NCBI RefSeq assembly: GCF_017357525.1 | Contig: NZ_CP036172.1 | Location: 1,896,561 to 1,960,560, forward strand | Source of the DNA: Methanofollis aquaemaris | GTDB lineage: Archaea > Halobacteriota > Methanomicrobia > Methanomicrobiales > Methanofollaceae | Reading direction: 5' to 3' | Length of the DNA stretch: 64,000 nucleotides | Shown: one piece after another, positions 1-64,000 of the stretch | Layout: each line of letters begins with the position of its first letter | Position numbering within the stretch: the stretch's first letter is position 1 | The notes under the pieces: generated by a model | The model's input: only the letters and a program-made list of their open reading frames with translations | Databases searched by the model: none | Told to the model about the DNA's origin: nothing | Translations under genes and position numbers: made by a program

Positions 1-66
1 TGCCGGTGGGGATCTTGAGATCTGTCTGTCTCCACATCAGTCCTCTTAACATTATGACGGGCACGG

Positions 67-110
67 TATAAATTCATAGCAGATCGCTTTGACAGGATAA
101 ATAAAGATAA
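67..110 (+). promoter_or_regulatory. AT-rich promoter region of the secretion ATPase gene
   Basis: A TATAAA box (67-72) and a second AT-rich block, with ATAAATAAAGATAAATATT around 98-114, precede the ATG at 150. Either could serve as an archaeal TATA element. An AGGA lies about 8 bases before the ATG. Confidence 0.4.
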
Positions 111-149
111 ATATTGGTTTTGATCAATCCTTCTGACAGGAACAAAATC

Positions 150-1727
150 ATGCGTCTCCCCTTCTCCCGGAAGAGGTCGGATGGAACCCGTGTCCCCACA
201 GTATATGACCCCAGGACCGAGCCGCCCCTGGTGGAAGCGGTCATACCTGACGGCTACGACCTCATCGATCAATACTGGGTGGAGGAAGGACGGTCGCTCG
301 TCTGCATCCTCAGGGACACCCGGACCCACCAGCCCGAATACTATCTCATTGAACCGCCGCTCACCAACTTCGAGCACGAACTTCTCGAACGCCTCAACGA
401 AGATCTGCGCAACGTGCTGGTCCTCTTAGATGAGGATCTCAGACAGGACCGCCGTCAGGTTCTGCTGAACCGGGCCGAAGACCTCTTGAAGGAGTATGGT
501 CTCGACCCCGACCTGGAGACGAGGCGGCGGCTTGAATACTACCTCCTCCGCACCTTCCTGGGCTGGTCCAGAATCGACGGGCTGATGAAGGACGAAGAGA
601 TTGAGGATATCTCCTGCGACGGCACCGGCGTCCCGCTCTTCCTGTATCATCGGAGGTATCGAAACATCAGGACCAACCTCGTCTTCTCGGAGACCGAACT
701 CGACTCCCTCGCCATTGCGCTCGCGCAACGTTCCGGCAAACATGTCTCGGTCGGTTCCCCGGTGGTGGACGCAACCCTTCCGGGGGGCTCCAGGCTGCAG
801 CTCACCTTCGGGCGCGAGGTCTCGACGCGGGGCACCTCGTTTACGATCCGGAAGTTCAGGCCCGAGCCCTTCACGCCGGTTGAACTTCTCGCGCTCGGCA
901 CCTTCTCGGCCGAAGAACTCGCCTACTTCTGGCTGGCGATCGAGAATAACAAGAGCCTCCTTTTCATCGGGGGCACGGCGTCGGGCAAGACCACCTCGCT
1001 CAACGCCGTCTCCCACTTCATCCCCCCGCTTGCCAAGGTTGTCTCCATCGAGGACACCAGGGAGATCACCCTGTACCATGAGAACTGGGTGGCCTCGGTG
1101 ACCAGGGACACGCCCTCGGGTGATGAAGGGGCGGCGATCTCGATGTTCGATCTCCTGAAGGCGGCGATGCGTCAGCGGCCCGAGTACATCCTGGTCGGTG
1201 AGGTGCGGGGACGGGAGGCGCAGACCCTTTTCCAGGCGATGAACACCGGGCACACCACCTTCTCGACCCTCCATGCCGGTTCGATCGATGCCGCCATTCA
1301 CCGGCTTGAGAACGAGCCTCTCGAGGTTCCGAGAAGCACCATCCAGGCCCTTGACATCGCCAGTCTCCAGGCGCTCATCCACCGCGGGACCGAGCGGGTG
1401 CGGCGCTGTCAGGAGATCGTGGAGATCGCCTCGGTCGACCCCGGCACCGGCAACCTCCAGGTGAACACCGTCTTCGAGTACGATCCCGTCCATGACCAGA
1501 TGCGCTATACCGGGCGGTCGCTGGTGTACGCCAGGATCATGGAGGGCCGCGGCTGGACCCGCGACCGACTCGATGAGGAGATCAGGGTGCGGATCACGGT
1601 CCTTGAGGCGATGGCGGCGGAGGGGATCACTGACTCCCGGGCGGTCTCGCGGGTTCTCCATGCCTTTGCGATAGATCGCGACCGGGTGATCGGAAAACTC
1701 GGCGACCTCTCAGGGCTGTTCCCATGA
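150..1727 (+). CDS. Type II/IV secretion system ATPase (GspE/VirB11-like)
   Basis: A 525-residue hexameric secretion ATPase that should power assembly of a type IV pilus-like or related archaeal surface filament at the cytoplasmic membrane. Visible motifs are Walker A GGTASGKTTS near residue 273, the Asp-box region after it, and the Walker B/Glu segment ILVGEVRGREAQT near residue 346, followed by the HTTFSTLHA His-box. The N-terminal 150 residues match the extended archaeal GspE layout. An in-frame TTG at 114 would add 12 residues; I prefer the ATG at 150. The stop overlaps the next start by ATGA, and that gene encodes the matching platform protein. No prepilin gene is visible in the window, so the kind of filament cannot be named. 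Confidence 0.93.
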   Translation: MRLPFSRKRSDGTRVPTVYDPRTEPPLVEAVIPDGYDLIDQYWVEEGRSLVCILRDTRTHQPEYYLIEPPLTNFEHELLERLNEDLRNVLVLLDEDLRQDRRQVLLNRAEDLLKEYGLDPDLETRRRLEYYLLRTFLGWSRIDGLMKDEEIEDISCDGTGVPLFLYHRRYRNIRTNLVFSETELDSLAIALAQRSGKHVSVGSPVVDATLPGGSRLQLTFGREVSTRGTSFTIRKFRPEPFTPVELLALGTFSAEELAYFWLAIENNKSLLFIGGTASGKTTSLNAVSHFIPPLAKVVSIEDTREITLYHENWVASVTRDTPSGDEGAAISMFDLLKAAMRQRPEYILVGEVRGREAQTLFQAMNTGHTTFSTLHAGSIDAAIHRLENEPLEVPRSTIQALDIASLQALIHRGTERVRRCQEIVEIASVDPGTGNLQVNTVFEYDPVHDQMRYTGRSLVYARIMEGRGWTRDRLDEEIRVRITVLEAMAAEGITDSRAVSRVLHAFAIDRDRVIGKLGDLSGLFP

Positions 1728-3652
1728 ACGGCGGGAGAGGGGCGGGGAGATACCGGGAGTTTGTCGGGTGGGTGATCGGGCGCGACGAGGTGGGGTATGG
1801 GAACCTCGGGCGCTCGCTCGTCTCGGCCAGGCTCGGGATGACTGTCGAACGGTATGTCGGCCGCGCCTTTCTGGTTGCGCTCTCTGCGGCCCTCTTCGGT
1901 GCGCTTGTCGCCTACCTCCTCGCAGGGTTCGTCACGCTCCCGCAGCCCGCGGGTGACGCTCTCCCGCTCCCCCTCCCCGGGGCCGGGTTCCTCGGCCCGC
2001 TCCTCCGTCCTCTCCTCTCTCTCCTCATCGGTCTGGCTGCGGGCTACGGTTCGTATGCCCTCCTCCTCAGGTATCCGGAGATCGAGATGAAGAACCGGGC
2101 GACGAAGATCGATCTCTCCCTCCACAATGCTGTCTCATACCTCTATGCGATGCGCCGGGGTGGGGCCGAGTTGATGGAGATCTTCAGGTCGCTCTCGGTG
2201 AACGCAGGGATCTATGGCGAGAGCGCCCAGGAGTTCAGGCAGGTGGTCAGGGACACCGACTACTTCGGCGCGGACGTCGTCACGGCTCTCCGCGACCTCG
2301 CCGTCACCACTCCGTCTCCAAAACTCAGGGAATTTCTTGAGGATTTCATATCGGTGATCGAGAGTGGTGGAAACCTCTCGGCTTTTCTCTCGGGACGGGT
2401 ACGGATCTTCCAGGAAGAGGCGGGTTTTGAGCAGAGAAAATTTCTTTCGAAGCTCGAACTCATCGGCGAGGCGTATGTGACAGTCTTTGTCGCCGGCCCG
2501 CTCTTTCTGGTCATCGTGATGGTAGTGACCGGACTGATCGGGGGCGCGGCTGTCACCCAACTCTCCATCCTCACCTATCTCCTCCTCCCGGTCGGGTCCA
2601 TGATCATCCTCCTCTTCCTTGACCTGGTCTCGATGAAGGAGGAGGTGCCCGAGCGCTATACCGCCGTGAAGGTGCTCGATACCTTCAAGGATGTGCGGAC
2701 TGTGGACACGGGAGACGAGGGGGCTGACTTTGCGCGTCTGGCCAGGTACGACCGGTACCGCAGCCTGAAGACTTTTCTCAAAAACCCTCTCCGGGTCTTT
2801 GTCCTCGAACCCCGCCTGACCTTCCTGATCACCGCGCCTGCGGCGATCGTCTACCTCCTCGTCGTCTTCTTTACCCTCCCGCAAGGGCTCCTTCCAGAGA
2901 CGGCGATCGTCCTTGTCGACGACCATCTCGCCCTCGCCGCGCTCCTCCTCCTTGTCCCGTACGCCCTCTGCTATGAGGCGTGGGCGCGGAAGGTGCGGGG
3001 GATCGAGGCCGCGGTCCCCGACTTCCTTGCCAGGATGGCCGGGATCAACCAGGTTGGGCTGACCCTTGCCCGGGCGATCGAGATCATGGTCAGGACCAAC
3101 CTCGGCCTCCTCTCGTATGAGATCAAGCGGGTCAGCCGCGATATCACCTGGGGAGCGAACGTGGAGGATGCCCTTGTCAGGTTCGAGCAGCGGGTGCGGA
3201 CGCCGGCGGTCTCCCGTTCGGTCAGCCTCATCACCGCCGCCTCCCGGATGAGCGGGGAGATCTCGGAGGTGCTCGCCATCGCCGCAAAGGACGCCAGGAT
3301 GTCCCATACCCTTGCGGAGGAGCGCAAGGCCGGGATGTCCCTGTACATCATCGTTATCTATCTCGCCTACGCTGTCTTCCTCTTCGTCGTTGTCATCATC
3401 TCGACCAGGTTCCTTCCCGCCCTCGGAGAGATCGCAGTCCCGTCTGTTGGGGCGGGCACCTTCCTCCCCGGCGTGGGCTCTTCCTCTCTCGTCCCCACCT
3501 TCGGTCGCCTTCTCTTCCATATCTCTCTTATTCAGGCCTTCTTCTCGGGTCTCGTCGCCGGGAAGATGGGTGAAGGCTCGGTGAAGGCCGGGGTAAAACA
3601 TGCGGCGGTGATGCTTGGTGTGGCTTTGGTGGTCTTTGTGTTCCTGGTATGA
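1724..3652 (+). CDS. Type II secretion system F-family platform protein (TadC/GspF-like, double domain)
   Basis: A 642-residue polytopic membrane protein, partner of the upstream ATPase, forming the membrane platform on which pilin-like subunits are assembled. It carries two T2SSF-type cytoplasmic segments: one around residues 125-240 (RATKIDLSLHNAVSYLYAMR) and one around 425-530 (VPDFLARMAGINQVGLTLAR). Each is followed by paired hydrophobic helices, and further helices lie near 45-120 and at the C-terminus. This duplicated layout is usual for archaeal GspF proteins. The start codon overlaps the ATPase stop (ATGA), indicating translational coupling. The specific filament cannot be inferred without prepilins or a prepilin peptidase. 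Confidence 0.9.
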   Translation: MNGGRGAGRYREFVGWVIGRDEVGYGNLGRSLVSARLGMTVERYVGRAFLVALSAALFGALVAYLLAGFVTLPQPAGDALPLPLPGAGFLGPLLRPLLSLLIGLAAGYGSYALLLRYPEIEMKNRATKIDLSLHNAVSYLYAMRRGGAELMEIFRSLSVNAGIYGESAQEFRQVVRDTDYFGADVVTALRDLAVTTPSPKLREFLEDFISVIESGGNLSAFLSGRVRIFQEEAGFEQRKFLSKLELIGEAYVTVFVAGPLFLVIVMVVTGLIGGAAVTQLSILTYLLLPVGSMIILLFLDLVSMKEEVPERYTAVKVLDTFKDVRTVDTGDEGADFARLARYDRYRSLKTFLKNPLRVFVLEPRLTFLITAPAAIVYLLVVFFTLPQGLLPETAIVLVDDHLALAALLLLVPYALCYEAWARKVRGIEAAVPDFLARMAGINQVGLTLARAIEIMVRTNLGLLSYEIKRVSRDITWGANVEDALVRFEQRVRTPAVSRSVSLITAASRMSGEISEVLAIAAKDARMSHTLAEERKAGMSLYIIVIYLAYAVFLFVVVIISTRFLPALGEIAVPSVGAGTFLPGVGSSSLVPTFGRLLFHISLIQAFFSGLVAGKMGEGSVKAGVKHAAVMLGVALVVFVFLV

Positions 3653-4022
3653 GGTTTTTCTCGGGGAGAGAGGGCCTCTGAGAACATTGTCGAAAAATTG
3701 GCTCTGTTGAAAGCCTCTTCTGGAGTGACCATGAGGGGTTGATCACCCCCTTGCCCCTCCGTGACGGATCGGCAGAGGACGGGACACCCTCTGAACGATT
3801 CCCCGCCCGCCTTCCCGCCTCTATCGCAATCCTGGGGGTCGGGGGGCAGCGAGGTGCTCGGTTCCCGTCCCCCTCCCGGTCACGAAAAGAGGAATCGAGG
3901 GGGTCACCAGGGTTAGAAATTCTAAAATGCCCTCTCGTACCGGGGGGCCCCTCATTCGGTGGCCCCGGCACGCCCTCCCCATCCCGCAACCCTTATATCC
4001 TGCATCTCCCAACATCCCGATT
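3653..4022. repeat. Gene-free spacer with a degenerate copy of the dispersed intergenic repeat
   Basis: No convincing gene. The segment TTGGCTCTGTTGAAAGCC at 3698-3715 resembles the head of the dispersed repeat found intact near 14420 and 62640. The stretch around 3810-3860 (CCTCTATCGCAATCCTGGGGGTCGGGG, in part) resembles its GC-rich tail. The end of the spacer holds the promoter of the next gene. Confidence 0.5.
3991..4000 (+). promoter_or_regulatory. TATA-like box for the zinc-ribbon gene
   Basis: CTTATATCC lies about 25-30 bases before the ATG at 4023, the usual archaeal TATA-to-start-site distance. The transcript would be leaderless or nearly so. Confidence 0.45.
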
Positions 4023-4175
4023 ATGTGTTCAGTTGGTGGAGGTACAGATCTCGAGATCGATGAGCGGGTGAAGGGCAAGGCCTACCGGTGCAAGGAATGC
4101 GGCGAACGCTTCAAGGCCGTCGGGAAACATCCGGTATGCCCTTCCTGCCAGTCGGAGGACGTTGAGGAGGCATGA
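4023..4175 (+). CDS. Small zinc-ribbon protein
   Basis: A 50-residue protein with two CxxC pairs (CKECGERF and CPSCQS) about 18 residues apart, the pattern of a one-zinc ribbon. The rest is an acidic tail. The ATG at 4023 is chosen because a TATA-like box lies about 27 bases upstream and because upstream in-frame sequence runs into the repeat. Its stop overlaps the next ATG (ATGA), so the two genes are probably co-translated. Function unknown; rubredoxin-like or nucleic-acid-binding roles are both possible. Confidence 0.7.
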   Translation: MCSVGGGTDLEIDERVKGKAYRCKECGERFKAVGKHPVCPSCQSEDVEEA

Positions 4176-4648
4176 TCTGTCCCCTGGGGACGGACGACCT
4201 CCTCCTTGTCAGGGGTCCATCTTCTTTTCTCCTTGCCGGTGAGGTGCACGAGCGTTTTGCTCTCTGTATCGAGACAAAAGACGACGAGTATTGCGAAGGG
4301 CTCCATCCCGGTGACCTTGTCTGCGTCTCGGCCCCAGAAGGCGGCGCCCTCCGTGCGGCCGCGATGATCCTTCTCCTGGTCCGCGACCATCACTTCCCGG
4401 TCGTCGCCCTCTCCCCCGGCCACCCCGGTTCCAGGCGGGTGCCGATGGTCGTCTCCGCCGCCCCTGCGATCACCGTCTCCTGCGAGATCACGCGCGGCAC
4501 GCACCCGGACCAGCACCTCCTCTGCGGCTCGGCCGAACTCGCCGGCCTCACCCTGCGAGGGGGGGGCGGTACTGTCACGCTCGGTGCTCTCCCCGCTGCG
4601 TGCACGATCTCGTATATATGTGTTGATCGTGCCCTGGTCGAAGAATAA
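4172..4648 (+). CDS. Hypothetical protein, 158 residues
   Basis: I do not recognise this family. The protein is soluble-looking, with alternating hydrophobic strands and few charged residues. It contains four cysteines in the first 50 residues and one or two near the end (AACTISYICVD). The start is fixed by a 4-base ATGA overlap with the zinc-ribbon gene. It ends 57 bases before the ATP synthase operon, but the operon has its own TATA box and Shine-Dalgarno, so they are probably separate transcription units. Confidence 0.6.
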   Translation: MICPLGTDDLLLVRGPSSFLLAGEVHERFALCIETKDDEYCEGLHPGDLVCVSAPEGGALRAAAMILLLVRDHHFPVVALSPGHPGSRRVPMVVSAAPAITVSCEITRGTHPDQHLLCGSAELAGLTLRGGGGTVTLGALPAACTISYICVDRALVEE

Positions 4649-4651
4649 CAA

Positions 4652-4700
4652 CAAATATAAAGGTAATTTTCATCAAATATGTGTAGGCCGTGAGAGGAGG
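4652..4700 (+). promoter_or_regulatory. Promoter and ribosome binding site of the A-type ATP synthase operon
   Basis: AAATATAAAG (4653-4662) is a good archaeal TATA box. The predicted transcript start near 4684 is followed by GAGGAGGG (about 4693-4700), five or six bases before the ATG at 4706. Confidence 0.6.
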
Positions 4701-4705
4701 GTTGG

Positions 4706-5035
4706 ATGAAGAGTGAGGTTTTAAAGAGCATCAAGCAGGCAGAAGAAGAGTATAAGTCTATGGTCAGCACCGCAAACACTGAAAATAAGCAGAAAGTTGC
4801 GGATGCCAGGGCGGAGGCAGAACGTATCATCGAGAAAGCCACCGCCGATGCAGAGGCCTACAAAAAGACGAGGCTCGCTGAAGCCGGGACCGCCGCCGCG
4901 AAAAAACGTGCAGACATCTTGAAGGTCGGCGAACAGAAGGCGGCCACGCTTAGAGCGAACAGCCTTGAGAATCTCGATAAGGCGGTCGAGTTCCTCGTCT
5001 CGCGTTTTAAGGAGCAGCTGCATGTTTCAGCCTAA
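4706..5035 (+). CDS. atpH: A-type ATP synthase subunit H
   Basis: The 109-residue peripheral-stalk subunit of the archaeal A1Ao ATP synthase. It is nearly all helical and highly charged, with Ala/Glu/Lys heptads (ARAEAERIIEKATADAEAY) typical of the right-handed coiled coil that pairs with subunit E. It is the first gene of the operon, as is usual in methanogens, and overlaps subunit I by 14 bases. Confidence 0.88.
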   Translation: MKSEVLKSIKQAEEEYKSMVSTANTENKQKVADARAEAERIIEKATADAEAYKKTRLAEAGTAAAKKRADILKVGEQKAATLRANSLENLDKAVEFLVSRFKEQLHVSA

Positions 5036-6998
5036 GCGGATGAGTCGTATCCTGATCGCAGGGTCCAAGGACCAGATGGATACGATCGTCCGTGAGTTGT
5101 ATCATCAGCACGCTTTTCACGTTGAAGATTTTGTCGAGAAGGAAGACGAGGCCTACGAAGGATTCAGGATCGGAATGCCGCTTGACCAAGCAAGCGGTGC
5201 GTCCTCCGAGTTGATCAAGATCAGATCGCTCGAGAACACCTTCGGTATCTCTCCGGATACCGTTGATGCCACCAGAAAGCAGGCATCTCCTGAACTGAAG
5301 GCCGGCGTCGACCGGACTCTTGCCGCCCTCGTCGAAGACGTCGAGGATCTCACTGCACAACGGTCAAAACTCGAGGCACAGACGAAGGCTCTTGAGACGC
5401 GGGTCGCCGCACTCAAACCCTTTGCACCTGTCTCCCTCGACATGGACCTGTATCACGGCTACGAGAACGTCACCGTTTTTGCAGGCTACGTCGAATCCGA
5501 CGTCGAGATCCCGGTCTCAAACGAGAAACACTTTGTCCCTGGCGGCAAAGGTGGACAGAACTTCATTGCAATTTTTGTCCCTGCATCAGAGGCAGAGGTC
5601 GCTGACCGCGCCCTGCTCGAAGCACACTTCCAGTCGGTCCCCATCCCCGAGGGCTCGGGTCCTGTCAAGGATCTCATCTACGATGCCCAGGGGAAGATCG
5701 CTCAACTCAACGAACAGATTGAGAAGGTCGAGAGGACCCTTGAGGAAAAGAAGAATGAATACGGCGAAGTCCTTGTTGCATACGACGAATACTTCACGGC
5801 CGTCGTGGAGCAGGCGGAGGCCCCGCTGCGGTTTGCAACAACGGAGGACGCCTTTGTGGCAGAAGGCTGGGTGCCGGCCGAGAAGGTCGAGGGCATCATC
5901 GCGTCTCTCACCCATGTGACCGGCGGGAAAGTCTATGTCACCGAACTCGAGGTCGGGGACGATTCCAGGGACGTCCCGGTTGAGTACAACAACCCGAAGT
6001 TCTCGCACCCGACCGAACTCTTAATTGACGTTTACGCTCGTCCGCGCTACGACGAGTTCGACCCGACGCTGCTCGTCTCGATCGTCTTTCCGGTTTTCTT
6101 CGGTTTGATCCTGGGCGATATCGGGTACGGTCTCGTGCTCCTTGCGATGTCCTTCGGATTGCGGAGGTACTTCAAAGGAGAGGCGGGCAAACAGCTCCTG
6201 GATACCCTGAGAAACTCCTCGATCATGAGTTGTATCTTCGGTGTCCTCTTCAGCGAATGTTTCGGATTTTCGCTCCCCTGGCATTCGATTATCTACTCCA
6301 GACACCTGAACATCGGCGCGAACGCTATCCATCACCCGATGGTCGCCGAACTGCTGATCGTCTCGGTCTGGATCGGCATCCTGCACATCACGCTGGGGCG
6401 TCTGCTCCACGTGAGAAACATCAGAGGTGCCATGCACCAGAGCCCCCACGCCACCAAGGAGGTCCTTGGACAGTTCGGCTGGCTCTTTACGATGTGGGGT
6501 ATCATCGTTGCAATCTGGTCCATTTTCCCCATCCCCCTGATGGTGGACCTCACCGGTTTCCCGCCGGTAGCGATGGGCCTGAACGCGGCAGGTATCTTCG
6601 GTATCGTCCTTGTTCTGCTCGGCATGGCCCTGATCGGTCAGGAATCTCCGCTCGAACTGATGGAGATCCCGACGATCGTCAGTCATGTCCTGTCGTACAC
6701 CCGTCTGGTTGCGGTCGGTCTCTCCTCGGTCGCGATCGCGATGGTCACCAACTACATCGCGCTCGACCTGATCATCGGCCCACAGCTCGAGTCACTCACC
6801 GTCGTGGGTGTTGTTATCGTCCTGATTGGTCTTGTCGTCCTGCTCCTCGGCCACGTGCTCAACACGGCACTCGGTCTTCTGGGCGGCGGCCTGAACTCGA
6901 TCAGGTTGCACTATGTTGAGTTCTTCACCAAGTTCTACAATGGTGGAGGGAAGAAGTACATGCCCTTCGGCATGAGAAGGAAATTTACGGAGGAATAA
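5022..6998 (+). CDS. atpI: A-type ATP synthase subunit I (a-subunit homologue)
   Basis: A 658-residue membrane stator subunit. The first 330 residues form the cytoplasmic coiled-coil arm that contacts the E/H stalks. From about residue 335 there are seven or eight transmembrane helices forming the ion half-channels beside the c-ring, including the segment SHVLSYTRLVAVGLSSVAI with the essential arginine in helix 7. The start at 5022 (MFQPKRMSR) is chosen over longer in-frame readings because sequence before it lies inside subunit H. About 650 residues is normal for the family. Confidence 0.95.
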   Translation: MFQPKRMSRILIAGSKDQMDTIVRELYHQHAFHVEDFVEKEDEAYEGFRIGMPLDQASGASSELIKIRSLENTFGISPDTVDATRKQASPELKAGVDRTLAALVEDVEDLTAQRSKLEAQTKALETRVAALKPFAPVSLDMDLYHGYENVTVFAGYVESDVEIPVSNEKHFVPGGKGGQNFIAIFVPASEAEVADRALLEAHFQSVPIPEGSGPVKDLIYDAQGKIAQLNEQIEKVERTLEEKKNEYGEVLVAYDEYFTAVVEQAEAPLRFATTEDAFVAEGWVPAEKVEGIIASLTHVTGGKVYVTELEVGDDSRDVPVEYNNPKFSHPTELLIDVYARPRYDEFDPTLLVSIVFPVFFGLILGDIGYGLVLLAMSFGLRRYFKGEAGKQLLDTLRNSSIMSCIFGVLFSECFGFSLPWHSIIYSRHLNIGANAIHHPMVAELLIVSVWIGILHITLGRLLHVRNIRGAMHQSPHATKEVLGQFGWLFTMWGIIVAIWSIFPIPLMVDLTGFPPVAMGLNAAGIFGIVLVLLGMALIGQESPLELMEIPTIVSHVLSYTRLVAVGLSSVAIAMVTNYIALDLIIGPQLESLTVVGVVIVLIGLVVLLLGHVLNTALGLLGGGLNSIRLHYVEFFTKFYNGGGKKYMPFGMRRKFTEE

Positions 6999-7003
6999 GA
7001 ACT

Positions 7004-7252
7004 ATGGCAGATCCAGTTATGACTCTTGAAATGGTTGAAGCATCGCAGATGGGACTGAAGGCAGTCGGCGCAGGTCTCGCCGTCGGCCTGGCCGGTGTGG
7101 GTACCGGTCTTGGTGAGATGGGCATCGGTGCCGCCGCCATGGGCGCGACCGCCGAGAACAAGGACATGTTCGGTCTTGCACTGCTCTTCACCGTTATTCC
7201 AGAGACAATCGTCATCTTCGGTCTTGTCGTCGCTCTGCTGCTGCTCTTCTAA
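7004..7252 (+). CDS. atpK: A-type ATP synthase subunit K (proteolipid, c-ring)
   Basis: An 82-residue two-helix proteolipid that forms the rotating membrane ring. Helix 1 is glycine-rich (GLAVGLAGVGTGLGEMGIG) and helix 2 holds the ion-binding glutamate E67 in VIPETIVIFG. A second acidic residue, E38, sits in helix 1. The family includes both proton- and sodium-using members; the sequence alone does not settle which ion is used here. Confidence 0.95.
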   Translation: MADPVMTLEMVEASQMGLKAVGAGLAVGLAGVGTGLGEMGIGAAAMGATAENKDMFGLALLFTVIPETIVIFGLVVALLLLF

Positions 7253-7277
7253 ATACGAAGTGAACACGGAGTGAACG

Positions 7278-7856
7278 ATGGGATTGGAAGCTGTCGTTGG
7301 AGATATCAAGGAAAAAGGGCGGAAAGAGGTCGCCGAGATCCAGACCCGAACCGGGGCTGAGGTCAAGAGCATCCTCGAAGAGGCGCAGGAGAAAGCGGCG
7401 GCGATCAAGCAGGCGGCTGAAAATGACGTCACGCGGGAAGTCACCCGTATCGTCAACCAGGAAGTCTCGGCTGCCAACCTCGCCGTCAAGCGCGAGACCC
7501 TCAACGCGGAGAAGGACACGCTGGCGCGTGTCCATGCCTCCGCCCTCGCCCGAATCGGCGACCTGCCTGCCAATTTCCACGCGCAGGCTCTCCGTTACCT
7601 CCTCCCCCAGGCGGCTGCCGATGTCGGGGGCGGTACGGTCTACTGCAACGCCCGTGATATCTCCATTGTCAAGGAGATCCTTGCCGAGAACGCGGACCTT
7701 TCCGGGTTCTCGCTTGGAGACCCCGTCGAGATTGAAGGCGGGGTCGTGGTTGAGAGTGCCGATGGCAGGATGAAGGTCGACTACAGTTACCGTACTTTCC
7801 TGGAGACGGTATGGGATTCAGGGCTTAAGGATGCGTCTGATATCCTTTTCCCCTGA
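7278..7856 (+). CDS. atpE: A-type ATP synthase subunit E
   Basis: A 192-residue peripheral-stalk subunit. The N-terminal half is a long charged helix (residues 1-95) that should pair with subunit H. The C-terminal half is the alpha/beta head that binds the top of the A3B3 hexamer, with a recognisable VEIEGGVVVESADGRMKVDYS near the end. The gene lies between K and C, as expected. Confidence 0.93.
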   Translation: MGLEAVVGDIKEKGRKEVAEIQTRTGAEVKSILEEAQEKAAAIKQAAENDVTREVTRIVNQEVSAANLAVKRETLNAEKDTLARVHASALARIGDLPANFHAQALRYLLPQAAADVGGGTVYCNARDISIVKEILAENADLSGFSLGDPVEIEGGVVVESADGRMKVDYSYRTFLETVWDSGLKDASDILFP

Positions 7857-7868
7857 GGAGGTCTCGGC

Positions 7869-8927
7869 ATGGCTGACGTAGGGGGCCCCGCCCCATACAT
7901 TTACGTCTCCACGCGCATGCGTGTGCGCAAAGCAAAGTTGATCCCGCGGGAAGAGTACCTGCGGATGCTCAATATGAGCCTGCCCGAGATCACCCGTATC
8001 ATTGGAGAAACGGAATACAAAAAGGAGATCGACGAACTTTCGTCGTCTTTCTCGGGGGTCAACCTCATCGAGGTGGCGCTCTCCTGGAACCTTGCAAAGG
8101 AGTACCAGGAGATCCTGAAGATCACCCCGTCGGGACTGATGAAGTTCGTCCAGAGTTATCTGCGCCACTGGGATATCCAGAACGTCCTGACGATCCTGCG
8201 CGGTAAGACCCAGGGGGTCAAGCCGGGCAAGATCAAGGAGGTGCTCATCCCGGCAGGCGAACTCGACAGGAATGTTCTCGACCGACTGCTTGCGGAGGAT
8301 TCTCCCGAGCGGATCGTCGAGGCGGTCAAGGGTCGACGGCTCGGTCCGGTCCTCGCTGCAGGTCTCCACGAGGCCCTCGAGGCCGGTTCGTTTGCCACGC
8401 TCGAAAACGAGTTGTACAAGAACCTGTACGGGCAGATGATCTCCGACGCCAAGGGCGGGATCAAGGGAGGCCATGAGTTCCTGGGATACATCCAGACTGA
8501 GATCGACACCAGGAACATCATGAACCTCTTCCGTTTCCGCGCACAGAAGACATCAGGCGAGGCGGTCAAGGCTCTGCTCATCCCTGACGGGAAGGCCTTC
8601 TCGGTCGACGAACTGGTCAGGATGAGCAGCATCGAGAGCCTGGACGAGTTGATTGAGGCTGCGAAGAAGAAGGCCACCGATCCCGAACTGGCCGAGGTCT
8701 TCGAGGAACTGCGCCAGCAGCGCCCGATCCACGAGGTCGAGGTGCTGTTGACGAATTACCAGCTCAAACAGATGGATCGGCTCTCCAAGCTGTATCCCTT
8801 CTCGGTCCTCCCGATCCTCGCCTACCTCGAGATGAAGCGGTACGAGGTGACCAACCTCCGTGCCGTCGCCCGGGGGAAGGAGTACGGCCTGCCGAACGAA
8901 CGCATCGAGAGTTACCTGGTGATGTAG
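7869..8927 (+). CDS. atpC: A-type ATP synthase subunit C
   Basis: A 352-residue all-helical funnel-shaped subunit (V-ATPase subunit d type) that couples the central stalk to the c-ring. The characteristic N-terminal pattern PYIYVSTRMRVRKAKLIP and the C-terminal LRAVARGKEYGLPNERIE are present. Length is standard. The next gene starts on the base after its stop. Confidence 0.95.
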   Translation: MADVGGPAPYIYVSTRMRVRKAKLIPREEYLRMLNMSLPEITRIIGETEYKKEIDELSSSFSGVNLIEVALSWNLAKEYQEILKITPSGLMKFVQSYLRHWDIQNVLTILRGKTQGVKPGKIKEVLIPAGELDRNVLDRLLAEDSPERIVEAVKGRRLGPVLAAGLHEALEAGSFATLENELYKNLYGQMISDAKGGIKGGHEFLGYIQTEIDTRNIMNLFRFRAQKTSGEAVKALLIPDGKAFSVDELVRMSSIESLDELIEAAKKKATDPELAEVFEELRQQRPIHEVEVLLTNYQLKQMDRLSKLYPFSVLPILAYLEMKRYEVTNLRAVARGKEYGLPNERIESYLVM

Positions 8928-9233
8928 ATGGTTGAGATTGCAGTCGTTGGAAGCAACGAATTTGTCATCGGATTCCGTCTTGCGGGCATTCAGAAGACGC
9001 TCGTTGCAGAGGATGACGAGGCCCTGAAGACCACCGTCCAGCACGTGCTTGATGATGCGTCGGTAGGCATCCTGGTGCTGGACAGCAGCGATATGAACAG
9101 GCTCCCCCTGCGGCTCCGGGCCCTGCTTGAAGAGTCCGTGAAGCCGACGGTGATCGCGATCGGCGAGGAGGAGGGAGGCCTCTCCATGCGGGAGAGAATA
9201 AAGAGATCGGTCGGTGTTGATCTGTGGAAATAA
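8928..9233 (+). CDS. atpF: A-type ATP synthase subunit F
   Basis: A 101-residue central-stalk subunit with a CheY-like Rossmann core ([20 protein letters not shown] at the start) and a short C-terminal helix that reaches into the A3B3 head. It abuts subunit C without a gap, and its last 10 bases overlap the GTG start of subunit A. Confidence 0.93.
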
Positions 9234-10996
9234 AAGTTGAATCGAACACAGGCACTTCGACAGGAGTGCTGAAGAGGATTGCAGGCCCGGTCGTTACGGC
9301 TGTCGGCTTCAATGCCCACATGTTCGACGTGGTCAAGGTCGGCCACGAGGAACTGATGGGCGAGGTCATCAAGATCGCGGGTGAGAACATCATCATCCAG
9401 GTCTACGAGGCCACCGATGGCATTCGGCCCGGCGAGCCGGTGGTAAACACCGGTATGCCGCTCGCGGTCGAACTCGGCCCGGGTCTGCTGAAGAGCATCT
9501 ACGACGGTATCCAGAGACCGCTCGAGGTGCTCATGAACAAGATGGGCAGTTTCATCGAGCGCGGTGTGACTGCACCGGGGCTTGACCGCGCGGCAAAGTG
9601 GGAGTTTGTCCCTGTCGTGAAGGCCGGCGATCATGTCGCCCCCGGCATGGTCATCGGGACGGTCCAGGAGACCGAATCGATCCTCCACAAGATCATGATC
9701 CCGCCCAACCAGAAGGGCGGCGTGATCAAGGAGATCAAGGGCGGCTCGTTCACCGTCGAGGAGACCATCTGTGTCCTCGAAGACGGGACCGAGATCCAGT
9801 TGATGCAGAAGTGGCCGGTCCGTGTGCCGCGGCCGGTGAACGAGAAGATGAACCCTGACATCCCGCTCGTTACCGGGCAGAGGATTCTCGACGGGCTCTT
9901 CCCGATCGCCAAGGGCGGTACCGCTGCGATTCCGGGGCCGTTTGGCTCTGGCAAGACGGTCACCCAGCAGCAGCTCGCCAAGTGGTCTGACGCGCAGATC
10001 GTGGTCTACATCGGCTGCGGCGAGCGCGGCAACGAGATGACCGAGGTGCTGACCGAGTTCCCGGCACTCGACGACCCGAAGTCGGGCAGGCCGCTCATGG
10101 AGCGGACCATCCTGATTGCGAACACCTCGAACATGCCGGTGGCCGCCCGTGAGGCGTCTGTGTACACCGGTATCACCATCGCCGAGTATTTCCGTGACCA
10201 GGGCTACGATGTCTCCCTGATGGCCGACTCCACCTCCCGGTGGGCGGAGGCCATGCGTGAGATCTCCTCACGTCTCGAAGAGATGCCTGGTGAAGAAGGG
10301 TATCCGGCATACCTGGCCGCCCGTCTCTCTGAGTTCTACGAGCGTGCGGGTCGTGTGATGACCCTCAACGACCTCGAAGGATCGGTCTCGGTTATCGGTG
10401 CGGTTTCGCCGCCTGGCGGTGACTTCTCCGAGCCGGTTACTCAGAACACCCTGCGTATCGTCAAGGTCTTCTGGGCGCTGGACGCCAAACTCTCGCAGCG
10501 TCGGCACTTCCCGGCCATCAACTGGCTCAACTCATACTCCCTGTATCTTGACACCCTCAACGAGTGGTACGACAAGAACATCTCGCCTGAGTGGAACCAG
10601 CTTCGGAACTGGGCAATGGGTGTCCTCCAGAAGGAATCCGAACTCCAGGAGATCGTGCAGCTCGTCGGTTCCGATGCCCTCCCAGAAGAGGAGCAGATCA
10701 CCATCGAGGTCGCCAGGATGCTCCGTGAGATCTTCCTGCAGCAGAACGCCTTCGACGATGTGGACACCTACTGTTCACTGGAGAAGCAGCTCGATATCCT
10801 CAGGGCGATCCGCACCTATGCTGATCTCTCGTCCGCGGCTCATGCCGCAGGCGTGATGCCGGCCCAGATCCTGGCGGTTAAGGCCAAGAACGACCTGCCG
10901 CAGATCAAGTTCACGGCAGACTACAAGCCTGAACTCGAGCGGATCCTGAAGGCAATGAAGGACGAATTTGCCGGACTGAAGGCGGGGATGGCATGA
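9224..10996 (+). CDS. atpA: A-type ATP synthase catalytic subunit A
   Basis: The 590-residue catalytic subunit. The P-loop [11 protein letters not shown] lies near residue 237, the non-homologous region (about residues 110-200) precedes it, and the Walker [10 protein letters not shown] segment follows. It starts at GTG inside the end of subunit F. Its stop overlaps the B-subunit ATG (ATGA). No intein is present, although some archaeal A subunits carry one. Confidence 0.97.
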
Positions 10997-12384
10997 AAGA
11001 GTACAAGACAGTCAAGCAGATCGCCGGTCCGCTCGTCTTTGTCGAGAAGACCGAACCGGTCGGCTACAACGAGCTTGTGAACATCGTCCTCGCGGACGGT
11101 AGCATCAAGCGCGGCCAGGTGCTCGACACCTCCGACGACCTCGTGGTCGTCCAGTGTTTCGAGACGACGGCTGGTATCGGCCGCGACGCCGGGGTCAGGT
11201 TCCTCGGCGAGACGATCAAGATGCCGGTCTCCAAGGACATGCTCGGCCGGATCCTCTCCGGCGGCGGGAAGCCGATCGACGGCGGCCCTGAGATCGTGCC
11301 TGAGAAGAGGCTCGACATCCAGGGCGCTGCGATCAACCCGTACGCCCGTGCGTCCCCGGCCGATTTCATCCAGACCGGTATCTCGACCATCGACGGGACC
11401 AACACCCTGGTCCGTGGTCAGAAGCTCCCGATCTTCTCGGGCGCAGGTCTGCCGCACAATGATATCGCTCTCCAGATCGCCCGTCAGGCAAAGGTGCCTG
11501 GCTCCACTGAGGAGTTTGCGGTGGTCTTTGCGGCGATGGGTATCACGAAGGAAGAAGCCAACTACTTCATGGCCGACTTCGAGCGCACCGGTGCGCTGGA
11601 GAGGGCGGTCGTCTTCCTGAACCTCGCCGACGACCCGGCGGTCGAGCGGATCATCACCCCGCGTCTTGCCCTGACGACGGCCGAGTACCTTGGTTACGAA
11701 CTGGGCTACCACGTGCTGGTCATTCTCACCGATATGACCAACTACTGTGAGGCGCTCCGTCAGATCGGTGCGGCCCGTGAAGAGGTGCCCGGCCGACGTG
11801 GGTATCCGGGATACATGTACACCGATCTGGCCTGCATCTACGAGCGGGCGGGTATCGTCAAGGGCAAGAAGGGTTCGGTCACGCAGATCCCGATCCTGAC
11901 CATGCCCGGCGACGATATCACCCACCCGATCGCTGACCTGACCGGGTACATCACCGAGGGTCAGATCGTGGTTTCCCGTGAACTGCACCGGAAGGGTATC
12001 TACCCGCCGATCAATGTCCTGCCGTCGCTGTCCAGGTTGATGAACCTGGGTATCGGCGAGGGGCACACCAGGGACGACCACAAAAAGGTCTCCGACCAGT
12101 TGTACGCCGGGTATGCGGAAGGCAAGGACCTCCGCGGCCTGGTGGCCATCGTCGGGAAGGACGCGCTCTCCGAGCGTGACCGTGGTTTCCTGGAGTTCGC
12201 CGACCTCTTCGAGGGTCAGTTTGTTCGCCAGGGGATCGACGAAGACCGCTCGATCGAGAGGACGCTTGATGTGGGCTGGGAACTTCTGTCCACGCTGCCG
12301 GTCGAGCAGCTGGTCAGGATCGACCGCGACCTGATCAAGAAATACCACCCGCTCTATCGGAAGGGCGCAAAGGCTGAGGTGTAA
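10993..12384 (+). CDS. atpB: A-type ATP synthase regulatory subunit B
   Basis: The 463-residue nucleotide-binding but non-catalytic subunit that alternates with A in the head. The P-loop is degenerate ([10 protein letters not shown] in place of GxxxxGKT), which is the family hallmark. The motif [20 protein letters not shown] is also present. The start overlaps the A stop by ATGA. Confidence 0.97.
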
Positions 12385-12389
12385 GTCCG

Positions 12390-13061
12390 ATGGCGCTCAG
12401 AGATGTCAAGCCGACGAGGTCAGAGCTGATCGACATCAAACGCAAGATCAAGCTCTCCGAGCGCGGCTACAACATCCTCAAGATGAAGCGCGACGGGCTG
12501 ATCCTTGAGTTCTTCAAGGTGCTGAAAGAGGCGAAGGACACCCGGGGCGAGATGCTGCGCAAGTACCAGCATGCCCAGGAGATGATCGCCCTTGCAAACA
12601 CGGTCGAAGGGACGATCGGGGTAAAGGCTGCGGCTTTCTCTGTCAAGGAGAACCCCGAGATCACCCTCAAGTCCAAGAACATCATGGGCGTTGTCGTCCC
12701 CCAGATCGAGGCAACGAAGGTCAGAAAGAACCTGCTCGAGCGCGGCTACGGTGTGCTCGGCAGCAAGTCGGTCATCGACGAGACGGCCGAGGCCTACGAG
12801 GAACTTGTCGAGGCGATCCTCGAGAGTGCCGAGATCGAGACGACGATGAAGCGCCTGCTGGACGAGATCGACCACACCAAGCGGCGTGTCAACGCCCTTG
12901 AATTCAAGGTGATCCCTGAGTTGAAGGAAGCCGCTGCGTTCATCAAGATGCGGCTCGATGAGATGGAACGTGAAGAACTCTTCCGTCTCAAAAGGATCAA
13001 GGCAAAAGCGATGGTTAAGGCTGAGGCCGAGGCTGCGGCCGAGGCCGAGGCCGCCGTATAA
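12390..13061 (+). CDS. atpD: A-type ATP synthase central-stalk subunit D
   Basis: A 223-residue coiled-coil rotor shaft (gamma-subunit analogue). The family signature VKPTRSELIDIKRKIKLSERGY is at the start, and long antiparallel helices occupy residues 10-75 and 120-195. The C-terminal tail is an unusual Ala/Glu run (KAEAEAAAEAEAAV). GAGGTG about 10 bases upstream is the likely ribosome binding site. It is the last ATP synthase gene of the operon. Confidence 0.95.
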   Translation: MALRDVKPTRSELIDIKRKIKLSERGYNILKMKRDGLILEFFKVLKEAKDTRGEMLRKYQHAQEMIALANTVEGTIGVKAAAFSVKENPEITLKSKNIMGVVVPQIEATKVRKNLLERGYGVLGSKSVIDETAEAYEELVEAILESAEIETTMKRLLDEIDHTKRRVNALEFKVIPELKEAAAFIKMRLDEMEREELFRLKRIKAKAMVKAEAEAAAEAEAAV

Positions 13062-13076
13062 GAGAGAAGAGGAGAT

Positions 13077-14294
13077 ATGTCGTCGATTGGGACGATCAGC
13101 GAGCTTGCGTCTGAGGGGAAGACGGTCCTCCTCCGTCTGGATCTGAACTCCCCTATTGACCCGGCTTCGAACCAGATCCTGGATGACAAGCGGTTCCGAG
13201 AGCATCTCCCGACGATCAAGGAACTTGAGGAGAGCCGCGTTGTCATCATCACCCACCAGAGTCGGCCGGGTAAGAAGGATTTCTCCACCCTGGAGGGGCA
13301 TGCTGAGAAGCTCGCCCACCTCCTGGGCCGTCCGGTGGGGTATGTCGACGATATCTTCGGCCGGTCGGCGCGGGAGGCGGTTGTGTCCCTGCGGACGGGC
13401 GAGGTGCTGATGCTGGAGAATGTCAGGTTCAACGCGGAGGAGAACCTGACGCTTTCGTCGGAGGCGGCGAAGGGGACACATATTGCCCGCCGCCTTGCGG
13501 CGATGGGCGATGTCTTTGTCAACGACGCCTTCGGGACGGCCCACCGTTCACAACCGACGGTGGTCGGCCTGCCCATGCTGATGCGCTCGGCCGGCGGTCT
13601 CCTGATGGAGCGGGAGGTGACAAACCTCTCCCGCGTCTTCACGGGGGCGCCGCGGCCGGTGACCTTTGTCCTGGGCGGGACGAAGGTGGACGACTCGATT
13701 GCGGTGGCGGCGAATGTTCTGGAGAACGGGGTCGCCGACCAGGTGATCGTCATCGGTGTCGTGGCCAATGTCTTCCTCACGGCGGCAGGCTACGATATCG
13801 GGACACCTTCGGCCGACCTGATCGCTCAGTTGAAGTACACGGGCGAGGTCGCAAAGGCGAAGGCCCTCCTCAACCGGTTCGGTGACCGGATCCTCTTCCC
13901 CGACCAGGTGGCCGTCCGCGAGGGCGGTGAACGGGCCGAGTATTCGATCGAGGCAATCCCGGCAGAGGCGCCGGTGATGGACATCGGTGCCGACGCGCTT
14001 CAAACGGTGAATGAGGCGATCTCGTCGTCAGGGACGGTCGTCGTCAACGGCCCCGCAGGGGTCTTCGAGGATCCGGCCTTCTCGGCCGGCACCTTCGAGA
14101 TCTTGCGGGCCTCTTCAAAGGTGCCGTTCTCGGTGGTCGGCGGTGGTCACACTGCGGCGGTCATCGAGCAGATGGGACTCGATTCGGCCTTCACGCATAT
14201 CTCCACCGGTGGAGGCGCATGCATCGAGTTCCTGACCGGCAAGAAACTCCCGGCGATCGCGGCACTGGAGCGCTCGCGGGAGATCTTCGGGTGA
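13077..14294 (+). CDS. pgk: Phosphoglycerate kinase
   Basis: A 405-residue enzyme that interconverts 1,3-bisphosphoglycerate + ADP and 3-phosphoglycerate + ATP, mainly serving gluconeogenesis in a methanogen. The N-terminal substrate site VLLRLDLNSPID, the THQSRPGKKDF basic patch, and the C-terminal nucleotide-site segment VVGGGHTAAVIEQ followed by STGGGACIEFLTG are all visible. GAGGAGAT directly before the ATG gives the start. It follows subunit D by 15 bases and may share the operon transcript. Confidence 0.96.
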   Translation: MSSIGTISELASEGKTVLLRLDLNSPIDPASNQILDDKRFREHLPTIKELEESRVVIITHQSRPGKKDFSTLEGHAEKLAHLLGRPVGYVDDIFGRSAREAVVSLRTGEVLMLENVRFNAEENLTLSSEAAKGTHIARRLAAMGDVFVNDAFGTAHRSQPTVVGLPMLMRSAGGLLMEREVTNLSRVFTGAPRPVTFVLGGTKVDDSIAVAANVLENGVADQVIVIGVVANVFLTAAGYDIGTPSADLIAQLKYTGEVAKAKALLNRFGDRILFPDQVAVREGGERAEYSIEAIPAEAPVMDIGADALQTVNEAISSSGTVVVNGPAGVFEDPAFSAGTFEILRASSKVPFSVVGGGHTAAVIEQMGLDSAFTHISTGGGACIEFLTGKKLPAIAALERSREIFG

Positions 14295-14802
14295 AGGGGG
14301 TTCGGCCCTCTTCACGTCTTTTCGTTCTGTCCTGAGAGCCGTTGAGGACGGTCCGGGGTTTTATGGTGTGTTGTTCGTTTTCGGGCGAGTGGTAACGCCC
14401 CGGGATTGTTGGAGTTTAGGGCTCTGTAGAATTCGGCATGAGCCTCCGGGCTCAAGCATACGCGATGAAAATTCTCGTTGGTCTCTGGCGGGCATGGATC
14501 CGTGCTCCCTCTTCAGAGCAGGACACCAGATGGGACCGCCACTTCATTGCCGCCCCGCCCCTATCTTCGTCGCGGGGGGTCCGGGGGTTGCACCTCGTGG
14601 TCCTCTCATTCAGATGATTGGGCTGGGCGGGAGTCAGTCGACAGGATGGTGCAATTGCCTCACCTGGTCCACCGCCTGGCAGTTATCTGTCGATCGTCAT
14701 CGTGAGGGACCGGGGAGGCGAAGTCTCCTCCAGGCATGGGGTGTTCTGCGTTCTTTTTCGGAATGTTCAAGGGTTCGTAGAGTGATAGGGCCATGATCGC
14801 GT
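14295..14802. repeat. Gene-free spacer carrying a full-length dispersed intergenic repeat
   Basis: I see no gene here. Bases about 14418-14590 are a long copy of the dispersed repeat: head GGCTCTGTAGAATTCGGCAT, middle CTCTTCAGAGCAGGACACCA, tail CCCCGCCCCTATCTTCGTCG followed by a G-run. The same order of blocks occurs at 62641-62815 in the same orientation. The GC-rich tail could form a hairpin after pgk. Confidence 0.75.
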
Positions 14803-15936
14803 ATGCGGGTGTTCAGACTTTTCGCTCTCGTCTCTCTCCTCTTTCTCTGCATGCTTCCGGCGGCGGCGACAAATATGGTTCCTGAAGGGCCGATCAGTCC
14901 GGAGAGCGTGATCGCCCTCGTTGTCTTCTGGCTGACGCTCTACTGCATCGCCGCCGTGGTCTTCAGTGCAGTGGTGGCGGGGATCTATCTCCTGCTTGAG
15001 TGTCTCCCGATGCCGCGGGTGCGGGCCGCGCTCCCGCCACTTGTCCTCGCCTTCGTCGCGGGGGCGTATCTTCTGGGGGCGTTCGGCCAGTTCCCGGCCC
15101 GATTCCCGCTCTCGATTCTTTCTCTTGCCATGGCCGTGCTCACGCCCTGGCCGGTGGTGGCATCCGGGTTCGGGTCAGGGCGGCGGCCCTGGGTGCTGGT
15201 GTTGATCGCTGCGTTTACGACGACCCTCCTGGCCACTGCGCTGAATTTCTTCCCCTACGTCGGCGGCCCGGGCCAGGTCGCATATATGCCTGATATCGGC
15301 CTCGATATCTTCTTTGAGATCGGTGAGACAGTCTGTATTGCGTGCCTCGTCTGGGCAGTGATGCTCCTGCTCGGCCGTCTCAGGGAGGGGGAGCGGGTCT
15401 TCCTCCTCGTGCCGCTGCTGGTGATCGTGTGGGTGGGCCTCTCACGAGGGGCGCCTTCCTCGCTCTTCCCTGAGGGTGCGCTCATCGCCGGCGGAGTTGC
15501 GTCGGTGCTCCTCCTGGCCGCCGCCCCTCTCGCCGGTCGGCGACGTGTCGGGGCGCTGTTGCTCGTCGTCGCGGCGGCTCTGACGGTGGCAGGGGGTCAT
15601 GCCCTTATCCTCACGCCTGGTGGCGAGTGGGCTACTATCAGTGTCGCCCTCTTCATCGTCCTGATGCTTGCCCTGGGCACGGCCGCCGGGCTCATCCTCA
15701 TTCAGCCGGAGGGCCTGCCCTGGTGCATGGGTGCGGCCTTCGCCGCCCCGCTCCTCGTCGCCCTGGGGTATCGGCTCGTCGGGGGAAACTGGTGGGAGAT
15801 CTGGGAGCGGGTCGGGGCATCTCTCCTTTCTCTCCTTCTGCTCGGTGCGGTGAGTACTCTTGCTGCGGCGACGATCGGCGGGTTTGCGAGGTGGGCGAAG
15901 AGCGGGAAAGACGAGGGGCCGGTGCATTCGGAGTAG
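14803..15936 (+). CDS. Polytopic membrane protein of unknown function
   Basis: A 377-residue protein with an N-terminal signal-like helix (LFALVSLLFLCMLPAAATN) and roughly nine or ten further hydrophobic helices, several rich in Leu/Val/Ala. I recognise no transporter or enzyme motif. It ends with a charged tail (GKDEGPVHSE). It stands alone between repeat-bearing spacers, convergent with the ABC exporter operon. Codon use resembles its neighbours. Confidence 0.65.
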   Translation: MRVFRLFALVSLLFLCMLPAAATNMVPEGPISPESVIALVVFWLTLYCIAAVVFSAVVAGIYLLLECLPMPRVRAALPPLVLAFVAGAYLLGAFGQFPARFPLSILSLAMAVLTPWPVVASGFGSGRRPWVLVLIAAFTTTLLATALNFFPYVGGPGQVAYMPDIGLDIFFEIGETVCIACLVWAVMLLLGRLREGERVFLLVPLLVIVWVGLSRGAPSSLFPEGALIAGGVASVLLLAAAPLAGRRRVGALLLVVAAALTVAGGHALILTPGGEWATISVALFIVLMLALGTAAGLILIQPEGLPWCMGAAFAAPLLVALGYRLVGGNWWEIWERVGASLLSLLLLGAVSTLAAATIGGFARWAKSGKDEGPVHSE

Positions 15937-16256
15937 GTTGTGGGCAGCACAGTCGGGTGATCAGATGAACACGACAGAATGGCGGAAGGTTCGACAGCGT
16001 TGTTCTATGATGAGGCACGCACCGCCTCCGCTCAATGTTTTCCCTTCTTCCTGAGCACGCTGTTCCCTGACTCTGTCCTATTGTCCCGGACTTCAAGGAG
16101 CGCGGCGATCACCTCCATCGAGTGACCGTCGGTTCTTCGGTGAAATCTCGGCGCTCTCAGACTAAGCCCTTCGATTCTGCGCCCTTGCATCGGTCCCCCC
16201 GTGCGAGTCTGATAGGGGTGGGAGGGCATACCTCTATATATGGGTTGCGCCCCGGC
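15937..16256. other. Convergent spacer without a recognised feature
   Basis: A 320-base gap between the end of the membrane protein and the end of the ABC exporter operon. I see no gene, clear hairpin or convincing copy of the dispersed repeat. CTCTATATATGGG at 16231-16243 is AT-rich but serves no gene in a plausible direction. Confidence 0.5.
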
Positions 16257-17462
16257 TCACTCGTACCGAAGCGCCTCGATCGGGTCGAGGCGCGAGGCCT
16301 TCCAGGCCGGATACACCCCTGAGAGGAGACTGGTACCGAGGCCAAAGCCCATCCCGAGGAGGACCGACCCGATCCCATCAGGCCCAAGGCCGGTCGGCAC
16401 CGTCCCGTACCCCGCAAAGACGGTCTCCGCGACCGAAGCGGTGACGGCCATGCCGGCAACGGTGGAGACGGCGCCGCCGATGAGGCTCCCGGCGACGCCG
16501 AGGATGAGCGCCTCGTACAGGAACATGCGCATCACCTCGGTGCGTCGCGCCCCGATGGAGCGCATCACCCCGATCTCGTGGAAGCGTTCGGTGACCGAGA
16601 TGATCATCACGTTCAGGATCGAGACGCCGGCGACGAGGAGGGCGACCCCACCGATGCCGAGGAGGAAGATCGAGATGGCGTCGTAGGTCTGGTAGAAGAG
16701 TTCGAGGATCTCCCGCGAGTCCTGGACGTCCACCACTTCCTTTCGCCGGTTGAACTGGTCGGCGATGGCCTTTTTCACCGCCGGGATATCGCCGAGGTCG
16801 GTGACCTTCACCACCACCCGGTCGTACGCGGGTTCGGGGTGGCGCTCGGTGTACCATCCATGGGTGACGACGACGGCATAGTCGGGGTTGATGTCGATGC
16901 CCATGCCCCGCTCCTCCAGCACACCTGCGACCCGCACGTCCTCGCCGCCGAGGTTAATCCGCCCGCCTGCCCGCACCTCGGCCTCCTCTGCCAGGAGCGA
17001 TCCGACAAGGACGCTCTTCCCTGAAGACGGCGGCAGGGCGCCGTCCTCGACGTCGAGGAGCACCGGGATGTCGTCATGGTGGATGACGATCACCGGGACA
17101 TACCCTTTTTTCCGGCCTCTCTCCAGGAGTTCGGCGGTCTGAAACAGAGGCACCGCCTGATATGGCCCAACGGCTCGCTCGATCCGATCCAGGTCACGCT
17201 CGGTGAGCCCGCCGGCCAGGGCCGAGCGCGGGTCGAAGGGGTCGCCGCTCGCGGCCGCAAGGTGGGGAGTGACGACCACCGTGTCTGAGACGTCGGCGAC
17301 GAGGCCGGAGAAGAGGATGATGAGGTTGTTGCCCAGGATCCCGAGGGTGGCGATGGCCGCGACCCCGATGACGATCCCGAGGGCCGCCAGCCCGGACCTG
17401 ACCCAGTGGCGTCTGAGGTTCCTGACCGCAAAGGTGAGAAAGATCCCGGCCACTCCCTTCAC
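16257..17462 (-). CDS. MacB/FtsX-type ABC transporter permease (third of operon)
   Basis: A 401-residue permease of the MacB/LolCE-like class. It has an N-terminal helix (LAALGIVIGVAAIATLGILG), a large extracytoplasmic domain, and three C-terminal helices containing the FtsX signature around SVTERFHEIGVMRSIGARRT. The start is placed at GTG 17462, which overlaps the upstream stop as GTGA; a longer reading would begin inside the neighbour. It is the last gene of a four-gene minus-strand operon with one ATPase. The substrate is unknown; such exporters move lipids, peptides or small molecules out of the membrane. Confidence 0.88.
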   Translation of the reverse strand: MKGVAGIFLTFAVRNLRRHWVRSGLAALGIVIGVAAIATLGILGNNLIILFSGLVADVSDTVVVTPHLAAASGDPFDPRSALAGGLTERDLDRIERAVGPYQAVPLFQTAELLERGRKKGYVPVIVIHHDDIPVLLDVEDGALPPSSGKSVLVGSLLAEEAEVRAGGRINLGGEDVRVAGVLEERGMGIDINPDYAVVVTHGWYTERHPEPAYDRVVVKVTDLGDIPAVKKAIADQFNRRKEVVDVQDSREILELFYQTYDAISIFLLGIGGVALLVAGVSILNVMIISVTERFHEIGVMRSIGARRTEVMRMFLYEALILGVAGSLIGGAVSTVAGMAVTASVAETVFAGYGTVPTGLGPDGIGSVLLGMGFGLGTSLLSGVYPAWKASRLDPIEALRYE

Positions 17463-18658
17463 CCCCGCAACGCCTCGATCGGTGTCATCTGTGCGGCCTG
17501 CCATGCGGGATACACCCCGGCGGCGACGCTGGTCACGATCCCGAAGAGCATCGCACCCAGGATGTAGGCGACCGAGAGGGGGTCGAAGACCGTCGCCCCC
17601 TCGGCAAAGGTCGTCCCGGCGGTGAAGACTTCGATGGCGGCGAGGCTGATCACATACCCGCCGACAAAACTGAGGGCGCCGCCGATGAGGCTCCCGGCGA
17701 GGCCGAGGACCAGGGCCTCGTACAGGAACATGCGCATCACCTCCCCTCGCAGGGCGCCGATGGAGCGCATCACCCCGATCTCGTGCCGCCGTTCGGTGAC
17801 CGAGATGATCATCACGTTGAGGATGCTCACCGCCGCGATGACCAGGGAGACCGCCCCGATCCCGAGGAGGAACCGCCCCATCGCGTCATAGATCTCGTTC
17901 ACCTGGTTGAGGCTCTCGCGCGAGTCGGTGATGTCCACCGTCTCGTCCCGGCGGTTCATGAGGTTCTCCACCGCGGTCTTCACCTCCTCCATCTCGTCGG
18001 GGTCGCGGACCGTGATCACCACATAGTCGTAGCCCTCCTTCTGGGGGAACTGATCCCTGAACCGGTCGCGCTCGATGACGACCGCATAGTCGGGGTTGAT
18101 GTCGAAGGCGAACCCCCGCTCCTCCAGCACCCCGGCGACCCGCATCTCCTCGTCGCCGAGAGCGATCCGGCTGCCGGCCCTGATCCCGTACTCCTCTGCC
18201 AGGACCGATCCCACCAGGGCAGCCGGCGAACCCGGCCTGAGATAATTGCCCTCAGAGAGATCGAGGAGATCGGGGATGTCGTCGGTCGCAAGCCCGATCA
18301 CCTGGGCATACCCGCCCTCATTGCCGACGCGGAGGTCGGCGGCCTCCTCGACGACCGCGACCACCGGGTTCCCGCCGGCCGCCCGTTCGATCCGGTCGAC
18401 GTCGGCCTCTGAGATGGTGGCGGCCACCACGGTCCTGGGGTCGCCGACGAACCCCTCGCCTCCGAGGGCGGTGTGCGGGGTGATCACCACGGTGTCGCCG
18501 ACGTCGGCGATGAGCCCGGCGGCCAGGAGGTTGATGGAGTTGCCCATCACCCCGAGGGAGGCGATGGCGAAGACCCCGATGACGATCCCGAGGGTGGCGA
18601 GGAATGACCTGACCGTGTGGCGCCTGAGGTTCCTGGTGGCGAAGGAGAAGAAGATCAT
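17459..18658 (-). CDS. MacB/FtsX-type ABC transporter permease (second of operon)
   Basis: A 399-residue paralogue of the flanking permeases. It has an N-terminal helix (FLATLGIVIGVFAIASLGVMG), an extracytoplasmic domain of about 220 residues, and the FtsX block VTERRHEIGVMRSIGALRGE before the C-terminal helices. The start overlaps the ATPase stop (ATGA), and its stop overlaps the next permease start (GTGA). The extracytoplasmic domains of the three permeases share the motif GVLEERGxGxDINPDYAV. Confidence 0.9.
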   Translation of the reverse strand: MIFFSFATRNLRRHTVRSFLATLGIVIGVFAIASLGVMGNSINLLAAGLIADVGDTVVITPHTALGGEGFVGDPRTVVAATISEADVDRIERAAGGNPVVAVVEEAADLRVGNEGGYAQVIGLATDDIPDLLDLSEGNYLRPGSPAALVGSVLAEEYGIRAGSRIALGDEEMRVAGVLEERGFAFDINPDYAVVIERDRFRDQFPQKEGYDYVVITVRDPDEMEEVKTAVENLMNRRDETVDITDSRESLNQVNEIYDAMGRFLLGIGAVSLVIAAVSILNVMIISVTERRHEIGVMRSIGALRGEVMRMFLYEALVLGLAGSLIGGALSFVGGYVISLAAIEVFTAGTTFAEGATVFDPLSVAYILGAMLFGIVTSVAAGVYPAWQAAQMTPIEALRG

Positions 18659-19332
18659 GCGATCCTGCCGTCGACGAGATGGATCCGCCGGTGTGCGTAG
18701 GCGGCGATGTTTGTGTCATGGGTGACCATGATGATCGTCTTGCCGCGCCGGTTCATCTGGGTGAGGAGGTCCATGATCCCCTCGCCGGTGTGAGTGTCCA
18801 GGTTGCCGGTCGGTTCGTCGGCGAGGAGGATCTCGGGTTCGTTGATGAGGGCCCGCGCGATGGCCACCCGTTGCTGCTGTCCGCCGGAGAGTTCGGCCGG
18901 GCGGTGGGTGTGGAGTTCGGGCTCCAGGCCGACGGCGTCGAGGAGTTCGAGGCATGCCTCGTCGCACCCGCTCCGCCGTTCCTTGAGGACGCGGGGGAAC
19001 TCGACGTTCTCGATGATGTTGAGGAGGGGGATGAGGTTGAACTGCTGGAAGATGAAGCCGATGTGATCGCGGCGCAGACGGGTGAGGTCGTCGTCCGAGA
19101 GAGTGCCGATGTCCCGTCCCTTGATGGAGAGGGTGCCTGAACTCGGGGTGTCCAGGCAGCCGATGAGGTTGAGGAGGGTGGACTTGCCAGAGCCCGAGGG
19201 CCCCATGATGGCGACGAAGTCGCCGGCCTTGATCTCGAGGTCGATGTGGTCGAGGGCGACGACGTCCCCTGCCGGGAGGGGATAGACCTTGCTGACGTCC
19301 ACAAATCTGATGATCGATTCTGGTTCATTCAT
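18655..19332 (-). CDS. ABC transporter ATP-binding protein (MacB/LolD class)
   Basis: A 225-residue ATPase that energises the three neighbouring permeases. Walker [17 protein letters not shown], the Q-loop [10 protein letters not shown], signature [15 protein letters not shown], Walker [13 protein letters not shown] and the switch His ([10 protein letters not shown]) are all present. The start is [10 protein letters not shown] at 19332, which overlaps the upstream permease stop by 8 bases; longer in-frame sequence lies inside that gene. Closest family by order of motifs is the LolD/MacB-type. Confidence 0.95.
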
Positions 19333-20509
19333 GGCGCAACGCCTCGATGGGGCTGAGGTGCGAGGCCTTCCATGCGGGGTAGGCCCCTGAGAGGAGACTG
19401 GTGGCGATGCCGAAGGCCACGCCGTACGGGATGGCGATGAGGCTGGTGGGCTCGAAGAGGAATTTGGTCTCTTCGAGCATGACCGCGAGGGCGAGGTAGC
19501 CGCCGAAGAGACTGAGGACGGCGCCGATGGCGCTCCCGACGAGTCCGAGGATGAGGGACTCGTACAGGAAGATCCGGAGCACTTCCCCCTGTCTGGCACC
19601 GATGGAGCGGATCACCCCGATCTCGCGGGTCCGTTCGGTCACCGACATCATCATCACGTTGAAGATGGAGACGCCGGCGACGATAAGTGAGATGCCGCCG
19701 ATCGCGGTGGTGAAAGTCGAGATCCGGTTGAAGGTGTCGAGGAGGGTTTCGAGGATCGCCCTGGTGTCGAGGACGTCCACCTCGTCCTCGCGCCGGTTGA
19801 GTTGCATCTCGATCGATTCTTTGATGCCGTCGATCTCTTCGAGATCCTCCACCTTCACGATGACGAGGTCCCACTCTTCGCCGCCGTAGAAGTCCTGGTA
19901 GAACTCGTCGGAGACGATGACCGCACGGTCGGGGTTGATGTCGAAGCCAACGCCCCGCTCTTCGAGGACGCCGGTGACCCGGAGTTTCTGTTCTTCGTCG
20001 CCGATCCTGAGTCTGCTTCCAGGGATGAGGTCGTAGTCCTCGGCAAGAATGGCGCCGACCATCGCCCCGCTTTCGCCCCGCAGGTAGGTGCCGTCGGTCA
20101 CCTCCAGGAGGTCGGGGAGGTCGGTGGGGCTGATCCCGTAGACCGGCGCCGCGGTCGTCTCCCCGCCGATGACGAACCGGTCGCTCCCGCTCATGATCGG
20201 GATGACCAGGTTGGACCCGGCGGCCCGCTTGATCTCGTTCACCTGCCGGTCGGTGACCCCGCGGCCGCTCACGGCGATCGGAGGGCCATCTCCTTCTCCC
20301 CCGCCGCCGGTGTGGGCGGTGATCACGATGGTGTCGCCGACGTCGGTGAGGGACTCTGAGATCGAGAGGACCAGGCTGTTTCCGAGGATGCCCATCGAGG
20401 CGATGGCCGCCACCCCGATGACCACTCCGGTCACGGCAAGGAAGGAGCGGAGCCAGTGGAGCCTGATGTTGCGCGTGGCAAACTGGAAAAAGATCATCCC
20501 CCCTTCCAT
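19325..20509 (-). CDS. MacB/FtsX-type ABC transporter permease (first of operon)
   Basis: A 394-residue permease, first gene of the exporter operon. It has an N-terminal helix (FLAVTGVVIGVAAIASMGILG), an extracytoplasmic domain carrying GVLEERGVGFDINPDRAV, and the FtsX-like segment SVTERTREIGVIRSIGARQG before three C-terminal helices. ATG 20509 (MEGGMIFFQ) is chosen, with a weak GGCAGGA upstream; ATG 20497 (MIFFQ) is the alternative and aligns with the second permease. A 14-base palindrome lies 55 bases upstream. Confidence 0.88.
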   Translation of the reverse strand: MEGGMIFFQFATRNIRLHWLRSFLAVTGVVIGVAAIASMGILGNSLVLSISESLTDVGDTIVITAHTGGGGEGDGPPIAVSGRGVTDRQVNEIKRAAGSNLVIPIMSGSDRFVIGGETTAAPVYGISPTDLPDLLEVTDGTYLRGESGAMVGAILAEDYDLIPGSRLRIGDEEQKLRVTGVLEERGVGFDINPDRAVIVSDEFYQDFYGGEEWDLVIVKVEDLEEIDGIKESIEMQLNRREDEVDVLDTRAILETLLDTFNRISTFTTAIGGISLIVAGVSIFNVMMMSVTERTREIGVIRSIGARQGEVLRIFLYESLILGLVGSAIGAVLSLFGGYLALAVMLEETKFLFEPTSLIAIPYGVAFGIATSLLSGAYPAWKASHLSPIEALRHE

Positions 20510-20563
20510 CGCTATCCTGCCAGGGGTGCGCGGCAATAAACGTGCCGGTGAGAGGGGGGCGAC

Positions 20564-20577
20564 TCGAAGATCTTCGA
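20564..20577. promoter_or_regulatory. 14-base perfect palindrome upstream of the ABC exporter operon
   Basis: TCGAAGATCTTCGA is a perfect inverted repeat, 55 bases before the first permease start. It could be an operator for a dimeric regulator. No bound protein can be named. Confidence 0.35.
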
Positions 20578-21076
20578 TCTTTTCGAACTCACTGTCGCTC
20601 GTTCCCCCCGGCATCCCTCCACGGACGAGAGAATTGGTGGGGGCCGGCAGAGTGGTGGATCAAATGAGTGGTCCGCACTGTCTCTATCAGCCGAATCCCC
20701 TCCCCCCACAATCTTCCGAATAAGGGGATCAGGGGCCGAAAGGGCCGTAAAAAATCGTCTTTTATGGCTGAAAATCGGAGCAAAATCCATGAGATTTGTC
20801 GGTATCATATCGCCTCTCTTTCTAGGTACAGGGTGAATGATATCACTCCCGCTCATACAGTCCGCCAGAGGGCGAGGAGAGGCCCATGATACTCTGAGTA
20901 TCTCGTGAAAAACCCTTATTCCGTCAGTATCGTAAAATCTCTTCAGAATGGGCCGGGACCGGTCTGTCTGTTCCCGAAACAGGGGCTGAAATGGGCAGAT
21001 CTCGCCCCCGGTCCCATACGGTTGAGGTGAGAAGAAATGTGAGAGAAGGGTGAGTGAGCGATAGAGTTCCGGCTGG
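20578..21076. other. Long leader/spacer upstream of the ABC exporter operon
   Basis: About 500 bases with no convincing gene between the oxidoreductase gene end and the exporter operon. On the minus strand a CATAAAAG-like TATA element lies near 20756-20768. The sequence around 20590-20720 is GC-rich and weakly repeat-like, but I could not match it to the dispersed repeat family. Confidence 0.4.
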
Positions 21077-22438
21077 TTATCGCTCACCTGGGTTGGTTTT
21101 CGGGTCCTCTGTTTCTGCCTTCCGCTCCCTGATCGCCCTCGCTGCCTGGGCGAAGAGGCCGTGAACACCTTCGGCGAGTGGGTGGACGTCGATAAGGTCT
21201 TCGAGGTCGAAGACGGTCTTATTCTGCCTCATTGCCTCTGCGAGGTAGGTGGCGGTGATCCCGGCGCCAGGCGAGGCCGCCCAGATGCCGCGGAGCGCCC
21301 CGGTCTCAGGGTCAACGAGAACCGTACCGAGACCGGTATCGCCCTTCGGGACCGACCAGAAGGAACCCGGGCCTGCCGGGGCCGGGAGGGAGAGGGCGAT
21401 GCCGTCGTCGCCGTCGTCGCAGAAGGCGAGGTCGTTTGCGAGGGCGAGGGCTTGTGGTACGGCTTTCGGGGCGTAATTCATCTCACGGCCGAGGATGTTC
21501 TCCGCCGCGACCACCCCCTGGAGACGGGCGAGAGGGGTGAGGTACGGCGGGCCGGCGGCGTCGCCCGCGGCATAGACGTCCGGGACCGAGGTCTGCATCC
21601 GGTCGTCGACGACGATCTCCCCGCGGGGCCCCTTCTCCACACCGATGACCATCGAGGTCTGGGGCACGAGCCCGACGGCCAGGAGGACGGCATCGGCCTG
21701 GCACTCTCCCGGCGCCGCGCCGCCGAACGCCGCACCTTCCACCCGATCGCTGCCGATGATCGCGGTGAGCGGGGTATGCTCCCGCACCTCGACGCCGGAG
21801 AGTTCTTTGAGGGCCAGTCGCCTGAGGCGGGGGTCGAGGTCGCCGAGGAATTCCCGCCGAGCAAGGAGCGTGACCTGGCTCCCGAGTCGGCTGAAGATGT
21901 ATGCGAACTCAGCCGCCGAGACCCCGCCGCCCGCGATGACAAGACGCTCAGGGAGGGCCGGCATCGTGCGAAGCGTGCGGGAAGTGTAGACCCCCGGCAG
22001 ATCGGTGCCGGGGAGCGCCGGGACCGCGGGCGCGGACCCGGTCGCGATGACGACCGCCTCGGCCTCGACCTCTTCGTCGTCGATGAAGATCCGGCGCCCG
22101 TCGACCCTGGCCGTCGCCCCATAGCGGACCTCGACGCCTGCGGCCCGCGTCTCCCTGTCGAGGACGGTTCTGATCTTACTCTGGACCTCTCCCATCTCGC
22201 GGAGCAGCGCGGGAAACTCCAGGTGCAGGACGCCTTCCAGCACTCCGGCCGCTGCGAAGTCCCCTACTCGCTCCATCGTCCGTGCGGCGTCGTTGAGGGC
22301 GCAGACCTGCATGCACCCCGAGTTAAGGCACTGCCCCCCGATGGCCTCCCGCTCGACCAGCGTCACCTCACGCCCGGCCTGACCAAGCCTGGCGGCCGCG
22401 AACCGCCCGGCTGGACCCCCTCCGATGACGACGATCAT
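21077..22438 (-). CDS. FAD-dependent pyridine nucleotide-disulfide oxidoreductase
   Basis: A 453-residue flavoprotein of the class I disulfide reductase family (dihydrolipoamide dehydrogenase/mercuric reductase group). The N-terminal Rossmann motif VVIGGGPAGRFAAARLG is followed by the redox-active CLNSGC, and a second nucleotide motif VIAGGGVSAAEFAYIF lies near residue 170. The FAD-binding VYAAGDAAG is at about 295. The C-terminal dimerisation domain is shorter and lacks the usual His-Glu pair at a recognisable place, so lipoamide is unlikely as substrate. It follows the cysteine-rich unknown gene by 4 bases, so they probably work together. Confidence 0.85.
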   Translation of the reverse strand: MIVVIGGGPAGRFAAARLGQAGREVTLVEREAIGGQCLNSGCMQVCALNDAARTMERVGDFAAAGVLEGVLHLEFPALLREMGEVQSKIRTVLDRETRAAGVEVRYGATARVDGRRIFIDDEEVEAEAVVIATGSAPAVPALPGTDLPGVYTSRTLRTMPALPERLVIAGGGVSAAEFAYIFSRLGSQVTLLARREFLGDLDPRLRRLALKELSGVEVREHTPLTAIIGSDRVEGAAFGGAAPGECQADAVLLAVGLVPQTSMVIGVEKGPRGEIVVDDRMQTSVPDVYAAGDAAGPPYLTPLARLQGVVAAENILGREMNYAPKAVPQALALANDLAFCDDGDDGIALSLPAPAGPGSFWSVPKGDTGLGTVLVDPETGALRGIWAASPGAGITATYLAEAMRQNKTVFDLEDLIDVHPLAEGVHGLFAQAARAIRERKAETEDPKTNPGER

Positions 22439-22442
22439 GACT

Positions 22443-23387
22443 TCAGAAGATCTCCACGCCCTCGTCAGAGGGCATGCCCATCACCTCGCCCGTGAAGGCG
22501 TTCACTTCGACGACTCGATCCCTTCCCTCGACCTGCCAGACCGGGACATAGACCATGGCCACCTCGGTGGTGATGTTCTCCTTCTTCGGCTTGAGTATCT
22601 CTTCACGGTAGAAGACCGTGTCGCCTTCCTCTTTTTTGATCCTGACCCGTTGCGTGAGGTTCTGGATCATGGCGGCGACCGCCGTCTCCTCGATACCTTC
22701 GCGAGGGATCTTCGGGGTGAGCACCTCGCAGCCGTCGGGCATCATCGTGTCCACTGCGTCGCCGAGACTCATCTCCATCCTGGTCCCGTTGATCGCATTG
22801 ATCCCGTCGTTTCGTTCGGCCTCGAAGGAGACCACCCTGTTCATCACCGACTGCGAACCGGTGCTTGTGCAGTGGCAGCACCAGTACGGGACGAAGCGGC
22901 ACCGCGCCTTTCCGCGCGTCCCCGAGAGGATCGCCGCGTCCCGCTCGCCGACCTTGATCGGGAGATGACGGATGGCACTCTTCGTCTGCCCGCCTCTCCC
23001 GACCGGAACGGCTTCATCGAGGACGAATTTTCTTCCGAAGATCCGGGCGAGTGCCACCTCCCCCGCGTACCTGGCGATCTCCTCTTCCCCCCAGCAGGTG
23101 CAGTGCTCTGCAGCGAGCGCACCGTCGAAGGTGACCAGGATCTTCCTGCATACCTCGGTATGCTCCCCGTTCCTGAGCCTGAAGGTCCGGTGGCAGAACC
23201 TGTCGCACTCCTCCTGGTTGTCCGAGATCAAGACCACGTAACTGTCTTTGTCGCCCACGGCCGAGAGATCGAAGAGCTCGTCGGCGGCCTCGACCTCGTA
23301 TCCCGAGGCATTCAGGATCATTGCTACAATATCCTGCGTCCTCTCCCGAAGATCGCCTTCCATCTGTTGTAATGGGGCTTTGTCCAT
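22443..23387 (-). CDS. Cysteine-rich protein of unknown function paired with the disulfide reductase
   Basis: A 314-residue soluble protein that I cannot assign. The N-terminal 90 residues (GYEVEAADELFDLSAVGDKD) look like a small alpha/beta domain. They are followed by clustered cysteines EHCTCWGEEE and then YWCCHCTSTGS, which could bind metal or act as redox centres. The C-terminus ends VPVWQVEGRDRVVEVNAFTG, a pattern seen in small archaeal accessory domains. Its gene is directly upstream of the flavin disulfide reductase, which suggests that it is a redox partner or substrate; this is inference. Confidence 0.6.
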   Translation of the reverse strand: MDKAPLQQMEGDLRERTQDIVAMILNASGYEVEAADELFDLSAVGDKDSYVVLISDNQEECDRFCHRTFRLRNGEHTEVCRKILVTFDGALAAEHCTCWGEEEIARYAGEVALARIFGRKFVLDEAVPVGRGGQTKSAIRHLPIKVGERDAAILSGTRGKARCRFVPYWCCHCTSTGSQSVMNRVVSFEAERNDGINAINGTRMEMSLGDAVDTMMPDGCEVLTPKIPREGIEETAVAAMIQNLTQRVRIKKEEGDTVFYREEILKPKKENITTEVAMVYVPVWQVEGRDRVVEVNAFTGEVMGMPSDEGVEIF

Positions 23388-23471
23388 TGAACAATTTTTC
23401 CATCTGTGTCGGCTGTTTATATGGGGAGTCGGAGAGGATTGATCGGTGCTGTGGCTTTTTAGAATTCAAAC

Positions 23472-23575
23472 TCTGTTTGGGGCGGCCCGTCTGATCGACA
23501 TGCCTTCAAGCACGCTCGCACCGGGGAATTCGGCCCCCTGGTCCATGGATGAAGATAGACAGGGGACGGCAAACC
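23472..23575 (+). repeat. Dispersed repeat copy (tail part) upstream of the NrpR-like gene
   Basis: The order GTCTGATCGACATGCCTTCA, a GC-rich middle, then GGATGAAGATAG and GGCAAACC matches the right arm of the repeat at 62865-62950, in the same order and spacing, with many substitutions. It ends about 30 bases before the NrpR-like start. Confidence 0.5.
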
Positions 23576-23606
23576 CCTCTCCCAGCACGGATGTGATGAC
23601 CTCAAC

Positions 23607-24440
23607 ATGAAAACTCGCATGAAAATGGGTGTCCTGACCCCTCGACCCCGTTGGACGGAACCTTTTTTCTATTCCCGTAACCGAGATCATGGTGTGAATG
23701 CTCCCCTGAAGTTCATCCATCATCTGATCGAAGAAGAGGCCATGCAGGTGACCTTCGACCCTGTCGAGGACGAAGGGCTCGTCATCTACAACCTCTCCCT
23801 GATCAGGGAGGATGACTTCGAACCTGTCCTTGCCATTATGAAACGAGCCTCCAGGGCCGGCCTGGCGCCGAGCGACCTGGTCCGAGTCCTGCAGCCCGGT
23901 GAAGGAAACAATATGGCCGTGATACCTGACAGGATGGTCGGGCTCTGTACGGTCTGTTCCATCACCTTTGACGGGGTGATGATCCGGCGGGGTGCGCCCC
24001 TTCACCCGGTCGGCGGCGGCGTGGTCGAGGTCGAGGACGGTGTGCCCAGGCGGTTCACCGACATGCTTCTCTACGACGCCACGACCATCGACCCCCTCCA
24101 GGTTCTGGTCTCCCAGGAGATCACCGACGTCTGGGGAGTGATCCGGGAGGGGAGGGGCAGTGTCCTGGCCAACCTCAGGGAATGTCATATGGAGGCCGAA
24201 CCGACGGTGGCCGGGATCCTCGAAGACCTAGAACGCAGTCGGATCGGCGGGGTGCTTGAGGTGGGTGCCCCGAACGCCCCCGTCCTCGGGTTCGGGTGCT
24301 CGCCCCAGTACTTCGGGATCACGATCCTGGGCGGGACCAATGTGATGGCCGCAGTAAAAGAGTCGGGGTACAGGGTTGAGATCAACTCGCTGCGCGGGCT
24401 CATCGATATCGGCGATCTCGAATCGGTCGATCACCTCTGA
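23607..24440 (+). CDS. NrpR-type DUF128 regulatory protein without a DNA-binding domain
   Basis: A 277-residue protein with the NrpR regulatory domain (DUF128). Visible are TFDPVEDEGLVIYNLSLI, VCSITFDGVMIRRGAPLHPV, GGGVVEVEDGVPRRFTD, TTIDPLQVLVSQ and the closing LEVGAPNAPVLGFG. In NrpR this domain senses 2-oxoglutarate and controls nitrogen-fixation and glutamine synthetase genes. There is no N-terminal winged helix, so this resembles the NrpRII-type partner that needs a separate DNA-binding subunit. The start could also be the ATG at 23622. Its 3' end overlaps the convergent TrmB gene by 10 bases. Confidence 0.82.
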   Translation: MKTRMKMGVLTPRPRWTEPFFYSRNRDHGVNAPLKFIHHLIEEEAMQVTFDPVEDEGLVIYNLSLIREDDFEPVLAIMKRASRAGLAPSDLVRVLQPGEGNNMAVIPDRMVGLCTVCSITFDGVMIRRGAPLHPVGGGVVEVEDGVPRRFTDMLLYDATTIDPLQVLVSQEITDVWGVIREGRGSVLANLRECHMEAEPTVAGILEDLERSRIGGVLEVGAPNAPVLGFGCSPQYFGITILGGTNVMAAVKESGYRVEINSLRGLIDIGDLESVDHL

Positions 24441-25207
24441 CGGGTTTTTCCGAGGTAACTCCTGGTCAACTCCGAATACCTTGAAAAGAATCGTGCGAAA
24501 CCCTCTGACTCGGAATATAGGGCGGTCGGCACCTCACCGTGTCCGCCCATCGCCACCAGCACTTTTTCTCGATCAATAAAGAGCACTCCTGCCATGTCGG
24601 TCCCGCGTGTCTCTTCACGCCAGATCGGCGGGACCGAGACGATGACTTCCATTCCCTCAGGGATCTCGCCTTCCCATGCGGAGGCGATCACATCGACCCT
24701 GACCCCTCTTTTCACCGCGCCGGAGAGGGAGTCCCGGAGGTCTTTGAGGAGGATCCAACTTCCGATGATCTCGACCTGCTCCTCCGCCTGGGCGATGAGG
24801 TCGCGCATCCTGCTCTTGATATTTGCCTCGCCCAGGATATTCCAGATCAACTCCTGGCCGCCCCCTTCGATGCTCGCTCGCTCTGCATAGATCTCCCCGA
24901 GCACCACCTTGGCATACGCTCCTTTCTCCTCGATCTCGCGCATGAGGCTATTGATCGCCTCGTCCGGGGGGATGGCGTTGAAGCGTTTGGGTGTGGTGTG
25001 GGAGACCGTGACCAGGTTCTTCTGGAGGAGGCGGTCGAGGACCGGGTAGACCGATGCGCGCGGCACCCCCGAGATCTCGTGGATCTCGGTTGCGGTGGCA
25101 CTGGTGACCCTGAGGAGGGCGACGTAGACGAGTGCCTCGTACTTGGTCAGACCGAGGGTTTTGAGGGCGGTGGTGATTCCCTGTGGGGGCTGTGGCGGTG
25201 GCGACAT
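24431..25207 (-). CDS. TrmB-family transcriptional regulator
   Basis: A 258-residue regulator. The N-terminal winged helix (residues 10-75, LTKYEALVYVALLRVTSATA and PRASVYPVLDRLLQ) is the TrmB type, followed by a short helical linker. The C-terminal PLD-like sensor fold (residues 120-258) contains EQVEIIGSWILLKDL. It is divergent from the S-layer-like gene, and the 65-base spacer holds a palindrome, so local control of that gene and possibly of itself is likely. The ligand is unknown; classical TrmB proteins sense sugars. Confidence 0.88.
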   Translation of the reverse strand: MSPPPQPPQGITTALKTLGLTKYEALVYVALLRVTSATATEIHEISGVPRASVYPVLDRLLQKNLVTVSHTTPKRFNAIPPDEAINSLMREIEEKGAYAKVVLGEIYAERASIEGGGQELIWNILGEANIKSRMRDLIAQAEEQVEIIGSWILLKDLRDSLSGAVKRGVRVDVIASAWEGEIPEGMEVIVSVPPIWREETRGTDMAGVLFIDREKVLVAMGGHGEVPTALYSESEGFARFFSRYSELTRSYLGKTRQR

Positions 25208-25240
25208 GACAATATCTATTTATATCAGCCAGCGGATAAA

Positions 25241-25262
25241 TGTTGTTACAACAATAACAACA
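25241..25262. promoter_or_regulatory. Operator-like inverted repeat between TrmB regulator and S-layer-like gene
   Basis: TGTTGTTA at 25241-25248 and TAACAACA at 25255-25262 form a perfect 8-base inverted repeat with 6 bases between. The forward TATA-like TTTATATC (about 25220) would place the start of the S-layer-like transcript near 25246, inside the palindrome, which suits repression. Confidence 0.55.
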
Positions 25263-25272
25263 AGGTGAACAT

Positions 25273-26562
25273 ATGGATATCAGAAAGTGCATTCTCCTGA
25301 GTCTCCTCATGATAGCGCTTGTCGTTCCCGCCCTTGCAGGCGTTCAGTTTCTGTACGGCAAGCCGGAGATGTCTGCGGCGATCTCAGGGACAAACGAGTT
25401 TTCTCCAGGTGTCGAGACCCCGATCGCCGTGGTCGTCTCGAACAGCGGAACCAACCCCATCATGGAAGTCGACCCCACGAAGATCACCCCCCAGGACCCC
25501 CCCAACCTGGCCAAACTGGTGAAGGTCGGGCTTGAAGCAGGCGACGCACCGGTCGAGATCAAGTCCGACCCACAGATGCTTGGCGACATACCGGGCGGGA
25601 TGAGCAAACCGGTCACCTTTGTCGTGAAATTCGACAAGGATGCAAAGGCCGGGACCTATGACCTCTCGCTCGTCCTCACCTACCAGTATGTCGACTGGAA
25701 CGAGCAGAGAGATAACAGCAACATCCTCCAGACCGACTACCGGAAGAAGACCGAGAAGATCTCTCTCCCGGTCACCGTGAAGTCTGATGTCAACCTCCAG
25801 GTGAACAAGGTGGAGACCGAGCACCTCAATGTCGGGACCGAGGGATACCTCAAACTTGTCCTGGAGAATGTCGGTGACGAGCATGCCGGGAAGGCGGTCG
25901 CCAAACTGGTGCCAGACGCCAACGGCCCCCTGGTCCCGACCGATGGGAGCGTCTATATCGGCGACTTCAACCCCGACGACGTGACGACCTGTGTCTTCAA
26001 GGTCTCGACCTCCAAGGACGCCGAGCCCCAGACCTATCCCCTGAACGTGGTCGTGGAATACGAGAAGGCCAACGGTGAAAAGGCCACCTCTGACACCGAA
26101 GTCGTCGGCGTTCCGGTCGGCGGCAAGATCGACTTTACGATCGTCTCGACAGCCTCCTCGGTCCACCCCGGTCAGAAGGCAACGATCGAGGTGACTTACA
26201 AGAACATCGGATCCGCAACAGCCTACAATGCCCAGGCCAGGATCAGTGCCGTCGATCCGTTCACCTCCAATGACGACACCGCATATCTCGGTGACCTTGC
26301 CCCTGGCGAGACCGCTGTCGCCCATTACAAGGTGACCGTCGACAAGGAGGCAACGCTCAAGAACTATGGCCTTGACTCAGAGATCCGCTACCGTGACGCC
26401 CTGGACAACAGCCAGATATCCGACACCATGAAACTGACCGTCGGCGTGGTTAAGGCCGAAGGTCTCGGTGCCGCGATGTCCAATCCGATCGTCATCGCAG
26501 CAGTCCTTGCGGTCCTGATCGGTGCCGGGTATTATATAGTCAGAGCGCGCAAGTCGAAGTGA
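25273..26562 (+). CDS. Secreted S-layer-related protein with C-terminal membrane anchor (COG1361-like)
   Basis: A 429-residue surface protein. The signal peptide is ILLSLLMIALVVPALAG. The body is three or four Ig-like beta domains with repeated NxG and AGTYDLSL/NVGTEGYLKLVLENVG patterns. A C-terminal helix (VIAAVLAVLIGAGYYIVRA) and basic RKSK anchor it. AAGGTGA five bases before the ATG fixes the start. The family is common in methanogen envelopes and often accompanies ABC exporters of the MacB type; none is adjacent here. The ATG of the isomerase overlaps its stop codon by one base. Confidence 0.8.
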   Translation: MDIRKCILLSLLMIALVVPALAGVQFLYGKPEMSAAISGTNEFSPGVETPIAVVVSNSGTNPIMEVDPTKITPQDPPNLAKLVKVGLEAGDAPVEIKSDPQMLGDIPGGMSKPVTFVVKFDKDAKAGTYDLSLVLTYQYVDWNEQRDNSNILQTDYRKKTEKISLPVTVKSDVNLQVNKVETEHLNVGTEGYLKLVLENVGDEHAGKAVAKLVPDANGPLVPTDGSVYIGDFNPDDVTTCVFKVSTSKDAEPQTYPLNVVVEYEKANGEKATSDTEVVGVPVGGKIDFTIVSTASSVHPGQKATIEVTYKNIGSATAYNAQARISAVDPFTSNDDTAYLGDLAPGETAVAHYKVTVDKEATLKNYGLDSEIRYRDALDNSQISDTMKLTVGVVKAEGLGAAMSNPIVIAAVLAVLIGAGYYIVRARKSK

Positions 26563-27308
26563 TGTTTCCCTGGGACGGACCGCTGCCTGCACCACATATC
26601 AGAACCCTCGCTGATATGGCTGAGGTGCTGGCCGAACCCATGGGTGCGGGCGGGGATCCCGGCCGACCCCTCTATTTTATGTACCGGGATCTGGCCAGAA
26701 ACGATCACGACCGGGCCTGGCTTGAAGGGCATGTCCTCAGATACGACGCCACGGTCATCCCGCCCGGACGTGTGGGGGGGGAGTATGTCAAGACCAAGGG
26801 GCACTTCCATCCCGAAAACCGGGTGGGCGTGCGTTTTCCTGAGGTCTATGAAGTCGTCACCGGGAAGGCCCACTTTCTCCTGCAGACCTGGATGGCAGAC
26901 GATGTCGTCCTCGTCGAGGGGTCGGCCGGCGATGTGGTAGTGATCCCGCCAGGTTACGGGCATGTCACCATCAACCCGGGCGAGGAGGAACTGGTGCTTG
27001 CAAACATCGTCTCGACGGCGTTTTCGAGTGAATACGGCCCGTATGTCAAACGGCACGGCGCCGCCTACTATGAGATGGCTGACGGTACCCTGGCCCCGAA
27101 CCCGGCCTACGAGGATCCGGCCCCTATCCGCCTGGCGGCCCCGGCGGCGGTGCCGGCCTTCTGTACCGGCCGGAAGTCGCCGCTGTACTCCCTTGTCGGG
27201 AAAGAAAAGTGTCTGGACTATCTCAACCGGCCTGAAAAATATGGTAAGGCCTTCAGCGGGTGCTTAAGAGATCTGGCGGAGCAACCCGCTTGTGCGCCGA
27301 TGCCCTGA
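26562..27308 (+). CDS. pgi: Glucose-6-phosphate isomerase, archaeal cupin type
   Basis: A 248-residue metal-dependent isomerase of the cupin superfamily, interconverting glucose 6-phosphate and fructose 6-phosphate. The metal motif TKGHFHPE, the glutamate of FPEVYEVVTGKAHFLLQ and the third histidine in PPGYGHVTIN are in the right order and spacing. ATG 26562 overlaps the previous stop (TGATG); GTG 26559 is also possible. The C-terminal extension of about 60 residues after the cupin core is longer than in minimal members. Its end runs 56 bases into the convergent NAD synthetase gene. Confidence 0.9.
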   Translation: MFPWDGPLPAPHIRTLADMAEVLAEPMGAGGDPGRPLYFMYRDLARNDHDRAWLEGHVLRYDATVIPPGRVGGEYVKTKGHFHPENRVGVRFPEVYEVVTGKAHFLLQTWMADDVVLVEGSAGDVVVIPPGYGHVTINPGEEELVLANIVSTAFSSEYGPYVKRHGAAYYEMADGTLAPNPAYEDPAPIRLAAPAAVPAFCTGRKSPLYSLVGKEKCLDYLNRPEKYGKAFSGCLRDLAEQPACAPMP

Positions 27309-27999
27309 CTCTTTTGAGAACCAGTTCTTCAATCTCATTCTCCGCCATCCAGTCCTTCTCTGCAAGTGACCTGAGGGCCGCATCGATCTCGTCGTAGGTC
27401 GCCCCGAGTTCTTTCTCATCGGTCTGCCCCGTCCAGAGCCCGGCGGACGGCGGTTTCTCGACGACCCGTGCGGGGAGCCCCATCTCCCGCGCCACCTCGA
27501 AGACCTCTGTCTTGTACAGGTGGAGGATGGGCTGGATGTCGGCGGCGGCGTCGCCGTGTTTGGTCGAGTAGCCGACCAGATACTCGGTCCTGTTGGAGGT
27601 TCCGCAGACCAGACGGTTCTCCTGGTTTGCGACGGCGTACAGGAGGGTCATCCGTGTCCTGGCCATCAGGTTGCCGAGGACATATTTGCTCTCGGTGAGT
27701 CCGGGATACTGGCGGTAGGCCTCGATCACCGGTTCGATGGACATCTCCCTCAGTTCGATCCCGAGGTGCCGACAGACGGCCCCGGCATCTTCGAGGTCCG
27801 CGGGGGGGGTGACCGCACTGGGCAGGGCGATCCCGACCACCCGCTCGGGGCCGACGGCCCTGGCTGCAAAACCAGCCGCCACTGCGGAGTCGACCCCGCC
27901 GCTGATTCCGACGACGATCCCGTCTGCGCCTGCGTTCCAGACTGCATGGCGGACCATCTGGTCCACCGCTTCCATGACACATCCGATCTGCTCGATCAT
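27253..27999 (-). CDS. nadE: NAD+ synthetase (ammonia-dependent)
   Basis: A 248-residue enzyme that amidates nicotinic acid adenine dinucleotide to NAD+. The PP-loop ATP-pyrophosphatase motif GISGGVDSAVAAGF is near residue 31. TSNRTEYLVGYSTKHGD and IQPILHLYKTEVFEVAREMG follow, as in ammonia-dependent NadE proteins; there is no glutaminase domain. The start MIEQIGCVMEAVD is chosen because upstream in-frame sequence is repeat-poor spacer without family similarity. The last 56 bases overlap the isomerase gene tail to tail. Confidence 0.93.
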   Translation of the reverse strand: MIEQIGCVMEAVDQMVRHAVWNAGADGIVVGISGGVDSAVAAGFAARAVGPERVVGIALPSAVTPPADLEDAGAVCRHLGIELREMSIEPVIEAYRQYPGLTESKYVLGNLMARTRMTLLYAVANQENRLVCGTSNRTEYLVGYSTKHGDAAADIQPILHLYKTEVFEVAREMGLPARVVEKPPSAGLWTGQTDEKELGATYDEIDAALRSLAEKDWMAENEIEELVLKRVRASAHKRVAPPDLLSTR

Positions 28000-28090
28000 A
28001 TTTATCCAACCTGAAAATATCCTGATATTTTCTGACCGCTGTCTTGGGGGTGAAGATATTGATACTCCTGTCGGAGAAGGAGGGGCCGGT

Positions 28091-28984
28091 TCATCCTCCC
28101 CGCGCTTCCCTGAGCACCTGGCAGGAGCGGCAGCGCTCGCCGGCATAGGGTTCGCCGCAGACCTCGCAGACCTTCAGGCTCTCCCCGGTCGTGCCGCAGA
28201 CCCCGGAGAGTTCTTCGCCCAGGTTCTTGAGCGCGAACCTCGCGGCCGGGTGGCGGAGGGCATAGTCGTTGAGGAGGTTTCTGACATCTCCCCTGAGGGC
28301 GGTGCGGGAGTACGGGCACGCCCCCTCCTCGAAGTGCGCCAGGGTCAGGTGGGCATACAGGGCAACCTCACGTTCGGGTACCATGGCGAAGGGTTTGATC
28401 CTCGGGACGACCCCTGCCATCGGGGTCTGTTTCCCAAGCAGCCGCGCCGCGTCCCCTCTGAGGACGTTCATCAGTATCGACTGGGCCTCGTCGTCGAGGT
28501 TCATCCCGACGGCAAGTCTGGTTGCCCCGAGGTCGCGGGCGGCGGCGTTGAGGCAGTGACGACGGAGCACTCCGCAGTAGGTGCAGGAGAGGGTGTCCCC
28601 CTTCTGCTCCACGATCCGGTCGGTGGTGGTCCCGAGCATCTCCGTAAAGGAGACGCAGTGCCAGGGGACGCCGTGGTTCTCTGCGATCTCGCGGGCCACG
28701 GTTGGATCGCGGTACCCGGCGATCCCCTCGTCCACGGTGAGGGCGAGTAGGGTGACGTCCCGGCGTTCACCAAAGGTTCTGGCAAGAAAGTGGAGGAGGG
28801 CGCCGGAGTCCTTCCCACCTGAGAGGGCGACCGCGATGGTGTCTCCCGACCGGACCCACCGGCGTTTTCTGATCTCCCGCTTCGCCTTTGCCTCCACATC
28901 GGCGATAAAGTGGTCCCTGCAGAGGTGAAGCCCTGAGTAGCGCTGCCAGATCACCGCTTCCTTCCTGCACTTTGAACACTGCAT
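28091..28984 (-). CDS. tRNA 2-thiolation ATPase, TtuA/Ncs6 family
   Basis: A 297-residue PP-loop enzyme that likely introduces sulfur at a tRNA uridine. An N-terminal zinc ribbon (CSKCRKEAVI, then C-x2-H pair in LCRDHF), ATP motif VALSGGKDSGAL, iron-sulfur cysteines in CTYCG and in the later ACPYSR, and a C-terminal zinc ribbon (CEVCGEPYAGERCRSC) are present. That is the full TtuA layout. The start is set at 28984 because the minus-strand TATA box at 29020-29027 would put the transcript start near 29000, after the alternative ATG at 29011. It is divergent from RIO2. Confidence 0.88.
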   Translation of the reverse strand: MQCSKCRKEAVIWQRYSGLHLCRDHFIADVEAKAKREIRKRRWVRSGDTIAVALSGGKDSGALLHFLARTFGERRDVTLLALTVDEGIAGYRDPTVAREIAENHGVPWHCVSFTEMLGTTTDRIVEQKGDTLSCTYCGVLRRHCLNAAARDLGATRLAVGMNLDDEAQSILMNVLRGDAARLLGKQTPMAGVVPRIKPFAMVPEREVALYAHLTLAHFEEGACPYSRTALRGDVRNLLNDYALRHPAARFALKNLGEELSGVCGTTGESLKVCEVCGEPYAGERCRSCQVLREARGG

Positions 28985-29002
28985 TGCCCTGACCTGATCA
29001 AA

Positions 29003-29027
29003 CTTTATCATCAGCCCTGATATAATC
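29003..29027. promoter_or_regulatory. Shared divergent promoter between TtuA-like and RIO2 genes
   Basis: On the minus strand ATTATATC (29027-29020) fits a TATA box for the TtuA-like gene. On the plus strand CTTTATCA (29003-29010) fits one for RIO2, giving very short leaders in both directions. Confidence 0.4.
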
Positions 29028-29037
29028 TGTAGTACGC

Positions 29038-29895
29038 ATGCCAGTTTCTCCTGAGCAGATGAAGGCTCTGCACAAATACGACCTTAACGTCCTGTATGCC
29101 ATCGAGCGTCTGATGCAACGGTACGCCTGGGTGCCTCTCGATGTCCTGAAGACAGCAACAAAACTTTCGGAGTCGGAACTGACGTATCGGCTCGGCCGAC
29201 TCATCGAATGGGACCTGGTCAGGTCCGACGCGGTGCCGTACCCCGGTTACGCCCTCATCTTCGGGGGGTATGATACCCTCGCCCTTCAGACCCTCATCAA
29301 GCGGGGTTCGGTCTCGGCCCTCGGTCCTGTTATCGGGGTCGGGAAAGAGTCCGAGGTCTATGGGGGCCTTGGCCTTGGGCCGGTGGTCCTGAAGTTCCAT
29401 CATGTGGGGCAGCGATCCTTTCAGTCGGCCAGGAAGGAGCGGGGGTATATGCCTGGCGGCGGCCACTGCCCCTGGATCTTCGCCTCGGCAAAGTCGGCCG
29501 AGCAGGAGTTCGAGGCCCTCTCCCGTCTCTCACCTGAGGTCTCGGTCCCGGTCCCGGTCGACCGATCCCGCCATGTGGTGGTGATGTCCGAGGTGCAGGG
29601 GGTGAACCTGAACCGCTGCATCCTCGAAGAGCCGCGTATGGTCCTCGATGAGATCCTGGAGAATGTCAGGCTCGCCTATGCGAAGGGCGTGATCCATGCC
29701 GATCTCTCGGAGTACAATATCATGCATGACGGGGAGAAGGTCTGGCTCATCGACTGGCCGCAGTGGATCGAGACCGACCACCCGAACGCCGAGGCGATCC
29801 TTCGCCGCGACATCGAGAATGTGCTTACGTTTTTCAGGAAAAAGTACCGGATAGACTATCCCACCGAGGAGGCGGTGGGTGTGGTGGTCGGGTGA
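29038..29895 (+). CDS. rio2: RIO-type serine/threonine protein kinase 2
   Basis: A 285-residue atypical kinase/ATPase needed in archaea and eukaryotes for small ribosomal subunit maturation. The N-terminal winged helix occupies about residues 1-85. The kinase domain follows with the Gly-loop GVGKESEVYGG, catalytic loop HADLSEYNI (Ala replaces the usual Gly before Asp) and the metal-binding IDWPQWIE. The stop overlaps the GTG start of the COG2433 gene. Confidence 0.93.
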   Translation: MPVSPEQMKALHKYDLNVLYAIERLMQRYAWVPLDVLKTATKLSESELTYRLGRLIEWDLVRSDAVPYPGYALIFGGYDTLALQTLIKRGSVSALGPVIGVGKESEVYGGLGLGPVVLKFHHVGQRSFQSARKERGYMPGGGHCPWIFASAKSAEQEFEALSRLSPEVSVPVPVDRSRHVVVMSEVQGVNLNRCILEEPRMVLDEILENVRLAYAKGVIHADLSEYNIMHDGEKVWLIDWPQWIETDHPNAEAILRRDIENVLTFFRKKYRIDYPTEEAVGVVVG

Positions 29896-31862
29896 AGGTC
29901 TTCGGGGTCGACATCATCAGGGGCTCGGTCCGTTCCAGGACCGAACGGCCGGTCTATGCCCTGGTCGTCCTGGAGGACGGCGAGGTGGTCGCCACCATGC
30001 AGGTGAATGCCTTCCGTCTCTCCAGGCTGATCGGACGCGAAGAGCCCGATATCCTGGCCACCGACTCGGTCCAGGAACTCGCTGTCGACCAGCGTGCCCT
30101 CGTTGGCTTTATGCAGACCCTGCCGACGAAGACGGCGCTGGTGCAGGTGACCGGCGGCGAGCGCAAAGAGACGCTCCAGAAGGTGGCCGGGCGGTACAAT
30201 ATCCTGGTCGAGAAGACCGACCCCTTTGCCGAGGCCGGGGCGGCGGCGCGGATCGCGTACCTGGGCGGCGGCGCGGTGGTGGTCGCCTTCGAGAAGACGA
30301 CCGAGGTCACGGTCTCCCGCCACCGTTCGCCCGGCAAGGGGGGATGGAGCCAGAACCGGTACGTGCGCAAGGTGCACGGGGCGGTGCGGGAGCGGGCCCG
30401 CGAGGTGGAGGGGCATCTCGTGGCTGCCGGGCTGCGGTACGAGAAGAGCGAACGGCTTGCCTTCGGGGGGTTCTCGCGGGTGCAGTTTGTGGTCTATGCA
30501 CTCAGAGACGAGATCCCGGTGCGGACGTATGCGGGGGCCGACGTGCAGGTGCGGGTGCAGGGGCGGCGTCTGGACAGGATCCGGTACGAGCCACTCTCGC
30601 GCCGGCCGCGCTACCTGATCGTGGGGATCGATCCGGGCACGACGACCGGGATCGGGGCGGTGACGCTGGAGGGCGAGGTGGTGGAGATCTTCTCGTCCAG
30701 GCAGATGGGTCCTGCAGAGATGATCGAGCATATCACCTCGGTGGGCAAGCCGCTGATCATCGCCTCAGATGTATCGCCGATGCCCGACACTGTCGAGAAG
30801 GTGCGGCGGGCCTTCAATGCCGTGGCGTACGTCCCACCGCAGGACCGGTCGGTGGAGTTGAAACTCGACCTGACGGCCGGGAGCGGCTACGCCAACCCGC
30901 ACGAGCGCGACGCCCTCTCCGCGGCGCTGGACGCCTACCGTTCGTACAAGAACAAGTTCCAGAACATCGCCAGGCGAGTGCCGCCCGGTTTCGATCTGGA
31001 CGAGGTGCGGGCCGGGGTGTTGCGGGGGCGTTCGATCGATGCGGTGCTCACTGATCTCTCGGGACGGCAGCGGCCTACGAAGCCTGAGAAGGAGGCCGCA
31101 CCTCCGCCGGAAGTTCCAGTGGAGCGGGACGAACGCAGCGAGCGGATCGCGCAACTGGAGCGGACGGCGAAGCGACTGCGCGAGTTCGTGCAGGAACTCG
31201 AAGAGGGGATCGGCGAGAAGGACGCGGAGATCACGCGCCTGAAACGCCAGATCCGGCGCGAGCGCTCGGACCGTTCGAAGGTGGTTCTGCGGGATGCGGA
31301 ACTGGGGAAGAGGGACGCGCAGATCGCGGCGCTCAAGAAGCGGCTCAGAAAGGAAGAGAAGAGGAACAAGAGCCTGAAAAAACGGATCGAACGGATGCGA
31401 CGGGTCGAGGAACTCCAGATCGGTGAGGGACAGGCAGCGGTGAAGGCGCTCGACTCGCTCACCCACGACGCGCTCCGGGCGCTGGAGGCCGAACTGGGGC
31501 TCGGCGAGGAGGACGTCGTCTCGGTGCGGACGACCGGCGGGTGGGGCCGGAGCGTGGTGAAGGACCTGGCTGCGAGGCAGGTGCGGGCGGTGGCGGTGCC
31601 CGGCGACTCCCTCGACGAGCAGGATCCGTACCTCGTCGCCGAGGCACTGGTCGCCGGACTCCCGCTGGTCCCGGCCGGTGCGGTGGGGCTGCGGCTGATG
31701 GGTCGGATCGGGACGGTCGAGGAGGAGCATCTTGCCGCGGCCCTGGAGGCCTGGGGTGAACGGGTCGAGGCGCGTGAGCGGGAGAAGAAGGCGGCGATGC
31801 TCAACCAGGTCTTCAAGGAGTACCAGACCGAGCGGGAGAAGGAGGTGCGGCGGCGTGGATGA
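29892..31862 (+). CDS. COG2433 (DUF460) conserved archaeal protein, RNase H-like
   Basis: A 656-residue protein of the DUF460 family, conserved in archaea and uncharacterised. The first half holds an RNase H/RuvC-like fold with the segment YLIVGIDPGTTTGIGAVTL near residue 240, ending with a conserved Asp-containing HERDALSAALDAY. A long charged coiled coil follows (about residues 415-515, rich in Glu/Arg/Lys). The C-terminal 140 residues form a mixed domain. The start is GTG 29892, overlapping the RIO2 stop as GTGA. The link to RIO2 suggests a role in RNA or ribosome processing; this is inference. Confidence 0.85.
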   Translation: MKVFGVDIIRGSVRSRTERPVYALVVLEDGEVVATMQVNAFRLSRLIGREEPDILATDSVQELAVDQRALVGFMQTLPTKTALVQVTGGERKETLQKVAGRYNILVEKTDPFAEAGAAARIAYLGGGAVVVAFEKTTEVTVSRHRSPGKGGWSQNRYVRKVHGAVRERAREVEGHLVAAGLRYEKSERLAFGGFSRVQFVVYALRDEIPVRTYAGADVQVRVQGRRLDRIRYEPLSRRPRYLIVGIDPGTTTGIGAVTLEGEVVEIFSSRQMGPAEMIEHITSVGKPLIIASDVSPMPDTVEKVRRAFNAVAYVPPQDRSVELKLDLTAGSGYANPHERDALSAALDAYRSYKNKFQNIARRVPPGFDLDEVRAGVLRGRSIDAVLTDLSGRQRPTKPEKEAAPPPEVPVERDERSERIAQLERTAKRLREFVQELEEGIGEKDAEITRLKRQIRRERSDRSKVVLRDAELGKRDAQIAALKKRLRKEEKRNKSLKKRIERMRRVEELQIGEGQAAVKALDSLTHDALRALEAELGLGEEDVVSVRTTGGWGRSVVKDLAARQVRAVAVPGDSLDEQDPYLVAEALVAGLPLVPAGAVGLRLMGRIGTVEEEHLAAALEAWGERVEAREREKKAAMLNQVFKEYQTEREKEVRRRG

Positions 31863-32712
31863 ACGTGGACTCATCCGGGGCATCTCCGCGATTCTCCCAG
31901 GCGGGGCGACGGCAGACGACTGTGCGGTGCTCCCGCACGGCGACGAACTCCTCCTCCTCTCGACCGACATGCTCCACGAGACGACCGACTTCCCGGTCGG
32001 GATGACCGACGCGGAGATCGGGTGGATGGCGGCGGCGGTGACCATCTCGGATATCGCGGGGATGGGGGCGCGGCCGCTTGCCCTCCTCCTCGCGGCCGGG
32101 CTCGACCGGCCCGAACGGCTTGCCGGGATCACGGAGGGGGCGGCGCGGTGCTGCCGCACCTACGGCGCATCTCTTGTCGGCGGGGACACCGACGCCCACA
32201 CCGAACTGACTCTCGTCTCCACCGGCCTCGGTGCGGCTGAGCAGGTGGTGCGACGACGGGGCGCCCGCGTCGGCGACCTGATCTGCGTCACCGGGTACCT
32301 GGGCGGGGCACAGGCGGCGCTCTCAGGCTACGACGACTACTGGCAGCGGCTCATCGCCCCGCGGCCGCGGGTGGCCGAGGGCCGAACCCTCAATGCGGCG
32401 GGGGCGACGGCGATGATGGACATCTCGGACGGGCTTGCGATGTCGCTCCACGACCTCCTGGGCGTGAACGGGTGCGGGTTTGCAGTGGAGAGCGAGCGTC
32501 TCCCCGGTCCCGCGGGAGTGCCCGAGGCCGAAGGCCGGGCGTTCGCCCTCTCCGGCGGCGGCGACTTCGAACTCCTCTTCACCATTCCCCCCGAACACTT
32601 CCCGGTGGCGGGGGTGGAGGCGACGGCGGTCGGGCGGGCCGTCGCGGCGCATGGGGTGTGGGCCGATGGCGTGCCTCTGGCGGCGGAAGGGTATATGCAC
32701 CGGTGGGAGTGA
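31855..32712 (+). CDS. thiL: Thiamine-monophosphate kinase
   Basis: A 285-residue ATP-dependent kinase converting thiamine phosphate to thiamine diphosphate. It shows the PurM/AIR-synthase-like fold: GGATADDCAVL at the start, STDMLHETTDFP, the metal site GGDTDAH, VTGYLGGAQAAL, MMDISDGLAMSLHDL and SGGGDFELLFTI. GTG 31855 gives an 8-base overlap with the COG2433 gene, so the two are coupled. Confidence 0.93.
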   Translation: MDERGLIRGISAILPGGATADDCAVLPHGDELLLLSTDMLHETTDFPVGMTDAEIGWMAAAVTISDIAGMGARPLALLLAAGLDRPERLAGITEGAARCCRTYGASLVGGDTDAHTELTLVSTGLGAAEQVVRRRGARVGDLICVTGYLGGAQAALSGYDDYWQRLIAPRPRVAEGRTLNAAGATAMMDISDGLAMSLHDLLGVNGCGFAVESERLPGPAGVPEAEGRAFALSGGGDFELLFTIPPEHFPVAGVEATAVGRAVAAHGVWADGVPLAAEGYMHRWE

Positions 32713-33075
32713 GGACTCTCTCTTTTTTCGAGCGTTAGGTTCCATCAGAAGGATAGGCGGGGGCGGCGATGAAATGGTGGTCCCACCGGCTGTCCTCTTC
32801 CAGGGCTGGAGCAAGGAGCCGTGCATGCCCTCGGAGATCCACAAGAATTTTTCATCAGGCATACGTGCGCCCCGACGGCCTCCCCCGCCGTCCATCCCCC
32901 TCTATGCCCTCCACCGGGCGGTACCAAAAGAAGGAATCAACGTTCTCTCGGTGGGATTTATAGATCGTCTGTGGTTTTGAAAATCAATATATCAAATAAT
33001 GACATCCTGAACCGATCGAAAATAGGATATATTGTTGTCAAATTATAGTTACTCATCCAGATCCGCTTCATTTTC
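32713..33075. repeat. Gene-free spacer with a partial dispersed repeat and the promoter of the PKD protein
   Basis: No gene is seen. AAGGATAGGCGGGGGCG at about 32750-32766 is repeated almost exactly near 43927-43943, in another repeat-bearing spacer. The second half is AT-rich; TAGGATATATTG (33023-33034) and AAATTATAGT (33040-33049) are TATA candidates for the surface-protein gene. Confidence 0.45.
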
Positions 33076-33081
33076 AGGAGG
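33076..33081 (+). promoter_or_regulatory. Perfect Shine-Dalgarno (AGGAGG) in front of an ATC codon
   Basis: AGGAGG at 33076-33081 is five bases before ATC 33087. The frame opened there encodes a proper signal peptide, yet no ATG, GTG or TTG exists in that frame between the stop at 33000 and GTG 33207. Confidence 0.6.
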
Positions 33082-33086
33082 TTCTT

Positions 33087-36000
33087 ATCACGACTGAACG
33101 GTTCATCTTCAAGCAATCCAGAGACCGAATAACCGGACATATATTTCTCATCGGCATCGTCCTGCTCGCCCTCGCGCTCGCCTCCCCGCCGGCGGCGGCG
33201 GCGGAGGTGCCGGTCACCCCCGGCGCGAGCATCCAGGACGTGGTCGACATCGCCGCCCCCGGCGACGTCATCACCGTCAACGCAGGCACCTATGACGAGG
33301 ATGTAACGGTGGACAAACGCCTCACCCTCAGGGGCGAGGGAGATGTGATCGTCAACGGCGGTTTCGTCCTCACCGGTACCGCCGACGGTACGACGGTCGA
33401 GAACTTCATCGTGAATCAGGGTACGGATTCTGTGGCCATCAATGTCAATTCTGTCAACGACGCCGTGGTGCGGGGGTGCACGGTCTCCGGCGGGATATAT
33501 GGGATCTATATCCAATCTGCGACGAACTGCACGGTGGAAGGGTGCACGGTGAGTAATGTCGAAAATAACGGCATCCACCTAGAATCCGCAGGTCAGTCCC
33601 AGGTCCTGGACAACCAGGTGAGCGGATGTGGGGGGGGATTTAGTGGGTTTGGCATCTTACTCTATACCAATTCCCCAGACTGTCTTATCTCTGGGAACAC
33701 CGTCCAGGGCTGCACAGATAGAGGGATTCAGATCCAGTCCGGGTGCCAGGGCGCTGTGATTGAGTCAAATATCTGTTCAGGGAATAACGGTGGTCTCCGT
33801 GTCAGTGGGTGCACCGGCACGCCCACCGTCCTGAGAGACAACACCGTCCTTGGAGACCACAACACCGCGGTCAGTCTGGAGGGGGTGGACTCTGTCATCG
33901 TCGAGAATGTGACGGCGAGGGACGGGAAAAGCGGTATTTTCCTTACCGATGCCGAGAATATCACGCTCACCAACAGCACCTTCACCGGGTTCACCGGTTA
34001 TGGACTGTTTGTTTTCTCCGGCTCTTACGCGACGAACTCCCTCATCGCAAACAACCTCTTCAACAACACCCAGAATGTCTTAATCCCGGATAAATCCGTC
34101 ACGACCGGCACCCGCTGGAACACCACACAGACCGCCGGTGAAAATATCCGCGGCGGTTCCTTCCTCGGCGGCAACCTCTGGCTGACGCCTGACGGCACCG
34201 GGTTCTCCCAGACCCGCGCTGACTTCGACCTCGATGGGATCTGCGACGAGGGCTACGACCTCGGGAATGGGTGCACCGACTCCCTCCCGCTCCAGAACGG
34301 CGGGCCGTCGGCGTCCTTCAGCGTCACGCCGTCGAGCGTGATGACCGGCATACCGGTCTCCTTCAACGACACCTCGGTGGGCGACCCCGCTTCATGGACA
34401 TGGACCTTCGACGAGGAGGACCCCATCACCATCACCGACCCGGCCGACCGGAACGTCACCCGCACCTATGATACGGCGGACACCTACCAGGCGACCCTGA
34501 CGGTCAAAAACGAGTTCGGCACCAACACCACGACCCGCACCGTCACCATCGAACCCTTCAGCATCCAGGGCGCAGTGAACGCCGCCGCCCCCGGCGACGT
34601 CGTCCTCGTCCCGTCCGGCACTTATGAGGAGGACGTGACGGTGAACAAGAACATCACCCTGCGGGGGAGCGAGAATGCGGTCCTCAACGGCAGGATCACG
34701 ATCATCGGTGTCGATGGGGCGACGGTCGAGCACCTCACCGTGAACGGAGTTGAGGGCGACTCGGCCATCGAACTCTTCAGTGTCAGCGGGTGCACGGTCA
34801 GGGACAACACCGTGACCGGCGGGAGATACGGGATCAGTCTTGGCTGTGGGTCTTCGGACTGTCTGGTCTCGGGCAATCATGTCGAAGGGTATAGTAACGG
34901 CGGCATTGTCCTCTCCGGCTGCGGTTCAGGAAACGAGGTCGTTGCCAACACCTGTTCGGGTGGGAATTACGGTTTCGAGGTTAAATCTTGCACGGGACCA
35001 AACACCCTGCGGGACAACATCGCCCTCCATACAAATAGAGCGATCCAGTTGAATTATCCCGGTTCTGTCGTCATCGAGAATGTCACGTTGAAAGGAGGTA
35101 CCGATGGCGTCGCCCACTATGGAGAAGACGACCTCACGCTCACCAACAGCACCATCGTCGGGTTCAACCATGGACTGTACTTTCAATCTGGGTCCTGCCA
35201 GGATCACGCCCTCATCGCAAACAACCGCTTTAACAACACAAATAACGTCAGGATCGATCCCGGCGCCGACCTCTCCAACGTCCGCTGGAACACGACAAAG
35301 ACCGCCGGTGAAAATATCCGCGGCGGTTCCTTCCGCGGCGGCAACCTCTGGCTGACGCCCGAGGGCACCGGGTTCTCCCAGACCCACGCCGACTTCGACC
35401 TCGACGGGTTCTGCGACGAGGGCTACGACCTCGGGAATGGGTGCACCGACTATCTCCCGCTCCAGAACGGGGGGCCGTCGGCGTCCTTCACCGTGGCTCC
35501 GCCGACCATCATGACCGGCGTGCCGGTCTCCTTCAACGACACCTCGGTGGGCGACCCCTCCTCATGGACATGGACCTTCGACGGGGAGACAGAGACCACC
35601 CGGAACGTCACCCACACCTACGCGACCGCGGGCACCCACCAGGCGACCCTGACGGTCAAAAACGAGTTCGGCACCAACACCACGACCTGCACGCTCGACG
35701 TCACCCCCTACACCATCCAGGGCGCAGTGGACGCCGCCGCCCCCGGCGACGTCGTCCTCGTCCCGGCCGGCGAATATACCGAGAGCGTGAGGGTGGACAA
35801 GAACATCACCCTGCGGGGGAGCGAGGGTGCGGTCCTCAACGGCAGGATCACGATCACCTCCGGTGCCGACGGTGCGACCGTCGAAAACCTCACCGTGAAC
35901 TGCGGAGGCATCACGTCCATCACCCTCTCCGGGGTCAGCGGGTGCACGGTCAGGAACAACACCGTGACCGGCGGCTACAGCGGGATCTGTCTTGATTCTG

Positions 36001-39000
36001 GGTCTTCGAACTGTCTGGTCTCAGGCAATCGCGTTGAAGGTTATAGTCAGAACGGCATCTGTATCAAAATGTGGAGTTCAGGAAACGAGATCGTCGCCAA
36101 CACCTGCTCAGGTGGGTTTTATGGTTTCCATATCGAGAATTGCAGGGGACCAAACACCCTGCGGGATAACACCGTCCTCAATGCAACAAACGGAATCAAT
36201 CTGCCTAATCCTGGTCCCGTCGTCATCGAGAATGTCACGATGCACATAAAACCCGGTGGCCAGGGCGTCATCTTCTCTGGGAACGATGCCCTCACGCTCA
36301 CCAACAGCATCATCACCGGGGCCTCTGTGGGACTGAGTCTTTCACCCGATTCCGGCCTCGATCACATGCTCATCGCAAACAACCTCTTCAACAACACACA
36401 GAACCTCTATATCGGGTATGGTGCCGACCTGAGCGGCGCCAGGTGGAACACCACAAAGACCGCCGGTGAAAATATCCGCGGCGGTCCGTCCCTCGGCGGC
36501 AACCTCTGGCTGACGCCCGAGGGCACCGGGTTCTCAGAGACCCACCTCGACCTCGACGGCGATGGGATCTGCGACGAGCGTTACGACCTCGGGGCGGGAT
36601 GCATCGATCACCTCCCGCTCCACACCTGCCTCCCGACCGCGAACTTCACCGTCACCCCCGCCGGCGGCAGCACCCCGCTCGAGGTGCAGTTCGCCGACGC
36701 CTCCTCGGGCGTCAACCCCCGCACCTATTCCTGGGACTTCGGGGACGCCACCTCCGACCAGGCCGCCCCCTCCCACACCTTCACGACCAACGGCACCTAC
36801 CAGGTGAGCCTGACGGTCACCAACGACTTCGGGAGCGACACGACGACCAGGACGGTCACCGCCCTCGACCCGCCGATAGCCGTCATCTCCACGAATCTGA
36901 CGGAGGGCAATGCCCCGCTGACCGTGCAGTTCACCGACGACTCGACCGGGTGCGTCTTCACCCGCCTCTGGGACTTCGACGACAGGACGAACGCCACCGC
37001 TGCCGGGGTCTCGCACACCTTCGAGAACCCCGGCACCTACAACGTCACCCTCAACGCGAGCAACCCCTACGCCTCCGCCGAGGCGGCGGTGAAGGTCGTG
37101 GTGCTCGCCCCGCCGGAGGCAAACTTCACCTTCACGCCCACGGCCGGGAACACCCCGCTGACGGTGACCTTCAACGAGACCACGACCGGCGACGTCGATA
37201 CCTGGGCGTGGGACTTCGGCGACGGCACCCCGACCGTATCCGGCCGGAACGTCACCCATACCTTCAATGAGCGCGGCACGTTTCCGGTGACCCTGACCGC
37301 AAGCAATGCCTTCGGATCGAACGCCACGACCCGGACGGTGACGGTGCACGCCGCACCGGCGGCCGGTTTCGACCTGAACGTCTCTGAGGGCAACGACCCG
37401 CTGACCGTGCTCGTCACCAACACCTCGACCGGCGACTTCACGAAATGTGTCCTGGACTTCGGCGACGGTACCGGGACGGTGGTGATGTCCGGGGAGACGG
37501 CCGCCCATACCTTCGCCAGACCCGACACCTACACGATCACGCTCAACGCGAGCAACGCGTACGGGTTCAACCGCACCACCTCCACGGTGACGGTGCACGC
37601 CGCGCCAGCGGCCGGTTTCGACCTGAACGTCTCTGAGGGCAACGACCCGCTGACCGTGCTCGTCACCAACACCTCGACCGGCGACTTCACGAAATGTGTC
37701 CTGGACTTCGGCGACGGTACCGGGACGGTGGTGATGACCGGGGAGACGGCCGCCCATACCTTCGCCAGACCCGACACCTACACGATCACGCTCAACGCGA
37801 GCAACGCGTACGGGTTCAACCGCACCACCTCCACGGTGACGGTGCTCCCGCCACCGGTCGCGGCCTTCACGCAGAATATCGACGAAGGCAATGCACCATT
37901 GACCGTTGCGTTCACCGACGGATCGACGGGCAACGTGACCGCGTGGCAGTGGGACTTCGGCGACGGCAATGTCTCGACCGAAGAGAATCCATCGCACGAG
38001 TACGTGACGCCAGGGACGTATCCCGTCGTGTTGAACGCGAGCAACGTCTACGGGTTCAGTCTCTCTGACTCGACCGTGACGATCCTCGCCCCGCCGAAGG
38101 CGAACTTCACGCAGAGTGCGGACGAAGGCAACGCACCTCTTGCGGTTACCTTCACTGATGGATCGACGGGCAACGTCACCTCATGGCAGTGGGACTTCGG
38201 CGACGGCAATGTCTCGACCGAAGAGAATCCATCGCACGAGTACGTGACCGCCGGGACGTACACTGTCCAGTTGAACGCGAGCAACGCGTACGGCTTCAGC
38301 CTCTCAGAGTCCAGCGTGACAATCCTCGCCCCGCCGCTCGCCCGGTTCGGCAGCAAGGTTGGTGCCGACGGTAACCTGCGGGAGGTCGCCTTCACCGACC
38401 GGTCGACCGGGAACATCACCGCGTGGCAGTGGGAGTTCGGGGACGGCGCCTCTTCGACCAACCCGAACCCGGTCCACACCTATGCGGAGTTTGGGACCTA
38501 CAACGTCACCCTGAGCGTGCGGAACGCCTACGACGCAAACGCCACCACCGCCGCCGTCACCCTCACCACTCCCTCATCTCATGGCGGTCGCTCGCCCGCA
38601 TCGGCCGGTGCGGCAAGCAAGATCCCGGCCGGCGGCCACGCCTCCTTCGGGGTGCGTGAATCGGCGATCCATGAGGTGACGGTGACAGCCTCCGATGCGA
38701 TCTCGCGCGTCCTGGTCACCGTCGAACCGACGACAAAGCCGAACAGTATCGAAGCTCCGGCCGACGCCGTCTACGAGTACGACCAGGTGACGCTGTACCA
38801 TACCACCGAAGATGCCCTTGCCGGCGCCGCCTTCGACTTCACCGTTCCAAAAACGTGGCTCGATGAGCAGGGCGCCGGTCCCGATGACGTGGTGCTGTAC
38901 CGCTACCACGACGGTGCGTGGCACGCCCTCCCGACCAGCGTGGTCTCGGAGGATGAGAGTGGATACTCCTTCACCGCCGAAAGTCCGGGCTTCGCCTTCT

Positions 39001-39203
39001 TTGCAATCGGAGCCGACGGCAGGGGGGTGCATCCCTCTGCAGGCACGAACGTCACCCGTCCGACACCCGACGTCGTTGAGACGGTGACGACCGCTGCCGC
39101 CACGACCGCCCCGGCCACCACCCCGCAGCAGCAGACTCCCCTGCCCTGGTGGCTGGCGGCGGTTGCCGCCGGTGCAGCCGTCGCCCTCCGGCACCGCCGA
39201 TAA
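33087..39203 (+). CDS. Giant surface protein: three beta-helix blocks, ten PKD domains, PGF-pre-PGF domain, membrane anchor
   Basis: A secreted protein of about 2,038 residues if read from ATC 33087. Residues 1-40 give a signal peptide (hydrophobic GIVLLALALA, then AAAA). Three right-handed beta-helix blocks (NosD/PbH1-like; about 38-402, 492-785 and 872-1172) each end with a near-identical cassette containing ENIRGGS, GNLWLTP and a calcium-type DxDxDGxCD motif. PKD domains follow the first two blocks, and eight more run from about 1182 to 1828. A PGF-pre-PGF-type domain (1852-1975, VTLYHTTEDALAGAAFDFTV) and a C-terminal helix ending RHRR close it. Two neighbouring PKD domains are an almost exact DNA duplication. 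Likely roles are adhesion or envelope structure. The only ordinary start, GTG 33207, would remove the signal peptide. Confidence 0.85.
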   Translation: MTTERFIFKQSRDRITGHIFLIGIVLLALALASPPAAAAEVPVTPGASIQDVVDIAAPGDVITVNAGTYDEDVTVDKRLTLRGEGDVIVNGGFVLTGTADGTTVENFIVNQGTDSVAINVNSVNDAVVRGCTVSGGIYGIYIQSATNCTVEGCTVSNVENNGIHLESAGQSQVLDNQVSGCGGGFSGFGILLYTNSPDCLISGNTVQGCTDRGIQIQSGCQGAVIESNICSGNNGGLRVSGCTGTPTVLRDNTVLGDHNTAVSLEGVDSVIVENVTARDGKSGIFLTDAENITLTNSTFTGFTGYGLFVFSGSYATNSLIANNLFNNTQNVLIPDKSVTTGTRWNTTQTAGENIRGGSFLGGNLWLTPDGTGFSQTRADFDLDGICDEGYDLGNGCTDSLPLQNGGPSASFSVTPSSVMTGIPVSFNDTSVGDPASWTWTFDEEDPITITDPADRNVTRTYDTADTYQATLTVKNEFGTNTTTRTVTIEPFSIQGAVNAAAPGDVVLVPSGTYEEDVTVNKNITLRGSENAVLNGRITIIGVDGATVEHLTVNGVEGDSAIELFSVSGCTVRDNTVTGGRYGISLGCGSSDCLVSGNHVEGYSNGGIVLSGCGSGNEVVANTCSGGNYGFEVKSCTGPNTLRDNIALHTNRAIQLNYPGSVVIENVTLKGGTDGVAHYGEDDLTLTNSTIVGFNHGLYFQSGSCQDHALIANNRFNNTNNVRIDPGADLSNVRWNTTKTAGENIRGGSFRGGNLWLTPEGTGFSQTHADFDLDGFCDEGYDLGNGCTDYLPLQNGGPSASFTVAPPTIMTGVPVSFNDTSVGDPSSWTWTFDGETETTRNVTHTYATAGTHQATLTVKNEFGTNTTTCTLDVTPYTIQGAVDAAAPGDVVLVPAGEYTESVRVDKNITLRGSEGAVLNGRITITSGADGATVENLTVNCGGITSITLSGVSGCTVRNNTVTGGYSGICLDSGSSNCLVSGNRVEGYSQNGICIKMWSSGNEIVANTCSGGFYGFHIENCRGPNTLRDNTVLNATNGINLPNPGPVVIENVTMHIKPGGQGVIFSGNDALTLTNSIITGASVGLSLSPDSGLDHMLIANNLFNNTQNLYIGYGADLSGARWNTTKTAGENIRGGPSLGGNLWLTPEGTGFSETHLDLDGDGICDERYDLGAGCIDHLPLHTCLPTANFTVTPAGGSTPLEVQFADASSGVNPRTYSWDFGDATSDQAAPSHTFTTNGTYQVSLTVTNDFGSDTTTRTVTALDPPIAVISTNLTEGNAPLTVQFTDDSTGCVFTRLWDFDDRTNATAAGVSHTFENPGTYNVTLNASNPYASAEAAVKVVVLAPPEANFTFTPTAGNTPLTVTFNETTTGDVDTWAWDFGDGTPTVSGRNVTHTFNERGTFPVTLTASNAFGSNATTRTVTVHAAPAAGFDLNVSEGNDPLTVLVTNTSTGDFTKCVLDFGDGTGTVVMSGETAAHTFARPDTYTITLNASNAYGFNRTTSTVTVHAAPAAGFDLNVSEGNDPLTVLVTNTSTGDFTKCVLDFGDGTGTVVMTGETAAHTFARPDTYTITLNASNAYGFNRTTSTVTVLPPPVAAFTQNIDEGNAPLTVAFTDGSTGNVTAWQWDFGDGNVSTEENPSHEYVTPGTYPVVLNASNVYGFSLSDSTVTILAPPKANFTQSADEGNAPLAVTFTDGSTGNVTSWQWDFGDGNVSTEENPSHEYVTAGTYTVQLNASNAYGFSLSESSVTILAPPLARFGSKVGADGNLREVAFTDRSTGNITAWQWEFGDGASSTNPNPVHTYAEFGTYNVTLSVRNAYDANATTAAVTLTTPSSHGGRSPASAGAASKIPAGGHASFGVRESAIHEVTVTASDAISRVLVTVEPTTKPNSIEAPADAVYEYDQVTLYHTTEDALAGAAFDFTVPKTWLDEQGAGPDDVVLYRYHDGAWHALPTSVVSEDESGYSFTAESPGFAFFAIGADGRGVHPSAGTNVTRPTPDVVETVTTAAATTAPATTPQQQTPLPWWLAAVAAGAAVALRHRR
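37341..37838 (+). repeat. Tandem 249-base duplication inside the PKD gene
   Basis: The unit at 37341-37589 is repeated at 37590-37838 with only three substitutions that I can see. It encodes one 83-residue PKD domain. The flanking PKD domains are clearly more diverged, so the duplication is recent or maintained by conversion. Confidence 0.9.
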
Positions 39204-39228
39204 AGGAGAAGCATCTCACCATCATTCA

Positions 39229-39234
39229 TTTTTT
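39229..39234 (+). terminator. Oligo-T terminator after the PKD gene
   Basis: A T6 run about 25 bases after the stop codon fits an archaeal U-tract terminator. No hairpin is needed or seen. Confidence 0.35.
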
Positions 39235-39300
39235 CCCTGCTACAGGAACAGATCCCCGGCAACCTTATCCTCCCTGCCGTTCACCGGTGAGGAAGACAGC

Positions 39301-40176
39301 ATGGTCAGACCCACCCGCGTCGTTCTCATCGCAACGTTCATCGCCCTCCTTGCCCTCGCCGCAGCCTTCTTCCTTGCGGCCTCGGCCGAGGCGGAGAGCC
39401 TCACGGTCACGCACCTGCAGGTCGAAGGGGTGCCGGGTGAGATCGTCTTCGTCGCCGACCTCCACCTCAGAGAGGAGACCGCCCCGCTGATCGGGCGAGC
39501 GGTGGAGGAGGTGAATGCTCTCAGGCCCTCCCTGGTGCTCATCGGAGGAGACTGCATCTCTTCGGGGCGGCAGGACCTCCCGTACCTCGACCTCCTCGCC
39601 GGGATCGAGGCACCGGCCTATGCAGTCCTCGGCAACCACGACTACGGACGCTCCACCCGTGACCTCGACGAGACTGCCCTCGCAGCGGTGAACCTCACCA
39701 TCGCGGGCTACGACCTCTCCCCCCTCGACGACGGTGAGGCCGACACCGTCCTTGCCGATGCCGTCGCCGGACGACTCGAAGCGGCCGGGGTGAAGGTGCT
39801 GCGAAACGAGTACGTCGTGGAAGAGATCGACGGTCGGACCCTCCTCATCGTCGGCCTCGACGACGCCCTTGCCGGCCGGACGGCGTATCCCGACGACCTG
39901 CCCGCCGCCGACTATACTGTCGTCCTCCTCCATGAACCAGAATACCGTGCGGCATGGGAGTGCGACCTCCTCCTCTGCGGCCACACGCATGGCGGGCAGA
40001 TCGACCTCCCCATCATCGGCAAACCCGCCGCATGGCTCGGCCACTGGCCCTTTGCCGGGCGGCTGGACGAGGAGGGCCGGACACTCTATGTCGGCCGCGG
40101 CGTCGGGACCACGCCGTTCCTGGGGATGGGGTTGAGGTACAACTGCCCGCCCGAGATCACGGTCATCGAGACATAG
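39301..40176 (+). CDS. Membrane-anchored metallophosphoesterase (YkuE/YaeI-like)
   Basis: A 291-residue calcineurin-like phosphoesterase. An N-terminal signal anchor (VVLIATFIALLALAAAFFLA) precedes the catalytic domain, which has motifs VADLHL, GGDCIS (GD of the family), VLGNHDYG, LHEP and CGHTHGGQIDLP, placing both metals. The relatives act on phospho-lipids such as UDP-diacylglucosamine or unknown substrates; the archaeal substrate is unknown. ATG 39301 is chosen because GGTGAGGAAG precedes it and the upstream frame has no family similarity. Confidence 0.9.
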   Translation: MVRPTRVVLIATFIALLALAAAFFLAASAEAESLTVTHLQVEGVPGEIVFVADLHLREETAPLIGRAVEEVNALRPSLVLIGGDCISSGRQDLPYLDLLAGIEAPAYAVLGNHDYGRSTRDLDETALAAVNLTIAGYDLSPLDDGEADTVLADAVAGRLEAAGVKVLRNEYVVEEIDGRTLLIVGLDDALAGRTAYPDDLPAADYTVVLLHEPEYRAAWECDLLLCGHTHGGQIDLPIIGKPAAWLGHWPFAGRLDEEGRTLYVGRGVGTTPFLGMGLRYNCPPEITVIET

Positions 40177-40194
40177 CGGCACGTCATCACCGAA

Positions 40195-40665
40195 ATGTCG
40201 GATGTTTGGTTTTGTGGCTCTGTAGAAACCATTTTCTTTTCATCGCCTCACCCCCCCGGTGAACTGAATCCATCGCCTTCCCTCATGCTCACGCTCGGGG
40301 GGAGAGTCCCCGAGACCCTCAGGATAGGAGTGGGAAGGCTGAGAAGTGGCGATGAAGAGGGGGTTGCCGTCCACTGCCCATCTTCGCGCGGGGGGTTGCT
40401 GGGGGCGGCAAGCCCCCCGTCGAAGAGAACCATCAAGAGGATTTACCATGAAAAATTTTTGATGCGGTATGCCTGAGGCGTGTTCTCGACTCATGCCCGA
40501 TTCTATAGAACTGGTTTTGTAGAATTGCCCATGAACCCCGGGCTCGAGTATACGCGATGAAAATTTATCTCCGCTTGCTCTCTCTCTTTTCAAGACAGGA
40601 GAATCGGTGGGGATCGTGTTCCATCGCCGCCCTTCGGCTATCTTCGTCGTGGGGGCCTGAGATCG
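40195..40665 (+). repeat. Composite of dispersed repeat copies
   Basis: Two heads, at 40203-40225 (GGTTTTGTGGCTCTGTAGAA) and 40511-40535 (GGTTTTGTAGAATTGCCCAT), flank GC-rich palindromic tails at about 40270-40435. The second head continues as GGGCTCGAGTATACGCGATG and ends near CTTCGTCGTGGGGG at 40645, the same block order as at 14418 and 62641. No gene is seen. Confidence 0.65.
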
Positions 40666-41330
40666 GCACCGGGCATGAGGGATCGAGCGGTTGCGATCCC
40701 GGTTCAGTCGATTTTATCTCTCATGAGAGAAGAGAGAGTGAAGTAGATATCGGGACTGGCGGTCCGGGACGCCCCGAGATGTCTCTTGCAGCAAACTCTT
40801 CTGTTTTACAGCCGTTTACAGCAGTTTGCGGAAGGTGCCGTCACTCAACGGGCGGCGTGGCGCGGATTGATCCGTTTTTTCTCTGCCAGACGTCGAGATC
40901 GTGGATCAGTTACAACATTTCGGGTTTCGCACCCACCCACCCACCCGCAGACCCATGAGTCCCCCGGCTACCGGGTGGGTGTGGGTTTTGCTGTAATATA
41001 GTACTAAGAGAGAGACGCGTCTCTCTATCTGTACTAGTACTGTACGATCGAACACCTCTCCTCGCCGTTTGATCTTCGCGGCACCTGCTGAAATTCTGCT
41101 GAAAACCTGCTGCAATGCTGTAAATGTCGTGGGTGATCCTGACCGTTGCCCCTATCGAGAGTGCGTTCCGTGCCGTCTTGCGGGATGATAAAAACGGGGG
41201 ACCGCATGCCTGGATCAACGTGCCTTCCTCAACGCTCGTGCCGGGGGGGCGCTGCCCCTGATCCCGGGATGACGAGGGGGTCGGGAACCGTCCGCTTTCG
41301 TTCCCGTGGCGACCTTCTGTTCCTGACGTC
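40666..41330. other. Gene-free block with G-quadruplex motif and long palindromes
   Basis: No credible gene. The block contains CCCACCCACCCACCC at 40932-40946 (four G-runs on the minus strand), a complementary GGGTGGGTGTGGG at 40973-40985, an 18-base palindrome at 41009-41026, GTACTAGTAC at 41031-41040, three CTGCTG copies at about 41086-41112, and a degenerate repeat tail at 41205-41295. A small RNA or a regulatory hub is possible but unproven. Confidence 0.5.
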
Positions 41331-42179
41331 CTACCGGTCGTCTTCCCGGACACAATAGAGATACTCCTGCGCCCACCCGGCGTACCGCCCGAAGTGCCGG
41401 CGGGCGAAGGAGGCGATCTCCTCGTACTCCCTGGGGCTCATCCCCCCGCTCTCGTTGAGGTGGGGGAGGTAGGCGCGGCGCATGATCCGTCTGATCCAGA
41501 CGTCCACCGGGAAGGCCTCGTACTGCTGGAAGGCGAAGAGGAGAATACAGTCCGCGGCCTTGGGGCCGACGCCGGGGAAGCGGAGAAGTTCGGTCTTTGC
41601 CTCCGGGTACGGGAGGTCGGCGACCTGTGCCGCCCAGTCGGGATCGTCTGCACACATCCGTGCGGTCGTGCAGATATAAGGCGCCCGGTACCCGAGGACA
41701 CATGCCCTGAGGGCATCCTCGCTGCAGGGCGCGAGGGTCACTGCGTCCGGGAAAGCATGGGCTCCACCAGGGAGGGGCGTTCCGTACCGCTCGGAGAGGA
41801 GACGGACCCGTTTTTTGACCGTCGGGATGTTGGTGTTGGTGGCGCAGATATAGGAGATGAGGGTCTCGAAGGGTTCCTGCCTGAGCAGGCGCAGGCCGGT
41901 GCAGGAGGTGACCGCCCGGTGGATTGCCGGGTCGGTGTCGATGGAGGCGAGGATCTCGTTCAGGTCAAGGTCGAGGGCGAAGTAGTCGGTGACGAACGCT
42001 TTGTCAGCACCTGAGAAGGAGAGCGTCTCTTCGTCCTGCCTGATCCTGACCGCCCGGCCCCGCGCCGTGCCCGACCAGGTGCCGTCCGCGTCCTTCTCCC
42101 ACCGAAACGCCTGCCCGCACCCGAGCGTGGCGTCGAGGTCGAAGGGGGTGTCGGCATCGAGGACGATGGAATCGTTCAT
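41331..42179 (-). CDS. ogg: 8-oxoguanine DNA glycosylase/AP lyase (OGG1 type)
   Basis: A 282-residue base-excision repair enzyme. The N-terminal TBP-like domain contains LGCGQAFRWEKDADGTWSG. The helix-hairpin-helix LLRFPGVGPKAADCILLFAF supplies the catalytic lysine of the GVGPK loop, followed by the catalytic aspartate in FPVDVWIRR. This layout is that of the OGG1 family. Start MNDSIVLD at 42179 follows the NifB stop by 14 bases; longer readings fall within NifB. Confidence 0.92.
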   Translation of the reverse strand: MNDSIVLDADTPFDLDATLGCGQAFRWEKDADGTWSGTARGRAVRIRQDEETLSFSGADKAFVTDYFALDLDLNEILASIDTDPAIHRAVTSCTGLRLLRQEPFETLISYICATNTNIPTVKKRVRLLSERYGTPLPGGAHAFPDAVTLAPCSEDALRACVLGYRAPYICTTARMCADDPDWAAQVADLPYPEAKTELLRFPGVGPKAADCILLFAFQQYEAFPVDVWIRRIMRRAYLPHLNESGGMSPREYEEIASFARRHFGRYAGWAQEYLYCVREDDR

Positions 42180-42193
42180 CAGAAAAAAAGGAG

Positions 42194-43114
42194 TTATTCT
42201 TTGCTCTCGCCGCAGCCACTCTCGCCGCAATAGATCCGCGACTGCACGTCGTGCCCGAGCCTCCCGATGGCGTCGGAACGGCACCGTGCGCAGTGGCGCA
42301 TCTGTTTGATGAAGGGAGCGCACCGGTCCTGCATCGCCCGCTTCTCCGCCGGTGTCGGGGGGGTGATGTGGGCCAGTTTGTACTGCGGGATGAGCGGGAT
42401 GAGGTTGAAGGAGAAGGCACCGAGTTCCCCGACCTTCTTTGCGATCGCCGGGATGTGCTCGTCGTTGACCCCCGGGATATAGACGCAGTTGACCTTCACG
42501 AACATCTTGCGTTCGACCGCCATCCTGATCCCCTCGAGCTGGTGTTCGAGGAGGACCTCCGCGGCCTCCCGCCCGGTATAGTGGGTGCCACGATAGTTCA
42601 CATATGAATAGATCTGCTCGCCGATCGCCGGGTCGATGGCGTTGAGGGTGACCGTGACATTGCCGACATCGTATTGCTGGAGCTCGTCGATCGAGTCGGG
42701 GAGGAGGAGGCCGTTTGTCGAGAGGCACATGATCAGGTTGGGGAAGGCTTCGTGGACCAACCGGAGAGTCTCGAAGGTCTCCGGGTTTGCAAGGGGTTCG
42801 CCCGGACCCGCGATCCCGATCACCTTCACGTACGGGAACTCGTCCATCACCTGCTTCACCAGGTCCAGGGCCTCGTCCGGCTTCACCACCCTGGAGGTCA
42901 CCCCCGGCCTGCTCTCGTTCACACAGTCGAAGTCCCGGATGCAGTAGTTGCACTGGATGTTGCACTTCGGTGCGACCGGCAGGTGACAGCGCCCGCAGGT
43001 GTGATGGGCCTTTTCACTGTAACAGGGATGTTCCTGCACCTTCCGGAGTTGTTCCGGGTCATAGGGCACCTCCTGCCCCTCTACATTTGCTTTCCTGTAT
43101 CCTTCGTCGGCCAT
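42194..43114 (-). CDS. nifB: Radical SAM protein NifB (FeMo-cofactor precursor synthesis), NifX-less
   Basis: A 306-residue radical SAM enzyme that fuses two [4Fe-4S] clusters with a carbide into NifB-co, the precursor of nitrogenase cofactor. The N-terminal HPCYSEKAHHTCGRCHLPVA, the radical SAM CNIQCNYC, FDCVNESRPGV, GIAGPGEPLANP and the C-terminal CARCRSDAIGRLG are all family hallmarks. There is no NifX domain, as usual in methanogens. ATG 43114 is preferred over a TTG three codons upstream. No other nif gene lies in the window. Confidence 0.93.
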   Translation of the reverse strand: MADEGYRKANVEGQEVPYDPEQLRKVQEHPCYSEKAHHTCGRCHLPVAPKCNIQCNYCIRDFDCVNESRPGVTSRVVKPDEALDLVKQVMDEFPYVKVIGIAGPGEPLANPETFETLRLVHEAFPNLIMCLSTNGLLLPDSIDELQQYDVGNVTVTLNAIDPAIGEQIYSYVNYRGTHYTGREAAEVLLEHQLEGIRMAVERKMFVKVNCVYIPGVNDEHIPAIAKKVGELGAFSFNLIPLIPQYKLAHITPPTPAEKRAMQDRCAPFIKQMRHCARCRSDAIGRLGHDVQSRIYCGESGCGESKE

Positions 43115-43214
43115 GTCAAACAAATCACATATCTCTCCGTCTCTATATTACAGTTCGGTTCCCGGACCCGGACAGGGGGAACGGTTATATCGTGACAGAT
43201 ATACCCTGAATAGT

Positions 43215-43727
43215 ATGACGAATCGTGTATCTGTCCTTATGCTCCTCTGTCTCTGCATATCAATGCTTGGAGCCGGGTGTACCTCCCCGCAGGGGCCGCA
43301 ACCCACGCCGACCCCGATGGTGACCCCGGACGCCACGACCCCGGTCCCGGCCGTCGAGAGTCCGGTCCTGATCGTCGACCCGCGGCTCGACGAGATGACG
43401 ATCACCCTTGACGCCGTCGAACGGGAGGACGGTCAGGGCGTGATCCTCAAACTCAAGGTAGACCCGAAGGGCGCTGCGATCTCAAGGGACGGTGCCGACA
43501 TCCTCACGACCTTCTTCGCCTACAACTCTGCAGACAAACCTGCAGGGTATGCACCTGCATCGGCCGATAATGTACGGTCTGCAATGATCCCGTACAGGAG
43601 TATATTTTTCACGGTCTATGATGCATCTGTTGAGTTTACCACAGACCTGCCGCGGGACTCGGAGATCAAAGGGCTCGACATCTCGCAGGACTATGTCTAT
43701 GGGGCGGTCGTCTGGATCCGTGACTGA
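43215..43727 (+). CDS. Predicted lipoprotein of unknown function
   Basis: A 170-residue secreted protein. The signal peptide VLMLLCLCISMLGAGC ends in a lipobox-like cysteine, and a Thr/Pro-rich linker follows (PTPTPMVTPDATTPV). The rest is a single beta-rich domain of about 120 residues. I recognise no family. It stands alone and diverges from nifB. Confidence 0.65.
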   Translation: MTNRVSVLMLLCLCISMLGAGCTSPQGPQPTPTPMVTPDATTPVPAVESPVLIVDPRLDEMTITLDAVEREDGQGVILKLKVDPKGAAISRDGADILTTFFAYNSADKPAGYAPASADNVRSAMIPYRSIFFTVYDASVEFTTDLPRDSEIKGLDISQDYVYGAVVWIRD

Positions 43728-44014
43728 AAAAAGGATGGCGATAATTTCTTCAGGTTCTTTGATGGGCCTTCCATGCCCAATCGCAGCTGCGGGGGTTTGG
43801 GGGCGGATCCCCCGGCGTGAGATGGTGGGAAGGTGTGAGATCAAAAATGCCGCCCCCAGAGAAGGATGAGGGATCTGAACATGCTCTCTTCTGCCGGGTG
43901 GGGATCCCCCGAGCCCTCCCATGGCAAGGATAGGCGGGGGCGATGATGTCTGGTGTGTCCCGTCACCCGGTCCTGAGAGAGTCTGAGTGTATCCAGTGGA
44001 GTTGAAAAAAGAGG
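43728..44014. repeat. Spacer with palindromic part of the dispersed repeat
   Basis: GGGGGTTTGGGGGCGGATCC and CCCGGCGTGAGATGGTGGGA (about 43790-43830) match the GC-rich arm of the repeat. GGATAGGCGGGGGCGATGAT at about 43929-43948 matches the spacer at 32750. No gene. Confidence 0.5.
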
Positions 44015-44281
44015 TCAGGTGTCGCAGCCCGGCACTGCCATCACCTGAAAGATTGCCCGACCCTTTGCTGTGAGTGAGATTGTGGTGAAGAGATAGGTCT
44101 CCCCGGACGTGCGGTGGTGGGCCTCCACTGCTCCCATCTCTTCGAGTTCTCCGACTGCCAGGTTGATCTCATGGGATTGAAGCCCGGTCATCCTCTCCAG
44201 ATCCCTGCCGGTATACTGGCGCATCTCGCTCCCGACCAGGGCGTACAACATTTTTTCGGCATTTTTTCCCGGTTTTTTCAT
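44015..44281 (-). CDS. Small winged-helix DNA-binding protein
   Basis: An 88-residue protein with a MarR/ArsR-like winged-helix pattern: MTGLQSHEINLAVGELEEMG as the recognition helix region and a TYLFTTISLTAKG wing. GGGAGGAA before the ATG marks the start. It is divergent from the tungstate transporter genes and could regulate them. A direct role is inference. Confidence 0.7.
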   Translation of the reverse strand: MKKPGKNAEKMLYALVGSEMRQYTGRDLERMTGLQSHEINLAVGELEEMGAVEAHHRTSGETYLFTTISLTAKGRAIFQVMAVPGCDT

Positions 44282-44385
44282 TTAGTTCCTCCCTTCTTCG
44301 TAGTCTGCTGTGTGTTCTCATCCACACATCTGAGAATAAAACCTTTGTATGTCAGTGGGGGCGGTTACGGGTTTCACGAATCATG

Positions 44386-44421
44386 GGGTAAGAGATATAA
44401 TCGAGTATGGATATTATACCC
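44386..44421. promoter_or_regulatory. Promoter with imperfect inverted repeat before tupA
   Basis: GGGTA at 44386 and TACCC at 44417 bracket GAGATATAATCG, a TATA-like element. The ATG is at 44427, so the transcript is nearly leaderless and the arms flank the promoter. Confidence 0.35.
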
Positions 44422-44426
44422 TTGCC

Positions 44427-45389
44427 ATGAAAAAGATCACCTTTATTATGCTTGTCGTGATCATGGTGGCTGCTGCCGTCATCTGCGGCTGTACAACGCC
44501 GGGAGGTGGGGAGGCGACACCGACCCCGACACCGACGGAGACGACCGCAGCACCGGGAGGGACTCAGACCCTGCTGATCGCGACGACAACCAGTCTCCAG
44601 GACACCGGCCTTCTGGATAATCTCAGACCGATCTTCGAGGAGCAGTACAACGCTGATGTGAAGATCACCGCAAAGGGGACCGGCCAGTCTCTCGAACTCG
44701 GGAGAGCGGGCGACGTGGATGTGATGATGGTCCATGACCGGGTCCGTGAGGATGAATTCGTAGACGAGGGCTATGGAGCCAACCGGCGGGTCTTTGCCTA
44801 CAACTACTTCACGATCGTCGGCCCTGAGTCAGATCCGGCCGGGATCGCAAACATGACCCCTGAAGAAGCATTCACCACGTTCCGGGAGAAGGGCCTTGCC
44901 GAACCGGGAAGCATCGTCTTCGTCTCGCGGGGCGACGACTCAGGGACACACGGGAAAGAGAAGGCCATCTGGGAGGCTGCGGGCTTCAATTACACCACCG
45001 ACATCCAGGGCTCGGGCGAGTGGTATGTGGAGGCAGGGACCGGGATGGGCTCCACCCTGGTGATGACCGGTGAGAAGCAGGCCTACACCCTCAGCGATAT
45101 CGGAACCTATCTGGCCTACAAGACCGAGACCGGCCTGGTCCCGCTGGTCGATCAGGGAGATATTCTCCTGAACATCTACAGCGTGATGGAGATCAGTCCC
45201 GAAAAGTATCCTGACGTCAATAGCACCCTTGCGAAAGAGTGGATCAACTTCCTCATCTCGCCTGAGATCCAGGAGGAGATCGGGAACTTCGGTGTCGAGG
45301 AGTATGGTCAGCCACTCTTCAACCCGTCGCAGGGTGCCTGGGAGGTACTCGGGGTGGAGCGTGCGGAGACCGAAGAGCCGGTCACCTGA
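44427..45389 (+). CDS. tupA: Tungstate ABC transporter substrate-binding lipoprotein
   Basis: A 320-residue extracytoplasmic binding protein. The signal with lipobox cysteine (AAAVICGC) is followed by a Thr/Pro linker. The mature domain starts LLIATTTSLQDTGLLDNLRP, the TupA signature loop that contacts the oxyanion, and continues FVSRGDDSGTHGKEKAIWE. TupA proteins bind tungstate very tightly. tupB and tupC follow on the same strand. Confidence 0.92.
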   Translation: MKKITFIMLVVIMVAAAVICGCTTPGGGEATPTPTPTETTAAPGGTQTLLIATTTSLQDTGLLDNLRPIFEEQYNADVKITAKGTGQSLELGRAGDVDVMMVHDRVREDEFVDEGYGANRRVFAYNYFTIVGPESDPAGIANMTPEEAFTTFREKGLAEPGSIVFVSRGDDSGTHGKEKAIWEAAGFNYTTDIQGSGEWYVEAGTGMGSTLVMTGEKQAYTLSDIGTYLAYKTETGLVPLVDQGDILLNIYSVMEISPEKYPDVNSTLAKEWINFLISPEIQEEIGNFGVEEYGQPLFNPSQGAWEVLGVERAETEEPVT

Positions 45390-45502
45390 GGTGGCGAGTT
45401 CAGGGTTGTGCGGCTGTTTCAGCCTCTCATCCCCATTTATTTCTTCCCCGCGGCCGGTCCGTCCCGGTCGTGACCTCTTTCAAAAGACCGCGAGCGTGCG
45501 AT

Positions 45503-46225
45503 ATGACAGGGCTTTTTGAGGGACTCGATCCGATCGGGCAGGGACTCTTCCAGGCGATCGAGTTGATCCTCACTCTCGACCCGGCGGTGATGGAGATCAC
45601 CGCCCGCAGCCTGATCATCACCTTCTCGGCCGTCCTTATCGGTTCGCTCATCTCGCTCCCCATAGGCGCTGCCATCGCTTTCAAGGAGTTCCCCGGAAGA
45701 AAGTCGGCGATCAACCTGATCCAGACGATGTATGCGGTTCCGACCGTCGTCGTCGGGCTGGTGGTCTTTCTCTTCATCCGCAGGACCGGGCCTTTCGGGT
45801 CTCTCGGCCTCCTCTTCACCCCGGGCGGGATGATCATCGGGCAGACGATCCTGGTCCTTCCCATCATCGTCGGCCTCACGATCTCGGCGCTGATCGCGGT
45901 GGACACCACCATCAGGGACACCATCATCTCCCTCGGGGCGACGAAGGTCCAGTTCTTCTTCTCGGTGCTCAAAGAAGCGAGGTTTGCGATCGTCGCCGCC
46001 GTGGCCATGGCCTTCGGGCGGGCGATCTCCGAGGTCGGGGCGGCGATCATCATCGGCGGGAACATCCAGGCCAGTTCGTTCTGGAGTTCGACCAGGATCC
46101 TGACGACCGCCATAACCCTCGAGACCGGGCGGGGGGACATCGCCCTCTCCATCGCGCTGGGGATCATCCTCCTCTCCATCGCGCTGGTCGTGAACATCCT
46201 GATGAACTTCGTACAGCAACGGTGA
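45503..46225 (+). CDS. tupB: Tungstate ABC transporter permease
   Basis: A 240-residue membrane permease with six predicted helices. The ABC contact loop is visible as ISLGATKVQFFFSVLKEARF (EAA-like region). ATG 45503 is chosen; GTG 45470 would add 11 residues with no ribosome binding site. Its stop overlaps the ATPase start as GTGA. There is a 113-base gap to tupA. Confidence 0.92.
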   Translation: MTGLFEGLDPIGQGLFQAIELILTLDPAVMEITARSLIITFSAVLIGSLISLPIGAAIAFKEFPGRKSAINLIQTMYAVPTVVVGLVVFLFIRRTGPFGSLGLLFTPGGMIIGQTILVLPIIVGLTISALIAVDTTIRDTIISLGATKVQFFFSVLKEARFAIVAAVAMAFGRAISEVGAAIIIGGNIQASSFWSSTRILTTAITLETGRGDIALSIALGIILLSIALVVNILMNFVQQR

Positions 46226-47313
46226 ACCCCATGATCGAGCTCCGGCATATTGCAAAATCGTTCGACGGCACCACCGTCCTGCGCGACGTGAATGCCGTCA
46301 TCCGGGACGGGGAGATCTTTGCGGTGATCGGACCCTCCGGCTCAGGCAAGTCCACCCTCCTGCGGATGATCAACCTCCTCGACAGCCCCACGAACGGCCG
46401 GATCCTCCTTGACGGCACCGACATCCATGGCGAACATTCGCAGCCCCTGGAAGTCAGGAGGAGAATGGCGATGGTCTTTCAGCGGCCGGCGGTTTTCAAT
46501 ATGAGTGTCTATGAGAACATCGCTTATGGTCTCAGGCTCAGGCATCTCCCTGAGGAGGAGATCAGGGAGAAGGTGGGGTGGGCGCTGGAGGTGATCGGGC
46601 TCTCCGGGTACGGGACGCGGCAGGCCCGCACTCTCTCGGGCGGCGAGATGCAGCGGGTCGCCCTGGCCCGCGCGCTGGTCACCGCCCCGGCGGTTCTATT
46701 GATGGACGAACCGACCGCGAACCTCGATCCGGTCTCGACGGCGGTGATCGAGGAACTGGTGGTAAGGATCAATCGCGAGCAGGGCCAGACGGTGGTCATC
46801 TCAACGCACGACATGCACCAGGGCCAGCGGCTTGCCCACCGGATCGGGGTCTTGATGGACGGGGTCTTCTCCCAGGTGGGGACACCGCGGGAGGTCTTTG
46901 CGACGCCGAAGAACAAGCATGTCGCCAGGTTTGTCGGGATCGAGAATGTCCTCTCAGGCGAGATCATCGCCACCTCCGAAGGGGTGGTCACCATCGATAC
47001 GGGCGGGGGGGTGCGGGTCCAGGCCGTCGCCCCGCTCCAGGTGGGTGCCCGCGTCTGCGCCTGCATCAAACCCGAAGACATCACGCTGTACCTCGTGGAC
47101 GGCAGTCAGGTCAGCGCCCGCAATGTCCTGAACGGCATGGTCATGGAGATGAAGGCCTATGGGCCGCTCAACCATCTCACCATCGACTGCGGGATCCCCC
47201 TCACCGCTCTGATCACCTGGAAGTCGGCGGAAGACCTGAACATCAGGGTCGGTACGAAGGTGCGTCTCTCGTTCAAGGCGAGTGCGGTTCATGTTGTTGA
47301 GGATTCAGGATGA
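46222..47313 (+). CDS. tupC: Tungstate ABC transporter ATP-binding protein with TOBE domain
   Basis: A 363-residue ATPase. Walker [15 protein letters not shown], signature LSGGEMQRVALARAL, Walker B VLLMDEPTANLD and the His switch STHDMHQGQRL are in place. A C-terminal TOBE-like oxyanion-binding domain (about residues 240-360, NVLSGEII and GIPLTALITWKSAEDL) may sense the intracellular anion and inhibit transport. Start GTG 46222 overlaps the permease stop; ATG 46231 is an alternative. Confidence 0.92.
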   Translation: MNPMIELRHIAKSFDGTTVLRDVNAVIRDGEIFAVIGPSGSGKSTLLRMINLLDSPTNGRILLDGTDIHGEHSQPLEVRRRMAMVFQRPAVFNMSVYENIAYGLRLRHLPEEEIREKVGWALEVIGLSGYGTRQARTLSGGEMQRVALARALVTAPAVLLMDEPTANLDPVSTAVIEELVVRINREQGQTVVISTHDMHQGQRLAHRIGVLMDGVFSQVGTPREVFATPKNKHVARFVGIENVLSGEIIATSEGVVTIDTGGGVRVQAVAPLQVGARVCACIKPEDITLYLVDGSQVSARNVLNGMVMEMKAYGPLNHLTIDCGIPLTALITWKSAEDLNIRVGTKVRLSFKASAVHVVEDSG

Positions 47314-47376
47314 ATTGGCTTTGTTGAACCAGGTATGAGCCGAGACCACGCCTCATGTTTGATTCTACACAGTCCA
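47314..47376. repeat. Short remnant of the dispersed repeat head
   Basis: TTGGCTTTGTTGAACCAGGT (47315-47334) matches the repeat head. It is followed by ATGAGCC, as in the copy at 14438. Confidence 0.45.
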
Positions 47377-48504
47377 TCACTCTTTCTTCTTCCATGCCCG
47401 GAGTGCATAGGCAAGGAGGAGGCCCACGACAAACCCGACGGTGATGTTCACCAGAAGAGCGAGGACGGCGATGACCCCGGTGACGAGGTACGAGTCGGTC
47501 TTGAGACTGTGTTTGCCGAGTTCGACCGCGGCGAAGATGAGCAACCCGCCGAAGACGCCGAGCGGGATGAGGGCAAGGCTCTCAGGCGAGGCGAAAAAAA
47601 GGGCGAAGCCGAGGAAGATCGCCCCTGCGATCACGTTCGCCCCGCCGGTCCTGGCCCCGAAACGGTGCTGGGCGGCAAGTCCGCCGGCACCGTGGCACAT
47701 CGGAAAACCGCCGAAGGGCACCGAGACCAGGTTCATGACCCCGATCGTGCGGGAGAGGCGGTCGGGGGGGACGTCGGTCTTGAAGAGGTCGAGGGTGAGG
47801 AGCGAGGTCGCCAGGATGGCGTTGGTGAGGGTGAGCGGGAACTGCGGCGGGACGAGGTAGAGTCCCGCGTAGACGAGGTCGGCGACGTCGGGGAGGACGA
47901 GGGTGGGCAGGGGTATCATCGAGATCTGGGGGATGCCGGCGGTGATGATCCCGGCGCCGATCCCGATGGCCAGGACGACGAGCGCCGAGACGTCGTTGAC
48001 CTTCCAGCGCAAAGCGGCGAGGAAGAAGAGCACGACTACCGCAATCGATATTCCGGCAAAGAGCGGGTCCGACTCGAGGAAACCGAGGGACGTCCTGATC
48101 AGCACGAGTGCGAGCCCGGCCTGCACCCCCCTGATGACTGAGACCGGGATCCGATCCCTGAGCCAGGTCATGCTCCCGCAGCACCCGAGGGCGAGAAAGA
48201 TGACGCCGATGATCATTCCGGCGCCAGCGATCTCCCCGGTGGTCAATCCTTCGGCGATGGCGATCGCTCCGACCGCCTTGAGGGGTTCGATCGGAATGGG
48301 GAGGCGGTAGTAGACCCCTGAAATGACATACCAGAGGGCGAAGAAGAGAAAGATCTGCGCGAGGTTCACCTCGCAGACGAGGGCGACGCCAAGGACGATC
48401 GGGAGGATGGTCCCGAAGTCGCCGACCGATCCGGCGAACTCTGCGATGGTGAATCTGAGCGGTCGAGGCCCGTTCTGTTCTTCTGCCTTCATAGGTTCTG
48501 TCAT
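47377..48504 (-). CDS. MOT1-type molybdate/sulfate permease
   Basis: A 375-residue polytopic transporter with about ten helices. The two family hallmarks are present: PIPIEPLKAVGAIAIAEGL and FPMCHGAGGLAAQHRFGART, which define the MOT1 molybdate transporter family (related to SulP but lacking STAS). It probably provides a secondary route for molybdate uptake. It is divergent from modA, in line with common control. GGAAGGA precedes the ATG. Confidence 0.88.
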   Translation of the reverse strand: MTEPMKAEEQNGPRPLRFTIAEFAGSVGDFGTILPIVLGVALVCEVNLAQIFLFFALWYVISGVYYRLPIPIEPLKAVGAIAIAEGLTTGEIAGAGMIIGVIFLALGCCGSMTWLRDRIPVSVIRGVQAGLALVLIRTSLGFLESDPLFAGISIAVVVLFFLAALRWKVNDVSALVVLAIGIGAGIITAGIPQISMIPLPTLVLPDVADLVYAGLYLVPPQFPLTLTNAILATSLLTLDLFKTDVPPDRLSRTIGVMNLVSVPFGGFPMCHGAGGLAAQHRFGARTGGANVIAGAIFLGFALFFASPESLALIPLGVFGGLLIFAAVELGKHSLKTDSYLVTGVIAVLALLVNITVGFVVGLLLAYALRAWKKKE

Positions 48505-48596
48505 CTGCGTACGTTCCTTCCGTGACGATCGTTTCCGCCCTGATGCGGGAGAAAGGTTCCGATTGCGGAGTAAAATCAGGGGTGTTTATTTACAAT

Positions 48597-48606
48597 GTTA
48601 ATTAAC
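48597..48606. promoter_or_regulatory. Palindrome GTTAATTAAC in the MOT1/modA divergent promoter
   Basis: A perfect 10-base palindrome 10 bases before modA and about 95 bases from the MOT1 start. It is a plausible operator for a molybdate-responsive regulator. A near-identical core, GTTAATTAAT, occurs at 60973 upstream of another transporter operon. Confidence 0.45.
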
Positions 48607-48615
48607 GCTCTCTAT

Positions 48616-49422
48616 ATGAAGTCATTCTCGATCATTCTTGTCTTGATGCTTGTGGTCGGCGCTGCCTGCGCCGTCTGCGGATGCACCACCGAGCAGACAA
48701 CGACAACACCGCAGGTGTCGGAAAAACCGACGCTGATGGTCTATTGCGGCGCCGGTATCAGGGAGCCGATGGAAGAGATCGCCGGAATATATGAGAACAA
48801 GACCGGCACCCTGATCAAGTTCACCTTCGGCAACTCCGCCGCTCTCCTGAGTCAGATGGAACTGGTGAAGCAGGGCGACCTCTACATGCCCGGCGCCACC
48901 GCCTATATCGAGAAAGCGGCTGAGAAGGGGTATGTGAACAGCACCGAGCAGGTCGTCTACCACATCCCGGTGATCGCCGTCGCCAGGGGCAACCCCAAGA
49001 ATGTGACCTGCATCGAGGATCTGGCGCGCGACGACCTGACCGTCGTCGTCGGCGACCCCACCGGCCCGGCGATCGGCAAGAGCACCAAGAAGATGCTGAA
49101 CAAGAGCGGTCTCTGGGATGCGGTATCTGAGAACGCCGCCGCCACGCGTGCGACCGTCAACGAACTGGTCGTCGATATCTGCATGGGCACCGCGGACGCT
49201 TCGGTCATCTGGTACGACCTCTATGTGCCCGACAAGATGGATCTCATCGAGATCCCGAAGAATCAGAACGACATCAAGGTGATCCCGATAGGGACGCTTG
49301 AATTCTCGGAGAACCCGATCGAGGCACAGAAGTTTGCCGACTTCGTCGCTTCGGACGAAGGGAAGGCGATCTTCGTGAAGCACGGCTATATCGTCTACCC
49401 TGATCCGAAGTACGAGGCCTGA
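48616..49422 (+). CDS. modA: Molybdate ABC transporter substrate-binding lipoprotein
   Basis: A 268-residue binding protein of the ModA family. A signal peptide with lipobox (GAACAVCGC) and a short Thr linker precede the mature domain. That domain opens LMVYCGAGIREPMEEIAGIY and has the oxyanion-contact segment FGNSAALLSQME and the C-lobe DPTGPAIGKSTKKML. ATG 48616 rather than 48595 gives a canonical signal peptide. It is first in modA-trmO-modB-modC. Confidence 0.9.
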   Translation: MKSFSIILVLMLVVGAACAVCGCTTEQTTTTPQVSEKPTLMVYCGAGIREPMEEIAGIYENKTGTLIKFTFGNSAALLSQMELVKQGDLYMPGATAYIEKAAEKGYVNSTEQVVYHIPVIAVARGNPKNVTCIEDLARDDLTVVVGDPTGPAIGKSTKKMLNKSGLWDAVSENAAATRATVNELVVDICMGTADASVIWYDLYVPDKMDLIEIPKNQNDIKVIPIGTLEFSENPIEAQKFADFVASDEGKAIFVKHGYIVYPDPKYEA

Positions 49423-49472
49423 TCCCTCAGGGCTCCTTCCCCTTTTCCATCATCACTGACGAGGTAATTCCC

Positions 49473-50009
49473 ATGCATTCAGAATCAATCGACCCGACAA
49501 GACAACCGGTCACCTACCGGCCCATCGGCGTCATCAGGACGCCCTTTACCGAACAGGAGAACACCCCTATCCAGGGGATATTCAACTCGGCATGCGGCAC
49601 TGTAGAGTTGTTCCCCGAGTACGAGGCCGGGCTGCTGGATATCGAAACCTTCTCGCACCTGATCCTGATTTACCACTTCCACCAGGCGAACGGTGCCATG
49701 CTCCGCCAGAAACCATTCCTCGACCTCCAGAAAGAACGCGGCATCTTTGCCATCCGCCACTTCAACCGCCCTAACCCGATCGGGATCTCGATCGTGGAGT
49801 TGAAGGGCGTGCGCGGCAACGTGCTCGACGTCTGCGGCGTGGACACCCTGGACGGCACCCCGCTCCTTGACGTCAAGCCCTATGTCCACCAGTTCGACCA
49901 CCGCGAGGAGGTCAGGAGCGGATGGGTGGACGACCAGCATGTGGACGATGTCAGGGATTGGAACAGCACCCCCGAGGCACTCAGGCATCGCGACCGGGTG
50001 AATCTGTGA
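49473..50009 (+). CDS. trmO: tRNA (adenine37-N6)-methyltransferase, TrmO/TsaA family
   Basis: A 178-residue protein of the TrmO (YaeB/UPF0066) family, which uses S-adenosylmethionine to methylate t6A37 in tRNA. Family motifs include YRPIGVIRTPF, IFNSACGTVELFPEY, SHLILIYHFH, RHFNRPNPIGISIVEL and the closing DTLDGTPLLDVKPYV. It sits between modA and modB, with a GTGA overlap with modB, so it is translated with transporter genes; a role in molybdate metabolism is not known. Confidence 0.9.
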   Translation: MHSESIDPTRQPVTYRPIGVIRTPFTEQENTPIQGIFNSACGTVELFPEYEAGLLDIETFSHLILIYHFHQANGAMLRQKPFLDLQKERGIFAIRHFNRPNPIGISIVELKGVRGNVLDVCGVDTLDGTPLLDVKPYVHQFDHREEVRSGWVDDQHVDDVRDWNSTPEALRHRDRVNL

Positions 50010-50794
50010 ATGCCCCCAATCCCCTGAAGGCGGTGACGATCGGCGTTGCCGCCCTCCTCACCACCTTCATCATCGTCCTGCTGCTCCTGGTCGTCACCCA
50101 TCCATCCCCCGCCGCACTCCTCTCCTCCATCGCCTCGCGCGAGATCCAGTTTGCCGTCTATCTATCGATCGTCACCTCGGTCGCATCGACCGCGATCTGC
50201 GTTCTGATCGCCGTGCCCTCGGCCTACGCCCTGGCGAGATATGACTTCTTCGGCAAAAATGTGGTGAATACCATCGTCGACATGCCACTCGCCCTCCCGC
50301 CGCTCGTCGCGGGTGTGGGACTTCTCCTCTTCTTCGGAACCACCCCGATCGGGAAGGCGCTCGCCGAGGCGGGACTGGTCTTCATCTTCACGCCCCTCGG
50401 GATCGTGGTGGCGCAGGTCTTCGTGAACTTCCCGTTCATGCTCAGGATCATGCGCTCGACCTTCGAGTCGATCAGTCCGCGCTACGAGTACGTGGCAAAG
50501 ACCCTCGGGTGCACCGACGTCCAGGCCCTCTGGCGGGTCACCCTGCCGATGGCGACGAGCGGTCTCATCGCCGGCGGGGTGATCACCTGGGCGAAGGGGA
50601 TCGGTGAGTTTGGGGCCGCGCTCATGCTCGCCGGTGCGACGCGGATGAAGACCGAGACGTTGCCGATATCCCTCTTCCTCAACATGTCCTGCGGCGAACT
50701 GGACCTGGCCATCTCGGCGGCGACGATCCTGATCGTCATCTCGATCGCCTCGCTCTACGTCTTTGAACGCTATGGCGGGAGCGTCAGGTTATAG
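50006..50794 (+). CDS. modB: Molybdate ABC transporter permease
   Basis: A 262-residue permease with six helices and the EAA loop AKTLGCTDVQALWRVTLPMA. It includes the conserved GIGEFGAALMLAG after it. Start GTG 50006 overlaps the trmO stop (GTGA). It belongs with modA and modC. Confidence 0.93.
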   Translation: MNAPNPLKAVTIGVAALLTTFIIVLLLLVVTHPSPAALLSSIASREIQFAVYLSIVTSVASTAICVLIAVPSAYALARYDFFGKNVVNTIVDMPLALPPLVAGVGLLLFFGTTPIGKALAEAGLVFIFTPLGIVVAQVFVNFPFMLRIMRSTFESISPRYEYVAKTLGCTDVQALWRVTLPMATSGLIAGGVITWAKGIGEFGAALMLAGATRMKTETLPISLFLNMSCGELDLAISAATILIVISIASLYVFERYGGSVRL

Positions 50795-50805
50795 GAGGCG
50801 GATGA

Positions 50806-51852
50806 ATGTTACAAATTGAACACGTATCCAAGGACATGGGGGAGTTTGTCCTCAAAGACGCCACCCTCCAGGTGAACGACGGCGAATACCTGGTGATCAT
50901 CGGGCCGACCGGTGCCGGTAAGACGATCCTCCTTGAGACGCTGGCAGGGATCTATCCCCCGGATAGCGGCAGGATGATCCTCGACGGCCGGGACATCACC
51001 GATGCGCCCCCGCGGGAGCGGCGGATCAGCATGGTCTACCAGGACTACATGCTCTTCCCCCACCTCACGGTCGCGGAGAACATCGGTTTCGGGTTGAAGA
51101 ACCAGAAGGTGGAGCGATCGGAGATCGAAGAAAAAGTGCGAGAAGCCGCTCAGTTTCTCGGCATCGATCATCTCCTCCACCGTTATCCAGAGACACTTTC
51201 CGGCGGCGAACAGCAACGGGCGGCCATCGCCCGGGCGATCGTGATGGAGCCCGCGCTCCTCCTCCTCGACGAACCGCTGAGCGCACTGGACGGGCGGACA
51301 CGGGAAAAACTCAGGAGAGAACTGCGTCACCTCCACGACCTCTACGGGATCACGGTGATCCATGTCACCCATAACTTCGAGGAGGTCTTCTCGCTCGCGG
51401 ACCGCGTGGCCGTGATCCGGGGCGGCGAGATCGTGCAGGTCGGCGAACCGCACGAGGTCTTCAGAAAACCGAACTGCGAGTTTGTGGCGAATTTTGTGGG
51501 TGTGGAGAACCTCTTCAAGGGCACCTGTGTCAGGAAGGATGGGATCTCCGAGGTCACTGTCGATGGCGTCCGGATGATCTCGACGGCCTCTGTTGACGTC
51601 GATGAGGTCTGTGTCTCGATACGGCCAGAAGAGATCCTGATCTCGCCGCGGCCGATCGATTCCAGTGCACGAAACCGGTATTCCGGGACGGTTCAAGAGA
51701 TCGCCGATAATGGGGCGACCGTCAGGATCACGGTCGACTGCGGGATCCCCCTGGCGGTGCTGATTACCCGGCAGGGATATCTTGAAATGGGTCTGGTTGA
51801 GGGAGGCACTGTTTCTGTGGCCTTTAAAGCCTCGTCTGTCCAGATCTTCTGA
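50806..51852 (+). CDS. modC: Molybdate ABC transporter ATP-binding protein
   Basis: A 348-residue ATPase. Walker A GPTGAGKTILLETL, signature LSGGEQQRAAIARAI, Walker B LLLLDEPLSALD and the His switch VTHNFEEVFSL are present. The C-terminal TOBE/Mop-like domain (residues 235-348) contains GTVQEIADNGATVRITVDCG and GIPLAVLIT, the site of trans-inhibition by molybdate or tungstate in methanogen ModC. It is convergent with the next gene. Confidence 0.94.
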   Translation: MLQIEHVSKDMGEFVLKDATLQVNDGEYLVIIGPTGAGKTILLETLAGIYPPDSGRMILDGRDITDAPPRERRISMVYQDYMLFPHLTVAENIGFGLKNQKVERSEIEEKVREAAQFLGIDHLLHRYPETLSGGEQQRAAIARAIVMEPALLLLDEPLSALDGRTREKLRRELRHLHDLYGITVIHVTHNFEEVFSLADRVAVIRGGEIVQVGEPHEVFRKPNCEFVANFVGVENLFKGTCVRKDGISEVTVDGVRMISTASVDVDEVCVSIRPEEILISPRPIDSSARNRYSGTVQEIADNGATVRITVDCGIPLAVLITRQGYLEMGLVEGGTVSVAFKASSVQIF

Positions 51853-51873
51853 TAGGTCTCAGGCGGGTGCGTG

Positions 51874-52224
51874 TCACCTGCCAAAGATCCTTCCCTTGAT
51901 CGCATCGAGGAGGTCAGGCCCGAGGATCTGCTCGACTTCTTCTGGATAGTCCTCCATGATCCTGGAAAAGAGAATTGCCGTCCCCTTTGTATTGGTCGAG
52001 ACCCCGACCCGCTCGGTGCGGGTGACCAATCCCTCCTCTTCCATGGCGGCGAGGACCGGGATGACATAGTAATGGGGGACCGAAAGATAGGCGGCGAGGC
52101 GTCTGGTCTTGGGGAACCTGATGCTGATCTCGTCCTTGGTGCAGAGAAATGTGATGGCACCGTCCTCAAAGATGAGAATCCGTGCAACTGCTGTGAGAAT
52201 CTCACCTGAGGTCAGTGCAGACAT
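51874..52224 (-). CDS. Small protein, possible winged-helix, beside modC
   Basis: A 116-residue protein I cannot name. The middle (TRRLAAYLSVPHYYVIPVLA and MEEEGLVTRTERVG) resembles a winged helix with a recognition helix and wing. It follows the 75-residue gene on the same strand by 16 bases, so both are probably one transcript. It could be a Mo/W-responsive regulator; this rests on position only. Confidence 0.6.
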   Translation of the reverse strand: MSALTSGEILTAVARILIFEDGAITFLCTKDEISIRFPKTRRLAAYLSVPHYYVIPVLAAMEEEGLVTRTERVGVSTNTKGTAILFSRIMEDYPEEVEQILGPDLLDAIKGRIFGR

Positions 52225-52240
52225 AACACAGGTAAAGAGA

Positions 52241-52468
52241 TTATTCGTCTTTCTTATTATGATGGTGCTCGCCCTCTGGCATCGGTTCGAGCCAGACGAT
52301 CTCGGCACCGAGGTCTGCGGCGATGACCTCAACCTCGTTCTTTCTGAAGTGCTTGGACTCCAACCAGAGTCTCCTGGAGTTGTTGTCTCCGGTTACGGCG
52401 ACGATACGGAACTTCGGCTGCTTGACACCGCTGCCGACCTTCTGGCGTTCACGAACATAGATCTTCAT
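52241..52468 (-). CDS. Small conserved protein, copy 1, with His-rich tail
   Basis: A 75-residue protein: MKIYVRERQKVGSGVKQPKF leads into a compact alpha/beta core ending VIAADLGAEIVWLEPMP. The tail GEHHHNKKDE is histidine-rich and may bind metal; copy 2 lacks it. The two copies share about 60 percent of core residues. GGTGATTTCC before ATG 52468 gives the start. It is divergent from the first Mos-like gene. Function unknown; pairing with Mos-like genes in both copies suggests a linked role. Confidence 0.7.
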   Translation of the reverse strand: MKIYVRERQKVGSGVKQPKFRIVAVTGDNNSRRLWLESKHFRKNEVEVIAADLGAEIVWLEPMPEGEHHHNKKDE

Positions 52469-52484
52469 GGAAATCACCTGATAT

Positions 52485-52504
52485 CCAGTTGATATACCAA
52501 CTGG
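52485..52504. promoter_or_regulatory. Inverted repeat between small gene and first Mos-like gene
   Basis: CCAGTTG at 52485-52491 and CAACTGG at 52498-52504 form a 7-base inverted repeat. TTATATC (52516-52522) and TATAAATA (52531-52538) follow on the plus strand. Confidence 0.45.
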
Positions 52505-52558
52505 TATACGCTCTGTTATATCTCCCTACGTATAAATATTCTCTTCATAGGTGATACC

Positions 52559-53371
52559 ATCACAGCAAAACGGTTTGAATTGAATTCAGGGCTCCGCGGT
52601 GAGACGATGGTCAGAAAAGGGCTGATGCGGCAGATCGAAGAGATCCCGCAGATCCGGATCATGCCCGAACTGAATGTGATCAAGATTGGTGGTCATGGGA
52701 CCATCGATTTCGGACGCGAGGTCGTCTTCCCGATCGTGGATGAGATCGGGGCCCTCAAGGAGGCCGGGGAGAAGGTGCTCCTGGTGACCGGCGGTGGCGT
52801 CCGGGTCAGACACATCATGGACATCGGGATCAACCTGGGGATGCCGACCGGTGTGCTCGCCGAACTCGCCAGCAAGATCAGCGAGCAGAACGCCCTGATG
52901 ATGTCCCTCCTTCTCTCGCCATATGGCGGGACACAGGTGGCGTCGGGCGACCTCCTCGAACTTCCGACCCTCGCATCGCTCGGCCTTCTCCCGGTGACCC
53001 ATGGGACTCCTCCGTACGGTCTCTATGAACAACCCTCTGAGATCGGGTCCATCCCACCGAACCGGACCGATACCGGTGCGGTGCTCATCGCCGAGGTGAT
53101 GGGGGCGAAGAACTGTATCCTTGCGAAAAATGTCGACGGCCTCTTCACCGAAGATCCGCGCCTCAACCCTGAGGCCGACCTCATCTCTGAGATAACGGCG
53201 GAAGAACTTCTTGCGATGGACATGGAGGACATGGTCCTCGAGAAGAAGGCAGTCGAACTCCTCCTTCACACCAAGCATGTGAGAGAGATCAGAGTGGTCA
53301 ACGGGCATGTGCCCGGCAACATCACGAAAGCGGTAAAAGGAGAGGAGATCGGGACCCTGATCCGGGCCTGA
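52559..53371 (+). CDS. Molybdenum storage protein-like subunit (MosA/MosB family), copy 1, putative ATC start
   Basis: An amino-acid-kinase-fold protein of 270 residues if read from ATC 52559. From memory of the family, its landmarks match Azotobacter MosA/MosB rather than UMP kinase: VIKIGGHGTIDFGREVVFPI, a GVRVRHIMDIG segment, the loop IPPNRTDTG, KNVDGLFTEDP and the C-terminal VVNGHVPGNITKAVKGEEIG. MoSto packs molybdate or tungstate clusters in an ATP-dependent cage. AGGTGA sits four bases before the ATC, as it does before the ATG of copy 2, and R-(F/Y)-E-L-x-S-G-L before the next possible starts (TTG 52580, ATG 52607) is conserved. A general UMP-kinase label is possible in automatic annotation. 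Confidence 0.78.
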   Translation: MTAKRFELNSGLRGETMVRKGLMRQIEEIPQIRIMPELNVIKIGGHGTIDFGREVVFPIVDEIGALKEAGEKVLLVTGGGVRVRHIMDIGINLGMPTGVLAELASKISEQNALMMSLLLSPYGGTQVASGDLLELPTLASLGLLPVTHGTPPYGLYEQPSEIGSIPPNRTDTGAVLIAEVMGAKNCILAKNVDGLFTEDPRLNPEADLISEITAEELLAMDMEDMVLEKKAVELLLHTKHVREIRVVNGHVPGNITKAVKGEEIGTLIRA

Positions 53372-53389
53372 CCTCCTTATCTCATTCTT

Positions 53390-53626
53390 TTATCTGGCGG
53401 CGGTTTTCATCTCGCCGCGTTTTTCCTCGGGCATCGCTTCGAGCCAGATGATCTCGGCCCCCACATCCGCGGCGATCTGCTCGATCTCGGTCTTCCTGAA
53501 ATGGGTCGCCTCGACCTTGAGGTGTCCGGCATCACCCTTCCCCCCGGTAACGGCAACGACGCGGTACTTCGGTTGCTTGACGCCGCTGCCGACCTTCTGC
53601 CTCTCTCTCGCATAAACCTTCAACAT
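53390..53626 (-). CDS. Small conserved protein, copy 2
   Basis: A 78-residue paralogue of the 52241-52468 product: MLKVYARERQKVGSGVKQPK then QIAADVGAEIIWLEAMPEE. The tail is EEKRGEMKTAAR and has no histidine cluster. GAGGGGAAGAGAAG precedes ATG 53626. It is divergent from the second Mos-like gene and convergent with the first, reproducing the order of the first pair. Confidence 0.7.
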   Translation of the reverse strand: MLKVYARERQKVGSGVKQPKYRVVAVTGGKGDAGHLKVEATHFRKTEIEQIAADVGAEIIWLEAMPEEKRGEMKTAAR

Positions 53627-53668
53627 CTTCTCTTCCCCTCTGGCCACTCGGGGCCATGGTGGCGCCAC

Positions 53669-53703
53669 TATAAATCTCATGATATATAGTATTCGTCAGG
53701 TGA
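53669..53703 (+). promoter_or_regulatory. Promoter and ribosome binding site of the second Mos-like gene
   Basis: CTATAAATC at 53668-53676 is a TATA candidate about 26 bases before AGGTGA (53698-53703). The ATG at 53708 is four bases after that. The spacing serves as the reference for the ATC of copy 1. Confidence 0.5.
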
Positions 53704-53707
53704 CGGT

Positions 53708-54520
53708 ATGAAATCTGGTCGATATGAACTGGAGTCCGGGTTGCAGGGCGAGACGCTGGTACGGAAAGGACTAATGCGGCGGACCGGGGATATCCCGCAG
53801 ATCAGGATCATGCCCGACCTGAACGTGATCAAGTTCGGCGGGCACGGGACGATCGATTATGGCAGGGAAGTGGTCTTCCCGATCGTGGATGAGATCGGGG
53901 CCCTCAAAGAGGCCGGGGAGAAGGTGCTCGTGGTGACTGGCGGCGGCGGACGGGTGCGGCATATCATGGACATCGGCATCGACCTCGGGATGCCGACCGG
54001 CGTGCTTGCCGAACTCGCTGGCAAGATCAGCGAGCAGAACGCGATCATGATGACTGTTCTTCTTTCTTCATATGGGGGGGTGCGGGTCCACACCGCCGAT
54101 CTCCTCGAACTCCCGACGATCATCGCCCTCGGCCTTCTCCCGGTGACCCACGGCACCCCACCGTACGGGCTGTACGAGCAACCCCCCTCGGTGGGATCGA
54201 TCCCGCCGAACCGGACTGACACCGGTGCGGTGCTCATCGCCGAGGTGATGGGGGCGAAGAACTGTATCCTTGCGAAGAATGTTGACGGGCAGTTCACCGA
54301 GGATCCGAGGGTCAACCCCGGCGCCGAATTGATCGCCGAGATCTCGGCAGAGGATCTTCTTGCCATGGACCTGGAAGACCTGGTGCTGGAGCGCCGGGCG
54401 GTTGAACTCCTTCTCAATACCAAACATGTGAAAGAGATCAAGGTGGTCAACGGGCATGTGCCCGGCAATATCACGAAGGCGGTGAAGGGGGAGCGGATCG
54501 GGACGGTGATCAGGGGATGA
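53708..54520 (+). CDS. Molybdenum storage protein-like subunit (MosA/MosB family), copy 2
   Basis: A 270-residue paralogue of copy 1, sharing most residues: VIKFGGHGTIDYGREVVFPI, GRVRHIMDIGIDLGMPTGVL, IPPNRTDTGAVLIAEVMG, KNVDGQFTEDPR and VVNGHVPGNITKAVKGERIG. Two subunits would allow a hetero-oligomer like alpha/beta MoSto. The usual ATG at 53708 has AGGTGA four bases upstream. Its 3' end overlaps the convergent ABC ATPase gene by 11 bases. Confidence 0.8.
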   Translation: MKSGRYELESGLQGETLVRKGLMRRTGDIPQIRIMPDLNVIKFGGHGTIDYGREVVFPIVDEIGALKEAGEKVLVVTGGGGRVRHIMDIGIDLGMPTGVLAELAGKISEQNAIMMTVLLSSYGGVRVHTADLLELPTIIALGLLPVTHGTPPYGLYEQPPSVGSIPPNRTDTGAVLIAEVMGAKNCILAKNVDGQFTEDPRVNPGAELIAEISAEDLLAMDLEDLVLERRAVELLLNTKHVKEIKVVNGHVPGNITKAVKGERIGTVIRG

Positions 54521-55316
54521 ACCCTGGCCCCTTCTCTTTAAGAATGATCTTCGGAACACATGCCTGCCGCCCCGCCTCGGTCACATAGGGAACGGCGACA
54601 TCGATCCCATAGGCCTCTCCGAGATTTTGTGGGGTGAGCACCTCTTCCGGCGGTCCGACCGCGATAAAGTTCCCGCCTTTCATGATCGCGACGGTCTGTC
54701 GGACCACAAAACTGTGGTCAGGGAAGTGAGAGGTCATGATCACTCCTATCCCATTCCTCGCGAGGCGATCGATAAGTTGCAAGACCCTGATCTGGTTGCC
54801 GAAGTCGAGGTGGGAGGTTGGCTCGTCGAGGATCAGGATCTCAGGTTGCTGGGCGACGGCCCGGGCGATGAGGGCAAGTTGGAGTTCGCCACCGCTGATA
54901 TCAGAGACCGGCCGTTCGGCGAGGTGTGCGATCCCGACGGTCTCCAGCGCGGCCTGAACAGTCGTGCTGTCACTCTTCCCCGGTCCTGCAAAAGCCGGGA
55001 GATGAGGAGTTCTGCCCATGAGTACCAGTTCGCCCACCGTGAAAGGGAAAACGATCTGGTGGCTCTGTGGGACATAAGCAATTTTTTTGGCGATCTCAGT
55101 TCTGGAAAGGTCAGCGATCTCCTCTCCTGCGAGTTGGATGCATCCCTGTCCGAGAGGAAGGAGGTTAAGGAGACACTTGATCAGCGTCGATTTGCCGGTG
55201 CCGTTCGGACCGAGGATACAGAGACACTCGCCTGTGTCCAGGGAGAAGGAGATGCCTTCAAAGATCGATCTTCTCCCGTCATAGGAGAACCCCGCATCGC
55301 TGACCTGGAGGATCAT
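54510..55316 (-). CDS. ABC transporter ATPase, FepC/BtuD type
   Basis: A 268-residue ATPase for a metal-chelate or cobalamin-type importer. Walker A LGPNGTGKSTLIKCL, the Q-loop YVPQSHQIVF, signature ISGGELQLALIARAV (Leu variants), Walker B ILILDEPTSHLDFG and the switch TSHFPDHS are in order. Start ATG 55316 overlaps the permease stop (ATGA). Last gene of the five-gene operon; the substrate is not known. Confidence 0.9.
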   Translation of the reverse strand: MILQVSDAGFSYDGRRSIFEGISFSLDTGECLCILGPNGTGKSTLIKCLLNLLPLGQGCIQLAGEEIADLSRTEIAKKIAYVPQSHQIVFPFTVGELVLMGRTPHLPAFAGPGKSDSTTVQAALETVGIAHLAERPVSDISGGELQLALIARAVAQQPEILILDEPTSHLDFGNQIRVLQLIDRLARNGIGVIMTSHFPDHSFVVRQTVAIMKGGNFIAVGPPEEVLTPQNLGEAYGIDVAVPYVTEAGRQACVPKIILKEKGPGFIP

Positions 55317-56377
55317 GACCACCCCACCTTCTTGGTCTTGAGGAGCCAGGCGAAGACCGGCGCCCCGATAATCGCAGTGAGTATGCCGAGCGGGATCTCG
55401 GCCGCGGTCAGAGTTCTGGCGAGGTCGTCGATGATGAGAAGGTACGATGCGCCTATCGCAGCTGAAAGGGGCAGTAATTTCCGATAATCCGGGCCGACGA
55501 TCATCCTGGCGATATGGGGGACGACCAACCCAACCCATCCGATGACCCCTGAAAAACAGACCGCAGTCGCTGTGATAAGGGTGGCACAGAGGATGATCGC
55601 CCGGGCCATTCTGGCCGTGTCCACACCGAGGGTGCGCGCCTCGTCCTCGCCCATGGCAAGGACATTGATCCGCCATCGAATGAGCAGGAGAACCGTGGTG
55701 CCGAGAACGATCGGGACGAGGAGAAACATGAGGTCGCCGGCTTTCACACTGGAAAGACTGCCCATCAGCCAGAAGACAATTGCCGGGAGTTTCTCATAAG
55801 GGTCGGCCATATACTTCAGGAGCGAAATGAGGGCCGAGAAGAAGGAACCGACAACGATCCCGGCGAGGACCAGAACCAGCGTAGGGGTGGTCTTGTAGAT
55901 CTTGGCAAGGGTATATGTTAGTCCGACGGCCAGGACACCAAAAGAAAAGGCGAAAGTCTGAATGACCCAGGTCTCGCCTGAGAGAATGATCCCGAGGGCG
56001 GCACCGAACCCGGCTCCAGATGCGACACCAAGTATATGGGGGGAAACGAGTGGGTTCCTGAAGAGCCCCTGAAATGAGGCGCCGGAGACCGCAAGTCCGG
56101 TCCCGATAAGCAGGGCGGCGATGACCCTGGGGAACCGTACTTTGAGGATGACGGTATCCACGACGTCCGGCCAGGTGTGGGGGATCGAGAGAGGGAAATT
56201 GGGGATGCTCTCAAGGGCCGCTGCAGCGAGAACCTGCGGGACCGTGAGGGGATCGACGCTGAACCTCCCGAGGAAGAGAGAGACGAAGAAAAGAATGATA
56301 GGAAGGCCGCAGAGTGTTCCTGCGACGATGGAGTCTCTACTCTTCACGCTCGGTGCCGTTCTATTCACCTTGTTCAT
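55313..56377 (-). CDS. FecCD-type ABC transporter permease
   Basis: A 354-residue permease of the FecCD/BtuC family with about ten helices. The regions VRFPRVIAALLIGTGLAVSG, GASFQGLFRNPLVSPHILGV and GVIGWVGLVVPHIARMIVG are highly typical. ATG 56377 overlaps the upstream gene by 17 bases, with a purine-rich AGAGGGG immediately before it. It exchanges with the double substrate-binding protein upstream. Confidence 0.93.
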   Translation of the reverse strand: MNKVNRTAPSVKSRDSIVAGTLCGLPIILFFVSLFLGRFSVDPLTVPQVLAAAALESIPNFPLSIPHTWPDVVDTVILKVRFPRVIAALLIGTGLAVSGASFQGLFRNPLVSPHILGVASGAGFGAALGIILSGETWVIQTFAFSFGVLAVGLTYTLAKIYKTTPTLVLVLAGIVVGSFFSALISLLKYMADPYEKLPAIVFWLMGSLSSVKAGDLMFLLVPIVLGTTVLLLIRWRINVLAMGEDEARTLGVDTARMARAIILCATLITATAVCFSGVIGWVGLVVPHIARMIVGPDYRKLLPLSAAIGASYLLIIDDLARTLTAAEIPLGILTAIIGAPVFAWLLKTKKVGWS

Positions 56378-57527
56378 CCCCTCTCTTTTTCTGTTCCCTG
56401 ACGACGGCAAGGGTACCGAAATTGTACAGGTTGCGAGCATAACACTCCAGAGCGATATCGGCGCCGGTGGTCAGATGGGTGAGGGTACTCCTGCTCCCGA
56501 CTGCCACGCTCTTCCCCGACCAGTCGCCCCCGAGAGTCCTCTCAGGGAGTGCGGTGAAGTAACCTGAAAAGGGATAGGGCTTATTCTCGTCATCTTCCCG
56601 GAAGTGGAAGTATGCAGGAGGATGGGGCTGACGATTGAGGTGTTCGCCGGTCATGGCCGCGAGGTACTGCTCGCCCCCCTGGGGATAGATGAATTCCCCG
56701 AAGGTGTTGTCGCACCGCGTCCACGGGAGGAGAAAATTGTCGGTCCCTACTCCTTCGATGATAATGAAGGCGACTTTGTCCCCTTCTTCAAGTCTCCTGA
56801 GGACAGTCGGTTTGATCTCTGGGAGTGTTCGGATCGTGCCGGCGTCACTGTGGATCGGGATCTCTCGGTCCAGCCCGGGAATTGCATGGACCGGTCTGGT
56901 GACACTCCCGAAACCGCGGAAGATCCATCCTTGCTCTGCAGCGAGGAGGAGGTCGGGGAGACGGTGTGCCTGCTCTTTGCAGGGACGGAATTGCCTGACG
57001 ACTTCGTCCTTCGTCATGGCCCACCTGATGCCGTCCATCTCTTCGATCTCCTTGAGATCCCGGGTGGAAGGGCGATCAACGGCTGCGTAGGTGGGGACAG
57101 GGCCGGTCACATTCTCGATCCCGTCGATCGTCGAGAGGTCGACCCGTCCCATCACCGGCGTCAGCGATCCGGTCCCGAGGACGACCGGGCAGAAGCCGCT
57201 CTCCTCAATGAAACGTCCGGCCTCAACGAAGGCGGTGGCGACGGCTCCGAGCCATGCCTCCCGACTGAGACCCGAGAAGGTGCGCAGGAAGAAGGGGTTT
57301 GCATAGTTCAGGAGAACTAGTTCGGGGCTATATCGCCGGGTGAGGCCCAGGGCGGTATCGGTAACCCAGGCCATCGCCCCCGCTTCCTGATCTCCGGGGT
57401 AAGGATGGTCCTGCTGGATCTTTCTGGCAATGCTGCAGAGTGGCCCATCGGCTTCTCTCTCCTGCCCACTCTCAAGGTCGAAGACGGTCTGCCAGCCGAC
57501 GGCATCAAGGATCCCGAGGGCGGTCAT
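56361..57527 (-). CDS. Unknown protein in the transporter/radical SAM operon
   Basis: A 388-residue soluble protein I do not recognise. It begins MTALGILDAVGWQTVFDLES. It has the segments ELVLLNYANPFFLRTFSG, CPVVLGTGSLTPVMGRVDL and GDKVAFIIIEGVGTDNFLL, and ends near VAVGSRSTLTHLTTGADIAL. These alternating hydrophobic strands and loops with Asp, His and Asn look enzymatic, possibly alkaline-phosphatase-superfamily, but no metal set can be fixed. ATG 57527 overlaps the radical SAM stop (ATGA), so the two proteins are made together. Confidence 0.65.
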   Translation of the reverse strand: MTALGILDAVGWQTVFDLESGQEREADGPLCSIARKIQQDHPYPGDQEAGAMAWVTDTALGLTRRYSPELVLLNYANPFFLRTFSGLSREAWLGAVATAFVEAGRFIEESGFCPVVLGTGSLTPVMGRVDLSTIDGIENVTGPVPTYAAVDRPSTRDLKEIEEMDGIRWAMTKDEVVRQFRPCKEQAHRLPDLLLAAEQGWIFRGFGSVTRPVHAIPGLDREIPIHSDAGTIRTLPEIKPTVLRRLEEGDKVAFIIIEGVGTDNFLLPWTRCDNTFGEFIYPQGGEQYLAAMTGEHLNRQPHPPAYFHFREDDENKPYPFSGYFTALPERTLGGDWSGKSVAVGSRSTLTHLTTGADIALECYARNLYNFGTLAVVREQKKRGDEQGE

Positions 57528-58531
57528 GCCGTGCCCTCCTGATCCCAGGGACGATGCCCGCCGAGGACTGGAATCTTCGTCCCACAGGTGGGACACCGGT
57601 CGCCGTCGAGATGGTAACCGGTCAACTTCGCTCCGCACCCTCCCGGACTGATCCTGGTGATCACCGCCCTGCCGCAGGAAGGACAGCGGGTATCAGTCCA
57701 CTGCGACCCTGCGAAGTTGGAGAAGTAGATATAGGGCAGGTGTTTGCAGGCCCCGGTGAGGAGGGAGGTGATCTCTTCAATGTCGGGGTAGCGTTCGTCT
57801 TTCATCTCATACTCCGGAAGAAGCCTGAAAACGTGCCAGGGGATATTCGAGTCTATCGAACGGATGAAGGCGGCGATCTCCGGGATCTCGATGTCGTTGA
57901 CACTCTGGATGATCGGGGTCGTCACCTCCACATGACAGCCGGCGGCAAGAGTCTTCAGGTTCCGGAGGACGGTCTTTGCGGCATCGATCCCGATGTAATC
58001 CCGATAAAACTCTTCTGAGAGCGACTTGACACTGAGGTTCACAAAATCGCAGACCTGCGCCATCTCTTCAGCGACCGTCCCGGTCATGCAGCCGTTGGTG
58101 AGGCAGCCTGCCTGGAGGCCGGCGGCATGCGCGGCGAGAGCGAGATCTCTGAAAGAAGGAAAAGAGACGGTCGGTTCATTGATCCCGAATATGATCGAGT
58201 GACAACTCGCAAGTCGGGCCTTTCGTACCAGTGCCTCGGGTTCCATCTGGAAGTATCTGAAGGTGGCCGGGTCGGTCCTGGCCACATATGCATTGGAACA
58301 GTATCGGCAGGAGGCGTTGCACCCTGCCGTGCCCACCAGCAGAGCGCGGGATCCCGGATACGCATGAAAGAACGGGAGGGACTCGATGTGGCTGGCAAAA
58401 TAGGACGACCAGCGGTACGGGAAGCGTTCCAGAACGCGTCCCTCAGAAAGGTGATACGTCCCGCAGATCCCGGTTTTTCCTTCGTCAAGGTTACAACCTT
58501 GATCACAATAGTGGCATCTCATGGTGTGCAT
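57524..58531 (-). CDS. Radical SAM enzyme, PflA/AmmeMemoRadiSam-like, with zinc-ribbon tail
   Basis: A 335-residue radical SAM protein. The N-terminus MRCHYCDQGCNLDEGKTGIC is the family's cysteine-rich cap. The cluster motif is CNASCRYC at about residue 74. The C-terminal 70 residues hold further Cys pairs (CPSCGRAVITR and CPTCGTKIP) likely binding zinc. It lies in an ABC importer operon, coupled to an unknown gene. The start could be ATG 58531 or 58522. The chemistry is unknown. Confidence 0.85.
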   Translation of the reverse strand: MHTMRCHYCDQGCNLDEGKTGICGTYHLSEGRVLERFPYRWSSYFASHIESLPFFHAYPGSRALLVGTAGCNASCRYCSNAYVARTDPATFRYFQMEPEALVRKARLASCHSIIFGINEPTVSFPSFRDLALAAHAAGLQAGCLTNGCMTGTVAEEMAQVCDFVNLSVKSLSEEFYRDYIGIDAAKTVLRNLKTLAAGCHVEVTTPIIQSVNDIEIPEIAAFIRSIDSNIPWHVFRLLPEYEMKDERYPDIEEITSLLTGACKHLPYIYFSNFAGSQWTDTRCPSCGRAVITRISPGGCGAKLTGYHLDGDRCPTCGTKIPVLGGHRPWDQEGTA

Positions 58532-58572
58532 CTCATAAAGAGGAGGGCGCCGGGGGCGCCCCTGGATCTGGC

Positions 58573-60867
58573 TCAGGCCTCTGCACCTGTTTCAGTCGAA
58601 ACTGTGGTGGGGACAGGAGTCGTGGTCTTCAGGCCCGGGAAGGTGGTGCCGGGGACGGTCCCACCAAGTTCAGTGAAGGACGTCCCATAGAACTGCTCAT
58701 AGAAGGAGTCTGCATCCGCAGTCACGTCGGTGTCTTTGAAGAGGTCGGGGTGAAGGGTCTTTGCGGTCCACTCCAGACCGAGGGCGGTCTGCGGCGAGGG
58801 CGAGTCCCACTCGCAGATGTTGGAGGGGAACCAGTAGACCTGGCCGTTCTTGACGGCGGTGATGCTATGGAGGTCAGGGTCGCTCATCACGCTCTCGGGT
58901 GTGGAGACGCTCTGATACTGAACGAGGAAGATGATGTCAGGGTCCCATGCGAGGAGTTGCTCGGTATTGACATCAGCCCAACGGGTTCCTGCGAGTTCCG
59001 ACGCGACATTTTCGCCGCCTGCGGCCTCGATGAGGCTGCTCTGGAACATCTCGCCGCCGGCGGAGGAGGAGATCCCGTTCCACCCGCCGAGATAGACCTT
59101 CGGCCGCTGCTCCTCAGGGAGGTCTCCGGTCTGCGACGTCACGGCGTCAAGGGTGTTCTGATAAATCTCGGTGAAATCAGTGGCGGCGTCATCAGACCCG
59201 AGAGCTTTTCCAAGCTGGCTCATGGTGCTCTTCATCTGGTCATGGTTCTCAGCGACGACACCAAAGACGGTCAGGCCCTTGTCTTCGAGATCTTCAAGGG
59301 ATTCCTTGTTCCATCCTGCGACCAGCACGAGGTCGGGCTGCAGTTCGAGGACAGTCTCGACGTTAAGATCTCTCGGGTTGCCGACACAGGTAAGGTCGGC
59401 GATCCCTGGGTTGAGGAGACAGACGAACTGGTCGGTCTGCGACTGAGTGATGGAGTCGACGCCCACGAACCGGTCCGCAGCTCCGAGCGTGGTCACCATC
59501 CGGACAGCCGGGGGATAGTTGGTCACGATCCGTTCCACCGGGAGACGGATCTCGACGTCTCTCCCTGCACCATCGGTGACGGTGACGGTCCTGACGTGGG
59601 GAGCAGGTATCGGACCCATGATCTCGCGGGCCTCCTCTTCAGAGAGATCGTAGTCGTAGAAGAGGCTGTAGAAGTCCTGGGCCTCGGCGACCATATCGAG
59701 GTCGACGGTCTCGGGGTAGGTGCCGTTTGCAAGCCATTCCATACCGAGGACCGCCTCGGGAACCGGGCTGCCCCAGTCGCCGACAAAGCGCGGGATGCGG
59801 TAGACCTTGCCGTGCTTTACGGCCTTGATCTCCTGCCAGGCAGGGTCGGTGAGGAGGGCCTGCGGGTCACCATTGTTGCTGAGGATGATCACGTCGGGGC
59901 TCCAGGTGGCGACCTGCTCGAAGTTCACTTCCTGGCGGTGGCCGACGAGTTCTTCGGAGGCGAAGCGGCATCCCGCGTCATGTGCCCACTGGGAGTGGAA
60001 CTCGCCGCCGGCGAAGGTGTGGAGCGGCGACCTCCAGGTGATGTAGGCGTTGTCCTGGTCGGCCTCCGGGATCTCGCCGGTCATCTCGACAAGGGCCGAG
60101 CGTCTGTCACCGAGGTATGAGACAAGGTCTTCGGCGCGTTCTTTCTTGTTCAGGACATCCCCGATGACGGTGAGGGCACCGGTGACATCGTCGAAACCGT
60201 TCGTGTTGAGGTAGACGACCGGTACACCGACCTCATCGAGTCCTCCCTTCGACCAGGAACCGGCGATGATCACGTCGGGGTGGACAGCGAGGATCGCTTC
60301 CTTGTTCACCTCGATGCCGGTCCCGCTGACGACCGGGATATCCGAGATGGATGGGTCGATGGTCTGAAAGCCTTCGTCGATGGAGGCAAAGCGATCGATG
60401 CCCGCCAGGCGTTTTGCATCCCCGTCGATCGCCATGACCATAGCGGCCGCAGGGGTGTAGAGGGTCACGACATGGTGGGTGGTGTACGGTATCCTGACGG
60501 TGTCGCCGTTCATATCGGTGACTGTCCTGTATGATGGCGTCGAACTGTCGCTCCCGGAATCCTCCCAGTCTGATGACGATGCAGGGGTGGTTTCGGTGAC
60601 ATTGGCCGTCACTTCAGGTGCGGTGGTATTTTCCGGCGTTGGGGTCGGGACCGGCGTCTCGTTTGTCGGAGAGATGGTGGGTACGATGGTGAGGGTGGGG
60701 TGCGACTCCGGGGCGGCCGTAATGCCCTGATGGGGGTTTGTACTCTCCGGAGTCGGCGTCTGCGGTTGATCCGGTTGCTGCCCGGCAGGTGCAAAGATGG
60801 CCGCACCTGCAACTACAGCGGCAACGATGGTTGCTACCAGTAAAATGGCGGTTAGCGTTCTATCCAT
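58573..60867 (-). CDS. Tandem double substrate-binding protein (FepB/BtuF type), membrane-anchored
   Basis: A 764-residue extracytoplasmic protein. An N-terminal hydrophobic segment (AILLVATIVAAVVAGAAIFA) anchors it, and a Pro/Thr-rich linker follows. Two periplasmic-binding-protein-like domains then stand in tandem: domain 1, about residues 115-415 (VRIPYTTHHVVTLYTPAAAM), and domain 2, about 425-730 (VEIRLPVERIVTNYPPAVRM). Each keeps LxxxPDVII/LVAGW and ends in an SPxPxxxLGxEW motif. Fused pairs could bind two ligand molecules or raise capture. It is the first gene of the operon with GGAG near the ATG. Confidence 0.88.
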   Translation of the reverse strand: MDRTLTAILLVATIVAAVVAGAAIFAPAGQQPDQPQTPTPESTNPHQGITAAPESHPTLTIVPTISPTNETPVPTPTPENTTAPEVTANVTETTPASSSDWEDSGSDSSTPSYRTVTDMNGDTVRIPYTTHHVVTLYTPAAAMVMAIDGDAKRLAGIDRFASIDEGFQTIDPSISDIPVVSGTGIEVNKEAILAVHPDVIIAGSWSKGGLDEVGVPVVYLNTNGFDDVTGALTVIGDVLNKKERAEDLVSYLGDRRSALVEMTGEIPEADQDNAYITWRSPLHTFAGGEFHSQWAHDAGCRFASEELVGHRQEVNFEQVATWSPDVIILSNNGDPQALLTDPAWQEIKAVKHGKVYRIPRFVGDWGSPVPEAVLGMEWLANGTYPETVDLDMVAEAQDFYSLFYDYDLSEEEAREIMGPIPAPHVRTVTVTDGAGRDVEIRLPVERIVTNYPPAVRMVTTLGAADRFVGVDSITQSQTDQFVCLLNPGIADLTCVGNPRDLNVETVLELQPDLVLVAGWNKESLEDLEDKGLTVFGVVAENHDQMKSTMSQLGKALGSDDAATDFTEIYQNTLDAVTSQTGDLPEEQRPKVYLGGWNGISSSAGGEMFQSSLIEAAGGENVASELAGTRWADVNTEQLLAWDPDIIFLVQYQSVSTPESVMSDPDLHSITAVKNGQVYWFPSNICEWDSPSPQTALGLEWTAKTLHPDLFKDTDVTADADSFYEQFYGTSFTELGGTVPGTTFPGLKTTTPVPTTVSTETGAEA

Positions 60868-60972
60868 GGTTCATCTCCACATTAATTTAATTTAAACCGA
60901 TGAAACTCACAATGAGGTTCAAAAATAGAATTTTTCCGGCCCATGGAAATAGATTGTCATCTGATTACCCCT

Positions 60973-60987
60973 GTTAATTAATTTAAC
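60973..60987. promoter_or_regulatory. GTTAA-n5-TTAAC site upstream of the importer operon
   Basis: GTTAATTAATTTAAC has inverted arms GTTAA and TTAAC separated by 5 bases, about 105 bases before the binding-protein start. Its first nine bases equal the palindrome before modA. Further AT-rich ATTAACTTAACC follows at 60991. Confidence 0.4.
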
Positions 60988-61099
60988 ATCATTAACTTAA
61001 CCCTCCTTCCGGGCATATGATCTCCCGGAATTTCTGGAAGAATACCTATCAGAGAATAAAATGGATTTCAAAACAGAATTCACACGATTCGTACAGAGA
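60988..61099. other. AT-rich spacer without a gene
   Basis: AT-rich promoter-proximal DNA between the binding-protein gene and the COG3044 gene end. Nothing else is recognised. Confidence 0.4.
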
Positions 61100-62605
61100 T
61101 TATGAGAACGTGTCATGTGCGTCGTCACGCGCCGCCAGGCCTCCCTCCATCTGCCGGATCAGGGCCTGCAGGTGCTCTCGATAGGTCTCCCTGAATCTTT
61201 CTGGATGAATCATGTCGGCCCGGTGTCCCCGCAGCACCAGGATCCGGTCGGCCTGGGCGATGAGGGGGTCGAGGGAGGAGGAGGCGATGACCAGCGCCGC
61301 GTCGCCGAGGGCCGCACGGTTCCCCGCGAGGAGACCGGCAAGCGGGGTGACGTCCTCTTCCTGGAGGCAACTTGTGACCAGGAGGTTGGCTGCCGCCCGA
61401 TCCTCGTCCACGACGATGAGCGGCGCTTCTTCCCGTATCGCCGCCGCGAACTGCATGGCCATCGTCATCGACCCGCTCCCCTGGCCGAAGGCGGCCTTCG
61501 GCGTCCCTGTCATGCCGGGCGGGAGGCGGTGGAAGAAGAGACTCACATCGGCGCCATTGAGGTCGAGCCCTCCCGCCTCTGCGGTTCTGATTCCCCTTAC
61601 GGTGACGACCAGTTCTCGCCCGTCTCCGGGGGCGTGATCGTCCTCGCCGGCCCGGATCGCCTGGATGAGCGTGGTCTTCCCCTGGGCATTCGATCCTGCG
61701 ATGACCAGCGCCTCTCTGCGCCTCACCCCAAGGCCGGTGACGACCCGTCCGCTTGCCGGGAGTTCGACCTCCACCGGCTCCAGTGCCTCAGGGCACTGGA
61801 AGGGGATATGCACCCCATCCTTGGGTCCGGCGATCCGGTGGTGCTGACGGAAGGGGGTGTAGACCCGCGCCGGTCTGGTGCCGTCGCCGAGAAAGGCGAC
61901 CAGTCCCATCGCCGGCAGGCGGTCTCTGAGACCTTTCTGGTCCAGGGAGAGGAGGACCGCGTCCATGAGCGCACTCCGGGGGACACGCTCGGTTACCGTA
62001 CGGATCCCGTCAGCCAGGTCAGCCACGCGCTCGCCGAGGCTCCGGATGGTCTGCCGGTCGGGGGGCCCGGGGTATGCGAGCGCCCCCCTGACCGTGCAAT
62101 GGAACCCGTCCTCGGCCAGGACGTTCTCCAGGTCGGACTTCCAGAGCCCTGAGCCCATCGCCGATTCAGAGTGGACGAGGGTGACCGGTTCGGTCCACCC
62201 GGCGTACCGTTGCGGCCGCGGCGTGTCCAGTCCGCCGAGAGGGTGGAGGCGGGGGTCGTCGGGTGCGCCGTTCTTGACCGCTTCGATCACGGCCCAGGCC
62301 GCGCCGTCCGCACCGCCGGCATCGATCTCCGGGGGGAGCGGGAAAGGTATGAGAAGGGGAACCGAGAACTGGAGGGCCCCGCCGTCGGGCGAGCGGATGA
62401 CAAAGGTGTTCGTCCCTTCCCGCACCCGCGGCAGGTCGACCACCCCGCCCGCCGCCCCGACCACCTCTAAGGTCGCCGCCATCCATCCGTCCCGGCCCAT
62501 CATGATGATCTTGGATAGAAGGGCATCAAAGAGTTTCCTCTGCGAGGTGCCGGAGAGACTCTCGAGTGTCGGCCCTGGAGAATTCGGCTCTGAGAATCCA
62601 TGCAT
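61100..62605 (-). CDS. Predicted ABC-class ATPase (COG3044/ABC_ATPase family), divergent, uncertain N-terminus
   Basis: A protein of about 501 residues with the layout of the ABC_ATPase (COG3044) family. The middle has MGLVAFLGDGTRPARVYTPF. The nucleotide core follows: AGSNAQGKTTLIQAI as P-loop, PGDGRELVVTV, GSGSMTMAMQFAAAI in place of the usual ASGST signature, and APLIVVDEDRAAANLLVTSC as Walker B with the family's DED. The N-terminal third differs from the family norm. The start is uncertain: ATG 62605 (MHGFSEPNS) and 62620 fall in a copy of the dispersed repeat, so the true start may be lost or lie downstream (62500). Role in the cell is unknown. Confidence 0.75.
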   Translation of the reverse strand: MHGFSEPNSPGPTLESLSGTSQRKLFDALLSKIIMMGRDGWMAATLEVVGAAGGVVDLPRVREGTNTFVIRSPDGGALQFSVPLLIPFPLPPEIDAGGADGAAWAVIEAVKNGAPDDPRLHPLGGLDTPRPQRYAGWTEPVTLVHSESAMGSGLWKSDLENVLAEDGFHCTVRGALAYPGPPDRQTIRSLGERVADLADGIRTVTERVPRSALMDAVLLSLDQKGLRDRLPAMGLVAFLGDGTRPARVYTPFRQHHRIAGPKDGVHIPFQCPEALEPVEVELPASGRVVTGLGVRRREALVIAGSNAQGKTTLIQAIRAGEDDHAPGDGRELVVTVRGIRTAEAGGLDLNGADVSLFFHRLPPGMTGTPKAAFGQGSGSMTMAMQFAAAIREEAPLIVVDEDRAAANLLVTSCLQEEDVTPLAGLLAGNRAALGDAALVIASSSLDPLIAQADRILVLRGHRADMIHPERFRETYREHLQALIRQMEGGLAARDDAHDTFS

Positions 62606-63240
62606 GAACCCCGAGCTCATGCATACACGATTGAATGTTATTCCGGCTTTGTAGAATCGGGCATGAACCTTGGGCTCAAGCATACGAAATGAAAATGATC
62701 GTGGGTCTCCAGAGTGTTTAGATCCGTGCTCCGCCTTCAGAGCAGGACACCACGGGGGAACACCGCCTTATTGCCGCCCCGCCCCTATCTTCGTCGTGGG
62801 GGGTCCGGGGGTGAAACCCCCGGCGCGAGATTGGGATGAAGATTCTGCGATGAGGGCGGCACGCCTGATCACCACGCCTTCCCACACCTTCACGCCGGGG
62901 GCGCTGCCCCCGGACCCCCGGGATGAAGATAGGGGCGGGAAGGCAAAAGGTCGATCATTCAGAAGGTCTCTCTGTCATCTGCGTATCACTCACGAAGGAG
63001 TCTAGAGAATTTAATCCATCATGCAAACCCGGAGAGATGATCCTCAGGATCATTTTCATGGTAATCCCTTACCTTTCTTCTGAGTGCAAGCGCGACTCGA
63101 ACGCCTCCCTCAATGCTCACGCCAGGGGCTCCGCCCCCACCCTCACGCGAGATGACAGATAAGATTGGTGATGAGGGGCGGCCGGTCTGATCATGACGCC
63201 TCCCTGTCGGCATGATCCACGAAGATTGAGGCGGAGAGAG
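62581..63240. repeat. Long composite copy of the dispersed repeat with inverted arms
   Basis: A 660-base gene-free stretch. Head copies lie at 62584-62610 and 62641-62665. The tail arm GCCCCGCCCCTATCTTCGTC (about 62777) and its inverted partner, whose reverse complement reads CCCGCCCCTATCTTCATCCC (about 62920-62940), enclose a GC-rich palindromic region. A further degenerate arm lies at 63085-63200. It separates the COG3044 gene from the metallo-beta-lactamase gene. Confidence 0.7.
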
Positions 63241-63440
63241 GGCTGATCTATTCTCAGCAGGAACACGCGCCATGCCGTCCCCCCGGCCCTATCTTCTCGT
63301 GAGACAGCAGAGAATATTCGGTGAAAGGAGGCGGCAGGTTCGGATCAAGGAGGTGTTCAAGCCTCAGATCATTTCTGGATATGGGGTCCACCACCACTCT
63401 TTGAAAATCACTAATACCGCCCGGCGCCCAGTACACAGCA
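63241..63440. other. Promoter-side spacer of the metallo-beta-lactamase gene
   Basis: Mostly unremarkable sequence. CACTAATACCGCC at 63408-63420 is a weak TATA candidate for the gene at 63441. No gene is seen. Confidence 0.3.
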
Positions 63441-64000
63441 ATGAAGGTCACCATCCTTGCAAGTGGGAGCAAGGGCAATGCCATCTATGTGGAGGGAGAG
63501 GAAGGCTCCCTTCTCATCGACGCCGGGCTTTCCGCCCGGGAGATCAGGAAGCGGATCGGCGATGCCGGGGGGGACGAGAGCGACCTGCGAGGGATCCTGG
63601 TCACCCATGAGCATACTGACCATATCAAGGGGGCCGACGTCCTTGCCAGAAAGTTCGAGGTGCCGGTGGTCGGAACCGGGGGGACACTGGCTGGATTTCT
63701 GGATGCGCGGACCTCCACAAAACCGGTGGCGACGCGGAGGGTATCGGTAGGAGATCCATTCAGAATCTCTGGATTTTCGGTGATCCCCTTTTCCACGGCC
63801 CACGACGCCGCCGAGCCCTGTGGCTACCGTCTGGAAGCCGACGGAGTCCGCGTCGGGTGCTGCCTGGACACCGGGATCGTCACCCCGCGGATCGAACGGG
63901 CCCTCGGATGCTGTGACGTCGTCGTCCTGGAGAGCAACCACTGTCCCAGGATGCTTGACGAAGGGCCCTATCCTGCATTCCTCAAGGCGAGGATCAGGTC
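63441..64000 (+). CDS. MBL-fold metallohydrolase (YycJ/WalJ-like), truncated at window end
   Basis: The first 186 residues of a metallo-beta-lactamase-fold protein that runs past the window end, so no stop is visible. It opens MKVTILASGSKGNAIYVEGE, followed by LLIDAGLSAREI. The metal motif is VTHEHTDHIKGADVLARKF, with a later STAHDAAEPCGYRLE and LDTG containing the third metal ligands. This is the YycJ-like subgroup, often with exonuclease-like roles in bacteria. The ATG at 63441 starts right at the conserved N-terminal strand. Its full length cannot be stated. Confidence 0.88.
   Translation, partial: MKVTILASGSKGNAIYVEGEEGSLLIDAGLSAREIRKRIGDAGGDESDLRGILVTHEHTDHIKGADVLARKFEVPVVGTGGTLAGFLDARTSTKPVATRRVSVGDPFRISGFSVIPFSTAHDAAEPCGYRLEADGVRVGCCLDTGIVTPRIERALGCCDVVVLESNHCPRMLDEGPYPAFLKARIR

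Follow-up and report, generated by a model that had tools for sequence, protein, structure and literature searches.

MoSto is the known example of a protein in which polyoxometalate clusters are assembled and kept in store. In Azotobacter vinelandii, it comprises two anciently diverged subunits, MosA and MosB, in an (alpha-beta)3 hexamer, and cluster ligands of MoSto are of the histidine and glutamate kind (PMC6294228). According to a 2019 paper, protein databases contain no known homologues of MoSto (PMC6448029). A conserved-domain entry does cover MosA/MosB-like kinases, and the homology itself may therefore already be visible in databases. The role that we propose below, in which molybdate or tungstate is stored for use by Mo/W enzymes, is also that of the TOBE-domain storage proteins Mop and Tub, of which Tub of Eubacterium limosum is an example (PMC11980592), although these are unrelated in fold, each being a TOBE domain of about 70 aa that forms a hexamer with 8 oxyanions. 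The archaeal UMP kinase PyrH (TIGR02076) resembles the proteins studied here in its amino-acid-kinase fold and glycine motifs. Methanogens need Mo or W for their formylmethanofuran and formate dehydrogenases. Neither an archaeal MoSto nor Mo storage in connection with methanogens was found in the literature searched, which left out most subscription papers, and the module, partner, operator and duplication reported here appear to be undescribed in that literature.

Two archaeal proteins of the MoSto family

We analyzed a window of 64,000 nucleotides (the whole stretch of DNA, from Methanofollis aquaemaris) in which, as in A. vinelandii, two homologous genes lie side by side: mos1 (52559..53371, plus strand) and mos2 (53708..54520, plus strand; 270 aa, ATG start). 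The original prediction, made from the letters and a list of open reading frames, had described both as 270-residue proteins of the amino-acid-kinase fold carrying IPPNRTDTG, KNVDGxFTEDP and VVNGHVPGN, related to MosA/MosB rather than to UMP kinase, paired with small genes and adjacent to modABC, a MOT1 permease and tupABC. All three motifs were present, and the length of 270 residues held for mos2, and for mos1 only if translation starts at an ATC codon. The pairing also held, with one small divergent ORF upstream of each mos gene (starts corrected to 52468, MKIYVRER, and 53626, MLKVYARER), as did the neighbours, in the form of '-like' assignments. A winged-helix (wHTH) gene, a palindrome and a TrmO gene within the mod cluster had not been mentioned.

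The assignment to MosA/MosB was likewise confirmed. In phmmer searches of PDB sequences, both proteins matched MosB most strongly (E = 4e-60 for mos1 and 4e-59 for mos2, with about 44% identity), followed by MosA (about 1e-43), while the best UMP kinase reached only about 1e-13. The AF2 model of mos2 (pLDDT 89) was superposed with a TM score of 0.92 on MosB (6rj4_B) and 0.80-0.86 on MosA, compared with at most about 0.71 on UMP kinases. In a tree of 88 sequences with PyrH as the outgroup, the archaeal Mos proteins grouped together with MosA and MosB, and a starred branch separated them from PyrH; MosA and MosB each formed one starred clade, and the archaeal rows lay on one side of a branch with weak support (64). 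An alignment of 105 archaeal, 78 MosA and 79 MosB sequences contained 38 columns conserved at more than 95%, many of which were not found in PyrH. Lys42 (MosA K45/MosB K42) was conserved at more than 95% in all three groups; a role of this lysine in MoSto is known, and the PDB entry 6ris, a Kb42S variant of MoSto, provides a hint of it. The archaeal proteins thus resemble A. vinelandii MoSto in sequence clade, fold, Lys42/45, the 38 shared columns and the proline-rich loop IPPxR(T/A)D(T/A)G. These results show that both proteins of the window belong to the MoSto family, fold included. The locus is not a product of chance, given an E value of about 4e-60 to MosB and the recurrence of the same arrangement in dozens of genomes.

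An alternative is that a UMP kinase, or another small-molecule kinase of the amino-acid-kinase superfamily, has been misread as MoSto. In its favour, the fold family is common to both, and the best curated NCBIfam match of both Mos proteins is archaeal PyrH (TIGR02076). However, these matches score 67.5 and 59.8 bits, far below the cut-off of 158, while the true PyrH encoded elsewhere in the same genome scores 258 bits; PyrH lacks the MoSto-specific columns, the starred branch lies between the MoSto clade and PyrH, and the genes occur in a Mo/W transport neighbourhood. The identity as UMP kinase was accordingly rejected on scores, tree placement and the separate true PyrH, and the wider alternative is very unlikely.

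Separate duplication, mos1 start codon and cage residues

The two copies are not orthologues of MosA and MosB, a correspondence that the tree rejects. All ten copies from the genus of the window formed one starred group, and therefore the pair arose by a recent duplication within the genus, separate from the MosA/MosB split. Most archaeal relatives, unlike A. vinelandii MoSto, have a single mos gene, and the criterion of two anciently diverged subunits in an (alpha-beta)3 hexamer is not met by the archaeal genes. Since most relatives have one mos gene, a single-gene Mos is likely to form a homo-oligomeric cage, although both the oligomer and the cavity are inferred.

For mos1, the first standard start codon is TTG at 52580 (263 aa), whereas ATC at 52559 gives 270 aa and aligns exactly with the ATG of mos2 (AGGTGATACC-ATC versus AGGTGACGGT-ATG). 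At this conserved position, ATC, ATT or ATA was observed in 9/9 genomes of the genus that were seen, in each case behind GGTGAT. From the alignment with mos2 and these nine genomes, we infer that mos1 probably starts at the non-AUG codon ATC at 52559. In one genome (G092), an ATG directly follows the non-ATG codon at the start position.

Glu129, His140 and His156 of MosA bind clusters. In our alignment, these residues were not conserved in the 105 archaeal sequences, which in this respect differ from A. vinelandii MosA, nor were they conserved in MosB. The absence of cage-contact residues had been named in advance as an observation that would refute a MoSto-like assignment; this is partly the case, in that the MosA ligands are not conserved, although they are missing from MosB as well. 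In the alignment column that holds MosA Glu129, the archaeal sequences had His in 72/105, Lys in 11 and Ser in 12, and many also had histidines at further positions near this column. Within the window, mos2 has a histidine there (H128), which is kept in most species of the genus, while mos1 has none, the mos1 group of the genus having A, S or K. It is possible that the histidines at and near this column serve as metal ligands, an inference from sequence alone without binding data.

Small partner gene, putative winged-helix regulator and palindrome

Unlike A. vinelandii MoSto, the archaeal locus comes with a dedicated small partner gene, a wHTH gene and a putative operator. The partner genes of the window are small1 (52241..52468, minus strand; 75 aa, MKIYVRERQK...) for copy 1 and small2 (53390..53626, minus strand; 78 aa, MLKVYARERQK...) for copy 2, which share 65% identity and belong to the same conserved family. 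We searched an even sample of 394 genomes from the phylum and detected mos in 67/394 and the small gene in 70/394, with the small gene present in 67/67 mos genomes; these genomes are related, and the counts are not independent events. The small gene also lay beside mos or at most 15 kb away in 54/54 mos loci of at least 10 kb, usually divergent at a distance of 90-150 bp, and in some genera separated from it by 1 to 15 kb but in most cases still accompanied by the wHTH gene. These results show that the pairing of the small gene with mos is constant. A search of 26 bacterial mosAB genomes, run without a positive control alongside, did not find the small gene, nor did it turn up in 80 bacterial mos loci with DNA of up to 8 kb on each side.

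Three genomes had the small gene without a detected mos. In two of these (G259 and G250; family f7, L278/L280 entries), the small gene is broken by a frameshift (G259), or it is intact and the wHTH gene is frameshifted (G250), which may reflect decay after mos loss. In the third (G273), the contig ends near the small gene.

The small protein is basic, with conserved residues Arg7, Arg9, Lys11, His42, Arg44 and Lys45 in the alignment, and it matched no known family in Pfam, NCBIfam, PADLOC or PDB sequences. Its AF2 model was of middling confidence (pLDDT 76) and had no significant fold match, the best hits being NDUFS4-type subunits of complex I and ribosomal protein S16 (E = 0.4). A local similarity to AMP phosphorylase was observed (E = 4e-4 within its own genome; E = 0.6 in PDB). 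We infer, in the absence of binding data, that Mos is bound by the small protein, which would act as an accessory subunit in loading, release or capping. Its partner is more likely to be Mos than the regulator, because genomes without the wHTH gene still carry the small gene together with mos.

The wHTH gene, HTH51874 (51874..52224, minus strand; 116 aa), encodes a protein with weak wHTH/GntR/MarR similarity (PDB 2x4h, SSO2273, E = 0.002), which we propose as the regulator of the module. Homologues were found in 44/54 mos loci of at least 10 kb, and in 42/48 mos-positive compared with 1/21 mos-negative genomes tested. Between the small gene and mos, we detected a palindrome, TATACCAnnTGGTATA, with at most 3/14 mismatches in 76/90 intergenic regions, compared with 0.7% of shuffles. 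The consensus was drawn from the same 90 regions and the comparison is biased in its favour, but the gap is still large. In the window, the palindrome takes the form TATACCAACTGGTATA at 52493..52508 (no strand assigned), between small1 and mos1, and this putative operator is the one perfect match in the 2.75 Mb genome. In many loci, inspection by eye places the palindrome immediately upstream of a TATA-like sequence of mos.

The presence of this site followed that of the regulator. No site was found near mos or the small gene in five genomes in which mos is present and the wHTH gene was not found anywhere (G001, G011, G099, G248 and G257), and the palindrome was kept in two genomes in which the wHTH gene is unlinked (G133 and G158); as exceptions, three loci with the wHTH gene (L181, L224 and L225) have only weaker sites. 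Co-occurrence of regulator and operator is thus shown, while binding of the wHTH protein to the TATACCAnnTGGTATA palindrome, and its control of mos and the small-wHTH genes by repression or activation, remain inferences without binding data. In three loci (L203:10301, L204:10625 and L215:10126), the palindrome was observed a second time just past the end of the wHTH gene, where it may lie upstream of the following gene.

The small protein and the wHTH protein might instead form a sensor-regulator pair with only an indirect link to mos, a possibility that bears on the partner alone and does not conflict with storage by Mos. In most loci, including ones where mos lies elsewhere, both genes follow the operator on a shared strand, which suggests such a pair. 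However, six genomes have mos and the small gene without the wHTH gene (G001, G011, G099, G248, G257 and G266), one has the wHTH gene without mos or the small gene (G192), and the small gene is broken in G259, where no mos was detected. We therefore regard such a pair as unlikely and prefer the small protein as a partner of Mos. The wHTH gene of G192 lies beside tup and MOT1 genes.

Molybdenum and tungsten neighbourhood and proposed function

A tupABC-like tungstate/molybdate ABC importer (44349..47313, plus strand) shows TupA and TupB similarity under the NCBIfam cut-offs and has an ATPase nearest to WtpC; it is followed by a permease with weak SulP similarity in NCBIfam (47377..48504, minus strand), which we take to be a MOT1-like molybdate permease, and by a modA-trmO-modB-modC (wtpC-like) cluster (48595..51852, plus strand) with matches above the NCBIfam cut-offs (ModA, TIGR01256; ModB, TIGR01581; the ATPase WtpC, NF040840; TrmO, TIGR00104). 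At least one of the TupA, ModA and MOT1 genes occurred in 48/54 mos loci of at least 10 kb, with TupA near mos in 35/54 and MOT1 in 36/54, and the predicted tie between mos and Mo/W uptake genes therefore held beyond the window. The predicted methanogen host was also confirmed by two mcrA genes in the genome; mcrA was not seen in two mos-bearing genomes outside the order (G245 and G270).

Across the order, mos was detected in 152/232 genomes, usually once, and twice in the genus of the window. The remaining 80/232 genomes had no mos match, and many of these are methanogens; mos is therefore not essential to methanogenesis. The archaeal spread rests on these genome searches.

A partnership with nitrogenase was considered and rejected. 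Above the cut-off, nifD was found in 6/48 mos-positive and 7/21 mos-negative genomes (Fisher's exact test, P = 0.05, in the sense opposite to a link), and it is absent from this genome, in which the mos genes, unlike those of A. vinelandii, lie beside Mo/W importers. A NifB gene (TIGR01290, above the cut-off) is nevertheless present at 42194-43123, about 1.2 kb from tupA.

We consider it likely (probability of about 0.74) that the locus encodes an archaeal, ATP-using cage of the MoSto family that stores molybdate and/or tungstate for Mo/W enzymes. In this view, the Tup, Mod and MOT1 transporters would import molybdate and/or tungstate, the Mos cage would use ATP to condense the imported oxyanion inside and hold it as oxo-clusters, and the store would buffer the supply for Mo/W enzymes. 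Storage, which the original prediction had related to the demand of methanogens for these metals, remains the best reading, although it is inferred from homology and neighbourhood and not shown by the sequence; the specificity for Mo or W cannot be told from the transporter genes.

A rival reading retains the MoSto fold without storage, with Mos as an ATP-dependent handler of Mo/W oxyanions (as sensor, chaperone or donor in cofactor synthesis) and the small protein as its effector. It is supported by the lack of conservation of the MosA cage ligands, by the constant small basic partner, which would suit signalling or transfer, and by the link to transport genes, which fits sensing as well as storage. 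However, resemblance to MosB across the whole protein is strong (about 44% identity, TM 0.92), MosB too lacks the MosA ligands, and histidines occupy the Glu129 column in 72/105 archaeal sequences and nearby positions in many. We therefore judge this reading unlikely and retain storage.

In this genus, the cassette has duplicated. Copy 1 retained the operator and has an unusual start codon. Copy 2 retained the ATG start and, for most species of the genus, a histidine aligned with MosA Glu129; its intergenic region has no operator within 3 mismatches, here or in the related genomes examined. Since the copies diverged in operator, start and this histidine, they may by now be subunits of unequal kind, a development parallel to that of MosA/MosB. 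A bolder form of the storage reading would combine a one-gene homo-oligomeric cage with a small subunit that is obligate and has no counterpart found in the bacterial system, and with its own wHTH regulator and operator, the duplicated cassette of the genus re-evolving two unequal subunits, one from a non-AUG start. This version as a whole is possible, but less likely than not.

MoSto relatives are thus present in many genera of archaea; nifD is mostly lacking there, and mos is usually a single gene that the small partner constantly accompanies. The single-gene form offers a simpler, possibly ancestral cage for structural work, the small protein is a candidate for a missing component of the cage system, and the module offers an answer to how methanogens could buffer Mo or W. 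The regulator, operator and partner lead to clear, testable predictions.

Two further features of the neighbourhood were observed. Next to mos2, a stretch at 54510-60867 holds genes for a FecE/FecCD/BtuF-type importer, a radical SAM gene and one gene without an NCBIfam match (56361-57521), and is rarely near mos elsewhere. The TrmO (tRNA methyltransferase, TsaA) gene within the mod cluster, at 49473-50009, is near mos in 16/54 loci.
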